From the IMG/VR virus record IMGVR_UViG_3300028025_001941, positions 1 to 45,547 of that record: 45,547 bases of DNA; one strand, written 5' to 3'. Origin of the DNA: a virus. Under the pieces are notes generated by a model. That model had not been told where the DNA came from. It made no database searches and saw nothing but the letters and a program-made list of their open reading frames with translations. Made by a program: the position numbers and the translations under genes. Numbering within the stretch: the first letter of the stretch is position 1; the number at the start of each line of letters is the position of its first letter. This document shows positions 1 to 45,547 of the stretch, piece by piece.

Positions 1-506
1 GACAAAGACTAGACTTCATCAAGGTAGCCGAAGGCGAACTAGGTGTAATTGAAGGTCCGAAGGACAACGAAACAAAGTACGGCGCATTTACAAAAGCAAA
101 CTTCCTACCTTGGTGCGGTTCTTTTGTTAACTGGTGTGCCAATGAAGTGGGTTTGAAGATTCCTAACTGTGTATCTACAGTGGCAGGAGCAACAGCCTTT
201 ATGAAGAAGAACCAATGGGAGAAGGCAGAAGAAGCAATTCCTCTACCAGGCGACGTTGTGTTTTTTGATTTCCCGAACGATGGCGTTGACCGTATCTCTC
301 ACGTAGGGATTGTGGTCAAGGACAACGGAGACGGGACAGTCACCTGTATCGAAGGCAATACTGCCCCAGATAAGAAGGGTGACCAGCGCAACGGAGGGCA
401 AGTCTGCCTCAAGGTGCGTGCCTACAAGAAGAAGAATGGTTCCAAGTTCCGCAAGTCACAGGCTGTGACAGTTGTTGGATTTGGTAAGCCAGTCTTTAAG
501 TCATAA
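1..506 (+). CDS. Endolysin, CHAP-type peptidoglycan hydrolase (5'-truncated)
   Basis: Cuts host peptidoglycan at the end of infection. The reading frame is open from base 3 and lacks only the first two codons, as shown by the complete version at 39268-39777. The CHAP signature is visible: a catalytic Cys in PWCGSFVNW (residue 40 of the full protein), His102 in RISHVGIV and the polar residues of CIEGNT around 119-121. The basic C-terminal tail may bind the wall. It is followed after 8 bases by a membrane protein with a strong ribosome-binding site (AAGGAG), forming a lysis pair. At 169 residues when complete it is a compact single-domain lysin. Confidence 0.85.
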   Translation, partial: QRLDFIKVAEGELGVIEGPKDNETKYGAFTKANFLPWCGSFVNWCANEVGLKIPNCVSTVAGATAFMKKNQWEKAEEAIPLPGDVVFFDFPNDGVDRISHVGIVVKDNGDGTVTCIEGNTAPDKKGDQRNGGQVCLKVRAYKKKNGSKFRKSQAVTVVGFGKPVFKS

Positions 507-514
507 GGAGAAAA

Positions 515-709
515 ATGAACACAACTAAACTCGTTGCTATCGCAACTACCTATGCACGTGCAGCAGTCCCATCAGTGGTGGCTCTATACGCAGCAGGGGT
601 AACAGACCCAAAGACCCTGGCATACGCTTTTCTTTCAGCGTTCATTGCCCCACTTTGGAAGGCACTAGACCCTAAGGCTAAGGAATTTGGCCTAGGCAGC
701 AAGAAGTAA
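515..709 (+). CDS. Small membrane protein, holin candidate
   Basis: A 64-residue protein beginning MNTTKLVAIATTYARAAVPS. A hydrophobic central stretch (about residues 15-52: AAVPSVVALYAAGV and LAYAFLSAFIAPLW) can make one or two membrane segments, and the tail is lysine-rich (KAKEFGLGSKK). It starts 8 bases after the endolysin stop with AAGGAGAA before the ATG. Position, size and topology suggest a holin or holin partner, but several other small membrane proteins precede the endolysin in the complete cassette (37406-39267), so its exact role is uncertain. Confidence 0.7.
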   Translation: MNTTKLVAIATTYARAAVPSVVALYAAGVTDPKTLAYAFLSAFIAPLWKALDPKAKEFGLGSKK

Positions 710-750
710 ACACCCTCAAATAGGGCCTTAACAGCCCTTTAGAGACACGA

Positions 751-794
751 GACCCTCAGGTCATAGGTAATCCTATGGCTTGGGGGTCTTTTTC
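751..794. terminator. Bidirectional intrinsic terminator between convergent genes
   Basis: A stem formed by GACCCTCA (from 751) and TTGGGGGTC, with an inner CATAGG/CCTATG stem, is followed by TTTTT on the plus strand. It lies exactly between the convergent membrane-protein and methyltransferase genes. The second version at 40022-40066 keeps the outer stem and the T-run but has a different inner stem (CCTAGGT-type). Retained pairing with changed sequence supports a real RNA hairpin. Confidence 0.8.
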
Positions 795-1352
795 TCATTT
801 CTTCTGGACCCAAACTTGGTAGCCGTGATGTAGCACAATTAGTTCATTGTGATACTTTGCAAGGAATAGGTCAACTGCAGACTTGGGTGTATCTGACTGG
901 TCAGTCCACAGATAGTCGTCGAAGGCTAGGATTCCTCCTGACTTAAGGCATAACCAAGCGTTCTCTGCGTCAATGGTTACGTACTCGGCAGTATGGTTAC
1001 CGTCAATGTAGATAAAGTCAGAGTGGTTCTTCTTAAGTCCAGGAAGGTAGATGGCAGAGTCGGCCATAACCACGTGGACGTTGGCATACTTGGTCATAAC
1101 TCGGTCAAGGTACTCCTTGTGGATTCCCACAAAATCTATATCGGTGTGCTCATCGCTACCAGACCAGGTGTCTATGTCTACCAGTTTGGATGACTGGTCA
1201 GTCAAGATGTTATCTAGTAGCCACTTAGAAGCGTGCCCAGCAAACACTCCGACTTGAACAAATCGTAGGTTAGGTTTACCTGCTAGGTGACTCAGGTAAT
1301 TCTCGAAATTCTGTCGGGCTACTGGCTCAAACCAGTTCGGCGTGTCGCTCAT
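795..1352 (-). CDS. SAM-dependent methyltransferase-like protein (paralogue 1)
   Basis: A 185-residue class I methyltransferase fold. Motif I is FVQVGVFAGHASKWLL (about 31-46), followed by an acidic strand end VDIDTW, then FIYIDGNHT (about 113-121) and GGILAFDDYLW (about 139-149). It resembles the Methyltransf_24 type found in glycan and small-molecule O-methyltransferases; the substrate cannot be told from sequence. It stands alone on the minus strand, facing the lysis genes across a terminator, and is read from the AT-rich divergent region. Two relatives occur at 34554-35126 and 40067-40642. It is the most diverged gene between the two module versions, which suggests diversifying selection or exchange. 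Confidence 0.75.
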   Translation of the reverse strand: MSDTPNWFEPVARQNFENYLSHLAGKPNLRFVQVGVFAGHASKWLLDNILTDQSSKLVDIDTWSGSDEHTDIDFVGIHKEYLDRVMTKYANVHVVMADSAIYLPGLKKNHSDFIYIDGNHTAEYVTIDAENAWLCLKSGGILAFDDYLWTDQSDTPKSAVDLFLAKYHNELIVLHHGYQVWVQKK

Positions 1353-1532
1353 AATTCGGGTTCCTATCTGTGTATAATTAATATTATTATAACTTATAAT
1401 ATAATATATATAGGCGCGGAGCGCCTTATATAATATATATAATATAATAGATATTAGATAGTACCCTTGTTTTAAGTACCCTCCTGTCCTTGACAGGGGT
1501 ACTATCTAACAACCTACTAGACGGAGGATAAA
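1353..1532. promoter_or_regulatory. AT-rich divergent control region (possible origin or promoter region)
   Basis: A 180-base gap between the minus-strand methyltransferase and the plus-strand replication operon. It is almost pure A+T from about 1372 to 1453, interrupted by a GC hairpin (GGCGC-GGA-GCGCC, 1413-1425) inside alternating TATA tracts. Then comes a large inverted repeat (1454-1509) containing TTGACA, and a strong ribosome-binding site ACGGAGGA before 1533. The same order is kept at 40643-40821. It probably holds promoters for both directions. An AT-rich unwinding region next to replication genes also fits an origin, but no iterons are evident. Confidence 0.65.
1454..1509. promoter_or_regulatory. 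13-bp perfect inverted repeat with nested hairpin upstream of the replication operon
   Basis: TTAGATAGTACCC (1454-1466) and GGGTACTATCTAA (1497-1509) are perfect complements. Between them lie a second AAGTACC copy and a perfect CCTGTC-CTT-GACAGG hairpin, so the right arm could pair with either left copy. The whole block is unchanged in the second version (40743-40798), although its flanks vary. It could be an operator for a dimeric regulator or an attenuator/leader hairpin. It ends about 12 bases before the ribosome-binding site of the first replication gene. Confidence 0.7.
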
Positions 1533-1682
1533 ATGCGTAACCCATTTAGAAAAAGAACAGAAACACTTGAGTCTTTGATTTCAATTTTGCTAACAGAGAT
1601 TGAAGAAATAGATGTTTTGATTCAAGAACTTCGCAAAGACTTACAAGACCTTACAGATTTTGTAGAAGATAACCTTGATTAA
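1533..1682 (+). CDS. Small acidic helical protein, unknown function
   Basis: A 49-residue ORF starting MRNPFRKRTE after a strong GGAGG site (ACGGAGGATAAA-ATG). A basic N-terminus is followed by a heptad-like, Leu/Ile- and Glu-rich stretch (LLTEIEEIDVLIQELRKDL) that predicts one amphipathic or coiled-coil helix. It is conserved in the second version (40822-40977), where it has 51 residues. Its stop overlaps the TTG start of the nuclease N-piece by 8 bases, so the two are probably translationally coupled. It may be an oligomerising partner of the nuclease; no function is recognised. Confidence 0.7.
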   Translation: MRNPFRKRTETLESLISILLTEIEEIDVLIQELRKDLQDLTDFVEDNLD

Positions 1683-1863
1683 GTTAGACTCATACGAGTT
1701 ACCTGCTCACGTAAGTTACTCAGCATTCACAACTTATCTGACCTGCGGGTATCAGTACTACCTAGGCCGACTACTACAGGTTCCTGAAGAGCCAAGCATT
1801 TGGTCAGCAGGTGGCAGAGCCTTTCACTCCGCAGCAGAAATGTGGGATTTAGAAAATGAGTAA
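1675..1863 (+). CDS. Cas4/RecB-like nuclease, N-terminal piece
   Basis: A 62-residue ORF with a TTG start overlapping the preceding stop. It carries the N-terminal features of iron-sulfur PD-(D/E)XK exonucleases: SYSAFTTYLTCGYQYYLGRL with one Cys (C24) and the helix GRAFHSAAEMW whose His belongs to motif I. The rest of the fold is in the next ORF (1856-2452), in the +1 frame, overlapping by 8 bases (ATGAGTAA). The same split, at the same place but with different junction bases, occurs at 40970/41145. The two pieces probably assemble into one nuclease. A sequencing frameshift is unlikely because both versions are split. Confidence 0.75.
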   Translation: MIKLDSYELPAHVSYSAFTTYLTCGYQYYLGRLLQVPEEPSIWSAGGRAFHSAAEMWDLENE

Positions 1864-2452
1864 CACATACTGGGATATCGCTTGGCTTAAGGAAACAAAA
1901 GACTTAGATTTAAGCAAGGCTCGTGTTGCAGGACGTGCAACTAAAGCAAACCCTGATAAAGAAGACGCTGTATGGTGGGACACACAAGGTTCCATTTGGG
2001 TAGACAACTACATCAAGTGGCGCAAGAACAATCCTAACTGGAAAATCTGGACAACTCCACAAGGTGTACGTGCCATCGAACTGGAGTTGAATCCAGTAAT
2101 CGCAGGTGTACCAGTAAAGATGTTCATTGACAGAATCTTTGAGGTAGACGGTAAGTTAGTTATCGTTGACTTGAAGACATCAGCAAGACGACCAACCTCT
2201 GACCTTCAGTTGGGCTTCTATAAAATAGGAGTTCAGATGATGCTAGGAGTTGAAGTCAATCTCGGAAACTACTGGATGTCTCGTGAATCGGGGACAGGAG
2301 AGATGATTGACCTAAGTAGATATACACAGGACACACTTGAATACTTTGTTGATGGCTTTGACAAGGCACGCAAGGCTGGTATATTTCTACCGAACCTACA
2401 ATCGTGCAGTTACTGTGGACTAAAGCAGCACTGCCAATTCGCAAAGGAATAA
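1856..2452 (+). CDS. Cas4/RecB-like PD-(D/E)XK nuclease, C-terminal catalytic piece
   Basis: 198 residues. The catalytic core is visible as PVKMFIDRIFEVDG followed by KLVIVDLKTS (the D...D-x-K pattern) and QLGFYKIG (the Q/Y helix). The C-terminus has C184-x2-C187-x5-C193, the three distal cysteines of the Fe-S cluster in Cas4/AddB-type nucleases. The fourth cysteine would be C24 of the upstream piece, so the cluster would be completed between two polypeptides. The likely role is DNA end-processing in recombination or replication. No other CRISPR genes are nearby, so a CRISPR role is not implied. The next gene starts 3 bases after the stop. Confidence 0.8.
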   Translation: MSNTYWDIAWLKETKDLDLSKARVAGRATKANPDKEDAVWWDTQGSIWVDNYIKWRKNNPNWKIWTTPQGVRAIELELNPVIAGVPVKMFIDRIFEVDGKLVIVDLKTSARRPTSDLQLGFYKIGVQMMLGVEVNLGNYWMSRESGTGEMIDLSRYTQDTLEYFVDGFDKARKAGIFLPNLQSCSYCGLKQHCQFAKE

Positions 2453-2455
2453 TAA

Positions 2456-2842
2456 ATGGCAACAGAAGACTGGAAGTTGCAAGTCTCTTACAAGACTAGC
2501 AATGGAGATATGATTAACGTTCGTGCCAACACGGCAGATGAACTATCAGTACTGCTTGAAGGTGTATCAGATTACTCTACACAGATTGCAGCAACAGCAC
2601 GTATGCTTAACGGTGCTTCAGTGGTAGCCCCTTTGGCGACCACTATTTCAACTCCCGCCACCGCGCCAGAGAGTACCTTCGCACCCTTCCAGGGTCAGGT
2701 TCCATCCGCTACGGGACCGACGTGTACACACGGGGCACGCAAGTTCCTATCGGGAGTCTCGAAAAAGAACGGGAAGCCTTACGCAATGTGGGTTTGTCCT
2801 CAACCACAGGGAGCAGACCAATGCTCACCAGTCAACGGTTAG
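2456..2842 (+). CDS. Unknown protein with C-terminal Cys/His zinc-binding-like domain
   Basis: 128 residues in three parts. An N-terminal domain (1-55) with a patch NVRANTADELSVLLEG is strongly conserved in the second version. A Pro/Ala/Thr-rich linker (about 56-88) is poorly conserved. The C-terminal segment TCTHGARKFLSGVSKKNGKPYAMWVCPQP...DQC has Cys and His that could bind one metal. An ordered domain, linker and small zinc knuckle suggest nucleic-acid binding, perhaps as partner of the adjacent nuclease and ATPase. I do not recognise a named family. Confidence 0.7.
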   Translation: MATEDWKLQVSYKTSNGDMINVRANTADELSVLLEGVSDYSTQIAATARMLNGASVVAPLATTISTPATAPESTFAPFQGQVPSATGPTCTHGARKFLSGVSKKNGKPYAMWVCPQPQGADQCSPVNG

Positions 2843-2863
2843 ACCTTGACATCTAAATAAGAA

Positions 2864-2910
2864 TTGGTAGAGGGGTAGTCAGACGGGGAAGGTGATTGCT
2901 CCTCTACCAA
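2864..2910 (+). promoter_or_regulatory. Conserved leader hairpin before the ATPase gene
   Basis: TTGGTAGAGG (2864-2873) pairs perfectly with CCTCTACCAA (2901-2910), and the 27-base loop contains GTAGTCAGACGGGGAAG. The hairpin abuts the CTTAAGACGGGAGAA start-associated site. In the second version (42172-42218) the loop is almost identical, while the stem is TTGGTGGAGG/CCTCTTCCAA, which keeps most pairs with one mismatch and a wobble. A conserved loop with a changed but still pairing stem points to an RNA leader or protein-binding hairpin controlling the ATPase gene. Confidence 0.7.
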
Positions 2911-2925
2911 CTTAAGACGGGAGAA
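2911..2925 (+). promoter_or_regulatory. Start-associated sequence (SAS) with ribosome-binding site of the ATPase gene
   Basis: CTTAAGACGGGAGAA lies four bases before the ATG at 2930. It is a one-base variant of the CTTAAGACAGGAGAA element repeated through the minus-strand array at 8.8-12.6 kb. The plus-strand occurrence links regulation of the replication ATPase to that of the array. Confidence 0.75.
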
Positions 2926-2929
2926 ACAA

Positions 2930-3712
2930 ATGAGAACTTTAGTAAGAAGCGTAGGCAGAGCAGACATTGGCGGAGAACCATTGCCCTCTGTATTCAGAGC
3001 ATTTGATAGCAACAAAATTATTATTCGTAGAGCAGAAGTTACTATGCTCGCTGGTACTCCAGGTGTCGGAAAGTCCACTCTAGCACTGGCTTTAGCACTT
3101 AAGACACGAGTACCTTGTCTATACATTTCTGCAGATACAAACGCACACACTATGGCTATGCGTCTTGCATCAATGATTAGTGGTAAGAATCAGACTGACG
3201 TTGAGTACTTGATGAATAAAGATACTGGCTGGACTAAGGCTGTGTTGCAGAAGAGCAGTCACATTGTCTGGTCATTTGAATCCTCACCAAGTCTTCAGGA
3301 TATTGATGAAGAGGTGCAAGCATTTGAGGAACTGTGGGGTTGTCCACCTACGGCAATCTATGTAGATAACTTGATGGACATTGCAACAGATGGTGGCGAA
3401 GAGTTTGCCTCTATGCGCGCCATTATGAAGGAGTTGAAATATCTTGCTCGTGCGACTAACGCTGCTATTATTGTTTTACACCACACTTCTGAGGCTGTGC
3501 CTGGTAACCCTTGCCAACCTCGTTCTGCCCTCCAAGGTAAGGTGGCACAACTTCCTGCACTTATCTGCACTCTGGGTGTTGTCGGTACTTCTATGGCTGT
3601 GGCCCCTGTAAAGAATAGATATGGGCGTGCCGATGCCAACGCTAACCTGACTTGTTGGCTATCATTTAACCCTGAGTATATGTACATTGAAGATATGCCA
3701 GAGAATGGATAA
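2930..3712 (+). CDS. RecA/DnaB-fold ATPase, probable replicative helicase-like or recombination motor
   Basis: 260 residues. Walker A is AGTPGVGKST (41-50), Walker B is AIYVDNLMD with Asp146, and a later LHHTSEA resembles the sensor strand of DnaB/RecA-fold ATPases. The arrangement matches the C-terminal ATPase domain of DnaB-like helicases without the N-terminal primase-binding domain; single-domain Sak4-type recombinases are also possible. Start at 2930 because the SAS/ribosome-binding site sits directly before it and the second version starts identically. The last third is almost identical in DNA to 42780-43019, suggesting recent exchange. Confidence 0.8.
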   Translation: MRTLVRSVGRADIGGEPLPSVFRAFDSNKIIIRRAEVTMLAGTPGVGKSTLALALALKTRVPCLYISADTNAHTMAMRLASMISGKNQTDVEYLMNKDTGWTKAVLQKSSHIVWSFESSPSLQDIDEEVQAFEELWGCPPTAIYVDNLMDIATDGGEEFASMRAIMKELKYLARATNAAIIVLHHTSEAVPGNPCQPRSALQGKVAQLPALICTLGVVGTSMAVAPVKNRYGRADANANLTCWLSFNPEYMYIEDMPENG

Positions 3713-3715
3713 GAG

Positions 3716-3913
3716 ATGCTAAGAGAAGAAGAAGACGACCTCACGCAAGAGATGCGTCAACTTGTAATGCAAAAAGTTAATGAAGAGTTATTAACCTTTA
3801 TTAATAAGATTGAAGAAGCCAAGCCACCTGTTACAGATGAATGGACAGAAGGCGTTGGTGTTGGTATGAACTGGGCCATCCGTATCTTGAAGCGGGATAA
3901 GAGTGCTTTCTAA
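3716..3913 (+). CDS. Small acidic protein, unknown
   Basis: 65 residues, MLREEEDDLTQEMRQLVMQK at the start and a conserved C-terminal half (EAKPPVTDEWTEGVGVGMNWAIRIL). The N-terminal half is predicted helical and charged. It lies 3 bases after the ATPase stop, and the stop-start spacing is the same in the second version (43023-43220), so it is probably translated together with the ATPase. It may be a loader or accessory subunit; no family recognised. Confidence 0.65.
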   Translation: MLREEEDDLTQEMRQLVMQKVNEELLTFINKIEEAKPPVTDEWTEGVGVGMNWAIRILKRDKSAF

Positions 3914-4082
3914 CGGTGTTACTCGAAGAAGGTGTCAGCGTTCTGGGTGTAATGAATATGCTTATGTCAAAATAGGTATGAACTTTAAGATAATTCTATG
4001 TGCAGATTGCCGAACATCGGAGTGGAACAATGAGTCAGTCAAGGAAACATCGTGGCTACCGCAGTCAGAAAGTATTGGCTGA
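3903..4082 (+). CDS. Small Cys-rich zinc-ribbon-like protein, present only in this version
   Basis: A 59-residue ORF with a GTG start at 3903 overlapping the previous stop. Two cysteine pairs, CQRSGC and CADC, are spaced like a small zinc ribbon. It runs into the start of the resolvase gene in another frame. The second version has no counterpart: there the upstream TAG is directly followed by the resolvase ATG (43218-43223). So about 115 bases were inserted or lost as a gene-sized unit. The GTG start and lack of a strong ribosome-binding site leave some doubt. Confidence 0.5.
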   Translation: MLSNGVTRRRCQRSGCNEYAYVKIGMNFKIILCADCRTSEWNNESVKETSWLPQSESIG

Positions 4083-4374
4083 GTTTTTAGCAGTCAATGG
4101 TTTCCCATACGCGGAGTCTACTGGTGCTGGGCGCAGTGGTTCAGACATTACTGGCACGATAGGTATTGACTGGGAAGTAAAGGCCCGCACAGGATTTAAT
4201 CCCGCTGCTGCTATCGCGCAATTGAAAGACAGAAGTAAGAACAAGGACCTTGGTGTTGTAGTCTTAAGACTTAATGGACAAGGTGAGAAAAGTGTAGGCG
4301 ATTGGGTTTGTCTACTGAGACTGGAGGACGCTGTGAATTTATTAAGAGAGGCTGGGTATGGTGATGGAAAATGA
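4030..4374 (+). CDS. PD-(D/E)XK nuclease, Holliday-junction-resolvase-like
   Basis: 114 residues beginning MSQSRKHRGYRSQK. The core GSDITGTIGIDWEVKART gives the D39 ... E49-x-K51 pattern, followed by the helix NPAAAIAQLKDR, as in Hjc-like resolvases and related small endonucleases. The start at 4030 is chosen over an upstream in-frame codon because the second version (43221) begins at the same residue. It sits between helicase-like and primase genes, so it probably resolves branched replication intermediates. It overlaps the primase zinc-domain ORF by 17 bases. Confidence 0.7.
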   Translation: MSQSRKHRGYRSQKVLAEFLAVNGFPYAESTGAGRSGSDITGTIGIDWEVKARTGFNPAAAIAQLKDRSKNKDLGVVVLRLNGQGEKSVGDWVCLLRLEDAVNLLREAGYGDGK

Positions 4375-4732
4375 CCTTCCCAGTATTAGAACAATCCTTG
4401 AACACTACGGTGCAAGAATTAGAAGCACTCACGGGCAGGTCAACCTACGTTGTCCATTCCACTCTGACACGCACCAGTCGGCAAGTGCGAACCTCGACAA
4501 AAACATCTTCATTTGTTTCGCTTGTGGAATGCAAGGTAACAGTATCCAAATCATATGTCACAAGGAAGGATTGAGATTCAATGAAGCAAAGCATTTCGCA
4601 GAAGGAATTACTGGAGAAGGCGACTCACAAGTACGCGGGAAACATCTCTCTGGCTCAAGACTACCTCGCAAGTCGGGGAATACCTCTGGAAGTAGCACGT
4701 CTGGCGCAATTCGGCGTAGTCGTGGAGCCTGA
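4358..4732 (+). CDS. Primase zinc-binding (CHC2) domain protein, first primase piece
   Basis: 124 residues. CPFHSDTHQSASANLDKN and FICFACGMQGNSIQII give the Cys32, His35, Cys53, Cys56 zinc site of DnaG/T7-type primases, which reads the template trinucleotide. After about residue 75 the sequence turns Ser/Gly/Arg-rich and overlaps the TOPRIM ORF (4581-5207) by 152 bases in another frame. The tail may simply be the shadow of the TOPRIM coding strand. Both versions of the module have the same layout, so a two-polypeptide primase, or a fusion by frameshifting, is plausible. Confidence 0.75.
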   Translation: MVMENDLPSIRTILEHYGARIRSTHGQVNLRCPFHSDTHQSASANLDKNIFICFACGMQGNSIQIICHKEGLRFNEAKHFAEGITGEGDSQVRGKHLSGSRLPRKSGNTSGSSTSGAIRRSRGA

Positions 4733-5207
4733 ATCAGGGCACGAAGCGATGGTGGGTAGGTTATCTATCCCTTATGTGACCAAGACTGGCGTTGTTGATT
4801 TAAGATTTCGTGCATTAAATCCTGCAGTTGAGCCTAAGTATATGGGTTTAACTGGAGCAGAAACTAGAATGTATAACGTGCTTGATGTTGAGCGTGCAGG
4901 GGATTACATTGGCATATGCGAAGGAGAGATTGACACACTTACTTTATCTGGCATAGTGGGAATCCCTTGCGTTGGTGTGCCAGGTGCGAACAGTTGGAAG
5001 AAGCATTACACCAGATTGTTGGCAGACTTTGAAAGAGTATTTATATTTGCTGATGGCGACCAACCTGGAATGGAATTTGCCCGCAGTTTAGCCAGAGAAT
5101 TACCAGTTACAATCATTCAACTACCTGACGGCACAGATGTGAACTCTATGTATGTGCAGGAAGGTTCTCAATACTTCCACCAGAAGGTGGGTACAAGTGA
5201 ACTTTGA
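4581..5207 (+). CDS. TOPRIM-domain primase, second primase piece
   Basis: 208 residues. The TOPRIM signature is clear: YIGICEGEIDTLTL (Glu114 region) and VFIFADGDQPGMEFA (the DGD motif, about 158-160). The N-terminal part carries the YLASRGIPLEVARLAQFGV segment that links zinc and catalytic domains in DnaG-like proteins. ATG start inside the zinc-domain gene, with AAGGAAGG upstream; the homologue at 43778 uses GTG with GGAG before it. It makes RNA primers for phage DNA synthesis, presumably with the zinc piece. Confidence 0.8.
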   Translation: MKQSISQKELLEKATHKYAGNISLAQDYLASRGIPLEVARLAQFGVVVEPESGHEAMVGRLSIPYVTKTGVVDLRFRALNPAVEPKYMGLTGAETRMYNVLDVERAGDYIGICEGEIDTLTLSGIVGIPCVGVPGANSWKKHYTRLLADFERVFIFADGDQPGMEFARSLARELPVTIIQLPDGTDVNSMYVQEGSQYFHQKVGTSEL

Positions 5208-5568
5208 AGATGAACCTCCTCATAATTATTGCAATGAATGCGATGTGCAATTTGAGGATTCATTTCAACTCATTGACCACATATTGGAGGACGATGATGA
5301 GTTTGACCCTTACTTGGTGCTACCAAATGGGATTAAGTTATTGCTCGGTTCACTACTGAGATATGTATTTGCACACGCTGAAGAACCAGATAAGATAAAA
5401 GTTATAACCCAATCAACCTATGTAACCTTGTTCGCTGCTGAGAATGGCTACGACCCATTGGAAGATTTGATTGAGGATATGGTGATTAAGTTAGAGTTAC
5501 AAAACTTTGATGAGAACTTTAAAAAATTTATGGAAGAGGAAAATACTGATGGAGAAGGCGGAGCGTGA
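5197..5568 (+). CDS. C2H2-like zinc-finger protein, unknown function
   Basis: 123 residues with a GTG start at 5197. This start overlaps the TOPRIM stop by 11 bases, has AAGGTGGG upstream, and gives exactly the same length as the homologue at 44397. The N-terminus has YCNECDVQFEDSFQLIDHIL, a Cys-x2-Cys ... His pattern of a finger. A helical domain follows (LPNGIKLLLGSLLRYVF, then ITQSTYVTLFAAENGY) that is conserved in both versions. The tail is acidic. It is likely a DNA- or protein-binding accessory factor of the replication operon. Confidence 0.65.
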   Translation: MNFEDEPPHNYCNECDVQFEDSFQLIDHILEDDDEFDPYLVLPNGIKLLLGSLLRYVFAHAEEPDKIKVITQSTYVTLFAAENGYDPLEDLIEDMVIKLELQNFDENFKKFMEEENTDGEGGA

Positions 5569-5574
5569 AGAGAT

Positions 5575-5946
5575 ATGGCAGATTATAACCCACTTGGTAG
5601 AACAAGGACTGAACGTGCAGAGTTACACAGTGGAGGGGGCTACGCTAAACGTGATGCTATCAATTCCGATTTTGAGCAAGCGGTCTGGGACACAATGAGA
5701 GAACTCGGTGACCTGCTATTGAGCAAGCACCGCGACTACGGCCCAAAGAATATCTCTGACTCACCTGGCGGTGCACTTAACGGGCTGCGTGTACGTATGC
5801 ACGACAAGACTGCACGGATTAACAACTTGATTGACAATGGCACTACGGCGCAACACGAACCCCTAGAAGATTCCTTCAAAGACCTAGCAAACTATGGTAT
5901 CATTGCTCTTCTAGTCTTAAGGGGTAAATGGGACAGTGGCAAATAA
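5575..5946 (+). CDS. DUF1599-like protein (nucleotide-modification or NTP-hydrolase-like)
   Basis: 123 residues, variable in the first 30 and highly conserved afterwards: LLLSKHRDYGPKNI, PGGALNGLRVRMHDKTAR, then EPLEDSFKDLANYGIIALLV. This pattern of a helix with a K-x-x-DYG motif and a terminal E-x3-D-x2-D-x2-NY helix is what I associate with DUF1599, an all-helical family found in many phages and thought to be related to nucleotide pyrophosphatases. Activity is not demonstrated here. It overlaps the next gene by 11 bases. Confidence 0.65.
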   Translation: MADYNPLGRTRTERAELHSGGGYAKRDAINSDFEQAVWDTMRELGDLLLSKHRDYGPKNISDSPGGALNGLRVRMHDKTARINNLIDNGTTAQHEPLEDSFKDLANYGIIALLVLRGKWDSGK

Positions 5947-6334
5947 ATCTAGTTTTGATTTAGACTTTGGGTACGGGCGTAAAGGTGAGCAACTTGTAGA
6001 TGACTTGCTTACTGGCAACCTTACCGTTGAAGTCAAGCGTGACCGCAAATGGTTTAAGACCAATAACCTTTATATAGAGACTGAGTGCTTCTTCCAAAAG
6101 GCGGGAGACTGGGCACCCTCTGGGCTAGGTGTAACTGAGGCTGGATACTGGGCGTTTGTGTTGCAAGACTCAACGTTGATAGTGCCAACCGATGTTCTGC
6201 GCTATGCGGTAAAAGAATTTGGCAGAGAGATTAGTTGTTTCATTCCCCCTAATCAAAGCAAAGGCTTCCTCATTACTGTAGATGACTTGATGACTGCGAC
6301 TAGGAAATATAAAGATGATGCTGGAGTGGAATAG
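5936..6334 (+). CDS. PD-(D/E)XK nuclease-like protein, unknown role
   Basis: 132 residues, GTG start overlapping the previous gene; the second version uses ATG at 45140. GRKGEQLVDDLL and LTVEVKRDRKW give a Glu18 ... Glu32-x-Lys34 pattern typical of PD-(D/E)XK enzymes, followed by an aromatic-rich NNLYIETECFF strand. The C-terminal half is very conserved between versions (TEAGYWAFVLQ, FIPPNQSKGFLITVDDLMTA). It could be a small endonuclease or a nuclease-fold structural protein. Confidence 0.6.
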   Translation: MANKSSFDLDFGYGRKGEQLVDDLLTGNLTVEVKRDRKWFKTNNLYIETECFFQKAGDWAPSGLGVTEAGYWAFVLQDSTLIVPTDVLRYAVKEFGREISCFIPPNQSKGFLITVDDLMTATRKYKDDAGVE

Positions 6335-6974
6335 AATAGAGCCTTGGCAATACGTAGTTGATACTGTCGCCAAAGAATATAAAAAGCGTTTTCATATGGT
6401 GGACATTGAAGACATCCGCCAGACTTTGTATCAGTGGTTTGTTGAGCACCCTAATAAACTTACGGCTTGGGAAGAGATGGGTACTCGTAGTGCGAAGAAC
6501 CTTATCTATCGCAGTCTGCGTAACCAAGCCCTCGACTATTGCCAAGAGTGGAAGGCTAACTCGTCAGGGTATGAGTCAAGCGATTTGTTTTATTATGAAT
6601 CAGACTTGGTTGAAGCGTTGCTTCCTTCTGTCTTAAGAGGTGAAAAGAATATTACTCATAAGTTAGACCTTGGCAGAATTAGTGGTGGCTCTGCGCCCTC
6701 TGAAGGTGGCAACCTGCAAGCAATGATGATTGAAGTTGAGGCTGGTTACAACAAGTTGGCTAAAGAAGATAAGCAAGTCTTGTTTCTTCGATACGCTGAA
6801 TCAATGGATTATGAAGCAATCGGTAAAGAGTTAGACCTTGGTAGTGAAGACGCTGTTCGTATGCGTAACAATAGAATTGTACGCCGATTGATTCAAAAGA
6901 TTGGTGGCTTTAAACCATTCTATGATAGAGATGATGTGCCAGTTGCTTCTGAAGAATCTTCTCTAGAGTCATAG
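6315..6974 (+). CDS. Sigma-70-like (ECF-type) RNA polymerase sigma factor
   Basis: 219 residues. A region-2-like segment (about 29-80) includes DIRQTLYQWF and AKNLIYRSLRNQALDYCQEWK. A region-4-like helix-turn-helix follows (about 143-197), with YNKLAKEDKQVLFLRYAESMDYEAIG, then an ELDLG turn and a basic recognition helix with VRMRNNRIVRRL. It ends the replication operon, overlapping the nuclease-like gene by 20 bases. Its position next to the SAS-bearing array and the late genes suggests that it, perhaps with the WhiB protein, switches transcription. The 3' end overlaps the convergent 6920-7075 gene by 55 bases. Confidence 0.7.
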   Translation: MMLEWNRIEPWQYVVDTVAKEYKKRFHMVDIEDIRQTLYQWFVEHPNKLTAWEEMGTRSAKNLIYRSLRNQALDYCQEWKANSSGYESSDLFYYESDLVEALLPSVLRGEKNITHKLDLGRISGGSAPSEGGNLQAMMIEVEAGYNKLAKEDKQVLFLRYAESMDYEAIGKELDLGSEDAVRMRNNRIVRRLIQKIGGFKPFYDRDDVPVASEESSLES

Positions 6975-7075
6975 TTAATCTCCGCTGGGTCTACCCATAA
7001 ATCTTCTGGGTAATCCTTGTCTAATTCTGCGTGATGTAACTCGATAACTTCTTTCCAACTTTGTATTGTATTCAT
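6920..7075 (-). CDS. Small acidic protein, unknown
   Basis: 51 residues starting MNTIQSWKEVIELHHAELDK, with the strong site AGGAGGATAGA before the ATG, which decides this start over upstream codons. It is acidic (DYPEDLWVDPAEINYDSREDS). Its last 18 codons overlap the end of the sigma-like gene on the other strand. It is the last gene of the minus-strand array. Confidence 0.55.
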   Translation of the reverse strand: MNTIQSWKEVIELHHAELDKDYPEDLWVDPAEINYDSREDSSEATGTSSLS

Positions 7076-7076
7076 T

Positions 7077-7244
7077 CTATCCTCCTGTTGAGTAGAAACC
7101 CGTACCATTAAATTTAACTGCTGGTGCTGACCATACACGACTCATTGTGCTTTGGCAACAGATAGGTTCGGTGCTGTCACCGTAGGCCCTCTGTATTTCC
7201 TGAGTCCCGCCACATTGGTTGCATTTGTATTCATATGTTGGCAT
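7077..7244 (-). CDS. FmdB-type zinc ribbon protein
   Basis: 55 residues from MPTYEYKCNQCGG. The opening MPTYEYKC is diagnostic of the FmdB/CxxC putative regulatory family. The zinc site is formed by CNQC and a second pair in PICC, followed by SRVWSAPAVKFNGTGFYSTG, as in family members. The start is internal to a longer open frame; it is chosen because the family begins here and it follows GGAGAGA. Its ATG overlaps the stop of the preceding gene (ATGTAATG), giving translational coupling. Confidence 0.8.
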   Translation of the reverse strand: MPTYEYKCNQCGGTQEIQRAYGDSTEPICCQSTMSRVWSAPAVKFNGTGFYSTGG

Positions 7245-7420
7245 TACATCTCTCCGTCTATCGGTGTTGGTGCTGTACTGATTGACCCACAATCTTTGCA
7301 CTTCTGTCTTAAGTCATACCAACCAATTGTTCTATCATCTTGGTCCCACATCACAGTAACTTCAAACATCAAGCACCCGCAGATACAGGCTGTCGTTGGT
7401 TCTCCAGTTAAGTCAAACAT
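7244..7420 (-). CDS. Small zinc-ribbon-like protein
   Basis: 58 residues, MFDLTGEPTTACICGCLMFE at the start and CKDCGSISTAP near the end: two cysteine groups (CICGC and CKDCG) for one zinc. The stop TAA shares bases with the FmdB start, and its ATG directly follows the transglycosylase stop (TAAATG), with AGGAA upstream. It therefore sits in a chain of coupled genes. Function unknown; nucleic-acid or protein binding is likely. Confidence 0.65.
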   Translation of the reverse strand: MFDLTGEPTTACICGCLMFEVTVMWDQDDRTIGWYDLRQKCKDCGSISTAPTPIDGEM

Positions 7421-7828
7421 TTAATACCAATTCCTACGTTGATGGTGTTTCCAAGCCTTGCAAGGTGTGCCATACCTATGCTCAATGTACTTGTACGCCT
7501 TGAGTATCTGTATTGCTGGGTCCTTGCTTTTTTCTTTAAGCATTTGTGCTATGCCGTAAGCACTACTTCCTTGCTGGTTCTTGGCTAGATGGTCGAACCT
7601 ACTCTCTTTAGTGAAGATGTAGACAATACAGGCCCGCTGAGTTTTATCCCAGCCCCATCCAGCCTTTGCAAAACTTATAGCCATAGCCTTGTTCCGTTGC
7701 TTATCTTCCCACGTGGCTTTCGTCTTAATACGTGGTTTTATCACTACATCTACCGTAACTGTGTGAGTTATCGGGGCAAGTGAGGCAAGTAGAACAAGTG
7801 CTGTGACTATAATCGCTCGCTTTTTCAT
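7421..7828 (-). CDS. Secreted lytic transglycosylase (SLT-like)
   Basis: 135 residues. An N-terminal signal or anchor (MKKRAIIVTALVLLASLAP) is followed by a compact lysozyme-fold domain. IFTKESRFDHLAKNQQGSSAYGIAQM carries the catalytic Glu (residue 75) in the ESRFD context and the GSSAYGIAQ motif of soluble lytic transglycosylases. The C-terminus is short and basic. It is unusual here, away from the main lysis cassette and inside the early-type regulatory array. It may remodel the wall early, add to lysis, or be carried in the virion. It overlaps the WhiB gene by ATGA. Confidence 0.8.
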   Translation of the reverse strand: MKKRAIIVTALVLLASLAPITHTVTVDVVIKPRIKTKATWEDKQRNKAMAISFAKAGWGWDKTQRACIVYIFTKESRFDHLAKNQQGSSAYGIAQMLKEKSKDPAIQILKAYKYIEHRYGTPCKAWKHHQRRNWY

Positions 7829-8169
7829 ACACTAATTCTACCAATTATCTTTCTAACATCACGTCTGTGTCGCTGCTCGTGTCGCACAGAATTATGTGTG
7901 TGTTTAAGGCCAGCCAATAACGCCCGTTCACCAGTCAATAACCCGCCCCAAATTGAGCCTACTCCACCCACGCTTAGAATGTTTTCCTGTTCTAATCCTT
8001 GCTTCAAACATTGGACTTTAACTGGGCAGTCGTGGCAGATTTCAATTGCTTCTACACTTCTTAAGACGTGAAGTCTTTGCTCGTCTACCAGCGTTGAGTT
8101 TTCGTAGTGCCATAAGTCTGGGTCTGGGTGCCCATTACAGAGCCCCTCTGCGTGCCACGTGCGGTTCAT
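7825..8169 (-). CDS. WhiB-family transcriptional regulator
   Basis: 114 residues. Four cysteines, C11, C45, C48 and C54 (CHDCPVKVQC), form the Wbl iron-sulfur site. They are followed by the family's turn, here GSIWGGLLTGERA, and a basic C-terminal tail (RHEQRHRRDVRKIIG) for DNA contact. WhiB proteins occur only in actinobacteria and their phages and act with the host principal sigma factor. It overlaps its neighbours on both sides by 4 bases (ATGA). It is a likely regulator of phage or host transcription, and the best single host marker here. Confidence 0.92.
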   Translation of the reverse strand: MNRTWHAEGLCNGHPDPDLWHYENSTLVDEQRLHVLRSVEAIEICHDCPVKVQCLKQGLEQENILSVGGVGSIWGGLLTGERALLAGLKHTHNSVRHEQRHRRDVRKIIGRISV

Positions 8170-8387
8170 TTGACCTCGCTTAGGTGTACGACTGGCAGTA
8201 CTGAGACAGCCTTTCCGTAGTCAATGTCTTCGAACTGAATGACCGAATAATTTTGCCGTTCATACAGCCACTCATCTTGCTCTTCTGCCTTAAGACTATC
8301 CCAATTCTTTGGAAGGTCTTGGTCTTCAATGAACACGTTGATTACACGTGTGCCTGAGATTTCATAACTGACTCTAAATTGTTTCAT
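8166..8387 (-). CDS. Unknown small protein
   Basis: 73 residues, MKQFRVSYEISGTRVINVFI then acidic helical and strand segments (EQDEWLYERQNYSVIQFEDIDYG). An alternating beta pattern at both ends suggests a small alpha/beta fold. AAGGGGA precedes the ATG and it is coupled to WhiB by ATGA overlap. No family recognised. Confidence 0.65.
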   Translation of the reverse strand: MKQFRVSYEISGTRVINVFIEDQDLPKNWDSLKAEEQDEWLYERQNYSVIQFEDIDYGKAVSVLPVVHLSEVK

Positions 8388-8397
8388 AATTTTCCCC

Positions 8398-8550
8398 TTA
8401 GTCCCATTTGTAAACTACTTCGTTCCAACACCCACACGTCGTACAAGTAAACCAGTACGTTCCATTGCGGTCTTCCCATTCTTCGTTCTCTGCTTCGCAT
8501 ACTACGTCGCCCTCTGGCATTGCTTCACATAGAACTACATACTTAGCCAT
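8398..8550 (-). CDS. Small Cys-rich protein, zinc-finger-like
   Basis: 50 residues, MAKYVVLCEAMPEGDVVCEA at the start and WFTCTTCGCWNEVVYKWD at the end, with two cysteine groups. A strong AGGAGG site precedes it; an ATG five bases upstream is followed at once by TGA and cannot be used. Its first base is shared with the stop of the previous gene (TGATG). Confidence 0.6.
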   Translation of the reverse strand: MAKYVVLCEAMPEGDVVCEAENEEWEDRNGTYWFTCTTCGCWNEVVYKWD

Positions 8551-8708
8551 CACATTTCCTCCTTTGAATTGTTTGTATAGTCACACTCTGGGCAAGTAAA
8601 CATCTGCCCATTTGCTATCGGTTGTTCCCACCTTGTGCCACAATCGGCACACCCATACTGAAAGGGGTAACAAGACAAGCAAGTATAACTCCCGCATCCG
8701 TAAGTCAT
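8550..8708 (-). CDS. Small zinc-finger-like protein with seven cysteines
   Basis: 52 residues with CGSYTCLSC, CADCGTRW and TCPEC motifs, enough for a double zinc site. The start follows AAAGACGGGAGAA, a start-associated-sequence variant that is also in-frame coding for the end of the preceding gene. The stop overlaps the next start. Function unknown; the pattern fits a rubredoxin-like or zinc-ribbon knuckle. Confidence 0.6.
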   Translation of the reverse strand: MTYGCGSYTCLSCYPFQYGCADCGTRWEQPIANGQMFTCPECDYTNNSKEEM

Positions 8709-8842
8709 TTTTCTCCCGTCTTTGGGCAGTCGTCATAAGGGAAGTACTCTTGTTCCTCGCAAGTGCAGAAATTAAATCTTTCCACCTGTGTAACGTGGGT
8801 TAATTCTGCTAATTCTCCCCAAGATATTGCGTCTTGTTGCAT
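8705..8842 (-). CDS. Small protein with C-terminal KTGEK encoded by a start-associated sequence
   Basis: 45 residues, MQQDAISWGELAELTHVTQV... ending in CPKTGEK. The start is preceded by a perfect SAS (8847-8861). The last codons are formed by AAGACGGGAGAA, the SAS-like site that serves the next gene. Three cysteines (CTC and a later C) suggest weak metal binding. The ATGA overlap couples it to the next gene. Confidence 0.6.
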   Translation of the reverse strand: MQQDAISWGELAELTHVTQVERFNFCTCEEQEYFPYDDCPKTGEK

Positions 8843-8870
8843 TTTATTCTCCTGTCTTAAGTAGTTAGTT

Positions 8871-9197
8871 TTATCCGTAAATTACTTTGCCGAACATTGC
8901 AACTTGCAGCACAGCGTCAGCGCATATCGAATCATACTTATCGAAATTAAATAAGTCCATATACACCTGTTGATTAGCAATCGGTAAAGCCTTGGCTAAA
9001 TCTTCAATGCCAATAATCTTTGTAATCATACTTCCATCTTCGTCTTCGCCTGTGACTTCAATCTGACCGACAGTTTCCCAGTCAGCGTCACCGACATACT
9101 CTGCCTCTGTAAAGTGGTCGCCAAAAGAGAATGGGCTTGACCCAAAAACAGTACTCCATAATTCTTTTTCATCTACTTCGAACTCAATCTTAATCAT
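8871..9197 (-). CDS. Unknown acidic protein
   Basis: 108 residues starting MIKIEFEVDEKELWSTVFGS. Acidic, mixed alpha/beta, with DWETVGQIEVTGEDEDGSMI and a C-terminal hydrophobic helix (ADAVLQVAMFGKVIYG). A perfect SAS (9203-9217) stands just before the ATG. Its start overlaps the stop of the upstream gene (ATGA). No family recognised. Confidence 0.7.
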   Translation of the reverse strand: MIKIEFEVDEKELWSTVFGSSPFSFGDHFTEAEYVGDADWETVGQIEVTGEDEDGSMITKIIGIEDLAKALPIANQQVYMDLFNFDKYDSICADAVLQVAMFGKVIYG

Positions 9198-9364
9198 TTG
9201 TATTCTCCTGTCTTAAGACACTCTGTCATTGTTCCCCAGCAGTAGCCTTCGCCCTGCACGTACCAAATATGGTTGATGAATTGGTACCCTGCCCATAGAA
9301 GTAGCAAGGTAAGTGTGATTAGCGAGAAGAACATAAACGCCTCGCCTCGTGGTGTTAGTTTCAT
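9194..9364 (-). CDS. Small single-pass membrane protein
   Basis: 56 residues. A hydrophobic span (FMFFSLITLTLLLLWAGYQF) follows a short charged N-terminus, and the C-terminus CLKTGEYK is encoded by the SAS of the next gene. There is ATGA overlap on both sides. It may act on the host envelope, for example in superinfection exclusion; this is inference from topology only. Confidence 0.65.
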   Translation of the reverse strand: MKLTPRGEAFMFFSLITLTLLLLWAGYQFINHIWYVQGEGYCWGTMTECLKTGEYK

Positions 9365-9504
9365 AATAAGACTCCCATCATTTTCCCGATTTTAATTGCA
9401 TTGTCTGTGTCACAATCGTCGCATATCAAATTAGTTTTGTCCAGTTTATTCCACCATTGTGGCGACTTTATTTCCCAACCGCATTGGTTACATATGCATT
9501 TCAT
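9361..9504 (-). CDS. Small zinc-ribbon-like protein
   Basis: 47 residues, MKCICNQCGWEIKSP then a CDDC pair: a classic CxxC...CxxC ribbon. The start at 9504 is chosen because the zinc motif begins there and AGAGG lies upstream; the longer open frame upstream overlaps the previous gene and looks non-coding. Stop and next start overlap (ATGA). Confidence 0.65.
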   Translation of the reverse strand: MKCICNQCGWEIKSPQWWNKLDKTNLICDDCDTDNAIKIGKMMGVLL

Positions 9505-9733
9505 TTTTATAAACCTCTTTCTGTGCGGGTAAACACTCGACGCACCAAGCGAAATAGTGCCAGCGAACGTTGCCTTCTTTGTCAGCCCAAACAATATCGT
9601 CTTCCTCGTAATCGGTCAAGCATTTGTAACACGTGTACATTTGTGGCACTTCTTGCCCTGTTGCGAATGAGGCTAGAAAGGTTGCGCTATCTATGAGCGA
9701 AACCCAGTCTACGCTCTCGGAACTATTTTCCAT
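9488..9733 (-). CDS. Zinc-finger-like protein
   Basis: 81 residues. An N-terminal helix (DSATFLASFATG) is followed by YTCYKCLTDYEEDDIVW and FAWCVECLPA, giving two CxxC pairs about 30 residues apart, a treble-clef or ribbon arrangement. A perfect SAS (9739-9753) decides the start at 9733. The C-terminus overlaps the next gene by 17 bases. Confidence 0.7.
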   Translation of the reverse strand: MENSSESVDWVSLIDSATFLASFATGQEVPQMYTCYKCLTDYEEDDIVWADKEGNVRWHYFAWCVECLPAQKEVYKNEMHM

Positions 9734-9748
9734 TTTTATTCTCCTGTC

Positions 9749-9976
9749 TTAAGCCGTAAGTTGATTGTGTAAGTCCAGCATATTTGAAATAGTTTCGGCT
9801 ACTTCTTGCTCGTTGCCTACGTAATTGCCGTCACCTGCATAGCCAAACTCCCACGTTTTTGTGTCTGTGTCATAAATTGTACCGTTTGGAAATGCACTCT
9901 CCTCGCTTTCGTAGTCTAAACTCCAGCGATTTGTCTCTTCATCAAACATAATAACGAACTGATATTGTTTAGCCAT
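9749..9976 (-). CDS. Unknown small acidic protein
   Basis: 75 residues, MAKQYQFVIMFDEETNRWSL, then DTDTKTWEFGYAGDGNYVGN and a C-terminal helix. The pattern suggests a small beta-rich fold. An SAS (9981-9995) precedes it. Its own stop codon TAA lies inside the CTTAAG of the next gene's SAS, so stop and signal share bases. Confidence 0.7.
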   Translation of the reverse strand: MAKQYQFVIMFDEETNRWSLDYESEESAFPNGTIYDTDTKTWEFGYAGDGNYVGNEQEVAETISNMLDLHNQLTA

Positions 9977-10130
9977 TTCTTTCTCCTGTCTTAAGTGGTA
10001 ATTGTGTGCTTACTTTCTCGCCCAGATATACATTGCTTGGGTCCCGCAATAATTCTGCTGTCGTTTCTAAATCGTAAAGCCCTCTGAACTTGCGCCCATA
10101 AGGGTCGGTGCCTTCAACTATGTGCAACAT
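9969..10130 (-). CDS. Small protein ending in SAS-encoded LKTGE
   Basis: 53 residues, MLHIVEGTDPYGRKFRGLYD then a helical segment and the C-terminus PLKTGERNG, whose LKTGE is read from the next gene's SAS. A slightly variant SAS (CTTAAGACAGGAAAG, 10134-10148) precedes its own start. It resembles nothing I can name. Confidence 0.6.
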   Translation of the reverse strand: MLHIVEGTDPYGRKFRGLYDLETTAELLRDPSNVYLGEKVSTQLPLKTGERNG

Positions 10131-10289
10131 TTACTTTCCTGTCTTAAGTCGTAATTTATTTTGGATTACTTTTCTTGCCTTATAAAGAACACCCGCGAGG
10201 GCCATAAGTCCAAGCAATTCCCAATCTATTGACAGGTAAGCCCAATCTATTGAGAACATAAAGCCGTATTTGTCTAGTTCTATTTTCAT
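10131..10289 (-). CDS. Small membrane-associated protein ending in LKTGK
   Basis: 52 residues from MKIELDKYGFMFSIDW. A hydrophobic stretch (WELLGLMALAGVLY) suggests one membrane helix, followed by a basic tail (KARKVIQNKLRLKTGK). The final LKTGK is encoded by the SAS serving 10130. The start at 10289 follows GGAG at normal spacing. Confidence 0.55.
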   Translation of the reverse strand: MKIELDKYGFMFSIDWAYLSIDWELLGLMALAGVLYKARKVIQNKLRLKTGK

Positions 10290-10291
10290 TT

Positions 10292-10417
10292 TTATTTGCT
10301 CCAGCCTGTTAGTAGTTGCTCGGTTATACAATTTGAACACGCCTGAATTACTTGCCCCGCTTTATCAACGGCGAAAGTGTTGCGCTTCTTGTTGCACTCT
10401 GTACATTTTTGCTTCAT
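10292..10417 (-). CDS. Tiny zinc-ribbon protein
   Basis: 41 residues, MKQKCTECNKKRNTF and ACSNC: a minimal CxxC...CxxC ribbon. GACAGGAGG, a shortened SAS, lies seven bases upstream and sets the start. Upstream lies a 130-base gap with structured element D (10462-10509). Confidence 0.65.
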   Translation of the reverse strand: MKQKCTECNKKRNTFAVDKAGQVIQACSNCITEQLLTGWSK

Positions 10418-10461
10418 TTGTTTGCCTCCTGTCGGCGGGCTACCTTGCTCCGCTTCGACGT

Positions 10462-10509
10462 GCCCCGCTAGTGTCTCGCACACTTCGCCCCCTGTCAAGG
10501 GTGCGGGGC
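10462..10509 (-). ncRNA. Structured leader element D (tRNA-minihelix-like three-way junction)
   Basis: On the minus strand, GCCCCGC at the 5' side pairs with GCGGGGC at the 3' side over 7 perfect base pairs. Inside are two hairpins, CCCT-TGAC-AGGG and AGTGT-GCGAG-ACACT; the second can also be read as a 7-base TGCGAGA T-loop-like loop on GTG/CAC. It is followed by A, then about 28 bases (with GCGG/CCGC) to the GACAGGAGG ribosome-binding site. A perfect SAS at 10531-10545 lies upstream, with no start codon directly after it. It is one of four such elements; see A, B and C. Confidence 0.55.
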
Positions 10510-10547
10510 TGCCTAACTTCTAGGCTTTTATTCTCCTGTCTTAAGAC

Positions 10548-10730
10548 TTAACTGCAACTTCCTGCCTTGCATTTATGGTGCGGGTGATTCTCTGGGTGAA
10601 ATTTTGCAACCGACTCGCGGAGGTCTTCCAACTGGTCCCGAATCCATAACTCGTGCGCGGGTCTAAGTGTCATCACTTGCAACATCCACTCGTAATGCGA
10701 AATCTTGCAAAGTGTTTCGTGTCTGGTCAT
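10548..10730 (-). CDS. Small helical protein with Cys/His-rich C-terminus
   Basis: 60 residues, MTRHETLCKISHYEWMLQVM, then a long helix and ENHPHHKCKAGSCS, with His and Cys that could bind metal. It starts directly at the stop of the preceding gene (TAAATG). Unknown function. Confidence 0.6.
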   Translation of the reverse strand: MTRHETLCKISHYEWMLQVMTLRPAHELWIRDQLEDLRESVAKFHPENHPHHKCKAGSCS

Positions 10731-10895
10731 TTACTCGGCCTCCCTTTTGTCGAATAGATACCCGCCCATTGCTGCGCCTAATCCTGTGTGGATAACAATA
10801 TCCCCCGCAGAATCCTCGGTTACTCTTGCTCCTTTTAGATTCTCCTCGACCCACTCTTTCAGGTCTTGAATTGTGTCTATCTCTTGAAGTTGCAT
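10731..10895 (-). CDS. Unknown small acidic protein
   Basis: 54 residues, MQLQEIDTIQDLKEWVEENL, then AGDIVIHTGLGAAMGGYLFD and an acidic end. Tail-to-head junctions TAAATG on both sides and GAGGGGGGC upstream support it as a coupled gene. A longer overlapping frame in the same place has an arginine-rich, low-quality translation and was set aside. Confidence 0.6.
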   Translation of the reverse strand: MQLQEIDTIQDLKEWVEENLKGARVTEDSAGDIVIHTGLGAAMGGYLFDKREAE

Positions 10896-11120
10896 TTACT
10901 TGCCCCCCTCTGTGGTCTCGCCCCATTTTTTAAGGCGTTTGTACTCGCTAGGCTTTACGTGAATGGTCGGGGTCTCGCCGTCATCGTAGCCCTTAATTGC
11001 TGCGCTGCCCTCGTAGCCCTCCTCAATCCAACCCAAGACCTGCCCCGCTGCCGTCACTCTTAGCCAACCCCTGCGAGGGTTGCCGTTTGTATCGTTGATT
11101 GTTGCGATTCTTACTAACAT
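10896..11120 (-). CDS. Unknown small protein
   Basis: 74 residues, MLVRIATINDTNGNPRRGWL, then VTAAGQVLGWIEEGYEGSAA and a basic YKRLKKWG near the end. Beta-rich start. A perfect SAS (11127-11141) immediately precedes the ATG. No family recognised. Confidence 0.7.
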   Translation of the reverse strand: MLVRIATINDTNGNPRRGWLRVTAAGQVLGWIEEGYEGSAAIKGYDDGETPTIHVKPSEYKRLKKWGETTEGGK

Positions 11121-11228
11121 TTATTTTTCTCCTGTCTTAAGTAGTAAATCTCTGGCTGCTGCTACGTCATCGTTCCATTCTAGGGTGAGGCTGTGATTCA
11201 ACCAGCCCACGATTTCATTTATACTCAT
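11121..11228 (-). CDS. Micro-ORF ending in SAS-encoded LLKTGEK
   Basis: 35 residues, MSINEIVGWLNHSLTLEWND then AAARDLLLKTGEK. Its last residues are read through the SAS of the next gene. Its own SAS variant (ATCTCCTGTCTTAAG on the plus strand, 11235-11249) lies before the start. Despite the small size, start signal, coupling and position make it a likely gene. Confidence 0.55.
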   Translation of the reverse strand: MSINEIVGWLNHSLTLEWNDDVAAARDLLLKTGEK

Positions 11229-11274
11229 TGACTTATCTCCTGTCTTAAGGCGGGACGCGGTGCCCCTGCCTCGT

Positions 11275-11319
11275 GCCTTGCTAGGTCTTGAACCTGTGCC
11301 GACTATATCGGGGCAAGGC
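11275..11319 (-). ncRNA. Structured leader element C (tRNA-minihelix-like)
   Basis: GCCTTGC and GCAAGGC form a perfect 7-bp closing stem. Inside are CCGA-TATAG-TCGG and AGG-TTCAAGA-CCT, the latter with a 7-base loop matching the tRNA T-loop pattern TTCRANN. Element B shares 17 identical bases here (CAGGTTCAAGACCTAGC) but has an entirely different, still perfect closing stem, which is compensatory change. A further hairpin (AGGC-GGG/CCC-GCCT) fills the 25 bases to the SAS at 11249. Confidence 0.6.
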
Positions 11320-11327
11320 GGGCCTGT

Positions 11328-11498
11328 CTAGGCCTTGAAGTTGATGTCTACTATCTCAACCTTGGCGACGTGCTCGATGTCCAAGGTCCCTTGAATTACC
11401 GCGTTTATCTTCTCCCAGCCGTAGGCCTCATAAGCGGGGAAAGACTCTCGGCCTTGCTTGTCTGTAACTTTTAGCGCGATTCCTGTAGGTGTTGCCAT
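11328..11498 (-). CDS. Unknown small protein
   Basis: 56 residues, MATPTGIALKVTDKQGRESF, then YEAYGWEKINAVIQG and VAKVEIVDINFKA. The alternating strand-helix-strand pattern suggests a compact alpha/beta domain. A perfect SAS (11506-11520) is 7 bases upstream, and element B lies further up. The stop is followed at once by element C. Confidence 0.65.
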   Translation of the reverse strand: MATPTGIALKVTDKQGRESFPAYEAYGWEKINAVIQGTLDIEHVAKVEIVDINFKA

Positions 11499-11550
11499 TT
11501 CTTTTTTCTCCTGTCTTAAGTCATAAGGTGAGATTGTCCCGCCTTACCGC

Positions 11551-11595
11551 GCCCCCGCTAGGTCTTGAACCTGCGCCCGCTTTAGGTGCGGGGGC
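11551..11595 (-). ncRNA. Structured leader element B (tRNA-minihelix-like)
   Basis: GCCCCCGC and GCGGGGGC form a perfect 8-bp stem around AGG-TTCAAGA-CCT. The 5' strand can instead pair locally (CCCGC with GCGGG), so two mutually exclusive folds exist. Thirty bases with a TAAGG/CCTTA hairpin separate it from the SAS at 11520. It directly follows the stop of 11603-11875 and leads the 11328-11498 gene. Confidence 0.6.
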
Positions 11596-11602
11596 TGTGC
11601 TT

Positions 11603-11875
11603 TTAGCCTTCTAGGCTGAAGCAATTCCTGCAGAGATTGAGCCCGCAATCCTCGCGTATTTCAAGAAAGGCACTCCACTCTTGGCAATCTTCACATTCTG
11701 CGATTTCTCTGCCTTCCCAGATTAGGCGGGCGAATTTGCCCGACTCGGCCTCGAATAGTGCTTCCTCGATTAGGTCGAACACTATCCCGTCGAATTGCTC
11801 AAATGTGCCACCGCGTGACTTAAGGCCCTCTGAGACTCTCGCCATAGTGGCGAAGTTGATTTCTAACATTTCCAT
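11603..11875 (-). CDS. Zinc-ribbon-like protein
   Basis: 90 residues, MEMLEINFATMARVSEGLKS, then a helical acidic middle and CEDCQEWSAFLEIREDCGLN with CRNC, giving two CxxC pairs. Start at 11875 after AGGGGCAAGAA; an in-frame ATG two codons later is possible. The upstream SAS is a variant with a duplicated TAAGACA (CTTAAGACATAAGACAGGGG, 11882-11901). Confidence 0.65.
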   Translation of the reverse strand: MEMLEINFATMARVSEGLKSRGGTFEQFDGIVFDLIEEALFEAESGKFARLIWEGREIAECEDCQEWSAFLEIREDCGLNLCRNCFSLEG

Positions 11876-11928
11876 TTCTTGCCCCTGTCTTATGTCTTAA
11901 GTCGGGAAGACTTTCTCCCCTAACTTGT

Positions 11929-11969
11929 GCCCCCGTCGGATTGTGAACCCGTACCCGCTAGGCGGGGGC
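11929..11969 (-). ncRNA. Structured leader element A (tRNA-minihelix-like)
   Basis: GCCCCCG and CGGGGGC form a perfect 7-bp stem. The inner arm CGGG-TTCACAA-TCCG has a 7-base T-loop-like loop, and a CCCGC-CTA-GCGGG hairpin competes with the closing stem. Then come A, a GGGGAGA-AAG-TCTTCCC hairpin, and the SAS variant 27 bases downstream. It starts just after the SprT-like gene stop. Confidence 0.6.
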
Positions 11970-11976
11970 TGTCCCG

Positions 11977-12606
11977 CTATTCTTGAATCTCGAACTCTTG
12001 TTCGCAGTTCTGGCACTTAGGGGCGCATAGTTCGAACACTTTACGACTTAGGCGAATCTTAGCCTCGCAGGCGCAGATTGCCACGAGATTGTTCTTGTCG
12101 CGCCCTTTCTTGCCTGCTGCCTGCTCGGTGTCTGCTGTGAGGGCTAGGGCTGCCTCAATGAGTGCCAAGGCCTCGCTCCATCGCTCGGCGCACTCGTCGG
12201 AAACCTCGGTGTTGCTCCACCCGATACGCTTAGCCTGTGTGATTGTGAGGCCTAGGGCCTCGGCTGTCTGCTTGAACTTCTTATTGTGGTAACCGTCACC
12301 TGTGACGCCTTGGATTCCATTCTGGAGGTCTAGGCTGTGCGCTGTCTCGTGAAGAAGTGTGCCAAGGATAGCGCGGGCACCGCGTGGGAAATACTCGGCG
12401 GAAATCATAATCTCGTGGAATGAATCCTCGCCAGAAATCCAAGGCTTGGCGTGTGTGAAGTGTCCCATTGTGTTGCCTGTCTTACGGGTGACGAGGATTG
12501 TGGCGCGGGGTGCGCCTGTCTTCTCTTGAATCAAGGCGTGAGCAGATTCTAGGGCCTCGGTGATTATTGAAAGATTCTCGGTCTTTCTTGTTGTTGTTGT
12601 TTGCAC
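11977..12606 (-). CDS. SprT-like zinc metallopeptidase-domain protein
   Basis: 209 residues, GTG start fixed by an SAS variant (12611-12625). The HExxH zinc motif is LLHETAHSLDLQ (H86, E87, H90), followed by GYHNKKFKQTAEALGL, as in SprT-like domains. The C-terminus has CACEAK and CAPKCQNCEQEF, a zinc ribbon as in SprT/Spartan relatives. SprT-like proteins are common in actinophages and act as proteases on DNA-protein complexes in eukaryotes; the phage role is unknown. It is the first gene of the minus-strand array, directly after the candidate promoter. Confidence 0.82.
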   Translation of the reverse strand: MQTTTTRKTENLSIITEALESAHALIQEKTGAPRATILVTRKTGNTMGHFTHAKPWISGEDSFHEIMISAEYFPRGARAILGTLLHETAHSLDLQNGIQGVTGDGYHNKKFKQTAEALGLTITQAKRIGWSNTEVSDECAERWSEALALIEAALALTADTEQAAGKKGRDKNNLVAICACEAKIRLSRKVFELCAPKCQNCEQEFEIQE

Positions 12607-12647
12607 TTTCTTCTCCTGTCTTGTGCGTGTGTTTCACGCTTGAGGCA

Positions 12648-12677
12648 AGTTTAAGGCCTCAAGTCTTAAGGGGTCAA
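12648..12677 (-). promoter_or_regulatory. Candidate sigma-70-type promoter for the minus-strand array
   Basis: On the minus strand, TTGACC (12672-12677) and TAAACT (12648-12653) are 18 bases apart, upstream of the first array gene. A CTTAAGACTTGAGG segment between the boxes resembles the SAS start. It is the only good -35/-10 pair I found ahead of the array, but the match is by eye. Confidence 0.45.
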
Positions 12678-12748
12678 GATTTAAACGTGTGAGGTGCGTC
12701 ACATTCTGGCCCTATGAATTCCCCCCGATTCTTCCCCCGATTCTTGGA

Positions 12749-12901
12749 ATGGTTGAAGATTCAACTATATTTCTGGCCGACATTACCCCCCGCGAATCTA
12801 CAGGGGAGACAGTCACCCCCGACACAATCGGCCCGACGGCCTCAATCCTTGCCAAGAAATACCAGACTTTAAAAAGAATCCCGACCTTTAAAAGCGTTTA
12901 A
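12749..12901 (+). CDS. Possible small protein in the divergent region
   Basis: A 50-codon frame, MVEDSTIFLADITPRESTGE ... KRIPTFKSV, with protein-like composition. The upstream TTGGA is only a weak ribosome-binding site, and a longer GTG-started frame reaches back to 12689 across the region just upstream of the array promoter. I cannot decide whether it is translated. Confidence 0.3.
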   Translation: MVEDSTIFLADITPRESTGETVTPDTIGPTASILAKKYQTLKRIPTFKSV

Positions 12902-13170
12902 GTCTTAAGAAGTAAGGGTGAGGAATAAGAGTAACCCTCAGGGTGAGGGTGAGAGTCTGGTGACCGCGAAAACCTGCGAGGGTTTGAGGGGGCATTGATT
13001 AAATCTGTCGCTATTATATTATATATGGTCAGGAAATAAGTTTCTGTTATATTGTTACCCCCCTTCTGAACTGGGGTTTTATCCCCAGAGGGCAACTTTT
13101 TACTACTTAAGTAATAAATCCTGCGAACCTTACGTTCGCTTTTACGATTTGAACGGGTCTTCTATAGATG

Positions 13171-13192
13171 TAAAGATTATATATAATCTTTA
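13171..13192. promoter_or_regulatory. 22-base perfect AT palindrome
   Basis: AAAGATTATA and its complement TATAATCTTT meet without a spacer, with one extra T/A pair outside. It is followed at once by a strong GC hairpin (13195-13226: GGAGTTG, inner CCGT/ACGG, CAACTCC). Both are about 100-145 bases before the terminase gene. It could be a dimeric-protein operator or part of an origin. Confidence 0.5.
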
Positions 13193-13316
13193 ACGGAGTT
13201 GCCTCCGTTTGCTCTACGGCAACTCCTTAATATATATAATATATATTATAACTAATAGAATTTATGGGATAGGTCTACCGTTAATTGGGTAGTGTTAATA
13301 TACCGATTGGAAGACT

Positions 13317-15185
13317 ATGGGACGCAAGCCAGGAATCCAGAATATACCGAAGAAGGAAGCCCAGGAGAAGGTACTTATCCAACTCAGCCAGGGGGCAACT
13401 ATTATCTCCGCTATGGCTGGGGTGGGCCGAAATGACGTCACCTTCCGACAGTGGGTGATGGCAGACCCTGAGTTCAAGGAGCGAGCAGAGAAAGCCCGCC
13501 TTGAAGGCAAAGGCATCAAAGCAGACCTTGCCGACTTAAAGGATATTTCCTTTCCCGACTTCTGTGAGCAGTTCTTAGACTCTAAGTTGTTCCCCCACCA
13601 GTTGAACTGGATGGATATGATAGAGGGTAGGGCCCCTAGGTGGTTACCACCAGGTATGACCTACGAACCAGGCGAGGCTGACCGAGTACTTATCAACGTA
13701 CCCCCAGAGCACGCCAAGTCCACCACTATCACCACCAACTACGTTTTGTACAAAATCGTCACCAACCCAAATCACCGAGTCATTATCGTCTCTAAGACTC
13801 AGGGTATGGCACGTAAGTTTCTTGGGGCAATCAAGACCAGACTTTCACACCCTGCCTACACCAAACTGCAAGTGGCCTTCGGCCCCAACGGCGGTTACAA
13901 GGCAGATGCTACCCAGTGGTCAGCCGATATGATTTACTTAGGTACAGGCCGTGACTCTGGCGAGAAGGACCCTACCGTCCAGGCCCTAGGTATGGGTTCT
14001 CAGATTTACGGTGCCCGTGCAGACTTGATTATTGTGGACGACGCAGTAATGGGTGCTAACGCTCACGAGTGGGAAAAGCAACTTGAGTGGCTTCAGAAAG
14101 AAGTTATCACTCGTCTTGGTAGACACGGTAAGTTAATTATTGTTGGAACCAGAGTGTCATCAATTGACCTCTACAAGATGCTGAGGGACCCTGGGCAGTG
14201 GTCGGGTGGGGTAAGCCCCTTCACCTACTGCGCTATGCCAGCAGTCTTGGAATTTGACGAAGACCCGCTTAACTGGAAAACACTCTGGCCTGAAACGGAC
14301 CAGCAAGAAAATGCAAAGGACGATGCATTACCAAATGGAAATTTTCCCAAGTGGGACGGACCTTCTCTCTTTAAGCGTCGCTCTCAGGTCAGCCCGTCGG
14401 TTTGGGCTATGGTCTACCAACAAGAAGACGTACAAGAAGACTCCATCTTCTCACCAACCTGCGTCGCAGGAAGCGTCAACGGAATGCGTAAACGCGGACC
14501 TCTCAAAGCGGGGGTTGTAGGCCATCCGAAAAATACTGACAATGCTTACACCGTTATTGGCTTTGACCCTGCTATGTCAGGGGCTTCTGCTTTTGTGGCT
14601 GTTTCGTACAATCGAACAGACGGACGAATTTACGTTCTAGACTGCATCAATATGACAGAACCTACGCCAGCAAAAATTCAAGGCGTAATTGAAGAGTGGG
14701 TTGAAAAATATCGCCCTCAGGAATTCCGTGTAGAAATTAACGCACACCAGAAGGCATACTCTCTGGATGACAACTTAAGAAACTTTTTAGCCGCATATGG
14801 CTGCCAGTTGAATTCACACTTTACTGGTAAGAATAAATGGGACACATCTTTTGGTGTGGCATCAATGGCAAGCCTCTTTGGTTCTGTCAGAGAAGGACGC
14901 TTTCAAGATAATAACTTGATTGAGTTGCCAAGCAATGAAGGCTCAGAGGGAATCAAAACCCTTATCCAGGAACTTATTACCTGGAAGCCAGATACCAAGA
15001 ACCCTACCGACTGCGTAATGGCACTTTGGTTTGCAGTTATTCGTGTACGCGAGTTGATGCAACAGAGTACAAGAGTTGGACAGTACCAATCAAACCGTTG
15101 GGCAACAAGAGCACAAATGTCCCAGCGTGGCTCAATTAATTTAGATGAAGAGTTCGCCTCACAATGGGCGGAACAATACGGTTAG
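13317..15185 (+). CDS. terL: Terminase large subunit with N-terminal DNA-binding extension
   Basis: 622 residues. The packaging ATPase has the Walker A-like NVPPEHAKSTT (127-137), Walker B LIIVDDA (Asp241/242) and a coupling motif GTRVSSIDLYKML (about 277-289). The nuclease domain begins at VIGFDPAMSG (Asp417) and ends with PTDCVMALWFA. The first 70 residues (QLSQGATIISAMAGVGRNDVTFRQW) look like the helix-turn-helix of small terminases. Since I see no separate small subunit, both functions may be in one protein. GGAAG precedes the ATG. Confidence 0.9.
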   Translation: MGRKPGIQNIPKKEAQEKVLIQLSQGATIISAMAGVGRNDVTFRQWVMADPEFKERAEKARLEGKGIKADLADLKDISFPDFCEQFLDSKLFPHQLNWMDMIEGRAPRWLPPGMTYEPGEADRVLINVPPEHAKSTTITTNYVLYKIVTNPNHRVIIVSKTQGMARKFLGAIKTRLSHPAYTKLQVAFGPNGGYKADATQWSADMIYLGTGRDSGEKDPTVQALGMGSQIYGARADLIIVDDAVMGANAHEWEKQLEWLQKEVITRLGRHGKLIIVGTRVSSIDLYKMLRDPGQWSGGVSPFTYCAMPAVLEFDEDPLNWKTLWPETDQQENAKDDALPNGNFPKWDGPSLFKRRSQVSPSVWAMVYQQEDVQEDSIFSPTCVAGSVNGMRKRGPLKAGVVGHPKNTDNAYTVIGFDPAMSGASAFVAVSYNRTDGRIYVLDCINMTEPTPAKIQGVIEEWVEKYRPQEFRVEINAHQKAYSLDDNLRNFLAAYGCQLNSHFTGKNKWDTSFGVASMASLFGSVREGRFQDNNLIELPSNEGSEGIKTLIQELITWKPDTKNPTDCVMALWFAVIRVRELMQQSTRVGQYQSNRWATRAQMSQRGSINLDEEFASQWAEQYG

Positions 15186-15192
15186 GATAACA

Positions 15193-16986
15193 ATGGCATT
15201 ATCAATTGAACAGATTGCAGCGCGAGTTGACGCTTTGCGCTACCGCAACTCAGAACGTGATGCCCGCAACCTTGACGTGCTTGCAGTACGTAAGGGTAAG
15301 ATTGCAGAAGTTTATCCTGACTTCTTTCCAGACGGCGTTGATGCTAACGTAGTTGCCAACTTTATTGACATTGTTGCCCGTGACCTTTCTGAGGTTATGG
15401 CTCCGCTGCCAGCAGTAAACTGCTCTGCAGCAAATGCAACAAATGACCGTGCACGTAGTTTTGCTGACAAGCGCACACGTATTGCGTCAAACTATTTTGC
15501 ACATTCAGACCTAGCAGTACAGATGTACTCAGGCGCTGATTGGTATATTACCTACGGTTTCCTCCCATTCTTTATTGAATTGGACGAGGAAGCGAAGTTG
15601 CCACGCATCCGCATAGAAAATCCAATTGGGGCTTACCCAGAATTTGACCGCTATGGACGCTGTGTTGCTTTCGCAAAACGATACACAATGACACTGGGCG
15701 AACTCATCACACAGTTCCCTGAGTATGAATATCAGTTGCTTGGTGGTTACAACTACAAGCAAGACTTAAATGCTCAGATAGAGATGATTCGCTACTATGA
15801 CAAAGACCAATCAACTATCTATATCCCAACCAAGCAGAATCTAGTTCTTTCACAAGTAAAGAATTTATTGGGTAAGATGATGGTCGTAGTTGCACGTAAG
15901 CCATCTATTGATGGAGAACTACGTGGACAATTCGACGACATCCTAGGAATTCAACTACTACGCAACCGATTTGCATTGCTTGCTATGGAGGCCGCAGAGA
16001 AATCTGTACAGGCTCCGATTGTTTTACCACAGGATGTTCAAGAACTGCAGTTGGGTGGAGACGCGGTTATCCGTACATCCAACCCAGCAGGTGTTCGTCG
16101 TGTAGAACTATCACTACCACAGGGTGCATTCACAGAATCAGCACTCCTGAATCAAGAACTCCGCGTTGGTGCACGTTATCCTGAAGGACGTACGGGTAAT
16201 ATTGATGCATCTATCGTTACTGGACAAGGTGTACAGGCGCTTATGGGCGCATTTGATACACAAGTTAAGTCAGCACAAGCAATTTTTGCTTCAGCATTGC
16301 GTGATGTAATCAGCACTTGCTTTGAAGTTGATGAAGTTCTTTATCCACAAGAGAAGACAATTCGTGGCGTGGACTCAGGTTCACCTTACGAAGTCACCTA
16401 TCTTCCAAAGAAAGACATTAAGGGCGACTACTCGGCAGATGTTCGTTATGGAATGCTTGCTGGTTTAAACCCTGCACAAGGTCTTATCTTTATGCTTCAA
16501 GCATTAGGTGGCGGTCTTATCTCTAAAGATATGGCTATGCGTGAACTTCCATTTACAGTCAATGTTACTCAAGAACTTGAGAAGATTGAAGTTGAAAATA
16601 TGCGTACAGCATTGCTCAGTGGACTAACAGCAATGGCACAGCAGACACCTATGATGGCGGCGCAGGGACAAGACCCATCAGAGATGATAAATAAGATTGC
16701 TTTGGTAATCAAGGCTCGCCAAAAAGGCCAAGCACTTGAAGACGCGATTGAAGAAATCTTCGCGCCGAAGCCTCAAGTTCCTCCTGCTGGGGCACAAGAA
16801 ATGGTTGAGCAACCGTCCCCTGCTCCCGAAGGCGTTCCAGCAGGAGGCGCTCCTTCACCAGAAGGTGCAATGGGACCAGAGATGATTCCTCCAGAACAGG
16901 CACCACCAAGTATTATGAATTTGCTTTCTAGCCTTTCAGGCCAAGGAGAAGCATCAGCAAGCGTTAGAACTATCAACCGCAGATAA
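15193..16986 (+). CDS. Portal protein
   Basis: 597 residues from MALSIEQIAARVDALRYRNS. This start is taken because AGGATAACA stands before it and the longer frame overlaps the terminase. It lies in the usual place after the terminase, has the usual length, and contains a long helical stretch with QVKSAQAIFASALRDVISTC. The C-terminus is Pro/Ala/Gly-rich. No short motif identifies portals with certainty, so position carries much of the weight. Confidence 0.78.
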   Translation: MALSIEQIAARVDALRYRNSERDARNLDVLAVRKGKIAEVYPDFFPDGVDANVVANFIDIVARDLSEVMAPLPAVNCSAANATNDRARSFADKRTRIASNYFAHSDLAVQMYSGADWYITYGFLPFFIELDEEAKLPRIRIENPIGAYPEFDRYGRCVAFAKRYTMTLGELITQFPEYEYQLLGGYNYKQDLNAQIEMIRYYDKDQSTIYIPTKQNLVLSQVKNLLGKMMVVVARKPSIDGELRGQFDDILGIQLLRNRFALLAMEAAEKSVQAPIVLPQDVQELQLGGDAVIRTSNPAGVRRVELSLPQGAFTESALLNQELRVGARYPEGRTGNIDASIVTGQGVQALMGAFDTQVKSAQAIFASALRDVISTCFEVDEVLYPQEKTIRGVDSGSPYEVTYLPKKDIKGDYSADVRYGMLAGLNPAQGLIFMLQALGGGLISKDMAMRELPFTVNVTQELEKIEVENMRTALLSGLTAMAQQTPMMAAQGQDPSEMINKIALVIKARQKGQALEDAIEEIFAPKPQVPPAGAQEMVEQPSPAPEGVPAGGAPSPEGAMGPEMIPPEQAPPSIMNLLSSLSGQGEASASVRTINRR

Positions 16987-17000
16987 CTAAGTAGGGGACT

Positions 17001-17543
17001 ATGACAACAATAATCGGAATTGAGTACGATAGTCATTCACTTATTGTTGCCGATAGTCAGACAACAGATGACTCTGGTTTTATTTACAGCCATCCTGATA
17101 TTCAGAAAATTGCAGAACGCGGTTCTTTTTTAATCGCTGGCTCTGGCGAAGTACTTCCCTGCGATGTGGCGCAACACATCTGGGAGCCACCAGTAGTAAC
17201 TGCTAAAGACCGTAAAGATATTTACCACTTTATGATTACAAAGGCTATGCCTTCGTTACGTAAATGTTTGAGTAGCAATGGTTACAACTTTGATGAATCT
17301 AAAAGTGAATTAAGATTTCAGTTCTTAATGTCAGTATGTGGTGAACTTTTTGATATTGACCACGAACTATGCGTAAACAAAACTAAAAACAATATTTATG
17401 CTGTAGGTTCAGGTGCGTCTTATGCACTTGGCGCACTTCACGCTGGCGTAGACGCTTTTGAAGCGATGGAGATTGCAGCAAAACTAACAGCATTTACTGC
17501 TGCACCGTATATATCCAAGACACAATTCAAACACATTAAGTAG
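17001..17543 (+). CDS. Proteasome/HslV-like Ntn hydrolase, candidate prohead protease
   Basis: 180 residues. After Met removal the protein starts TTIIGIEYDSHSLIVADSQTT. Thr1 and Asp17 fall exactly where HslV and proteasome beta subunits have them, and QKIAERGSFLIAGSGE supplies a lysine (35) near the expected Lys33. A second family feature is YAVGSGASYALGALHAG. It occupies the slot between portal and capsid where phages usually keep the head-maturation protease. Peptidase activity is inferred, not shown. It has GGGG before its ATG and is followed by scaffold-like proteins. Confidence 0.75.
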   Translation: MTTIIGIEYDSHSLIVADSQTTDDSGFIYSHPDIQKIAERGSFLIAGSGEVLPCDVAQHIWEPPVVTAKDRKDIYHFMITKAMPSLRKCLSSNGYNFDESKSELRFQFLMSVCGELFDIDHELCVNKTKNNIYAVGSGASYALGALHAGVDAFEAMEIAAKLTAFTAAPYISKTQFKHIK

Positions 17544-17552
17544 GAGGAAGCG

Positions 17553-18008
17553 ATGGCAGAAAATAGAGGCGGAATGCGCCCGACTGCACCACAGAATAAC
17601 CCTGCTAATGTTTCAGCAACTGGTGGCAACGGACAATCTGGTCGTGACTACACAGGTTTTGCCTATGGTCAGAACCAAGCACTTGCAGAACAACAGGCAT
17701 CAGCGCCTATGGCTGCAGCACCTGCACCAGTACGACCACCATCACAGGCTATGCCAGGTATGGGCGGCGGAGTTACACCATTAGATGAATTGCAACCAGA
17801 CGGACGCCCTATCTCAGATGGCGTTGACTTTGGAGCAGGTCGTGGTTCAGAGGCTTTGCCTTCACGCATCACATCTCCTATGAATCAGTCTGAAAACCTT
17901 GACCTTATCAAGCGTTACCTACCCGATTTGATTAATGCAACACGTATTCCTAACGCACCAGATTCATACAAGCGATTCGTTAACTATCTGAGAGAACAGA
18001 TACTTTAA
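17553..18008 (+). CDS. Low-complexity virion-associated protein, unknown
   Basis: 151 residues. The N-terminal two thirds are disordered and rich in Ala, Pro, Gly, Gln and Met (SAPMAAAPAPVRPPSQAMPG); the C-terminus is a folded helical segment (LDLIKRYLPDLINATRIPNA). Strong AGGAGG before the ATG. Composition resembles scaffold or decoration-linker proteins. It ends overlapping the next start (TAATG). Confidence 0.65.
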   Translation: MAENRGGMRPTAPQNNPANVSATGGNGQSGRDYTGFAYGQNQALAEQQASAPMAAAPAPVRPPSQAMPGMGGGVTPLDELQPDGRPISDGVDFGAGRGSEALPSRITSPMNQSENLDLIKRYLPDLINATRIPNAPDSYKRFVNYLREQIL

Positions 18009-18211
18009 TGCAGTGGTTAGAAAATGGATTTTTTGACCATCTAGATAAGTTTGCAAACTCTCTAGGTTATGAAAATTATGAAATTGCAATTCCTTTGGCA
18101 ATGGTCAAGTGGAAATCTCCTGAGGATAGGGATGTATTCATTATGACTCTTACCAATCAGGATGTTAAAGGCGGCGGTGCACACAACTTTAATCCATTGG
18201 CGGTGAAGTAA
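18008..18211 (+). CDS. Unknown small morphogenesis-region protein
   Basis: 67 residues, MQWLENGFFDHLDKFANSLG, then a strand-rich KSPEDRDVFIMTLTNQDVKG. Coupled by TAATG at both ends between the low-complexity protein and the 1710-residue protein. No family recognised; perhaps a chaperone for the giant neighbour. Confidence 0.65.
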   Translation: MQWLENGFFDHLDKFANSLGYENYEIAIPLAMVKWKSPEDRDVFIMTLTNQDVKGGGAHNFNPLAVK

Positions 18212-21200
18212 TGTCATTTTGGGATGGATTTCTTAATACATTTAAACAGCGCGAAAGCGGACGTAACTTTATAGGCGATGCTCTTGTGGGTTTAGGCAAG
18301 GCTGTCGTTGCAGCGCCAGGTGCACTTGTAAACCAACTTATTGTTGAGCCTACAGTTAAAGGTTTAGAAAATTCTGCATACAAAGCAGGATATTCTCCAG
18401 AAGAAGTAGCATCTGCTGGTATTGGAATTCAACAGTCCAAGATTGGACAGTTCGCTCAAAAAGAACAAGATAAGTTTATTACACAAAGTCTTACTGCATT
18501 TGACCCACTTCTTCGCGTTGGTGCTGTAGCAGAAGAGTACGTATTTTCGCCATTAATTGCACGTCCAATATCTACAATTAACTTACTTTCAGACCCATAT
18601 AGCCCATTATACAATGATGAAAAGTATGGCAAAGGTGTACAACTAAGCGATATTCGTGATGCTTGGAATCGAAGCGCTGATGTATCTCTTGGCCAGGCAA
18701 TTGTTAAGTCTTCTGGAATGCTCGGAGTAGCACAATCTGCAATCCTTACCGCTAATGGTATGGATATGTCTCAGGTAAATCTTTGGGATGACGAAAGTAT
18801 TCAAAAGAATTTTGTTGACGACAGTTTAGGTTCTTTCATTAGTGGAATGAACGACTTTGTTATTAAGAACATAGCGATTAATGCTGCCTTTGTAGGTGTC
18901 GGTGCAGCCGCTAAGGCTGGCTCACTTCGTGCTGGTCTTAATACAAAGTTTAAGGCTACCGATGCTGAAGCAATGCCTTTGTTTGAAAAGGATATGACCG
19001 ACCATATTGACTTTGTTAATAGTGGCGGGGCTACTGGAACTCAAACTGTAATTGGTCAAGATGTTATAGACCTTGCAGCATCTGAAAATATTGTTGATAT
19101 TATTCGTATTGTAAAAAAGCATAGTTATAACCCTGCTCTCCCAGACCTTATTAAAACAACAAAAGACCCAGCAGTTGTTAGAGACCTTTTGCTTGCAGAC
19201 AAAGGCTACGGTCCAGCGATTGAGCGTCTTGCAGCACTAAGAATGTCTGATGACCTTTGGATACTTGGTGATGCTACTGCTATAACTCGTGGCAGATACA
19301 TTACAGATGGCAAGTTGCCAGACTACACACCAGAACAGCGTGCCCGTTGGACTGCAGCATTTGATGATGCTATAGCAAAAAATCCTAAGCATCAAGAAAT
19401 TTATGATGCTTTCTTGAGACAGGAACTTGATGAGTCTACTGGACTTCTTAATACAGAAGTATTAGCGCTTGGTAAAAACTATAAGCCAATGGAACCAATC
19501 ATTGGTCGCGGTGTTGTTGGGGCTGTTCGCTCACGTGTTGGTCAGATTAAGACCGCTGCTATGGAAAGAAACTTTGTTGGCCTTGGTGGCGTAGCAGAGA
19601 CAGTTCTTGGTGGCAGTATGAAGGGTCCAGTTACAGTCTTAATGCGCCAGTTCGGCACCTATATGCCTAAAGGTATTATTACCAACTCTGGCCTACGTCC
19701 AATGAATGGCGTAGATGAATTGATGTCGGTCTTTGACGACATTCCATTATTTAGAGATGGCTCTAGAATTGTCGAAACTCACACACGTGAGATGATGACA
19801 GCGGCGGCCTACCGTCGTCAAGTTATTGACCGCTTTGTAGCAGCCAAGACCGACGGCGAACGTGCTATTGTTATTGATACAGTAAACAAAGAGATTGCTC
19901 GTACACTTGCTTTCTCACGCGGATACTACGACGTTAATAAAATTGACAATATGGTTGATGAATTAATGTCAGAAATTTACAAAGTCCACTCTGGTCTACG
20001 CAAAGAAGGATTTGCTATGGACCCACAAGGAGTGCGAGTAGTTGTTGACCCACGCACTCAGCGTCAGTTGGCAAACTCTATGCCTATGCTTCCACTAGGT
20101 GAATTTGACCGTATGATTTTGCGTCTTGCACGTTCAGAAAAAAACGTAGTAACAGGTGGTGCAACAGCAATAAAACAGGGAACTGCATCAGCAGCACGTA
20201 CATTATTTGAAGGCTCAAGCAGAATTTTCTCTATTGCTCAACTTTATCGTTTTTCATATATCCCAAAGAATTCTATATTTGAGCCTTTACTAGCAGCAAC
20301 CCTTGCAGAAGGTGTGTCATTTGCAAGGCCAATGTTTACCACCGCAATCTGGAGTACCATCAAAAAGGGTAGAAACATTATTGCCCGAAATGTAGCAAAA
20401 TCAAAAACGCTTGCTCCTGGTGCTAAAAAAGAAATTCAAGACGAAGTTAAGGCGCTCTCAGACCAGTACAATCAGGCTATCCTTAATCGTGATATGGCCT
20501 ATGCAGATTACGAAGCATTCTTTGGAGTTGGAACTGGTATCTCTCCAGCAGCAAAACGTGACTGGTCAGATGAAATTAGAATGCGTCTTAAGGATGCAGA
20601 AAATGACGTTGCTGCAATTGAAGGCAGACTTAATGTTTACGCTACCGAATATGGTCAGCCAATATCGGTTCCATCAATTTACAACTTACGTCGCAGAATT
20701 CAGTATCTTAAAGATGCAAAAGACCCACGCTTTGCTGGAGATATAGCAGCAGCGGAGATGACACTTGCCCGTGCCGTAGAAGACGTTAATACTATGACAC
20801 CTGAATTGAATACTCTTACCGCACAAATTGCCGCAGCATACGACGAAATTGGAAGAGTCATTGAAGCGCTTGGTCCAACTGGTGTGCGCCAAGCAGACCT
20901 ATTCGAGGTATCTGAAGCACGTTACTTAAAAGAGCCTTTCCTTGCAAAAACACAGACTGTGCAATTATCAAATGGTCAAACATTAGAATTTCCTTCTATT
21001 GCAAATCGTGATAATTTTGGCGAAGGTTACCTATCTGAAATTTCTAACAATGCAACACGTACACTTGAATTCTTAGGTAACAAAGCATCAGTTGCTAGAA
21101 CAATCAGCATTAGTGCTCGCTCACCAAAGAGCATAACTAATGTTGCTGACCCAACGTACTTTGATGAACTAGCATTTGTTGTTAATACTCAGATGCGTGG

Positions 21201-23343
21201 CGATTTACTTATTGACAGAATTCTTTCTGGTCAATCTCGTGAACAGTTGCTACAGTGGACAACAACAGGTCAAGGTAAATTCTATATTCGTCAGATGGGT
21301 AAGACTCAAGACGAAGCAATTAGAATGGTTGATGAGCAGATTATATTTGTTCAGAAGTACCTGCCTACTTATGAGGCACGTCAAATGGCTCTTAAGGGTG
21401 AGGTTACTCCATCAGCACTACGACGTGAATTGTCAGAGAATCTAGACCAGATGTCTCCTATCCACCCACTTGATATTGAATACTCAAATGCAAGTCTTAG
21501 GGGTACTCCAGGCGCAGCCATTGATGCAGCGTTAGCAAAAACTTGGAGAACTTTGATGAAGCCAGAAAACGCTATCCGCGAAGTCTGGGGTACAACACGC
21601 CACAATGCAATTATTGCCGAAAGAGCAGAGCGTTTAATTGCTCAGGGACAAACAATTGATGTATCTACAATGAATACAATTCACCACGCTGCAGCAATTC
21701 AACTTGTTGATGAAGTGGCAAAGGTATTCTATACAATTCCACGTCAGCACCGTGCACTTTATCTTGCTCGTGGACTTGCAACATTTCCTAATGCTGCTGC
21801 TTCTGGTATCTATCGTTATAGCCGATTCGCTGTTAAGAAGACTCCACGCTTTGGTGGCTTCCTAAACAGTTACTATGGCCTCTACAACTCATTCGGTGTA
21901 GACGAAAATGGTAACCCAGTTGATGACCCAATGAAGGCTAAGTTCCTTCTTGTTCCTGGAACAAAACAAATGGGACTCAACAATGGCAAGGGTGTCATTA
22001 TTAATGCACGTGCTACAAACTATGTAGCCAACTTCCCAGGTGCTTCCTGGATGGTGCCTATTGCACTTAGCGACATTTATGGAAATAAACCAAACGACGA
22101 AGATGAAATCAAAAAAATGATTGATTCTACATTTGGCAAAATTCCTGGATATTCTTATGACGAACTGTTCCCATATGGAATTGAACCTGATACGCTTAAG
22201 CAACTTGGCAATACATTTACTCCAGCCTGGGCACGTAATTTGGTTCTAGGTTTGACTGCAGATAAAGACACTACAAATAGAATGTTTGTTGATTCTTGGA
22301 TTTCAGAAAACAACCGTCAGTGGATTTTGTACGATATGGGCAAAGGTCCTCTTCCAACAGATAAATCTGTTATTGATGGGGCAAAGAGCATTTATCTACG
22401 TAAGGCACGCACCCAGTTCTTCTCGATTCTTGGTACGCCACAATACGTAGAGTCACGACCAGATTCACTTTATCGTGACTACTACTACGGACTTTTTAAT
22501 GAATATCAGTTAAAGGGTATGTCTTCAACAGAGGCAAGCAAATTAGCCGAAGAAGATTTTAACAAATATATGCAAGCAGAGACTGGCGCACAGTTCCCTA
22601 TGGACCGACTCTTTGTTGGTTCTCAGGATTCTGTTACATATATTACTCCAAGCCAAAAGGCTTACGACAGAATTTGGGATAATTTTCCTGGACTTGCAAC
22701 TAAGTTACGTCAGGTTGACCCATCTGTAATTGGCCTTATGGTTGCTGACCTACCTAAGGAATATAGCCCTCAGGTTAATAAGTTTCTTAACTCAACAACT
22801 GCTCGTTTTCCAGATGGGACAATGGTTAACAAGGCGCTCAAGACACCTCAGTTAGTTGAAGAAGAAATTGAAAAGTCACGTTACTGGGCTGCATACACTG
22901 CAGAAAAGAAACGATACAACGACGCAGCCAAGGCCGCTGGTTACCCAAGTTATCTAAGTGTTCCTGAACTTAAGGCACGCCTTAAAGACTATGCGGAAAA
23001 TACTCTTGGCAAAGGCAGTTTTGCTTGGTCACAGGAATACCAAAAGAATGCAACTAAAGGTAACCAGGCTTGGATTCAATCTCAAGGTCTTGCAACAATT
23101 GTTAAAGACCAAGAGTTTATGAGTAAGTATGGTAAGACTCAGTTCTGGCAGCACGCTAAGGCTTTTGTTAAGTATCGCAACGAATATGCAGCAGCATACA
23201 AAGATGCGCCTACTGGTACAAAGGGAATGGTTAAGGATGCTTGGGCTAACTATCTTGCTTCTAGTTATGATATGTGGGACCCAGTGCTTCAAAGAATGAT
23301 TACAAGATACTTTGAAAATGATAATATGAGGGAGAACAAATAA
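18211..23343 (+). CDS. Very large putative internal virion/ejection protein
   Basis: 1710 residues, the largest gene and about 13% of the unit genome. The N-terminus has several Gly/Ala-rich amphipathic or hydrophobic stretches (GKAVVAAPGALVNQLIV, NAAFVGVGAAAKAGSL). The middle (about 735-900) is coiled-coil-like, with EIQDEVKALSDQYNQAI and LKDAENDVAAIEGRL. The C-terminus is charged and helical. No tape-measure gene is seen elsewhere and the phage looks short-tailed, so an ejected internal core protein is the best guess. Its position before the capsid gene is unusual. No lysozyme motif was found by eye. Confidence 0.6.
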   Translation: MSFWDGFLNTFKQRESGRNFIGDALVGLGKAVVAAPGALVNQLIVEPTVKGLENSAYKAGYSPEEVASAGIGIQQSKIGQFAQKEQDKFITQSLTAFDPLLRVGAVAEEYVFSPLIARPISTINLLSDPYSPLYNDEKYGKGVQLSDIRDAWNRSADVSLGQAIVKSSGMLGVAQSAILTANGMDMSQVNLWDDESIQKNFVDDSLGSFISGMNDFVIKNIAINAAFVGVGAAAKAGSLRAGLNTKFKATDAEAMPLFEKDMTDHIDFVNSGGATGTQTVIGQDVIDLAASENIVDIIRIVKKHSYNPALPDLIKTTKDPAVVRDLLLADKGYGPAIERLAALRMSDDLWILGDATAITRGRYITDGKLPDYTPEQRARWTAAFDDAIAKNPKHQEIYDAFLRQELDESTGLLNTEVLALGKNYKPMEPIIGRGVVGAVRSRVGQIKTAAMERNFVGLGGVAETVLGGSMKGPVTVLMRQFGTYMPKGIITNSGLRPMNGVDELMSVFDDIPLFRDGSRIVETHTREMMTAAAYRRQVIDRFVAAKTDGERAIVIDTVNKEIARTLAFSRGYYDVNKIDNMVDELMSEIYKVHSGLRKEGFAMDPQGVRVVVDPRTQRQLANSMPMLPLGEFDRMILRLARSEKNVVTGGATAIKQGTASAARTLFEGSSRIFSIAQLYRFSYIPKNSIFEPLLAATLAEGVSFARPMFTTAIWSTIKKGRNIIARNVAKSKTLAPGAKKEIQDEVKALSDQYNQAILNRDMAYADYEAFFGVGTGISPAAKRDWSDEIRMRLKDAENDVAAIEGRLNVYATEYGQPISVPSIYNLRRRIQYLKDAKDPRFAGDIAAAEMTLARAVEDVNTMTPELNTLTAQIAAAYDEIGRVIEALGPTGVRQADLFEVSEARYLKEPFLAKTQTVQLSNGQTLEFPSIANRDNFGEGYLSEISNNATRTLEFLGNKASVARTISISARSPKSITNVADPTYFDELAFVVNTQMRGDLLIDRILSGQSREQLLQWTTTGQGKFYIRQMGKTQDEAIRMVDEQIIFVQKYLPTYEARQMALKGEVTPSALRRELSENLDQMSPIHPLDIEYSNASLRGTPGAAIDAALAKTWRTLMKPENAIREVWGTTRHNAIIAERAERLIAQGQTIDVSTMNTIHHAAAIQLVDEVAKVFYTIPRQHRALYLARGLATFPNAAASGIYRYSRFAVKKTPRFGGFLNSYYGLYNSFGVDENGNPVDDPMKAKFLLVPGTKQMGLNNGKGVIINARATNYVANFPGASWMVPIALSDIYGNKPNDEDEIKKMIDSTFGKIPGYSYDELFPYGIEPDTLKQLGNTFTPAWARNLVLGLTADKDTTNRMFVDSWISENNRQWILYDMGKGPLPTDKSVIDGAKSIYLRKARTQFFSILGTPQYVESRPDSLYRDYYYGLFNEYQLKGMSSTEASKLAEEDFNKYMQAETGAQFPMDRLFVGSQDSVTYITPSQKAYDRIWDNFPGLATKLRQVDPSVIGLMVADLPKEYSPQVNKFLNSTTARFPDGTMVNKALKTPQLVEEEIEKSRYWAAYTAEKKRYNDAAKAAGYPSYLSVPELKARLKDYAENTLGKGSFAWSQEYQKNATKGNQAWIQSQGLATIVKDQEFMSKYGKTQFWQHAKAFVKYRNEYAAAYKDAPTGTKGMVKDAWANYLASSYDMWDPVLQRMITRYFENDNMRENK

Positions 23344-24437
23344 TGGCTGAAAATCCACCACCACCACCAGGTGGCACTATTGTTGTTCCACCAAGAGCAG
23401 ATACAAAAGAAAAAGTTTACATTTGGATGCCAAATTCTAATGGCAATCTTGTAAAGGCTGACGCTTCTATAATCAAGAAGTCTTTTGCTAAACTTCCTTT
23501 AAACTCTCAGATTGCTCTTTCTGAATATCTTCTTGGAGTATCTAATCGTCAACCAACAGATTCTGCTCGGCAGAACCTATGGAACGACATTGTAGATGGT
23601 GCAGTAGCAGCCTTCAAGGAAGGCAAGAAGCAATCACCTTGGGACGTTCTTCAGGTAATGACCGAGAACTCACCAATGAATCTTGGTGTTACCACAAACA
23701 TTATTAAATACGATGCCGTCAATGCAAATGCTTTGCTTAATAAAATTAGCAAGTCAATTGGCTTTGATATGTCACTCCTTACGGAGGCTGATAGAGCAGA
23801 CTTTCTTGCTAAGGTAAACGCTGAGGCTGCAATGGGTAAGACAACCACTCGCAAGGCTACTACTGGTGGCTACGAGACGGTCACAACGCCATCAGCCTTT
23901 GACCCTAAATCTTTTACTGAGTCATTTCTCTGGGCCAAGGTAAATCTTGGAGATACTAAGAGTATTCCATCTGCAGCAATTAAGCAGATTTCTAACGTCT
24001 CTACACTTCTTAAGTCATACGGAATCAACAACTTAAGTGCTAAAGAAATCAATGCTCTTGGAGTAGAAGTTGCTTCTGGAACTAAAACAGTTGACGACTT
24101 AAAACTTGAATTTTCAGAGAAAGCACAGAAACTTTACCCAGCCTATGCTGACCGCTTAAAGTCAACACCTAACCTTACTATGTCAGATATTGCAGAACCT
24201 ATCATTGGAACTCTATCTAAGGTTTGGGAAATGGATGCTGGTTCATTTGAACTATCAGACCCTAACGTAACTCGATTCTTAAACCCAGATGTTACTGGCA
24301 AGGCCCCAGCCCCATCTATTACAGATGTCTACTACTACGCACTTAATCACCCTAACCGTGAAAAAACAAAAGCAGCAAACGAAGAGGCTAGAGACGCAGC
24401 AACCGCGTTTGCCCGTGCTGCTGGATTTGGACTCTAA
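23343..24437 (+). CDS. Unknown structural protein with proline-rich N-terminus
   Basis: 364 residues beginning MAENPPPPPGGTIVVPPRAD, then mostly helical, with repeated SIPSAAIKQISNVSTLLKSY-like segments. Overlaps the preceding stop (TAATG) and is followed at once by the next ATG. Co-transcription with the giant protein and the next coiled-coil protein suggests one internal-core complex. No family recognised. Confidence 0.6.
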   Translation: MAENPPPPPGGTIVVPPRADTKEKVYIWMPNSNGNLVKADASIIKKSFAKLPLNSQIALSEYLLGVSNRQPTDSARQNLWNDIVDGAVAAFKEGKKQSPWDVLQVMTENSPMNLGVTTNIIKYDAVNANALLNKISKSIGFDMSLLTEADRADFLAKVNAEAAMGKTTTRKATTGGYETVTTPSAFDPKSFTESFLWAKVNLGDTKSIPSAAIKQISNVSTLLKSYGINNLSAKEINALGVEVASGTKTVDDLKLEFSEKAQKLYPAYADRLKSTPNLTMSDIAEPIIGTLSKVWEMDAGSFELSDPNVTRFLNPDVTGKAPAPSITDVYYYALNHPNREKTKAANEEARDAATAFARAAGFGL

Positions 24438-25826
24438 ATGGCACAAACAGCAGCCCAGAAAAAAGCAGCGGAATTAGCAGCAAATAAAAAACTTCTTGCT
24501 CAGGCACAGGCTCTCCTTGAAAAACAAAAGGCTCAGTTAAAGGCTCTTGAAACACAACAAGCAGAAGCAGCAAAGATTAAAACGGACTTTGAAGCAGAAC
24601 AAAAACTTGCCAAAGAAGAAGCAGCCAAAGAAAAATTTGATGCACGCCTTGAACGTATTCGTTCAGAGCGTGTAGCAAAAGAGGCTACTACCAAGGCAAA
24701 TGCAGCCCTTGCTGCTAATCCAGCACTAGGTGCCGTAAAAGGCTCTAATATTTTTCAGATGCTTGGTGGAATTCTTTACTTTAGTGGAGTTCCATTTACG
24801 GGTAATGAAGGTGGCAAGAAGTATGTAAATGGTGTTGATACAGGCGTAGCGCCAGACTCAACAACAGGAAATGATACTGCCACAGTTAAAAATACTGACG
24901 CTGTTGTATTTGCAAATGAAACTCCTGGACTTGCGGTTGATACTTTTCGCAAGACACTTTCATTATATTTTGGAGAAACAGAATCAAAGAAGCCTTGGGT
25001 AGATTCACTTTACAAAACTGCTTCTGGTTTTTATAAGACTGGTTCTACTGCAGATGAGTCAATGAACCTAGCCTTAATGGCTGCACGCAATGACCCAAAT
25101 ATGAAACCATTTACAGATAGATTTTCAGCAATCTACAAGTTACAGGACCTAAAGGCTGGAGGCGCTTCTGTTGAAGTGCCAACAATTGCGGAGTTTGTAA
25201 AATCTCAAGAGGCAATGGGTGACGTATTTAGAAGAAGTAATCTAAATGACCTCGCCGTAGATTCTTATACTAGCGAATTACTTGGCAAGGGAATCTCTGT
25301 ATCTACTGTTGCCGAGAATATTACAAAGGTTTTTGATGTAATTGACCAGGCTCCTAAAGAGCAAAAAGATACATTCAGCCGTTATTTTCCAACCGTAGAC
25401 CGAGGCAAACTTGCTAAGGCTTTGCTTACTGGCACAAAAGGTTTTGCTGAACTTGAAAGAGAAGTCCAGGGATACCAAGTACTTGCAGCAGCAGAGACTC
25501 AAGGCATTGGTGCAAATACACTTACTGGTGGCATTACAGCAGAACAGGCATCAAACTATGCAGCAGGTGGAGCGACATACCAGTCCACAATTGCTGGCTT
25601 TGGTCAGGTAGCACAAGCCCGTCAAACAGAGCAGAAACTTGCTGAGATTTCTGGGCAGAAGTCAATGGGTGTTGCTGGTTTAGCAGAAGCCGTAGTTGGC
25701 AAGAAAGCCTCAGCGCTTAGTGAACTTGAGAAACTTACACTACAAGAAGAAGCCCGCTATAAGGCTAAGTCTGGAACTACTTCAGTCAGCCTAGCGTCAG
25801 AGCGTAGAGGCGCTGGCTTAATATAA
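24438..25826 (+). CDS. Coiled-coil virion protein, unknown
   Basis: 462 residues. The first 100 are Ala/Lys/Glu-rich heptads (LLEKQKAQLKALETQQAEAA) forming a long coiled coil. They are followed by a mixed domain (FQMLGGILYFSGVPF) and a helical C-terminal half with an alanine-rich GVAGLAEAVVGKKASAL. With the two preceding proteins it makes a trio resembling the internal or ejection proteins of short-tailed phages. Confidence 0.6.
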   Translation: MAQTAAQKKAAELAANKKLLAQAQALLEKQKAQLKALETQQAEAAKIKTDFEAEQKLAKEEAAKEKFDARLERIRSERVAKEATTKANAALAANPALGAVKGSNIFQMLGGILYFSGVPFTGNEGGKKYVNGVDTGVAPDSTTGNDTATVKNTDAVVFANETPGLAVDTFRKTLSLYFGETESKKPWVDSLYKTASGFYKTGSTADESMNLALMAARNDPNMKPFTDRFSAIYKLQDLKAGGASVEVPTIAEFVKSQEAMGDVFRRSNLNDLAVDSYTSELLGKGISVSTVAENITKVFDVIDQAPKEQKDTFSRYFPTVDRGKLAKALLTGTKGFAELEREVQGYQVLAAAETQGIGANTLTGGITAEQASNYAAGGATYQSTIAGFGQVAQARQTEQKLAEISGQKSMGVAGLAEAVVGKKASALSELEKLTLQEEARYKAKSGTTSVSLASERRGAGLI

Positions 25827-25834
25827 AAAGAATC

Positions 25835-25875
25835 CTAATGGACCTATCGGCCCCATTAGCGTATAAGACCGATAG
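25835..25875 (+). promoter_or_regulatory. Predicted H-type RNA pseudoknot upstream of the scaffold gene
   Basis: CTAATGG (25835-25841) pairs with CCATTAG (25853-25859). CTATCGG (25844-25850), inside that loop, pairs with CCGATAG (25869-25875). Two 7-bp perfect stems interleave with 2-, 2- and 9-base joins, an H-type geometry. A diverged repeat CCTAATAGGACCT follows at about 25895. It sits in the 119-base gap before the scaffold start, where it could control translation or protect the 5' end of capsid mRNA. Confidence 0.6.
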
Positions 25876-25945
25876 CAAGAGCCAGACTATTTCCCCTAAT
25901 AGGACCTGAGGCTTGCGACTACAACGAATAGAAGGGTGGGTTGCT

Positions 25946-26422
25946 ATGAGCAACAACTACTGGGACGACGAAGATGATGACCTAGATACCGAGCAGTTTG
26001 CTGGTGATGGAAGTGACTTGTTAAAGAAGTTACGAAAAGCCAAACGAGCAGACGAGAAGCGTATTAAAGAACTCACTGAGCAACTTGAGGGACTTTCCAA
26101 GGTGCAGCGTGAGAGAACCGTCAAAGAAGTCTTAGAAAAGAAGGGTGTTAATCCAAAGGCTACACGTCTTGTCCTTAAGGACTTGGATGACGTTACCGAA
26201 GATTCAGTGAATAACTGGCTCGAAGATAACGCAGACTTGTTCGGACTGACTGTAAGCGAGGAAGCAGCACCTGCTAGTAATGACGTTGACCGTGCTGCAT
26301 TACGTCAGCAAGACGTTATTACTCAGGGTGCAATAACCCCTGATAGAGCACAAGATGCATCATTAAGAATTGACGGCGCACAAAGCGCTGAAGAACTTAT
26401 TGCATTTATGCGCTCACAATGA
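25946..26422 (+). CDS. Scaffold / capsid assembly protein (by position and composition)
   Basis: 158 residues from MSNNYWDDEDDDLDTEQFAG. Highly acidic N-terminus, then a charged coiled-coil segment (RKAKRADEKRIKELTEQLEG) and a disordered C-terminal part ending in a helix (AQSAEELIAFMRSQ). These features and its place directly before the capsid gene fit a scaffold. The ATG at 25946 is preferred to an upstream in-frame TTG because GGGTGGG lies before it. Confidence 0.7.
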   Translation: MSNNYWDDEDDDLDTEQFAGDGSDLLKKLRKAKRADEKRIKELTEQLEGLSKVQRERTVKEVLEKKGVNPKATRLVLKDLDDVTEDSVNNWLEDNADLFGLTVSEEAAPASNDVDRAALRQQDVITQGAITPDRAQDASLRIDGAQSAEELIAFMRSQ

Positions 26423-26437
26423 CAATATCCGTTCATA

Positions 26438-26453
26438 GTCACTTGGAGGTGAC
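26438..26453 (+). promoter_or_regulatory. Hairpin presenting the capsid-gene ribosome-binding site
   Basis: GTCAC (26438-26442) and GTGAC (26449-26453) pair around the loop TTGGAG, which contains part of the GGAGG site of the capsid gene, six bases before the ATG at 26459. A small stem with the site partly in the loop could tune the very high expression of capsid protein. Confidence 0.4.
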
Positions 26454-26458
26454 GAAAT

Positions 26459-27403
26459 ATGGCTTATGTATCCACAGCCTCTGACAATCTCGGAGGAACC
26501 GCTGGCTCTGCTGGTCTAGTCCAGAAGGCGTATGACCGTCTTCTAGAGTTCGCTCTCCGTTCTGAACCACTAATTCGTTCAGTCGCAGATAAGCGTCCAG
26601 CACGCCAGGCAATCCCAGGTTCAACAGTAGTTCTACAGCGCTACGTTGACCTTTCAGCAGCAACAACTGCTCTTACAGAAACAACAGACCCAGATGCAGT
26701 AGCAATGTCTACACCAACATCTGTAACCATCACTCTCAATGAGTATGGTAACTCAGTGCTCGTGACACGTGCGTTGGAACTCTTCAGCCTTGCTGACGTA
26801 GACCCAGCAATCGCTAACATCATTGCGTTCAACCTTGCAGATTCAATTGACTCAGTTGCAATGACAACATTGCGCGGAGGTTCAAACGTAATCTACTCAG
26901 GTTCAACAGCAACATCAACCGCTACAATCACAGCAGCAGCAACGCTATCTTCAGCAAACATCCGTAAGGCTGTTGCGAAGTTGCGTGCTAACAAGTCCGT
27001 TGCCCGTAAGGGTTCAATGTACTGGGCTGGTATTCACCCAGAAGTTTCACACGACCTTCGTGCTGAGACTGGTGCAGGTGGATGGCGTTTGCCACACGAG
27101 TACAACGAAAGCCAGAACATTTGGGCTGGCGAAATTGGTTCATACGAGGGTGCTTACTTTGTTGAGTCACCACGTCTCTACTCTGCAACAGACGGTTCTT
27201 CATCTGCAAAGGTGTACCGCACTATTCTTTGCGGACAGCAAGCGCTTGCAGAAGCAGTTGCTGAAGAGCCACACGTAGTAATCGGTAACGTAACAGACCG
27301 TTTGATGCGCTTCCGCCCAATGGGCTGGTACGGCGTTCTCGGTTTCGCACGTTATCGTGAAGAAGCCCTGTACCGTATTGAGTCAGGTTCATCAATCGCT
27401 TAG
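26459..27403 (+). CDS. Major capsid protein
   Basis: 314 residues, MAYVSTASDNLGGTAGSAGL at the start. The central pattern, TTALTETTDPDAVAMSTPTS, then a strand ITLNEYGNSVLVTRALELF and DSIDSVAMTTLRGG, resembles the N4-gp56-type HK97-fold capsid proteins. The C-terminal domain has WAGIHPEVSHDLRAETG and WYGVLGFARYREEALYRIE. Position after the scaffold, strong GGAGGTGA site, and high-expression-like codon use (GCA, GTA, AAC) all agree. Confidence 0.82.
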   Translation: MAYVSTASDNLGGTAGSAGLVQKAYDRLLEFALRSEPLIRSVADKRPARQAIPGSTVVLQRYVDLSAATTALTETTDPDAVAMSTPTSVTITLNEYGNSVLVTRALELFSLADVDPAIANIIAFNLADSIDSVAMTTLRGGSNVIYSGSTATSTATITAAATLSSANIRKAVAKLRANKSVARKGSMYWAGIHPEVSHDLRAETGAGGWRLPHEYNESQNIWAGEIGSYEGAYFVESPRLYSATDGSSSAKVYRTILCGQQALAEAVAEEPHVVIGNVTDRLMRFRPMGWYGVLGFARYREEALYRIESGSSIA

Positions 27404-27418
27404 TTGATTGACGGGTGG

Positions 27419-27436
27419 GGCTAGGGAAACCTAGCC
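27419..27436 (+). other. GNRA-tetraloop hairpin after the capsid gene
   Basis: GGCTAGG-GAAA-CCTAGCC: seven perfect pairs capped by a GAAA tetraloop, 16 bases after the capsid stop. There is no T-run, so it is not a classical terminator. It could protect the capsid mRNA 3' end or reduce downstream expression. Confidence 0.6.
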
Positions 27437-27464
27437 TCATCAGTAAGTTCACTAAGGAGGAACA

Positions 27465-27734
27465 ATGCCAAACTATACATTTACAACACCTGTTGTAGAA
27501 GAAGGTCCTATCGGGGACCACCGTTTGTTCTACTTCTTTAAGATGAACAGAGGTATAACTATCATCAAGGCTAGTGGAACATACCGACAGGTCAGATATA
27601 TAACTGATGAAACCCTTGATGACTACACTGAAGTTTATCGTGGCGGGTATAACCACACAGTAAATGATGCAACCAAAGCGGCACTTATTGCAGCGAATGT
27701 AGGGATTACAGAAGCAAACTTTACAATACAGTAG
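27465..27734 (+). CDS. Unknown small virion-region protein
   Basis: 89 residues, MPNYTFTTPVVEEGPIGDHR then LFYFFKMNRGITIIKASGTY and RQVRYITDETLDDYTEVYRG. The beta-rich pattern suggests a small decoration or adaptor protein. AAGGAGG precedes the ATG. No family recognised by eye. Confidence 0.65.
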   Translation: MPNYTFTTPVVEEGPIGDHRLFYFFKMNRGITIIKASGTYRQVRYITDETLDDYTEVYRGGYNHTVNDATKAALIAANVGITEANFTIQ

Positions 27735-27742
27735 GGGACAAA

Positions 27743-28171
27743 ATGCATAGCCATATCAGCAAGGTTTTAGAATGGGGTTTTAGTGAGACTCACGATTTTG
27801 TGGCGACACTGTGGGGCTGCGTGCTCTGTGACCAGACATCGGATAAGCCATTTTCTGAAGAAGAACAAATAGATATTGACCACACAGCCTGTGACGAAGA
27901 TTGCTTCGGTTGCAAGGTAAAGGGTTTACAACTTAATGCAGGAGATGCCACTCGTGACATCCCTGACAGAAAGTGGAACTCTGAATTGGCTGCTTACCGA
28001 GAGGCACGTTCTCACGGAATGCAGCCAGCAGGTACGACAAAGGGCCACATTGAAGAAGCCTATAGAGCGTCTGAGGTTCTCGGTACGGCTTACAACGCTG
28101 ACTCAATGCCTAAGTCAAAAGATATAAACAAAAATACAGCCGAAGTAATGAAAGAAATAGGAGCAATCTAA
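27743..28171 (+). CDS. Zinc-binding-like protein of the structural region
   Basis: 142 residues, MHSHISKVLEWGFSETHDFV. His and Cys residues WGCVLC, and ACDEDCFGCKVKG further on, suggest one metal site in the first 65 residues. The C-terminal half is helical with AELAAYREARSHGMQP-like composition. It ends overlapping the next ATG. Function unknown. Confidence 0.65.
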   Translation: MHSHISKVLEWGFSETHDFVATLWGCVLCDQTSDKPFSEEEQIDIDHTACDEDCFGCKVKGLQLNAGDATRDIPDRKWNSELAAYREARSHGMQPAGTTKGHIEEAYRASEVLGTAYNADSMPKSKDINKNTAEVMKEIGAI

Positions 28172-28305
28172 TGCCAATGGTAGGAATGAAAGAGTACGCA
28201 TATACACCTAAGGGTATGGCTAAGGCTAAGATGGAAGCCAAGAAAACTGGCAAGAAAATGGTAGTCAGAAAGCCTACGAAAAAAACAACAAAGAAGGGTA
28301 AGTAA
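28171..28305 (+). CDS. Very basic small protein
   Basis: 44 residues, MPMVGMKEYAYTPKGMAKAK then KKTGKKMVVRKPTKKTTKKGK, about one third lysine. The first of a run of five small basic proteins (28171-29250). Coupled by TAATG to the gene before. Likely binds DNA in the head or neutralises packaged DNA; inference only. Confidence 0.6.
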   Translation: MPMVGMKEYAYTPKGMAKAKMEAKKTGKKMVVRKPTKKTTKKGK

Positions 28306-28306
28306 A

Positions 28307-28609
28307 ATGGCAGTAAGAAAACCAACTGGAGAACTTCCAAAAAGAAATTCTGACCTAGCAAAGTTTATTGCAGGAGTAAAAAGCAACAACCTAACCCCAG
28401 CCCAGGCGCGTACCGCAGCAGGACTATATCGTGATATGGAAAAAGCAGCAGGTAAAAAAGGATTTAGCGGTTTTGGTTCACTGGACAAGTCAGGTGCTGC
28501 TTTAGGTAAGGCAATTAAGCAGACACAGGCAACGACTAAGCCAATGGCACGCGGTTCAGCCAAGGGTGGACCTGTCGGGCCACTTATTAAGAAATTGAAG
28601 AGTAAGTAA
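28307..28609 (+). CDS. Small basic protein, unknown
   Basis: 100 residues, MAVRKPTGELPKRNSDLAKF, helical core (LTPAQARTAAGLYRDMEKAA) and a Gly/Lys-rich tail (GPLIKKLKSK). It shares the VRKPT phrase with the C-terminal part of the preceding protein. Likely virion DNA-associated. Confidence 0.65.
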   Translation: MAVRKPTGELPKRNSDLAKFIAGVKSNNLTPAQARTAAGLYRDMEKAAGKKGFSGFGSLDKSGAALGKAIKQTQATTKPMARGSAKGGPVGPLIKKLKSK

Positions 28610-28610
28610 T

Positions 28611-28826
28611 ATGGCAAATAAAAAAGGTAGAGTCGGAGACCGTTACAACGACTACATTGACAAGCGCACCTGGTGGATTGAAACAACAGAAACAGCAGCA
28701 GACAGAAAACAGACAAAGCGTGAAGTTGATAAACTTGACAAGACAATGAACTGGGCAAGCCGTTCAAGCGGTGGCCTTGCTAAGGCTGGCGGACGATTCG
28801 TTGGCAAAATCTGGAAAGAATACTAA
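28611..28826 (+). CDS. Small basic helical protein, unknown
   Basis: 71 residues, MANKKGRVGDRYNDYIDKRT, then a charged helix (ADRKQTKREVDKLDKTMNW) and a Gly/Ser-rich end. It starts one base after the previous stop. Confidence 0.6.
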   Translation: MANKKGRVGDRYNDYIDKRTWWIETTETAADRKQTKREVDKLDKTMNWASRSSGGLAKAGGRFVGKIWKEY

Positions 28827-28834
28827 GGAATATT

Positions 28835-29092
28835 ATGACAGACCCTAGGCTAAAGCGGGTGGGAGTATCTGGCTTCAACAAGCCAAAGCGTACACCGAGT
28901 CACCCTAAGAAGAGCCACGTAGTTGTGGCTAAAGAAGGCAACAAGGTTAAGACCATCCGCTTTGGTCAACAGGGAGTCACTGGCGATAGGCAGCCTACTG
29001 CCCGTCAGAAATCCTTTAAGGCACGTCACGCTAAGAACATTGCTAAGGGCAAGATGTCGGCAGCCTACTGGGCAGATAAGGTGAAATGGTAA
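28835..29092 (+). CDS. DUF5872-like basic protein
   Basis: 85 residues. FNKPKRTPSHPKKSHVVVAK, then VKTIRFGQQGVTGDRQ and SFKARHAKNIAKGKMSAAYWADKVKW resemble the DUF5872 pattern (beta hairpin, arginine-rich helix, AxYWxxKxxW end), known from phages and large DNA viruses and of unknown function. Basic throughout, and clustered with other small basic proteins. Confidence 0.7.
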   Translation: MTDPRLKRVGVSGFNKPKRTPSHPKKSHVVVAKEGNKVKTIRFGQQGVTGDRQPTARQKSFKARHAKNIAKGKMSAAYWADKVKW

Positions 29093-29250
29093 TGCCAAAA
29101 AAAGTAGCATTCTGGGATAAAAAGAATCCAAAGAAAACTTCTAAAAAACTAACTCCAGCAAAACTTACTGCAGCCAAGGCGCGAGCCAAAGCAGCAGGGC
29201 GTAAATACCCTAACCTGGTAGATAACGCTGCTGTGGCAAAGAAGAAATAA
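29092..29250 (+). CDS. Small lysine/alanine-rich basic protein
   Basis: 52 residues, MPKKVAFWDKKNPKKTSKKL, then TPAKLTAAKARAKAAGRKYP and an AKKK end, histone-H1-like in composition. ATG overlaps the previous stop (TAATG). Possible DNA-condensing protein. Confidence 0.6.
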   Translation: MPKKVAFWDKKNPKKTSKKLTPAKLTAAKARAKAAGRKYPNLVDNAAVAKKK

Positions 29251-29264
29251 CAAAGGTGGGGACA

Positions 29265-29942
29265 ATGCAAGAAACAGTATCAATCGCTTGGTGCGACAAC
29301 GGTATGGTAGATGGAAAGTTTATGCAAGGCGTAACCGATGTACTTCTTAAGTCGGGAATAAATTTTACTTCTACTTTGAGAAGCCAAGGCAATCAGATTG
29401 CTAGGCAACGTGAGACAGTAATTAGATATTGGCACGAGCAAGACAAATCCGACTGGCTACTCTGGGTTGACTCAGATGTAGTTATCAGTCCAGAAACATT
29501 TTTAAAGTTATGGAACGCAAAGGATAAAGACCAGAAACCAATGGTTACTGGAGTCTACTTCACTACAGACAATCCAGAAGAACCTTTAATGGTTCCAATG
29601 CCTACACTCTTTAACTTTGCAGATAATAAAGACGGTGGCTTTGGCTTGGTCAGAGTACACCCACTACCTAAGGACAAGTTAATCCAGGTAGGCGCAGCAG
29701 GTATGGGGTTCATCCTTATGCACCGTAGCGTGGTTGACAGGATTCTAAAAGAGTTACCAGATACACAACTCTTTATGGAAATGGGACGAGGAACAAAGTT
29801 TATTGGTGAGGACATCTATTTCTTCGCACTATGCGACAAGGTAGGAATCCCACTCTGGTGTGACACAAGTGCAACTGCTCCACATATGAAGCGGTTCTCA
29901 TTTGATGAGCATTATTACAACGCAATGACCAAAAGGAGATAA
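29265..29942 (+). CDS. Glycosyltransferase-like protein (GT-A fold)
   Basis: 225 residues from MQETVSIAWCDNGMVDGKFM. LRSQGNQIARQRETVIRYW is followed by WLLWVDSDVVISPE, the D-x-D metal/nucleotide-sugar site of GT-A enzymes. Later come GMGFILMHRSVVDRIL and FIGEDIYFFALCDKVG, resembling the catalytic acidic region. The ATG at 29265 is preferred to a GTG three codons earlier because AAGGTGGGG stands at the right distance. It may glycosylate virion or host-surface components, perhaps with the methyltransferases. Confidence 0.72.
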   Translation: MQETVSIAWCDNGMVDGKFMQGVTDVLLKSGINFTSTLRSQGNQIARQRETVIRYWHEQDKSDWLLWVDSDVVISPETFLKLWNAKDKDQKPMVTGVYFTTDNPEEPLMVPMPTLFNFADNKDGGFGLVRVHPLPKDKLIQVGAAGMGFILMHRSVVDRILKELPDTQLFMEMGRGTKFIGEDIYFFALCDKVGIPLWCDTSATAPHMKRFSFDEHYYNAMTKRR

Positions 29943-29944
29943 CA

Positions 29945-30211
29945 ATGCCAACTGGCAAAGAAGGTAGCACGCTAACTGCAGAGTTGAACAGGCTCGCTGG
30001 CATTACAGATATTACCAAGTATCAGGATGCAGATGGCGCAGCAAACGTCTGGGCTGGTACAACAGGCAAGGCACTTCTCGGAGCGTTGAACTATAAGGCT
30101 AGTTCTTCGCGCCAGCCTGACGCTTACAAAGGTCTTAATGCAGTATGCAATGAAATTGCTGGAACAACAGGCAAAGAAGCAGTAGTAGCCCTAAGGAGCA
30201 TAAGCGTATGA
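29945..30211 (+). CDS. Unknown small protein of head-tail region
   Basis: 88 residues, MPTGKEGSTLTAELNRLAGI, then ANVWAGTTGKALLGALNYKA and VCNEIAGTTGKEAVVALRSI. The phrase AGTTGK occurs twice about 35 residues apart, so it may be an internal duplication. AAGGAGATAACA before the ATG; overlaps the adaptor gene by 4 bases. Confidence 0.65.
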   Translation: MPTGKEGSTLTAELNRLAGITDITKYQDADGAANVWAGTTGKALLGALNYKASSSRQPDAYKGLNAVCNEIAGTTGKEAVVALRSISV

Positions 30212-31143
30212 CAACTACCCTATCAAATATGATTGATGAAGTTCTCATCAACCTTGCAGGCTATACATTCCAGCAGGACCGAGCAACTCACCTTATAACA
30301 GATGTCGCAGCGACAGCATCAACAATTGCTGCACCAATCAACTTATCTCTTGGCTCAACAGAGTCAATCGGCAAGGGTGTCCTTGAGATTGATGAAGAGT
30401 TAATCTGGGTAGATGGTTATGACCGAGTTGCAAGCCAAGCAACAGTATCTCCATTCGGACGTGGCTATCTTGGTACAACCATTGCAGCGCACACCGCTGG
30501 CACAAAGGTAACTATTGCTCCTACATTCCCACGCTTTGTGGTCAAGCGAGCAATCAATGACACAATCCGAGCAATTGGTTCTTCAATCTTTGCGGTCAAG
30601 TCAACTGAGTTTACCTTTAACGCAGCAATCTCAGCATATCCTTTTGCTAATCTTAACATCCAAAACATTATGTCAATCTCTTGGCAGAGTATTGGACCTT
30701 CTAAGGAATGGATTCCAGTACGTCGTTGGTCTTGGGATGCATCAGCAAACCCAGAGGCTTTTGGTTATACAACTGGAACCGATACTGTGCAAGCAGTTAA
30801 TATCGGTGACGCTATTACACCTGGTCGTACAGTTCGTGTTATCTACGCAACTGACCCAGTAGCATTCACAACAAACTCTCAGGATTATGCAACTCAATCA
30901 GGGCTGCCAGAATCTACACGCGACGTGGTAATTCTTGGTGCCTCATACAGAATGTTGACTTATCTGGACCCTGCTCGTGCAGCACAGACAAGCCCTCAGG
31001 CGGACGAAACAGACGGCAAGCGCCCATATGGTGCATCACAGACTGCTACCAAGCAACTCTATGCATTGTATACACAGCGTCTTAATGAAGAAACAGCAAG
31101 ACAACAATCGAACTATCCAATCCGCGTCCACTACAGCCGATAG
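30208..31143 (+). CDS. Putative head-tail adaptor or tubular tail protein
   Basis: 311 residues, MTTTLSNMIDEVLINLAGYT. An N-terminal strand-rich domain (VLEIDEELIWVDGYD, FGRGYLGTTIAAHTAGTKVT) is followed by a helical segment (RAINDTIRAIGSSIF) and a C-terminal helical region with LGASYRMLTYLDPARA. Size, position and mixed fold are like the head-tail connector proteins of short-tailed phages. No single motif proves it. Confidence 0.55.
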   Translation: MTTTLSNMIDEVLINLAGYTFQQDRATHLITDVAATASTIAAPINLSLGSTESIGKGVLEIDEELIWVDGYDRVASQATVSPFGRGYLGTTIAAHTAGTKVTIAPTFPRFVVKRAINDTIRAIGSSIFAVKSTEFTFNAAISAYPFANLNIQNIMSISWQSIGPSKEWIPVRRWSWDASANPEAFGYTTGTDTVQAVNIGDAITPGRTVRVIYATDPVAFTTNSQDYATQSGLPESTRDVVILGASYRMLTYLDPARAAQTSPQADETDGKRPYGASQTATKQLYALYTQRLNEETARQQSNYPIRVHYSR

Positions 31144-31150
31144 GTAAAAA

Positions 31151-32899
31151 ATGCCAACACGTAACTATTCCTCCCGTTCCCAGCAAACAACGCTGACTGC
31201 AGGCCTTACAGCCTCAGCAACGACAATGACAGTGCAGAGTGCTACAGCGCTTCTTGGTGGTGTTAGTGGTGCTTCCATCACAACAACATCTACCTTTACA
31301 GTAGTCATTGACCCAGACACGGCTCTTGAAGAAATTGTAGATGTTACTGGTGTCTCTGGCACCACTCTAACAATTGTTCGTGCTATTGACACAAGCCCTC
31401 AGACTGGTCTTGCTCACTCTGCTGGTGCGGTAGTTCGCCATATGGCAATTGGTCGTGACCATCGTGAGGCCAACACTCACATTGAGGCAACAACAGGACA
31501 CGGTGCAACTGGCGCAGTAGTTGGTACAACCAACAGCCAGACCTTGACCAACAAGACTCTTACCTCTCCAATAGTTACGGGACTAACCCTTAATGATGGA
31601 AGTATCGTCTTTGAGGGTGCAACCGCAGATTCCTATGAGACAACACTTTCTGTAGCAGAACCAACTGCTGACCGTACAGTAACAATCCCAGACGCTACAA
31701 CAACTCTGGTAGGAACTGATACAACCCAGACTCTTACTAACAAGACACTGACTAGCCCAACCATTACTGGCACTGGCGCTATTGCAGGTACCTTTACGGG
31801 TAACCTCACAGGTAACATAACTGGTAACGTCAGTGGCTCATCTGGTTCTACCACAGGCAACGCTGCCACAGCAACAGCCTTGGCAACTGCTCGCACATTC
31901 CAGTTAACTGGAGACGTAGAAGCAAGTGGAGTTACATTTGACGGTACTGGCAATGTAAGCCTTACAACAGTCATTGGCACTGGAGCAATTGTCAACGCAG
32001 ACATTAATACTTCTGCCCAGATTGCCTATGGCAAGTTAGCACTTACTAACGGTATTGTTAATGCTGACATCAATGCATCTGCTGCAATTGACTGGTCAAA
32101 GATTGCCCCATCTGCCACAGTATCTACAACTGAACTTGGATATCTTGATGGTGTTACATCTGCCATCCAGACTCAATTGGATGCTAAATTGGCTACAGCC
32201 ACAGCATCAAGCACATATGCTCCGTTGGCTAGCCCAGCCCTTACGGGCGTGCCTACAGCCCCTACAGCGGCTGCTAACACCAATACAACACAAATTGCTA
32301 CAACTGCCTACGTTCAAACAGAAATTACAGACTTAATTGCAGCAGCCCCTGGCGCACTTGACACTCTTAACGAGTTGGCTTCTGCTCTAGGTAATGATGC
32401 AGCGTTTTCAACTACAGTAACTAACTCACTGGCTACTAAGTTGCCTTTGGCTGGTGGCACTATGTCTGGTGCTATTGCTATGGGAACTAATAAGATTACA
32501 GGTCTTGGTGACCCAACTAACGCACAGGATGCAGTTACTAAGTACTACCTTGATAACGTAGTTCTTGCTCCTAGCAATTTAACTGGTCCAATTACATCTG
32601 TAGGTTCAGCAACTTCTATTGCTTCACAGACTGGTACTGGTACTAAGTTCGTAATGGATAATACTCCGACACTTATTACTCCTGTTCTTGGTGTAGCAAC
32701 TGCTACATCTATTAATGGAACAACAATCCCATCAAGCAAGACTCTTGTGGCTACAGATTCTACTCAGTATGTAGTTCCAAGCCAAACTGGTAACTCAGGC
32801 AAGTATCTAACTACAGATGGAACAACATCTTCTTGGGCTGCAGTAAATGTAAGCGCAATTGACGACAACTATATACTCGCTCTTATGGGCGCAATCTAA
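31151..32899 (+). CDS. Tail fibre protein with repeated TLTNKTLTSP motifs
   Basis: 582 residues, very rich in Thr, Ala, Ser and Gly. An N-terminal attachment-like domain (about 1-110) is followed by repeats: SQTLTNKTLTSPIVTG and TQTLTNKTLTSPTITG about 60 residues apart, FTGNLTGNITGNVSG, and paired GIVNADINASAAIDWSKI units. These patterns are typical of trimeric phage fibres. The C-terminus has SSWAAVNVSAIDDNYILALMG. Confidence 0.78.
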   Translation: MPTRNYSSRSQQTTLTAGLTASATTMTVQSATALLGGVSGASITTTSTFTVVIDPDTALEEIVDVTGVSGTTLTIVRAIDTSPQTGLAHSAGAVVRHMAIGRDHREANTHIEATTGHGATGAVVGTTNSQTLTNKTLTSPIVTGLTLNDGSIVFEGATADSYETTLSVAEPTADRTVTIPDATTTLVGTDTTQTLTNKTLTSPTITGTGAIAGTFTGNLTGNITGNVSGSSGSTTGNAATATALATARTFQLTGDVEASGVTFDGTGNVSLTTVIGTGAIVNADINTSAQIAYGKLALTNGIVNADINASAAIDWSKIAPSATVSTTELGYLDGVTSAIQTQLDAKLATATASSTYAPLASPALTGVPTAPTAAANTNTTQIATTAYVQTEITDLIAAAPGALDTLNELASALGNDAAFSTTVTNSLATKLPLAGGTMSGAIAMGTNKITGLGDPTNAQDAVTKYYLDNVVLAPSNLTGPITSVGSATSIASQTGTGTKFVMDNTPTLITPVLGVATATSINGTTIPSSKTLVATDSTQYVVPSQTGNSGKYLTTDGTTSSWAAVNVSAIDDNYILALMGAI

Positions 32900-32917
32900 C
32901 AGAAAAGGTAGTAACTA

Positions 32918-33220
32918 ATGGCTACAACATCAAAGGCTCTGTCTCGTACAGCAGCAGCAACATCAAGCACAACCCTATACACAGTACCGTCAGCAACCAC
33001 TACGGTTGTAACTAATATTGCTGTATGCAACAACGCAGCATCTGCTGCCACTTTTACCATCTTGCTAGATGATATTGAGTTGCACAAAGATACTGCGCTT
33101 GCAGCAAACTCAACAGTATATATTGACCTAAAGCAAGTTCTTGCTACAACAAAGACCATCAAGGCTTTAGCATCTGCAGTAACTGTAGACTTTCACATTA
33201 GCGGAGTGGAGATAGCGTAA
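32918..33220 (+). CDS. Small beta-rich fibre-region protein
   Basis: 100 residues, MATTSKALSRTAAATSSTTL, then alternating strands (VVTNIAVCNNAASAATFTIL, STVYIDLKQVLATTKTIKAL). Resembles a small jelly-roll-like accessory or decoration protein. Ends overlapping the next ATG (TAATG). Confidence 0.6.
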   Translation: MATTSKALSRTAAATSSTTLYTVPSATTTVVTNIAVCNNAASAATFTILLDDIELHKDTALAANSTVYIDLKQVLATTKTIKALASAVTVDFHISGVEIA

Positions 33221-34554
33221 TGGGTATTAATGTATTTCCTGTACCAACCACAGCAACTTCAATTGCTACTGGTTGGACTGCTGGCGTTGCTGGCACATTT
33301 CTTTTATCTAACACACTAACTACTGGAACCTATCTTATTAAAACAGATACAACCCAGACAATGACAATTACATTAGTAGACTCTGCTGGTCATAAATACG
33401 CTGGAACCGTGCGTGGTGGTTCAGGATTTGTTAGTGTTGCTACTGATGTCAATCAGATTATTATTCCTGGCAGTCTTACATATCCATTTGGTATTGAAAT
33501 AACTCCAGTCTCGGTAACTCAACTTGCCGCTCCTACAAGCCTTTCATTAACACTTGATGCTGGTGGACTTGCTGGAACCTGGGGAACTGTCCCTACGGGT
33601 GCTACAGGTGCTGTTTTACTTTCACCTACTGGTGATGTAATTAACTTTAGTTCAACAGCATCGGGTGCAACCGCAATAGTTACAACATCAAATACCATAC
33701 CTAATTCAACAAATCAATTTGTAGTTGCATTTAAAAACTCATCTGGAGCCTTTGGTATTGGAGCAACATATTCACTTGCTATGCCTGCTGCACCATACCC
33801 ATATTATAATGAGTATCTAGTTGTTGGCGGAGGCGGCGCTTCTGGTGGAGATTCCCGTTCAGGCGGTGGTGGCGGTGCAGTTAAGAGTTCTACTACTGTA
33901 GGAAGCAGCGGTTTAACTTCATTTACTGTTAACGTTGCTGGAACTACTGCCGTAAATACTAGTGGTGCTTCATCTACACTTACTTATGGCTCAACAACTA
34001 TTACTGCTACTGGTGGTGCGGTTGGTGCTATAGCCAATAACAATGGTAACAGCGGCGCATCTGGTTCAGGTGGACACTCATCAGGAAGCACTACTGTTTA
34101 CAATGGTGGTACTGGCTTAGATGGTGGCAACGGTGGCACGTCACAAAATCCTGACACTACTTATAGTTCAACAGGCGGTGGTGGTGGTGCGGGTGGTAAC
34201 GCATCAGGTTGGTCATCTGGAAACGGTGTAGCATCTAGCATTACTGGAACATCAACTTATTACGCAGGCGGTGGCGCTGGCGGTAAGTACAGTAGTTCTG
34301 GTTCAGTAGGTTTAGGCGGAACTGCTAGAAGCAATGCGGCAGCCGCAAATACTGGAGCAGGTGCTGGCTCTGGTTCTGGTTCTGGTGGTACTCCACTTAC
34401 AGGTGGTAGCGGTGTTGTAATCTGGGCATACCCATCTACAGCAGCAGCACTTACAACAATTCCAGGCACATTAACATACACAGTTGATACATCAACTCGT
34501 GCTGGATATCGTGTTTACAAATTTACAGCAGGAAGTGGAACGGTGACAATCTAA
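33220..34554 (+). CDS. Glycine-rich tail adhesin / receptor-binding protein
   Basis: 444 residues. An N-terminal beta domain (about 1-190) precedes YNEYLVVGGGGASGGDSRSG and several poly-Gly loops (GGGGGAGGNASGW, GAGAGSGSGSGGT) over residues 200-410, ending in VVIWAYPSTAAAL and a C-terminal strand motif. Glycine-rich blocks separated by variable loops are typical of phage adhesins that form polyglycine-II-like sandwiches and set host range. The methyltransferase paralogue starts at its stop. Confidence 0.75.
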   Translation: MGINVFPVPTTATSIATGWTAGVAGTFLLSNTLTTGTYLIKTDTTQTMTITLVDSAGHKYAGTVRGGSGFVSVATDVNQIIIPGSLTYPFGIEITPVSVTQLAAPTSLSLTLDAGGLAGTWGTVPTGATGAVLLSPTGDVINFSSTASGATAIVTTSNTIPNSTNQFVVAFKNSSGAFGIGATYSLAMPAAPYPYYNEYLVVGGGGASGGDSRSGGGGGAVKSSTTVGSSGLTSFTVNVAGTTAVNTSGASSTLTYGSTTITATGGAVGAIANNNGNSGASGSGGHSSGSTTVYNGGTGLDGGNGGTSQNPDTTYSSTGGGGGAGGNASGWSSGNGVASSITGTSTYYAGGGAGGKYSSSGSVGLGGTARSNAAAANTGAGAGSGSGSGGTPLTGGSGVVIWAYPSTAAALTTIPGTLTYTVDTSTRAGYRVYKFTAGSGTVTI

Positions 34555-35126
34555 TGATAGATTATCCAAATTGGTTTAATCATAAATCAGAAAGTTATTT
34601 TACTCAACATTTACAAGACTTTAAAGGCAAGGACAATCTTAAATTCTTGCAAATTGGAGCATTTACTGGTGATGGTAGCATTTGGCTTCTTGACAACCTA
34701 TTAACTGGTAGAGATTGTACTCTTACCGATGTTGATAGGTGGGAGTTAGATGCTAATGTAAACCAGGAATCACACGATTGGTTTGCAGATACTGAGGCAA
34801 CTTATGATGATAAGGTGAAAGACTACACTAATATCATTAAGCACAAAATGCCTAGTACCACATTTTTTGCTCGGAACACGGAGTCCTATGACTTTATTTA
34901 CTTAGATGGAGATAAATCGGAAGATGGTGTTTACACAGATGCTATGGCTGCTTGGAAGACACTTAAGCCAAATGGTTTGCTTGTCCGTGATGACCTAACT
35001 CTTTGTATGCCTGACGAAAACTGGAACCCTGCTCCTGGTATGAATGCTTTCTTGGCTGCAATTAATGGTCAGTACACTGTAGTTAACCAGACAGAGCAGC
35101 ATCTTCTAATTAAGAAAATAGCCTAA
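34554..35126 (+). CDS. SAM-dependent methyltransferase-like protein (paralogue 2)
   Basis: 190 residues. It aligns along its length with 795-1352 and 40067-40642: PNWFNHKSESYFTQHL, motif I FLQIGAFTGDGSIWLLDNLL, DFIYLDGDKSEDG and NGLLVRDDLTL. The last motif has R where the others have AFDD (LVRDD), a possible functional difference. It starts directly at the adhesin stop, suggesting that it modifies a surface or receptor glycan or the adhesin itself. Substrate unknown. Confidence 0.72.
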   Translation: MIDYPNWFNHKSESYFTQHLQDFKGKDNLKFLQIGAFTGDGSIWLLDNLLTGRDCTLTDVDRWELDANVNQESHDWFADTEATYDDKVKDYTNIIKHKMPSTTFFARNTESYDFIYLDGDKSEDGVYTDAMAAWKTLKPNGLLVRDDLTLCMPDENWNPAPGMNAFLAAINGQYTVVNQTEQHLLIKKIA

Positions 35127-35189
35127 TTACTTATCCCTGAGTATGGATTAAAACTGCTCAACTAATTTTTCTAATAGTGGAGGTGTACC

Positions 35190-37405
35190 TTGGCGGGTAG
35201 AGATATTACAGATGGTCGTGGTGATGAACTTGGTAATGCTCGCTCCATCGCCACAGATGTCGGCGTAGTTGCGTCTTCATCAGTATGGCAGAACACATCT
35301 GAAGCATATGATGTAGCAGTAGGTGGACTCCCATTCTTCTACGCAATCAATGACTCCCGCCCATACATCCGTCAGACTGCACCCTTTCGTAAGGACCAGT
35401 TCGACAACGGGCAGGAGCCAGGTGAGCAATCACTTACTGGCTGGTGGATTCGTTCGCAATCATCTTTCCACAACGGTGATGGAATTAAGTTCTACGACCC
35501 TAGCGCAGGTGAGACTATTGCATTTAGATATGCTGATAGCCGAGGCGTAAATGTCTGGACCAAGGGTCAGGTTACCCTACTTAAAGATACTGCTACAACT
35601 CACTATACAAGTGGTGCGATACAAACTAATGGTAGACCATTTCAGATTGCCCGTTCAATTAAATACGGCGGAACTGCTGGAATTTTGCTATGGGATGAAT
35701 ATGATGTAGACAAGATTGCAGCAGACGGAACCGTTACTCACTTTATTGATTATGCTGCTGGAACTGACTATCCAGTTCACGCTATATGCGATGATGGAAC
35801 TAATGCTTATTGGATTACTAATATTTTAAATACTGGAACCCCAAGATTACGCATATATAAGAAGGCCCTAACTGGAGTTTCTGGTGCTGGTGATACCCTT
35901 ATGATTAGCGATAACGGAATTACAGTAACTAATGCAGTAATGGAATACGTTAAAGACCGTATTGTTATGTGTATCAACAACAAGATATATGAAATTTCAT
36001 CATCTGCAGGAACTCTTCCAAGTGCTGTATATACACACAGCGATACTGACATTGTTTTCACAAGCATTACCGCTTCTGGCGCAGCAATTTATGTAGCAGG
36101 ATATAGCGGTGTTCAGTCATCTATTTTTAAATTCACACTTAATACGTCAGGTGTAATGCCAACGTTAACTACCGCTATCACTGCAGCCGAGATGCCAGTG
36201 GGCGAAATAATTTATAAGATTGCATATTATCTTGGTTATATTGTTATTGGAACCAATAAGGGAATCCGTATTGCTACAGCATCAGAGGTTGATGGAGCGA
36301 TTAACTACGGTCCTCTTATGGTGGAGACAAGCCAACCTTGCTATGACTTTGCTTTTCGTGACCGCTTTGTGTGGTGTGCAACGGGGGTAGATGGCACCCC
36401 TGGAGTAATCCGCATTGACCTAGGTGCAGAGATTGAGCAAATGCGTTATGCCTGGGCTAACGACTTAAACATTGAAGAAGTGACTGGCTATGCTACAACT
36501 TCCTGTGCATTTGCTGGAGAAACAAGCCGTCTAGTATTTTGTACTACAGCGCTAACAATGGGTTCTGTAAGCAACAAGGCTCTCACTGGCAACGTCGCAA
36601 CCCTGACTACATCTGCTGTTCACAACCTAGCAATTGGTGACAGCGTATGGGTTGAGGGGGTTGACGCAACCTTTAATGGTCAGTACACAGTTACAACTGT
36701 GCCAACCACAACCACATTTACCTATGCTAAGACTGCAGGAAACGTAGCCTCTACAGCAGTATCTCCCGTAGGAACTGTTCGTAAGATTGGCAGCATTAAT
36801 ATTGAAGCAGATACAACTCTTCGCTCATCTGGCTACCTAACTACAGGTAATATCCGATACGCAACACTAGAACCCAAGAACTTTAAGCGTCTTATCGGGC
36901 GCGGAGACTTCAGATATGGCTCTGTAATTATGGAGACTATAGATGAAAACGGAACAGAGTATGACCACATCACATATGATGCATCAATCATTCCAGTTGA
37001 GGTGGCAACACTCCAGCCAGATGGTGCGCGTGAGTTCCTTGCCTATAAGTTTGTCTTAAGTCGTGATGCAACGACAACATCACAAGGTCCAATATTTAAG
37101 GGCTACCAAATTAAGGCAACAATTGCTACACCACGTCAGCGAGTGATGCGCTTTCCCGTCTACTGCTTTGATATTGAGACTGACCGCTTTAACGTACAGG
37201 TTGGATACGAAGGCAGAGCCTTTGAACGTCTACTTGAACTAGAAAATGTAGAAGAATCTGGTGACGTGCTCACCTGGCAAGACCTGACAACTGGCGAGTC
37301 TCGTCAAGTTGTTATCGAACAAATATCATTCACCCGTATGACACCACCTGACCGTCGCTTCGATGGCTTTGGTGGCGTAATCGAAATTACCGTGAGGACT
37401 GTCTA

Positions 37406-37406
<1 letters not shown>
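35190..37406 (+). CDS. Large tail protein, possible tail nozzle or tubular protein B-like
   Basis: 738 residues with a TTG start chosen because GGAGGTG lies at standard distance. The protein is beta-rich, with repeating strand patterns (GTNKGIRIATASEV, DFAFRDRFVWCATG) like a beta-propeller or nozzle. An inserted ALTGNVATLTTSAVHNLAIG segment resembles an immunoglobulin-like or HNL-type tail domain. In short-tailed phages a protein of this size normally forms the tail nozzle. Function is from size, position and fold impression only. Confidence 0.55.
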
Positions 37407-39024
<1,618 letters not shown>

Positions 39025-39025
<1 letters not shown>

Positions 39026-39267
39026 TGGACACATTCAAGAATGTAATGATGAGAATTTTTGCTGTCATCGCAGCAGAATCTCTTGGAGTTATCGGTGCTG
39101 GTTCCCTTGTTGGAATTGAAGTATGGCAAGCAGCGACACTGGCTGGCGCACTAGGTGCAGCACGTGTACTTGAAGCCCTTGCTCGCTTCTACCTAGCAGA
39201 TGGAAGCCTGACATCAGAAGAAATCAACGCAGCCTTTGCCAAGGTTGACAAGAAAGCGAGTGAGTAA
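39025..39267 (+). CDS. Small membrane protein, holin or antiholin candidate
   Basis: 80 residues. The first 50 are largely hydrophobic (MRIFAVIAAESLGVIGAGSL, AATLAGALGAARVLEALARF), enough for one or two spans; the tail is polar and helical (TSEEINAAFAKVDKKASE). It stands directly before the endolysin, whose ATG follows the stop at once. With 38855-39025 it may be a holin/antiholin pair. Confidence 0.68.
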
Positions 39268-39777
39268 ATGGGACAAAGACTAGACTTCATCAAGGTAGCC
39301 GAAGGCGAACTAGGTGTAATTGAAGGTCCGAAGGACAACGAAACAAAGTACGGCGCATTTACAAAAGCAAACTTCCTACCTTGGTGCGGTTCTTTTGTGA
39401 ACTGGTGTGCTAATGAAGTGGGCTTGAAGATTCCTAACTGTGTATCTACAGTGGCAGGAGCAACAGCCTTTATGAAGAAGAACCAGTGGGAGAAGGCAGA
39501 GGAAGCAATCCCTCTACCAGGCGACGTGGTGTTCTTTGATTTTCCGAACGATGGCGTTGACCGCATCTCTCACGTAGGGATTGTGGTCAAGGACAACGGA
39601 GACGGAACAGTTACCTGTATCGAAGGCAACACTGCCCCAGATAAGAAGGGTGACCAGCGCAACGGAGGCCAAGTCTGCCTCAAGGTGCGTGCCTACAAGA
39701 AGAAGAATGGTTCCAAGTTCCGCAAGTCACAAGCCGTGACAGTTGTGGGATTCGGTAAGCCAGTCTTCAAGTCATAA
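39268..39777 (+). CDS. Endolysin, CHAP-type (complete version)
   Basis: 169 residues, MGQRLDFIKVAEGELGVIEG. Cys40, His102 and the EGN at 119-121 form the CHAP catalytic centre. It is nearly identical to the truncated gene at 1-506. The ATG follows the preceding stop directly (TAAATG); no strong ribosome-binding site of its own is seen, so coupling to the membrane protein is likely. Confidence 0.88.
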   Translation: MGQRLDFIKVAEGELGVIEGPKDNETKYGAFTKANFLPWCGSFVNWCANEVGLKIPNCVSTVAGATAFMKKNQWEKAEEAIPLPGDVVFFDFPNDGVDRISHVGIVVKDNGDGTVTCIEGNTAPDKKGDQRNGGQVCLKVRAYKKKNGSKFRKSQAVTVVGFGKPVFKS

Positions 39778-39785
39778 GGAGAAAA

Positions 39786-39980
39786 ATGAATACAACCAAA
39801 CTCGTTGCTATGGCAACTACCTACGCACGTGCAGCAGTCCCATCAGTGGTGGCTCTATACGCAGCAGGAGTAACAGACCCAAAGACACTGGCATATGCTT
39901 TCGCATCAGCGTTCATTGCCCCACTCTGGAAGGCACTAGACCCTAAGGCCAAGGAATTTGGCATTGGAAGCAAGAAGTAA
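39786..39980 (+). CDS. Small membrane protein, holin candidate (second version)
   Basis: 64 residues, differing from 515-709 at only a few positions (VAMATTY, FASAF, GIGSKK). Same AAGGAG site and spacing. It ends just before a small GGGGC/GCCCC hairpin and the two-way terminator. Confidence 0.7.
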   Translation: MNTTKLVAMATTYARAAVPSVVALYAAGVTDPKTLAYAFASAFIAPLWKALDPKAKEFGIGSKK

Positions 39981-40021
39981 ACACCCTCAAATAGGGGCCT
40001 AGCAGCCCCATAGAGACACGA

Positions 40022-40066
40022 AGACCCTCACCTCTAGGTACTTACCTAGGAGTGGGGGTCTTTTTC
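40022..40066. terminator. Bidirectional intrinsic terminator (second version)
   Basis: AGACCCTCAC pairs with GTGGGGGTCT, the inner CCTAGGT-like arm is re-paired compared with the first version, and TTTTT follows. The compensatory differences from 751-794 support the structure. Confidence 0.8.
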
Positions 40067-40642
40067 TCATTTCTTCTGGACCCAAACCTGGTAATCCTGG
40101 CTCAGCAGTAGGTGCTCACCCTGCTTCTCTTCAAGGAATCTATCTATGGCTAACTTGGGACGTAGTTCTGGGTGGACATCCTGACCCCAGAGGTAGTCGT
40201 CAAAGGCAAGGATGCCACCAGACTTGAGCAGTGGCCAGGCGTTGGTTGCATCACGATAGACAGCCTTCTCGGTATGGTCACCGTCAATGTAGATGAAGTC
40301 GTACTTCTCCTTGAGGCTATGTAGCACATTTGCTGAATCACCCTTGATATGTAGCACATTTTCGTACTTGCTCATTCGGTTGAGATAGATTCCATAGACT
40401 GCATCAAAGTCCATAGCCTTGTGCTCACGTTCATCTGAACCTTGCCAAGTATCTATATCGGTAAGGGTTGATGATGGGTCAAGAAGAATACTGGTCAGTA
40501 ACCAGTCACTGGCATCGCCAGTATATGCACCTACCTGCAGAAACTTGAGGTTAGGTTTACCCTTGAACTTGGTAAGATGATTCTCAAAGTTATATTTCTG
40601 GCTATCAAACCAGTTGGGATAGTTCGGCGTGTCGTTCTGCAT
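40067..40642 (-). CDS. SAM-dependent methyltransferase-like protein (paralogue 3, allele of 795-1352)
   Basis: 191 residues, starting MQNDTPNYPNWFDSQKYNFE. Motif I FLQVGAYTGDASDWLL, acid LTDIDTW, DFIYIDGDHTEKA and GGILAFDDYLWG match the first version, but overall identity is visibly much lower than in neighbouring genes. The IDGDH here is IDGNH there. It is bounded by the same terminator and AT-rich region. Confidence 0.75.
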   Translation of the reverse strand: MQNDTPNYPNWFDSQKYNFENHLTKFKGKPNLKFLQVGAYTGDASDWLLTSILLDPSSTLTDIDTWQGSDEREHKAMDFDAVYGIYLNRMSKYENVLHIKGDSANVLHSLKEKYDFIYIDGDHTEKAVYRDATNAWPLLKSGGILAFDDYLWGQDVHPELRPKLAIDRFLEEKQGEHLLLSQDYQVWVQKK

Positions 40643-40821
40643 TAAGTGTCCTGTTTCTGTATACTTAGTTATATAATAACATATAATAATATATAGGCGC
40701 GGAGCGCCTTATATAATATATATATTATATACTACAATAGATTTAGATAGTACCCTTGTTTTAAGTACCCTCCTGTCCTTGACAGGGGTACTATCTAACA
40801 ACTTACTAGACGGAGGACGAA
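40643..40821. promoter_or_regulatory. AT-rich divergent control region (second version)
   Basis: Same design as 1353-1532: AT tracts with the GGCGC-GGA-GCGCC hairpin (about 40696-40708), then the 13-bp inverted repeat TTAGATAGTACCC/GGGTACTATCTAA (40743-40798) with an identical interior, then ACTAGACGGAGGA before the ATG. The AT tracts differ in detail; the hairpin and inverted repeat do not. Confidence 0.65.
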
Positions 40822-40977
40822 ATGTTCAACCCATTTAAGAAACGAATCAAGACAGAGACACTTGACTCTTTGATTAACATTCTCCTATCGGAGATTGATG
40901 AGATAGCAGAGTTGATTGAAGAACTTCGCAGAGACTTAGAAGACCTAACTGACTTTGTAGAAGAACGCCTTGATTAA
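40822..40977 (+). CDS. Small acidic helical protein (second version)
   Basis: 51 residues, MFNPFKKRIKTETLDSLINI, then LLSEIDEIAELIEELRRDLE. Same heptad pattern as 1533-1682 with two extra residues near the N-terminus. GGAGGACGAA before the ATG; stop overlaps the TTG start of the nuclease N-piece by 8 bases. Confidence 0.7.
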   Translation: MFNPFKKRIKTETLDSLINILLSEIDEIAELIEELRRDLEDLTDFVEERLD

Positions 40978-41158
40978 GTTAGGTGAGTACACTCTACCTG
41001 AGCACATCAGTTACTCAGCATTCACAACCTATCTGACTTGTGGCTATCAGTACTACCTAGGCAGACTAATGCAGGTACCTGAGGAGCCAAGCATCTGGTC
41101 AGCAGGTGGTCGTGCATTCCACTATGCAACGGAGTTGTACGACTATGACAACGAATGA
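40970..41158 (+). CDS. Cas4/RecB-like nuclease, N-terminal piece (second version)
   Basis: 62 residues, TTG start, MIKLGEYTLPEHISYSAFTT, with the single Cys in YLTCGYQYY and the motif I His in GRAFHYATEL. It ends with TGA 14 bases after the ATG of the C-terminal piece. The junction bases differ from the first version, yet the split is kept. Confidence 0.75.
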   Translation: MIKLGEYTLPEHISYSAFTTYLTCGYQYYLGRLMQVPEEPSIWSAGGRAFHYATELYDYDNE

Positions 41159-41750
41159 ACTATGGGCTAAGGCTTGGGCTAAGGAAACAGAAGGCTTAGA
41201 CCTCAACACTGCACGACGTGCAGGACGTTCGACTAAAGATAATCCCAACAAAGAAGATGGCTTTTGGTGGGATACCAATGGTTCCATTTGGGTAGACAAC
41301 TACATCAAGTGGCGCAAGAACAATCCTAACTGGAAAATCTGGACAACTCCACAAGGTGCTCGTGCCATCGAACTGGAGTTGAACCCAGTAATCGCAGGCG
41401 TACCAGTCAAGATGTTCATTGACAGAATCTTTGAGGTAGATGGTAAGTTAGTTATCGTTGACTTAAAGACATCACGTACACGCCCAACCTCTGACCTTCA
41501 GTTAGGCTTCTACAAAGTAGGAGTCGAACAGATGATAGGAGTAGAAGTCAATCTAGGAAACTACTGGATGTCTCGTGAGTCGGGGACAGGAGAGATGATT
41601 GACCTGAGTAGATATACGCTAGACACGCTTGAGTACTTTGTTGATGGCTTTGATAAAGCACGCAAGGCTGGTATATTTCTACCGAACCTACAATCGTGCA
41701 GTTTCTGTGGACTCACAGCACACTGCCAATTCACAAAGGAAAAGAAATGA
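41145..41750 (+). CDS. Cas4/RecB-like nuclease, C-terminal piece (second version)
   Basis: 201 residues starting MTTNELWAKAWAKETEGLDL. FIDRIFEVDGKLVIVDLKTS, QLGFYKVG and C-x2-C-x5-C (CSFCGLTAHC) are all present. About 80 bases after 41279 are identical to the first version. Start at 41145 because the longer frame would overlap the N-piece and the first version begins equivalently. It overlaps the next gene by ATGA. Confidence 0.8.
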   Translation: MTTNELWAKAWAKETEGLDLNTARRAGRSTKDNPNKEDGFWWDTNGSIWVDNYIKWRKNNPNWKIWTTPQGARAIELELNPVIAGVPVKMFIDRIFEVDGKLVIVDLKTSRTRPTSDLQLGFYKVGVEQMIGVEVNLGNYWMSRESGTGEMIDLSRYTLDTLEYFVDGFDKARKAGIFLPNLQSCSFCGLTAHCQFTKEKK

Positions 41751-42148
41751 CAACAGAAAACTGGAAGTTACAGGTATCAGTTAAGTCTCCTAATGGTGAC
41801 TTGATTAACATTCGTGCTAACACAGCAGATGAACTTAGCGTAATGCTTGAAGGCATTGCAGACTACTCACATCAGATTGCTGCTACATCTAAGGCGGTTG
41901 CTGCTGCTTACACAGTGCTCCCTTTAGCGACTGGCGGTTCAACTCAAGACACCGCGCCAGCGCCATCCTTCGTTCCAACCCAGGCGCCAACTCAGTCCGT
42001 TGGGGTGGCAGGGATGTCTACACCGACTTGCGTACACGGAGCACGCATCTTCCGTCAAGGAGTCAGCAAGACGAATGGGAAGCCTTACGCATTCTGGGCT
42101 TGTCCAACACCGCAGGGAACACCAGACCAATGCAAGCCCGTCAACTAA
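41747..42148 (+). CDS. Unknown protein with C-terminal Cys/His domain (second version)
   Basis: 133 residues from MTTENWKLQVSVKSPNGDLI. Same three-part layout as 2456-2842, with a diverged linker (DTAPAPSFVPTQAPTQSVG) and a conserved CVHGARIFRQGVSKTNGKPY...WACPTPQG...QC end. The contrast between conserved domains and free linker supports real coding. Confidence 0.7.
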   Translation: MTTENWKLQVSVKSPNGDLINIRANTADELSVMLEGIADYSHQIAATSKAVAAAYTVLPLATGGSTQDTAPAPSFVPTQAPTQSVGVAGMSTPTCVHGARIFRQGVSKTNGKPYAFWACPTPQGTPDQCKPVN

Positions 42149-42171
42149 TACAGGACGAGATGCTATAAGAA

Positions 42172-42233
42172 TTGGTGGAGGGGTAGTCAGACGGGGAAGA
42201 TGATTGCCCCTCTTCCAACTTAAGACAGGAGAT
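42172..42233 (+). promoter_or_regulatory. Leader hairpin plus SAS before the ATPase gene (second version)
   Basis: TTGGTGGAGG and CCTCTTCCAA (42209-42218) keep most pairs of the first version with one mismatch and one wobble, and extend with GG/CC. The loop GTAGTCAGACGGGGAAG is unchanged. It is followed by CTTAAGACAGGAGAT (42219-42233), the array-type SAS, three bases before the ATG at 42237. Confidence 0.7.
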
Positions 42234-42236
42234 GCA

Positions 42237-43019
42237 ATGAGAACTTTAGTAAGAAGTGTAGGACGACAGGACATCGGCGGTGAACCGCTACCAAGTTGCT
42301 TCAAAACATTTGATAACAATAAGATTATATTTCGTAGGTCAGAAGTATCTATGCTCGCAGGTACACCTGGTGTAGGTAAGTCAACACTTGCTATCGCACT
42401 AGCGTTGAAGATGAAGGTACCTTGCCTATACATCTCAGCAGATACCAACGCACACACTATGGCTATGCGCCTAGCCTCAATGATATCTGGTAAGAACCAG
42501 ACTGACGTTGAGAACCTAATGAATGCTGACCCAGGATGGACGAAGGCTGTGCTACAAAAGAGCAACCACATTGTCTGGTCATTTGAATCCTCACCTACCT
42601 TGCAAGATATAGATGAAGAAGTCCAAGCATTTGAAGAACTCTGGGGTTGCCCACCTGTTGCAATCTTTGTAGATAACTTGATGGACATAGCCACTGATGG
42701 TGGAGAAGAGTTCGCATCTATGCGTGCGATTATGAAGGAGTTGAAGTACCTTGCTCGTGCGACTAACACTGCTATTATTATTTTACATCATACTTCTGAG
42801 GCTGTTATGGGTAACCCTTGCCAACCTCGTTCTGCCCTCCAAGGTAAGGTGGCACAACTTCCTGCACTTATCTGCACTCTGGGTGTTGTCGGTACTTCTA
42901 TGGCTGTCGCTCCTGTAAAGAATAGATATGGGCGTGCCGATGCCAACGCTAACCTAACTTGTTGGCTATCATTTAACCCTGAGTATATGTATATCGAAGA
43001 CATACCAGAGAATGGATAA
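42237..43019 (+). CDS. RecA/DnaB-fold ATPase (second version)
   Basis: 260 residues. Walker A AGTPGVGKST, Walker B AIFVDNLMD and ILHHTSEA as in 2930-3712; most changes are conservative. An in-frame upstream ATG at 42204 would read through the SAS as LKTGD and is not used, because the first version has no such start. Confidence 0.8.
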   Translation: MRTLVRSVGRQDIGGEPLPSCFKTFDNNKIIFRRSEVSMLAGTPGVGKSTLAIALALKMKVPCLYISADTNAHTMAMRLASMISGKNQTDVENLMNADPGWTKAVLQKSNHIVWSFESSPTLQDIDEEVQAFEELWGCPPVAIFVDNLMDIATDGGEEFASMRAIMKELKYLARATNTAIIILHHTSEAVMGNPCQPRSALQGKVAQLPALICTLGVVGTSMAVAPVKNRYGRADANANLTCWLSFNPEYMYIEDIPENG

Positions 43020-43022
43020 GAG

Positions 43023-43220
43023 ATGCTAAGAGAAGAAGAAGATGACATCACGCAAGAGATGCGTCAGTTAATAATGGCTAAAGTAGCAGAAGAGATTGCC
43101 TCATTCATTATAAAGATTGAAGAAGCAAAGCCACCTGTCACTGATGAGTGGACAGAGGGCGTAGGTGTTGGTATGAACTGGGCTATCCGTATCCTACGTA
43201 AGGATAAGAGCGCATACTAG
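43023..43220 (+). CDS. Small acidic protein (second version)
   Basis: 65 residues, MLREEEDDITQEMRQLIMAK, same length and conserved C-terminal half as 3716-3913. Here its TAG is followed directly by the resolvase ATG, without the Cys-rich ORF found at 3903-4082. Confidence 0.65.
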   Translation: MLREEEDDITQEMRQLIMAKVAEEIASFIIKIEEAKPPVTDEWTEGVGVGMNWAIRILRKDKSAY

Positions 43221-43565
43221 ATGCCATCACAGTCGCGTAAGCATAGGGGCTACAGAAGTCAAAAGGTATTGGCTGAGTACTTAGCAGTCAATGGATTCCC
43301 TTACGCTGAAAGCACTGGCGCAGGGCGCAGTGGTACAGATATAACTGGCACGATAGGTATTGACTGGGAAGTCAAGGCAAGAACAGGATTTAATCCTGCT
43401 GCTGCCATCGCGCAATTGAAGGAAAGAGATAAAGGATTGCTTGGCCTAGTAGTGTTAAGACTTAATGGTCAAGGAGAGAAGAGCGTAGATGATTGGGTAT
43501 GTTTACTTAGACTGGAGGATGCAGTGAAACTATTAAGGGATGCAGGATATGGTGATAAAAATTGA
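43221..43565 (+). CDS. Resolvase-like PD-(D/E)XK nuclease (second version)
   Basis: 114 residues, MPSQSRKHRGYRSQKVLAEY. GTDITGTIGIDWEVKART keeps the D...E-x-K site. A cluster of changes lies in the linker after AQLKERD. It overlaps the primase zinc-domain gene by 17 bases. Confidence 0.7.
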   Translation: MPSQSRKHRGYRSQKVLAEYLAVNGFPYAESTGAGRSGTDITGTIGIDWEVKARTGFNPAAAIAQLKERDKGLLGLVVLRLNGQGEKSVDDWVCLLRLEDAVKLLRDAGYGDKN

Positions 43566-43929
43566 CAGTGACTTGCCAAACATCGCAGATGTCCTCACGC
43601 ACTATGGTGCAAACATACGACAAAGACACGGGCAAGTCAACCTTAAGTGTCCGTTCCATTCAGATACGCACCAGTCTGGTTCAGCCAACCTCGACAAGAA
43701 TATCTTTATATGCTTTGCCTGTGGCGTTCAAGGTAACTCGCTCCAAATTATTTCGTCAAGAGAAGGAGTAAACATACGTGAAGCAAAGCGCATTGCAGAA
43801 GGAATTACTGGGCAAAGCAGCGAACAAGTACGCGGCAAGCATCTCTCTGGCTCAAGATTACCTAGCAAGCAGGGGAATTCCTCTGGAGGTAGCACGTCTG
43901 GCATCATTCGGCGTAGTCGCGGAGCCTGA
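43549..43929 (+). CDS. Primase zinc-binding (CHC2) piece (second version)
   Basis: 126 residues from MVIKIDSDLPNIADVLTHYG. CPFHSDTHQSGSANLDKN and FICFACGVQGNSLQII keep the zinc site. Start at 43549 corresponds to 4358 in the first version; an ATG three codons earlier is also open. Overlaps the TOPRIM piece by 152 bases, exactly as in the first version. Confidence 0.75.
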   Translation: MVIKIDSDLPNIADVLTHYGANIRQRHGQVNLKCPFHSDTHQSGSANLDKNIFICFACGVQGNSLQIISSREGVNIREAKRIAEGITGQSSEQVRGKHLSGSRLPSKQGNSSGGSTSGIIRRSRGA

Positions 43930-44407
43930 GGTTGGACACGAAGCAATGGTTGGTAGGTTATCAATCCCTTACATCACTAAGACTGGTGTTGTTGACTTGC
44001 GATTTCGTGCACTTAACCCTGCCGTTGAGCCTAAGTATATGGGCTTGACTGGAGCAGAGACAAAGATGTACAACGTGTTAGATGTTGAACGTGCAGGTGA
44101 TTACATTGGTGTATGTGAGGGAGAGATAGATACGCTTACCCTTTCATCTGTCATTGGTATCCCTTGTGTTGGTGTACCTGGTGCTAACAGTTGGAAGAAA
44201 CATTACACACGTTTGCTTGCAGACTTTGAAAGAGTCTTTGTCTTTGCAGATGGTGACCAACCAGGCACAGAGTTTGCACGTAGCCTAGCCCGTGAACTGC
44301 CAGTTACTATCGTTCAGTTACCTGATGGGTATGATGTCAACTCTATGTTTGTGCAAGAAGGTGCTGACTACTTCCATCAGAAGATGGATATGAAGAATGG
44401 AATTTGA
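43778..44407 (+). CDS. TOPRIM primase piece (second version)
   Basis: 209 residues with a GTG start after AGAAGGAG. YIGVCEGEIDTLTL and VFVFADGDQPGTEFA keep the catalytic acids. The clear ribosome-binding site inside the zinc-domain gene supports independent translation of this piece. It overlaps the next gene by 11 bases. Confidence 0.8.
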   Translation: MKQSALQKELLGKAANKYAASISLAQDYLASRGIPLEVARLASFGVVAEPEVGHEAMVGRLSIPYITKTGVVDLRFRALNPAVEPKYMGLTGAETKMYNVLDVERAGDYIGVCEGEIDTLTLSSVIGIPCVGVPGANSWKKHYTRLLADFERVFVFADGDQPGTEFARSLARELPVTIVQLPDGYDVNSMFVQEGADYFHQKMDMKNGI

Positions 44408-44768
44408 CGAACTCGAACCACCTGAGTCTTACTGTCACGAATGCAAGACACAGTTTGAGAACTCATTTGAGTTGATAGACCATACGCTAGAAGATGATGA
44501 AGAGTTTAACCCTTACTATGTACTACCTAATGGATTCAAGTTGTTGCTTGGTTCATTGCTAAGGTTTATGTATCACCATCGTGATGAACCAGAGAAGATT
44601 GCGTTGATTACCCAGTCAACATATGTAACTCTATTTGCATCTGAGATGGGTTACGATATGGTAGATGAGTTGGTTGAAGATATGGTAGTGAAGACAGAGT
44701 TGCAAAACTTTGATGAAGAACTAAAGAAACTATTGACAAAGGATGATGATGGAGAAGGCGGAGCGTGA
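44397..44768 (+). CDS. C2H2-like zinc-finger protein (second version)
   Basis: 123 residues, MEFDELEPPESYCHECKTQF, ATG start. The finger (C-x2-C ... H) and the ITQSTYVTLFASEMGY segment are conserved with 5197-5568. The tail KDDDGEGGA is acidic in both. Confidence 0.65.
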   Translation: MEFDELEPPESYCHECKTQFENSFELIDHTLEDDEEFNPYYVLPNGFKLLLGSLLRFMYHHRDEPEKIALITQSTYVTLFASEMGYDMVDELVEDMVVKTELQNFDEELKKLLTKDDDGEGGA

Positions 44769-44774
44769 AGAGAT

Positions 44775-45140
44775 ATGGCAGATTATAACCCATCTGGCAG
44801 AGCAAGGATTGAACGTACAGTCATACAACGTGGAGGGCCAGTTCCTCAAAGTAACGCTATCAGTTCCACTTTTGAGCAGGATGTAAGAGATACGATGAAA
44901 GAACTCGGTGACTTGCTGATAAGTAAGCATCGAGACTATGGCCCAAAGAATATCTCTGACTCACCAGGCGGTGCGCTCAATGGTCTACGTGTACGAATGC
45001 ACGATAAGACAGCACGCATCAACAACCTGATTGACAATGGCACACAGGCACAACACGAACCACTAGAGGATTCATTCAAAGACTTGGCGAACTATGGTAT
45101 AATTGCACTGTTAGTTCTACGAGGAAAGTGGGATAAGTAA
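44775..45140 (+). CDS. DUF1599-like protein (second version)
   Basis: 121 residues, MADYNPSGRARIERTVIQRG. The first 30 residues differ from 5575-5946, then LLISKHRDYGPKNI, NGLRVRMHDKTARIN and SFKDLANYGIIALLV are nearly unchanged. Overlaps the following ATG by one base (TAATG). Confidence 0.65.
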   Translation: MADYNPSGRARIERTVIQRGGPVPQSNAISSTFEQDVRDTMKELGDLLISKHRDYGPKNISDSPGGALNGLRVRMHDKTARINNLIDNGTQAQHEPLEDSFKDLANYGIIALLVLRGKWDK

Positions 45141-45538
45141 TGGCATCTAAGTCTTCATTTGACTTAGACTTTGGCTATGGTCGCAAAGGCGAACAACTTG
45201 TAGATGAGTTGCTTTCTGGTAACCTAACTGTTGAAGTCAAGCGTGACCGCAAGTGGTTCAAGACCAACAACTTATACATAGAGACTGAGTGCTTCTTCCA
45301 AAAGGTAGGAGACTGGGCACCCTCTGGGCTAGGTGTAACTGAGGCAGGGTACTGGGCATTTGTGCTACAGGAATCAACCCTCATTGTACCTACCGATGTG
45401 CTTCGCTATGCGGTAAAAGAATTTGGCAGGGAGATTAGTTGTTTCATACCACCTAATCAAAGTAAAGGCTTCCTCATTACAGTAGATGACCTAATGACTG
45501 CGACGAGAAAATATAAAGATGACGATAGAGTGGAATAG
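45140..45538 (+). CDS. PD-(D/E)XK nuclease-like protein (second version)
   Basis: 132 residues, MASKSSFDLDFGYGRKGEQL. LTVEVKRDRKW and the C-terminal FIPPNQSKGFLITVDDLMTA are conserved with 5936-6334. Here the start is ATG instead of GTG, which confirms the start of the first version. Confidence 0.6.
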   Translation: MASKSSFDLDFGYGRKGEQLVDELLSGNLTVEVKRDRKWFKTNNLYIETECFFQKVGDWAPSGLGVTEAGYWAFVLQESTLIVPTDVLRYAVKEFGREISCFIPPNQSKGFLITVDDLMTATRKYKDDDRVE

Positions 45539-45547
45539 AATCGAACG
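45519..45547 (+). CDS. Sigma-like factor, 5' fragment cut by the window end
   Basis: Only the first nine codons (MTIEWNRIE) are present. They match the start of the 6315-6974 sigma-like gene (MMLEWNRIE) and overlap the preceding gene in the same way. Confidence 0.6.

Follow-up and report, generated by a model that had tools for sequence, protein, structure and literature searches.

What occupies the few wide gaps in an otherwise compact array of phage genes, and what could it do there? The stretch of DNA analysed here (the window) is a 45,547-base IMG/VR virus record whose minus strand carries, from about 13.3 to 7.4 kb, an array of short genes separated mostly by gaps of 0–28 nt. A start-associated sequence (SAS), CTTAAGACAGGAGA, is repeated in this array, with 26 matches at no more than three mismatches against 4.6 expected, mainly at 8848–11520 (−).

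Four structured elements in the gaps of a short-gene array

Under a simple gene call based on Shine-Dalgarno sequences, gaps of 101, 104, 99 and 130 nt each contain one structured element (A to D), while nearly all other gaps are no longer than 28 nt. The first-pass annotation had assigned an element to every large gap; this holds for the four gaps of 99–130 nt but not for a 123-nt gap at 9365–9487, where the start call is weak, or for a 404-nt gap further down, both of which are empty. The features of the region are as follows.

11977–12606, minus strand: upstream gene, SprT-like (marginal Pfam score), the first SAS-type gene of the array
11929–11969, minus strand: element A, three-way-junction RNA, P1 GCCCCCG/CGGGGGC, P3 CGGG-UUCACAA-UCCG
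11899–11926, minus strand: hairpin 2 after A, fold z −2.8
11881–11901, minus strand: degenerate double SAS (CTTAAGACATAAGACAGGGGC) before the gene after A
11603–11875, minus strand: gene between A and B, 90 aa
11551–11595, minus strand: element B, P1 GCCCCCGC/GCGGGGGC, P2 CCU/GGG, P3 AGG-UUCAAGA-CCU
11523–11547, minus strand: hairpin 2 after B, based on its sequence and on folded homologous hairpins
11507–11520, minus strand: SAS CTTAAGACAGGAGA before the gene after B
11328–11498, minus strand: gene between B and C, 56 aa
11321–11334, minus strand: hairpin P0 before C, GGCCU-AGAC-AGGCC, with the upstream gene's TAG stop codon inside
11275–11319, minus strand: element C, P1 GCCUUGC/GCAAGGC, P2 CCGA/UCGG, P3 AGG-UUCAAGA-CCU
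11247–11272, minus strand: hairpin 2 after C, z −3.5
11236–11249, minus strand: SAS before the gene after C
11121–11228, minus strand: gene after C, 35 aa
10511–10525, minus strand: hairpin P0 before D, GCCUA-GAAGU-UAGGC
10462–10509, minus strand: element D, P1 GCCCCGC/GCGGGGC, P2 CCCU/GGGG, P3 AGUG-UGCGAGA-CACU
10431–10459, minus strand: hairpin 2 after D (GUCG...CGAC), immediately next to AGGAGG; its homologue in locus L013 was folded
10292–10417, minus strand: gene after D, 41 aa, Cys-rich, start revised from the mechanical ORF list
7825–8169, minus strand: WhiB-like transcription factor

All four elements lie on the minus strand where the first-pass annotation had put them, with the perfect stems it described, and the 17 identical bases that it noted in B and C are indeed present (CAGGTTCAAGACCTAGC). 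Each element folds with the P1 stem closed, at single-sequence z-scores of only −0.9 to −2.4; because such energies beat those of shuffled sequences by a modest margin only, the case for the fold rests on comparison. The common fold is a three-way junction of about 50 nt, the same in A to D. It begins with an ACA flank, followed by the first strand of P1 (7–8 bp), 0–1 base, P2 (2–4 bp), a linker of 2–3 nt, P3 (3–4 bp, capped by a 7-nt loop), a single A, the second strand of P1 and a purine-C. An extra 5-bp hairpin (P0) precedes both C and D.

The elements had been likened to a tRNA minihelix. The resemblance to an acceptor stem and T arm stands, but a bare minihelix is ruled out by P2, a D-arm-like hairpin between the P1 stem and the T-like arm that is present throughout, covaries and makes the structure a three-way junction. 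A competing fold, and with it a switch, had also been suggested for A and B; the competing fold is not the one of minimum energy, covariation backs the three-way junction, and the switch finds no support.

The gene after D lacks the CTTAAG part of the SAS and retains GACAGGAG alone. An orphan SAS, CTTAAGACAGGAGA, lies at 10532–10545 (−), a short way upstream of D; no start codon follows it, and it resembles what is left of a lost gene. In relatives, CTTAAGACA also occurs directly 5′ of elements with no gene between (L039 1358, L061 1950, L065 1791, L035 881 and others). The usual 3′ tail of actinobacterial 16S rRNA is ACCUCCUUUCU, to which the SAS part AAGACAGGAG is complementary at eight of nine positions; the SAS may therefore be an extended Shine-Dalgarno sequence. 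The CTTAAG in front of AAGACAGGAG is a palindrome.

Covariation in related phages

The SprT-like gene at 11977–12606 served to fetch relatives. The exact 17-mer common to B and C is present in 50 viral contigs; among the contexts listed, those in L050, L071, L079 and L081 are chance matches without structure, and nearly all others contain the whole element. A first covariance model was built from 15 B-type sequences, with A, C and D outside the training set. It recovered all four elements of the window (A at E = 0.0016) and, at E<0.1, matched nothing else in the 45.5 kb. The matches of this first model were used to build a second, which detected A at E = 4.5e-7 and was applied to loci retrieved with other patterns, where it matched 98 and 18 copies, in addition to 118 in the first set. 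Most of the 68 loci searched for the 18-match set carried just the loose pattern, by chance; these gave no model match and provide a built-in negative control. The search of related phages that the first-pass annotation had suggested thus yields a family of 234 copies, 139 of them distinct, in 122 fetched loci, a few of which may overlap on one contig.

In the first set (58 distinct rows), all 15 base pairs have changed on both sides, 98.7% of cells are paired, and the covariation score is 0.375, compared with 0.124 for shuffled alignments and no more than 0.074 for alignments with a slid partner strand. The two held-out sets are paired in 98.1% and 99.2% of cells, with covariation scores of 0.396 and 0.558 against 0.136 and 0.161 after shuffling. 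Alignments fitted to a model lean towards its structure, but the rate of two-sided change exceeds what that alone would give. P1, for example, is found as GCCCCCGC, GCCTTGC, GCTCTCGC, GCCCTAAT, GCCTTAG, TCCCCTAC, GCCCGCC and further versions, with the exact partner each time. The proposal of a covarying family is borne out, and the homologues did not give the refuting outcome named in the first-pass annotation (stem changes that break pairing, or no homologue with the element beside a start codon). That the fold and its placement at the mRNA level are real is, in our estimation, virtually certain.

The family appears to be undescribed. No element reaches the gathering score of any Rfam 15 family, which rules out a known Rfam family, and the sole match of the window stretch to Rfam at E<=5 is a chance match to the MS2 operator elsewhere in the stretch. 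A literature search found no description of the element. We rate as new the RNA family and its generic intercistronic use, a rating that does not include the mechanism.

Placement at gene borders

The copies sit between co-directional genes. A Shine-Dalgarno sequence and start codon follow, at a median distance of 47 nt, in 187 of the 194 copies with enough sequence, and the stop codon of an open frame lies upstream in 197/200, at distances piled up at 4–14 nt. The order noticed in the window (stop codon, element, hairpin, ribosome-binding site, start codon) therefore holds across relatives. Hairpin 2, the stretch between the element and the ribosome-binding site, is represented by 134 distinct sequences, 98% of which have z < −1; the median is −3.4, the median being used because the mean is spoiled by zero-variance shuffles. 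The ribosome-binding site itself is predicted to be mostly open (mean unpaired probability 0.70), and hairpin 2 masks it inconsistently; a switch acting by its sequestration was rejected on these grounds. No T tract follows hairpin 2, and an intrinsic terminator was likewise rejected.

A P0 hairpin of at least 5 bp, ending two bases before P1 and often with the stop codon inside, is found in 80/199 copies (for example GTGAG-GCAA-CTCAC and GTGAC-GAAA-GTCAC). In these roughly 80 copies, including those in L063, L051, L054, L059 and L024, P0 covaries, has a GNRA-like tetraloop, carries the stop codon in its 5′ arm and abuts P1.

The 187 downstream proteins represent 61 families. A single identical element precedes seven families, each element type precedes 7–36, and C-type elements precede three different genes, in the window, L013 and L006. 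Because copies precede so many protein families, the element is, by sequence comparison, a generic module that is tied to the gene border and not to the identity of the gene. Between one and four copies are found per record.

A precedent for this layout exists in the SAS and ESAS of cluster K mycobacteriophages, where a repeat linked to the ribosome-binding site precedes many short non-structural genes of an actinophage, and an extra upstream element precedes a subset of them (PMC3203893). Like ESAS, the present elements lie upstream of a SAS next to start codons; the SAS sequence differs (CTTAAGACAGGAG). ESAS are 17-bp imperfect inverted repeats, and the departures in the two repeats do not support RNA pairing (PMC3203893). 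The likeness drawn by the first-pass annotation is therefore one of layout and does not extend to RNA pairing, which is strong here. Moreover, ESAS stay with given gene families, whereas the present elements covary as RNA and are free of gene families.

Resemblance to the upper half of tRNA

In tRNA numbering, the family shares several features with the acceptor/T-arm minihelix and with the tRNA-like structures recognised by RNase P, all of them listed after the alignment had been seen. The P3 loop has 7 nt in 136 of 138 distinct copies, and the distance from loop to P1 end is 12 nt in 122/138, the same count as tRNA positions 61–72. C56 (loop base 3) occurs in 135/136 loops and R57 (loop base 4) in all 136; positions 53 and 61 form a G-C pair in 109/138. 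Beyond the stem, R73 is found in 199/199 copies and C74 in 197/199, and G1 opens the stem in 194/200. Within the T-loop pattern reported earlier, C56 and R57 are near-invariant, but the complete signature (U54, U/G55, C56, R57, A58) occurs in only 57/136 distinct 7-nt loops; of the 136 loops, 74 have A58 and 62 have C or U at that position.

The elements differ from tRNA-like RNase P targets in other respects. There is no anticodon arm, only 2–3 nt spanning from P2 to P3, and P3 has 3–4 bp with an unpaired A leading to P1. C75 occurs in 0/198 copies, so no RCC(A) end is offered. A genuine or degenerate tRNA gene is ruled out by both searches: the tRNA covariance model (Rfam RF00005) has no match in the window stretch at E<=5, and ARAGORN finds no tRNA at the elements. 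At its gathering threshold in 12 other loci, RF00005 matches only two genuine tRNAs, both in L169. The geometry of an RNase P substrate, a tRNA-length acceptor/T stack whose stem opens with G1, is found in the spacing and G1 counts given above, with stacking being predicted, and the 3′ end reads R73 C74 in place of RCC(A).

In all subtypes the 3′ flank has the pattern R-C-D-A-G, possibly a signal in its own right. The first base of the P2–P3 linker and loop base 6 covary, 106 of 135 copies having C-G and 28 having U-A, and the two likely form a tertiary pair, to judge from the alignment; since the change coincides with one subclass, the A type, it may be a single event. Base pairing between the P2 and P3 loops was also considered. 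The P2 loop usually ends in G, but ambiguous P2 boundaries let no pair be shown.

A possible role as gene punctuation and its alternatives

We propose that the element may be a cis-acting RNA of about 50 nt in polycistronic phage mRNA that mimics the upper half of a tRNA. The acceptor-like P1 would stack on the T-arm-like P3 with its 7-nt loop, the small D-arm-like P2 being added, with conserved single-stranded flanks, ACA before and R-C after. As a generic boundary mark between genes, it could be acted on by the tRNA-processing or elbow-binding machinery of the host, RNase P being the first candidate. Putative cleavage at ACA|G1, 5′ of P1, would divide the mRNA where one gene ends and the next begins. 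The downstream part would then have a completely paired stem at its 5′ end, with hairpin 2 and an accessible extended Shine-Dalgarno sequence behind it.

Sequence comparison shows the fold, its covariation, the intercistronic co-directional position, gene independence and the tRNA-like spacing. Placement before unrelated genes points to a general expression device as opposed to a gene-specific switch. We see the strongest sign of tRNA mimicry in the conservation of the two ends read by tRNA enzymes, the loop or elbow side and the open end of P1, whose distance from each other stays constant while the letters of the stems change. The elbow, formed by the D- and T-loops, is the face that RNase P recognises by stacking and that RNase Z also grips, and viral and cellular RNAs are known to mimic it to recruit RNase P (PMC4810234). 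Recognition by the tRNA machinery, cleavage and the effects on stability and translation we infer from these likenesses, and we give the whole reading a probability of about 0.36. RNase P cleavage itself is possible; a simple RNase P substrate is made less likely by P0, by the absence of C75 and by the relaxed base 58. Where P0 ends at −2 (80/199 copies), one unpaired base is left before P1, so RNase P access to the leader should be hindered. A passive insulator or a protein-binding site is nearly as likely as recognition by the tRNA machinery.

The strongest competitor, itself somewhat unlikely, is a passive mRNA insulator or stabiliser. Junction, P0 and hairpin 2 would bar the way to exonucleases and to ribosomes that fail to halt at the stop codon, giving each downstream gene a protected mRNA end and independent initiation, and the tRNA likeness would be incidental compactness. 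Strong structures directly after stops and before the ribosome-binding site, the generic distribution over 61 gene families and the mostly open ribosome-binding site (0.70) are all consistent with this. Ordinary GC-rich hairpins would suffice for such a role, however, and passive stability needs neither the near-invariant C56/R57, R73-C74 and ACA flank nor the constant 12-nt spacing.

An RNA-binding protein of phage or host could instead use the element as a site for regulating the translation or decay of several genes together. Several copies per genome within one operon, and conserved loop and flank bases, fit this idea, which we consider unlikely: it is without a candidate phage regulator, the copies per record vary from one to four, and placement follows gene borders and not particular genes.

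A cis-acting role in processive antitermination like that of put or EAR RNAs, with RNA polymerase as the target throughout the long operon, is improbable. Although the elements are oriented with transcription, are GC-rich multi-helix RNAs and recur in a long short-gene array, they always lie between genes and never form an operon leader; the first gene (12606–11977) has no element before it, and the SAS, not a T tract, comes after hairpin 2. Still less probable is a boundary at the DNA level, where the structure would serve DNA in recombination or gene-cassette exchange, or where recombination would explain the spread. Identical elements before different genes (up to seven families), and the C-type elements before three genes in the window, L013 and L006, would suit it, but the orientation and the order of ribosome-binding site and start are constant, and recombination by identity is disfavoured because pairing is kept while the letters change. 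A ligand-binding riboswitch is the least credible of all: the compact junction with conserved loop bases is set against very short junction strands (about 1, 2–3 and 1 nt), 61 unrelated downstream protein families and no consistent alternative pairing to the ribosome-binding site.

If the elements are processed, the putative tRNA mimic would work much like the tRNA punctuation of mitochondria, where tRNA-shaped units lie between the genes of a polycistronic transcript; the elements are not tRNAs, and there is no homology. TRNA mimics of the mascRNA/menRNA type are excised from long transcripts by RNase P and RNase Z. They too are a tRNA-like fold within a long transcript, but they belong to different organisms, and the present elements occur in several copies between genes. 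The tRNA-like metrics lead to a testable claim, that a phage marks its mRNA borders by tRNA mimicry. A more speculative and somewhat unlikely reading is that the family represents a new class of viral RNA, in which mimics of the upper half of tRNA serve as exchangeable gene punctuation and host tRNA machinery cuts or binds, at gene borders, the mRNAs of phages that infect the dominant freshwater actinobacteria.

Phages and host

The nearest GenBank records, OX376640 and OX376641, have a terminase 80% identical to that of the window. In the passages covered, the paper on these phages presents them as Planktophila phages E7 and F5, the first to be isolated on a member of 'Ca. Nanopelagicales', and treats a WhiB-like protein as an actinophage marker, with no mention of the elements there (PMC10202952). 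The window also encodes a WhiB-like protein (7825–8169), and kinship with E7 and F5 suggests that its own host is probably a member of 'Ca. Nanopelagicales'. The next terminase relatives are Streptomyces phages (45–46%); no element is found in the two tested, ZooBear and FlowerPower, or in Actinoplanes phage phiAsp2, which has a distant SprT-like relative. Among 84,980 bacterial and archaeal species genomes, none contains an exact copy of a 22-base B-type pattern, which disfavours a host-derived element for that subtype, and a terminase search of the same genomes returned no relative.

The elements are a structured RNA family outside Rfam 15, in phages of 'Ca. Nanopelagicales' and relatives, which are among the most abundant freshwater bacteria. 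E7 has three elements, at 1385–1436, 1751–1796 and 2161–2210 of OX376640, and F5 has one; these cultured phages offer a direct test system. In relatives L006 (3087–3158), L007 (5003–5074) and L038 (6618–6689), a tRNA-Arg(ACG) gene that the window lacks is found near the array. The window also encodes a protein of 1710 aa at 18211–23343 (+), between the terminase/portal and capsid genes, whose single PHROG match is to a family without assigned function.

Follow-up and report, generated by a model that had tools for sequence, protein, structure and literature searches.

Homologues of the proteasome have already been described in phages, and the protein examined in this paper adds another. In the sections of the survey of Fuchs, Alva and Lupas (2021, PMC8665760) drawn on here, PPH and AAH are presented as homologues of the proteasome that occur in phages and in the hosts of these, and PPH is described as a form of about 140 residues without helix H2. 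The same sections state that no gene context suggestive of PPH or AAH function was found, and that the authors could not find AAH in any phage specific to Actinobacteria. Among cellular proteins, BPH (5ovs/5ovt/5ovu) is a 14-mer without a partner ATPase according to the cited part of PMC5777263, and HslV (ClpQ) is the peptidase of HslUV. In the cited part of PMC7823757, a jumbo phage HslV without HslU is placed among the genes of additional function, and prohead proteases are listed separately. Homologues in named phages (DSL-LC01, WaterT, D'Alembert, Hum25, MTATph1, AAS21, PAc, and VpV262) lie in small-gene or metabolism regions. This holds for the named members of the family phrog_1040 considered here, with the exception of phiM5, whereas the gene examined here lies directly behind the portal gene. 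The 'putative peptidase' Sm_phiM5_03 of Sinorhizobium phage phiM5 is also encoded in the head module; its order, however, is TerL, peptidase, portal, scaffold, capsid, so that both slot and branch differ. Three phages related to phiM5 by TerL (MW202496, MW202711, and Pseudomonas AF) have other genes in this slot and no copy of the family, and therefore, judged from gene order, the phiM5 slot between TerL and portal is again an accessory one.

The window, meaning the whole stretch of viral DNA that was analysed, comprises 45,547 nucleotides (IMG/VR record IMGVR_UViG_3300028025_001941). The coordinates of the protease gene, its catalytic codons and the surrounding late genes are collected in Table 1.

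Table 1. Features of the protease locus and of the late operon, in window coordinates.
Feature	Position	Strand	Evidence or remark
Terminase large subunit (TerL)	13317..15185	+	phrog_38 1.7e-69, PF17289
Portal	15145..16986	+	phrog_104 1.1e-27; protease start 14 bp past portal stop
HslV/BPH-like Ntn hydrolase gene	17001..17543	+	180 aa; mature N-terminus expected at Thr2 (= Thr1)
Thr1 nucleophile codon	17004..17006	+	residue T2 of ORF
Asp17 codon	17052..17054	+	residue D18 of ORF
Lys33 codon	17106..17108	+	residue K36 of ORF; aligns with Lys of BPH 'NQK'
151-aa protein	17553..18008	+	phrog_8200; closes the slot on its 3' side
67-aa late-operon ORF	18008..18211	+	no family match
1710-aa protein	18211..23343	+	phrog_10618, function unknown
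364-aa late-operon protein	23343..24437	+	phrog_6654
462-aa late-operon protein	24438..25826	+	phrog_8424
Scaffold-like protein	25946..26422	+	phrog_7813 4.1e-30 (unknown function)
Major capsid protein, PF13252 family	26459..27403	+	phrog_1357 1.1e-83, PF13252 2.4e-17

An earlier note, made from the DNA letters, had proposed that the 180-aa ORF (N-terminus MTTIIGIEYDSHSLIVADSQTTD) is an HslV/proteasome-like Ntn hydrolase, and the profile searches and structure prediction agree with this. The ORF matched phrog_1040 'peptidase HslV family' at E=1.6e-23, and the profile of 30 relatives matched PDB chains of BPH (1e-8), HslV (best 1.5e-8), and proteasome beta. The score against the Pfam Proteasome model PF00227 was 20.4 bits, below the cut-off of 22.4; the curated HslV models NF003964 and TIGR03692 gave 20.5 and 17.1 bits against cut-offs of 137 and 157.75, and the archaeal proteasome beta models were far under their cut-offs. 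The AlphaFold2 model (pLDDT 91.2, pTM 0.88) superposes on BPH, HslV, and proteasome beta. BPH is the closest structure by Foldseek (E 5.7e-11) and the best solved fold by VIA-align (Z 18.0 over 164 residues), with Z about 16-17 for HslV, Anbu, and proteasome beta subunits and Z 16 for actinobacterial proteasome chains. A long helix (74-92), a last helix (152-162), and an end strand (170-176) are predicted, and the model has the compact proteasome beta-sheet fold without the C-terminal helix H5, as defined in PMC8665760. By predicted fold and profile match, the protein is an HslV/BPH-like Ntn hydrolase with the proteasome fold.

As regards the active site, the note had aligned Thr1 and Asp17 with HslV and proteasome beta subunits and had pointed to a lysine near position 33, and all three residues were borne out by the relatives. 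Among 254 distinct relatives, the Thr1 column holds T in 252, Ser in 1, and a gap in 1, an ORF with a missing start. Asp17 is D in 253/253 relatives with a letter there, and Lys33, its position set through the profile alignment to BPH, is likewise K in 253/253. Of the 254, 225 have the serine of the GSG motif and 25 have T in its place. The N-terminal Thr/Ser nucleophile, Asp17, and Lys33 that define group I Ntn hydrolases are thus all present. There is no propeptide, the ORF beginning MTT, and removal of Met ahead of Thr is expected from methionine aminopeptidase. Since Thr1, Asp17, and Lys33 are nearly universal in the relatives, the protein is very probably an active peptidase, as judged from residue conservation.

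Each of the described forms resembles the window protein in part. With BPH it shares the best solved fold, the best profile match, and the lack of a propeptide; the two are only about 22% identical, however, and BPH is cellular. Thr1/Asp17/Lys33, the GSG motif, and the fold are common to HslV, a dodecameric double ring with HslU as its AAA+ partner, from which the window protein is set apart by its low scores against the curated models and by the phages having no HslU-type ATPase: no AAA_2 match was obtained in 16/16 phage records, whereas control genomes matched in 14/14. Like PPH, it is a compact, phage-borne group I form, and the phiM5-type relatives (about 140-170 aa) are PPH-like; by the published description, as far as the cited sections of PMC8665760 give it, the window protein itself falls outside PPH, with 180 aa and a second long helix at 74-92. 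The phrog_1040 members of Moorella MTATph1, Geobacillus E3, and VpV262 share the family match, the N-terminal Thr, and the active site, and the proteasome fold is the same in predicted viral structures. A pattern scan of genome contigs for cellular homologues gave 43 pattern matches, with 0 relatives among them.

The place between portal and scaffold/capsid that the note had assigned to the gene is confirmed: the gene belongs to the late head operon and adjoins the portal gene. The capsid gene is not adjacent, and five other ORFs lie before the scaffold-like and capsid genes. The scaffold-like ORF also has weak matches to phrog_648 head scaffolding (0.008) and DUF4355 (0.012). The 1710-aa protein is weakly similar to gp9 of Streptomyces phage Immanuel3 (22.6%, E 1e-5), and from its size and place it is probably an internal virion protein. 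This very large protein and its equivalents keep a constant size of about 1650-1930 aa and diverge to about 30% identity or past recognition, with the portal staying near 80%. A WhiB-family regulator (window 7825-8169, minus strand, PF02467 2.8e-9) points to an actinobacterial host. Among phages with a name, those of Streptomyces come nearest by portal (29/31 records) and capsid (29/54 records). Two of them, Immanuel3 and FlowerPower, are Beephvirinae. Because of the WhiB gene and these nearest relatives by portal and capsid, the host is likely actinobacterial.

Several other features of the window can be seen. Its ends (1-6337 and 39272-45541) carry the same gene block twice at 79-94% identity. 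Therefore, the record is longer than one genome (about 39.3 kb) and does not represent a single clean one; two related strains are probably joined in it. The window also has three small methyltransferase-like genes that resemble one another, of which those at 795-1352 (minus strand) and 40067-40642 (minus strand) match Methyltransf_24 and that at 34554-35126 (plus strand) matches PHROG methyltransferases. A SprT-like metallopeptidase candidate with a HETAH motif lies at 11977-12606 (minus strand), scoring 25.4 bits against the Pfam cut-off of 25.6.

The position behind the portal is nearly constant among carriers of the gene. The protease starts 13-20 bp past the portal stop in 229/231 loci with a portal match, and at 96 and 308 bp in the two remaining ones; these 231 loci comprise the window and loci picked up by searching with the protease, and some contigs recur among them, the 229 protease-found loci amounting to 181 distinct stretches. 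Another 18 protease loci, belonging to named phages and to contigs of the phiM5 type, lack a portal of this kind. For an unselected test, contigs were collected with the window portal, a more distant portal, and the capsid, and the slot between the portal and the next head-operon gene was read by profile. The protease occupied the slot in 63/64 readable contigs found with the window portal, in 36/69 found with the more distant portal, and in 19/22 found with the capsid, the loci of the protease, portal, and capsid searches overlapping in contigs. Otherwise, the slot was filled by an unrelated protein of 73-89 aa whose tail is acidic (e.g. L510:16922-17149, minus strand) or by an 86-aa protein (L264), or it was empty (L465, with 17 bp from the portal to the next head gene). 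The profile of the 73-89 aa protein found 43 loci, and the protease filled the slot in 0 of these. Pfam gave no match, and PHROG none that was convincing, for the 75-aa protein that occupies the slot in minus phages, for the 86-aa protein, or for a 1680-aa protein. On its far side, the slot is closed by a protein of the 151-aa type in 10/10 protease-plus and 7/7 protease-minus records.

Relocation accounts for one of the slot absences only. The whole-record search, which found the protease in 11/11 plus records as a positive control, found no moved copy in 11/12 slot-minus records; the single exception (G009, L495, 76.6 kb) has a protease gene behind the capsid gene. Four of the minus records (G004, G006, G007, and G008), with genomes of about 40 kb, look complete because they carry terminal direct repeats of 123-127 bp; another (G005) has a terminal repeat of 38 bp.

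The distribution of the gene was also compared with the phylogeny of the portal (FastTree, 311 columns, 105 rows), for which 354 portal fragments were reduced to 218 distinct ones with a readable slot and to 105 after dropping near-copies above 95%. Presence and absence require at least 7 changes on this tree, all 7 forced by well supported branches, against a shuffled mean of 21.8. Allele groups defined at 60% identity require 15 changes among the carriers, although recombination inside portal genes could add changes on the tree. Portal fragments 94-95% identical precede proteases only 29-40% identical, as in one case of 94.6% portals and 29% proteases. These sequence comparisons suggest that the protease is probably an exchangeable accessory cassette between the portal and the next head-operon gene. 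The active site is kept in an exchangeable gene, and therefore proteolysis appears to be selected for.

The reading that we favour, with a probability of roughly 60%, is that the gene encodes an active stand-alone group I proteasome homologue, an accessory protein acting in the infected cell and dispensable for head assembly. The protease would be produced late, together with the portal, and host methionine aminopeptidase would expose Thr1. The subunits may then form a ring that works independently of any AAA+ unfoldase from the phage, and by analogy with BPH the protein may be an ATPase-independent self-compartmentalising peptidase, though host HslU could serve as a partner. The probable targets would be host proteins, either unfolded ones or specific ones with roles in stress, defence, or regulation, or else surplus phage proteins. 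In this scheme, the activity of the enzyme, its assembly into rings, its late expression, where it acts, and what it cuts are all inferred. The pattern of exchange resembles that of host-facing genes more than that of head-building genes. Two points count against an accessory role: the gene may be near-essential in the lineage of the window portal, where it is so rarely missing, and a gene placed right behind the portal in the head operon might well be expected to serve the head or the virion.

Such a virion function could be that of a cargo enzyme ejected with the DNA, acting early on host proteins or trimming ejected proteins. The protease opens a variable block between portal and scaffold (with the 1710, 364, and 462 aa proteins), where genes for ejected proteins could lie. 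However, the type of large protein is not strictly tied to the protease, since the 1726-aa family occurs in 6/7 minus and 1/10 plus records. Moreover, portal, scaffold, and capsid of phiM5 carry the note 'detected in phage particle proteome' and its protease homologue does not, a weak point given the small size of the protein. A cargo role is considered unlikely, though more probable than the other alternatives.

The note had also suggested head maturation, that is, a protease in or on the prohead that cuts scaffold, capsid, the portal tail, or internal proteins. The head-operon place behind the portal in nearly all carriers agrees with this, as does a head-protease role left unfilled: no S78, ClpP, or S49 protease (PF04586, PF00574, PF01343) was over cut-off in the records searched, though the capsid proteases annotated in WaterT and D'Alembert are also unmatched over cut-off, and divergent proteases can escape these models. 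Below cut-off, PF04586 reached E=0.007 in G009 and PF00574 reached E=0.018 in D'Alembert; PF03420 matched nowhere, controls included, and is uninformative. Against it stands much the same head with and without the gene. The carrier G019 and the non-carrier G005 are 85% identical in TerL, 84% in portal, 71% in scaffold, and 91% in capsid, and also 69% in the 145-aa protein and 50% in the large protein; between G019 and a second non-carrier, G008, capsid and scaffold are 89% and 74% identical. The gene is thus encoded in the head module without being kept wherever capsid and scaffold are kept, and contigs found by portal or capsid do not always carry it. Carriers and non-carriers have similar capsid N-termini, in which the conserved region comes right at the start, and the window capsid likewise has no long N-terminal extension that could be removed. 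The gene is also absent from the cultured Streptomyces phages Immanuel3 and FlowerPower, which have the same module (Immanuel3: TerL 46%, portal 43%, capsid 53%). Finally, the homologues of WaterT and D'Alembert are not part of the head module, and both phages have a capsid protease with an annotation of its own. With near-identical head modules lacking the gene and no substitute protease recognised in them, head maturation was not upheld and is regarded as quite improbable; the second suggestion of the note, degradation of host proteins, fits the distribution better. Least probable of all is co-assembly with, or poisoning of, the host proteasome or HslV, for although the fold is that of host beta subunits, the actinobacterial chains among them, and the host is likely actinobacterial, a dominant-negative subunit would not need the catalytic residues, all of which are kept, and the closest fold is that of the self-sufficient BPH.

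In the open-access literature searched, no paper linking a proteasome homologue to a phage portal or head module was found, nor was an exchangeable head-operon slot behind the portal. The phage proteasome homologues catalogued earlier lacked a known function; here, hundreds of contigs place a phage proteasome at one definable position within the virion operon. The loci also advise caution, as not every portal-adjacent protease should be read as a prohead protease. The role of a phage proteasome becomes testable, since natural phages differ in its presence or allele with the capsid much the same. More tentatively, it is conceivable that a large actinophage-type group uses the junction behind the portal gene, ahead of the next head gene, as a slot for rapidly exchanged effectors, whose commonest occupant, the phage proteasome, would dismantle host proteins, possibly anti-phage ones, late in infection. 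If this is true, the alleles, the 73-89 aa alternative, or the empty slot would mirror the host or the defence encountered.
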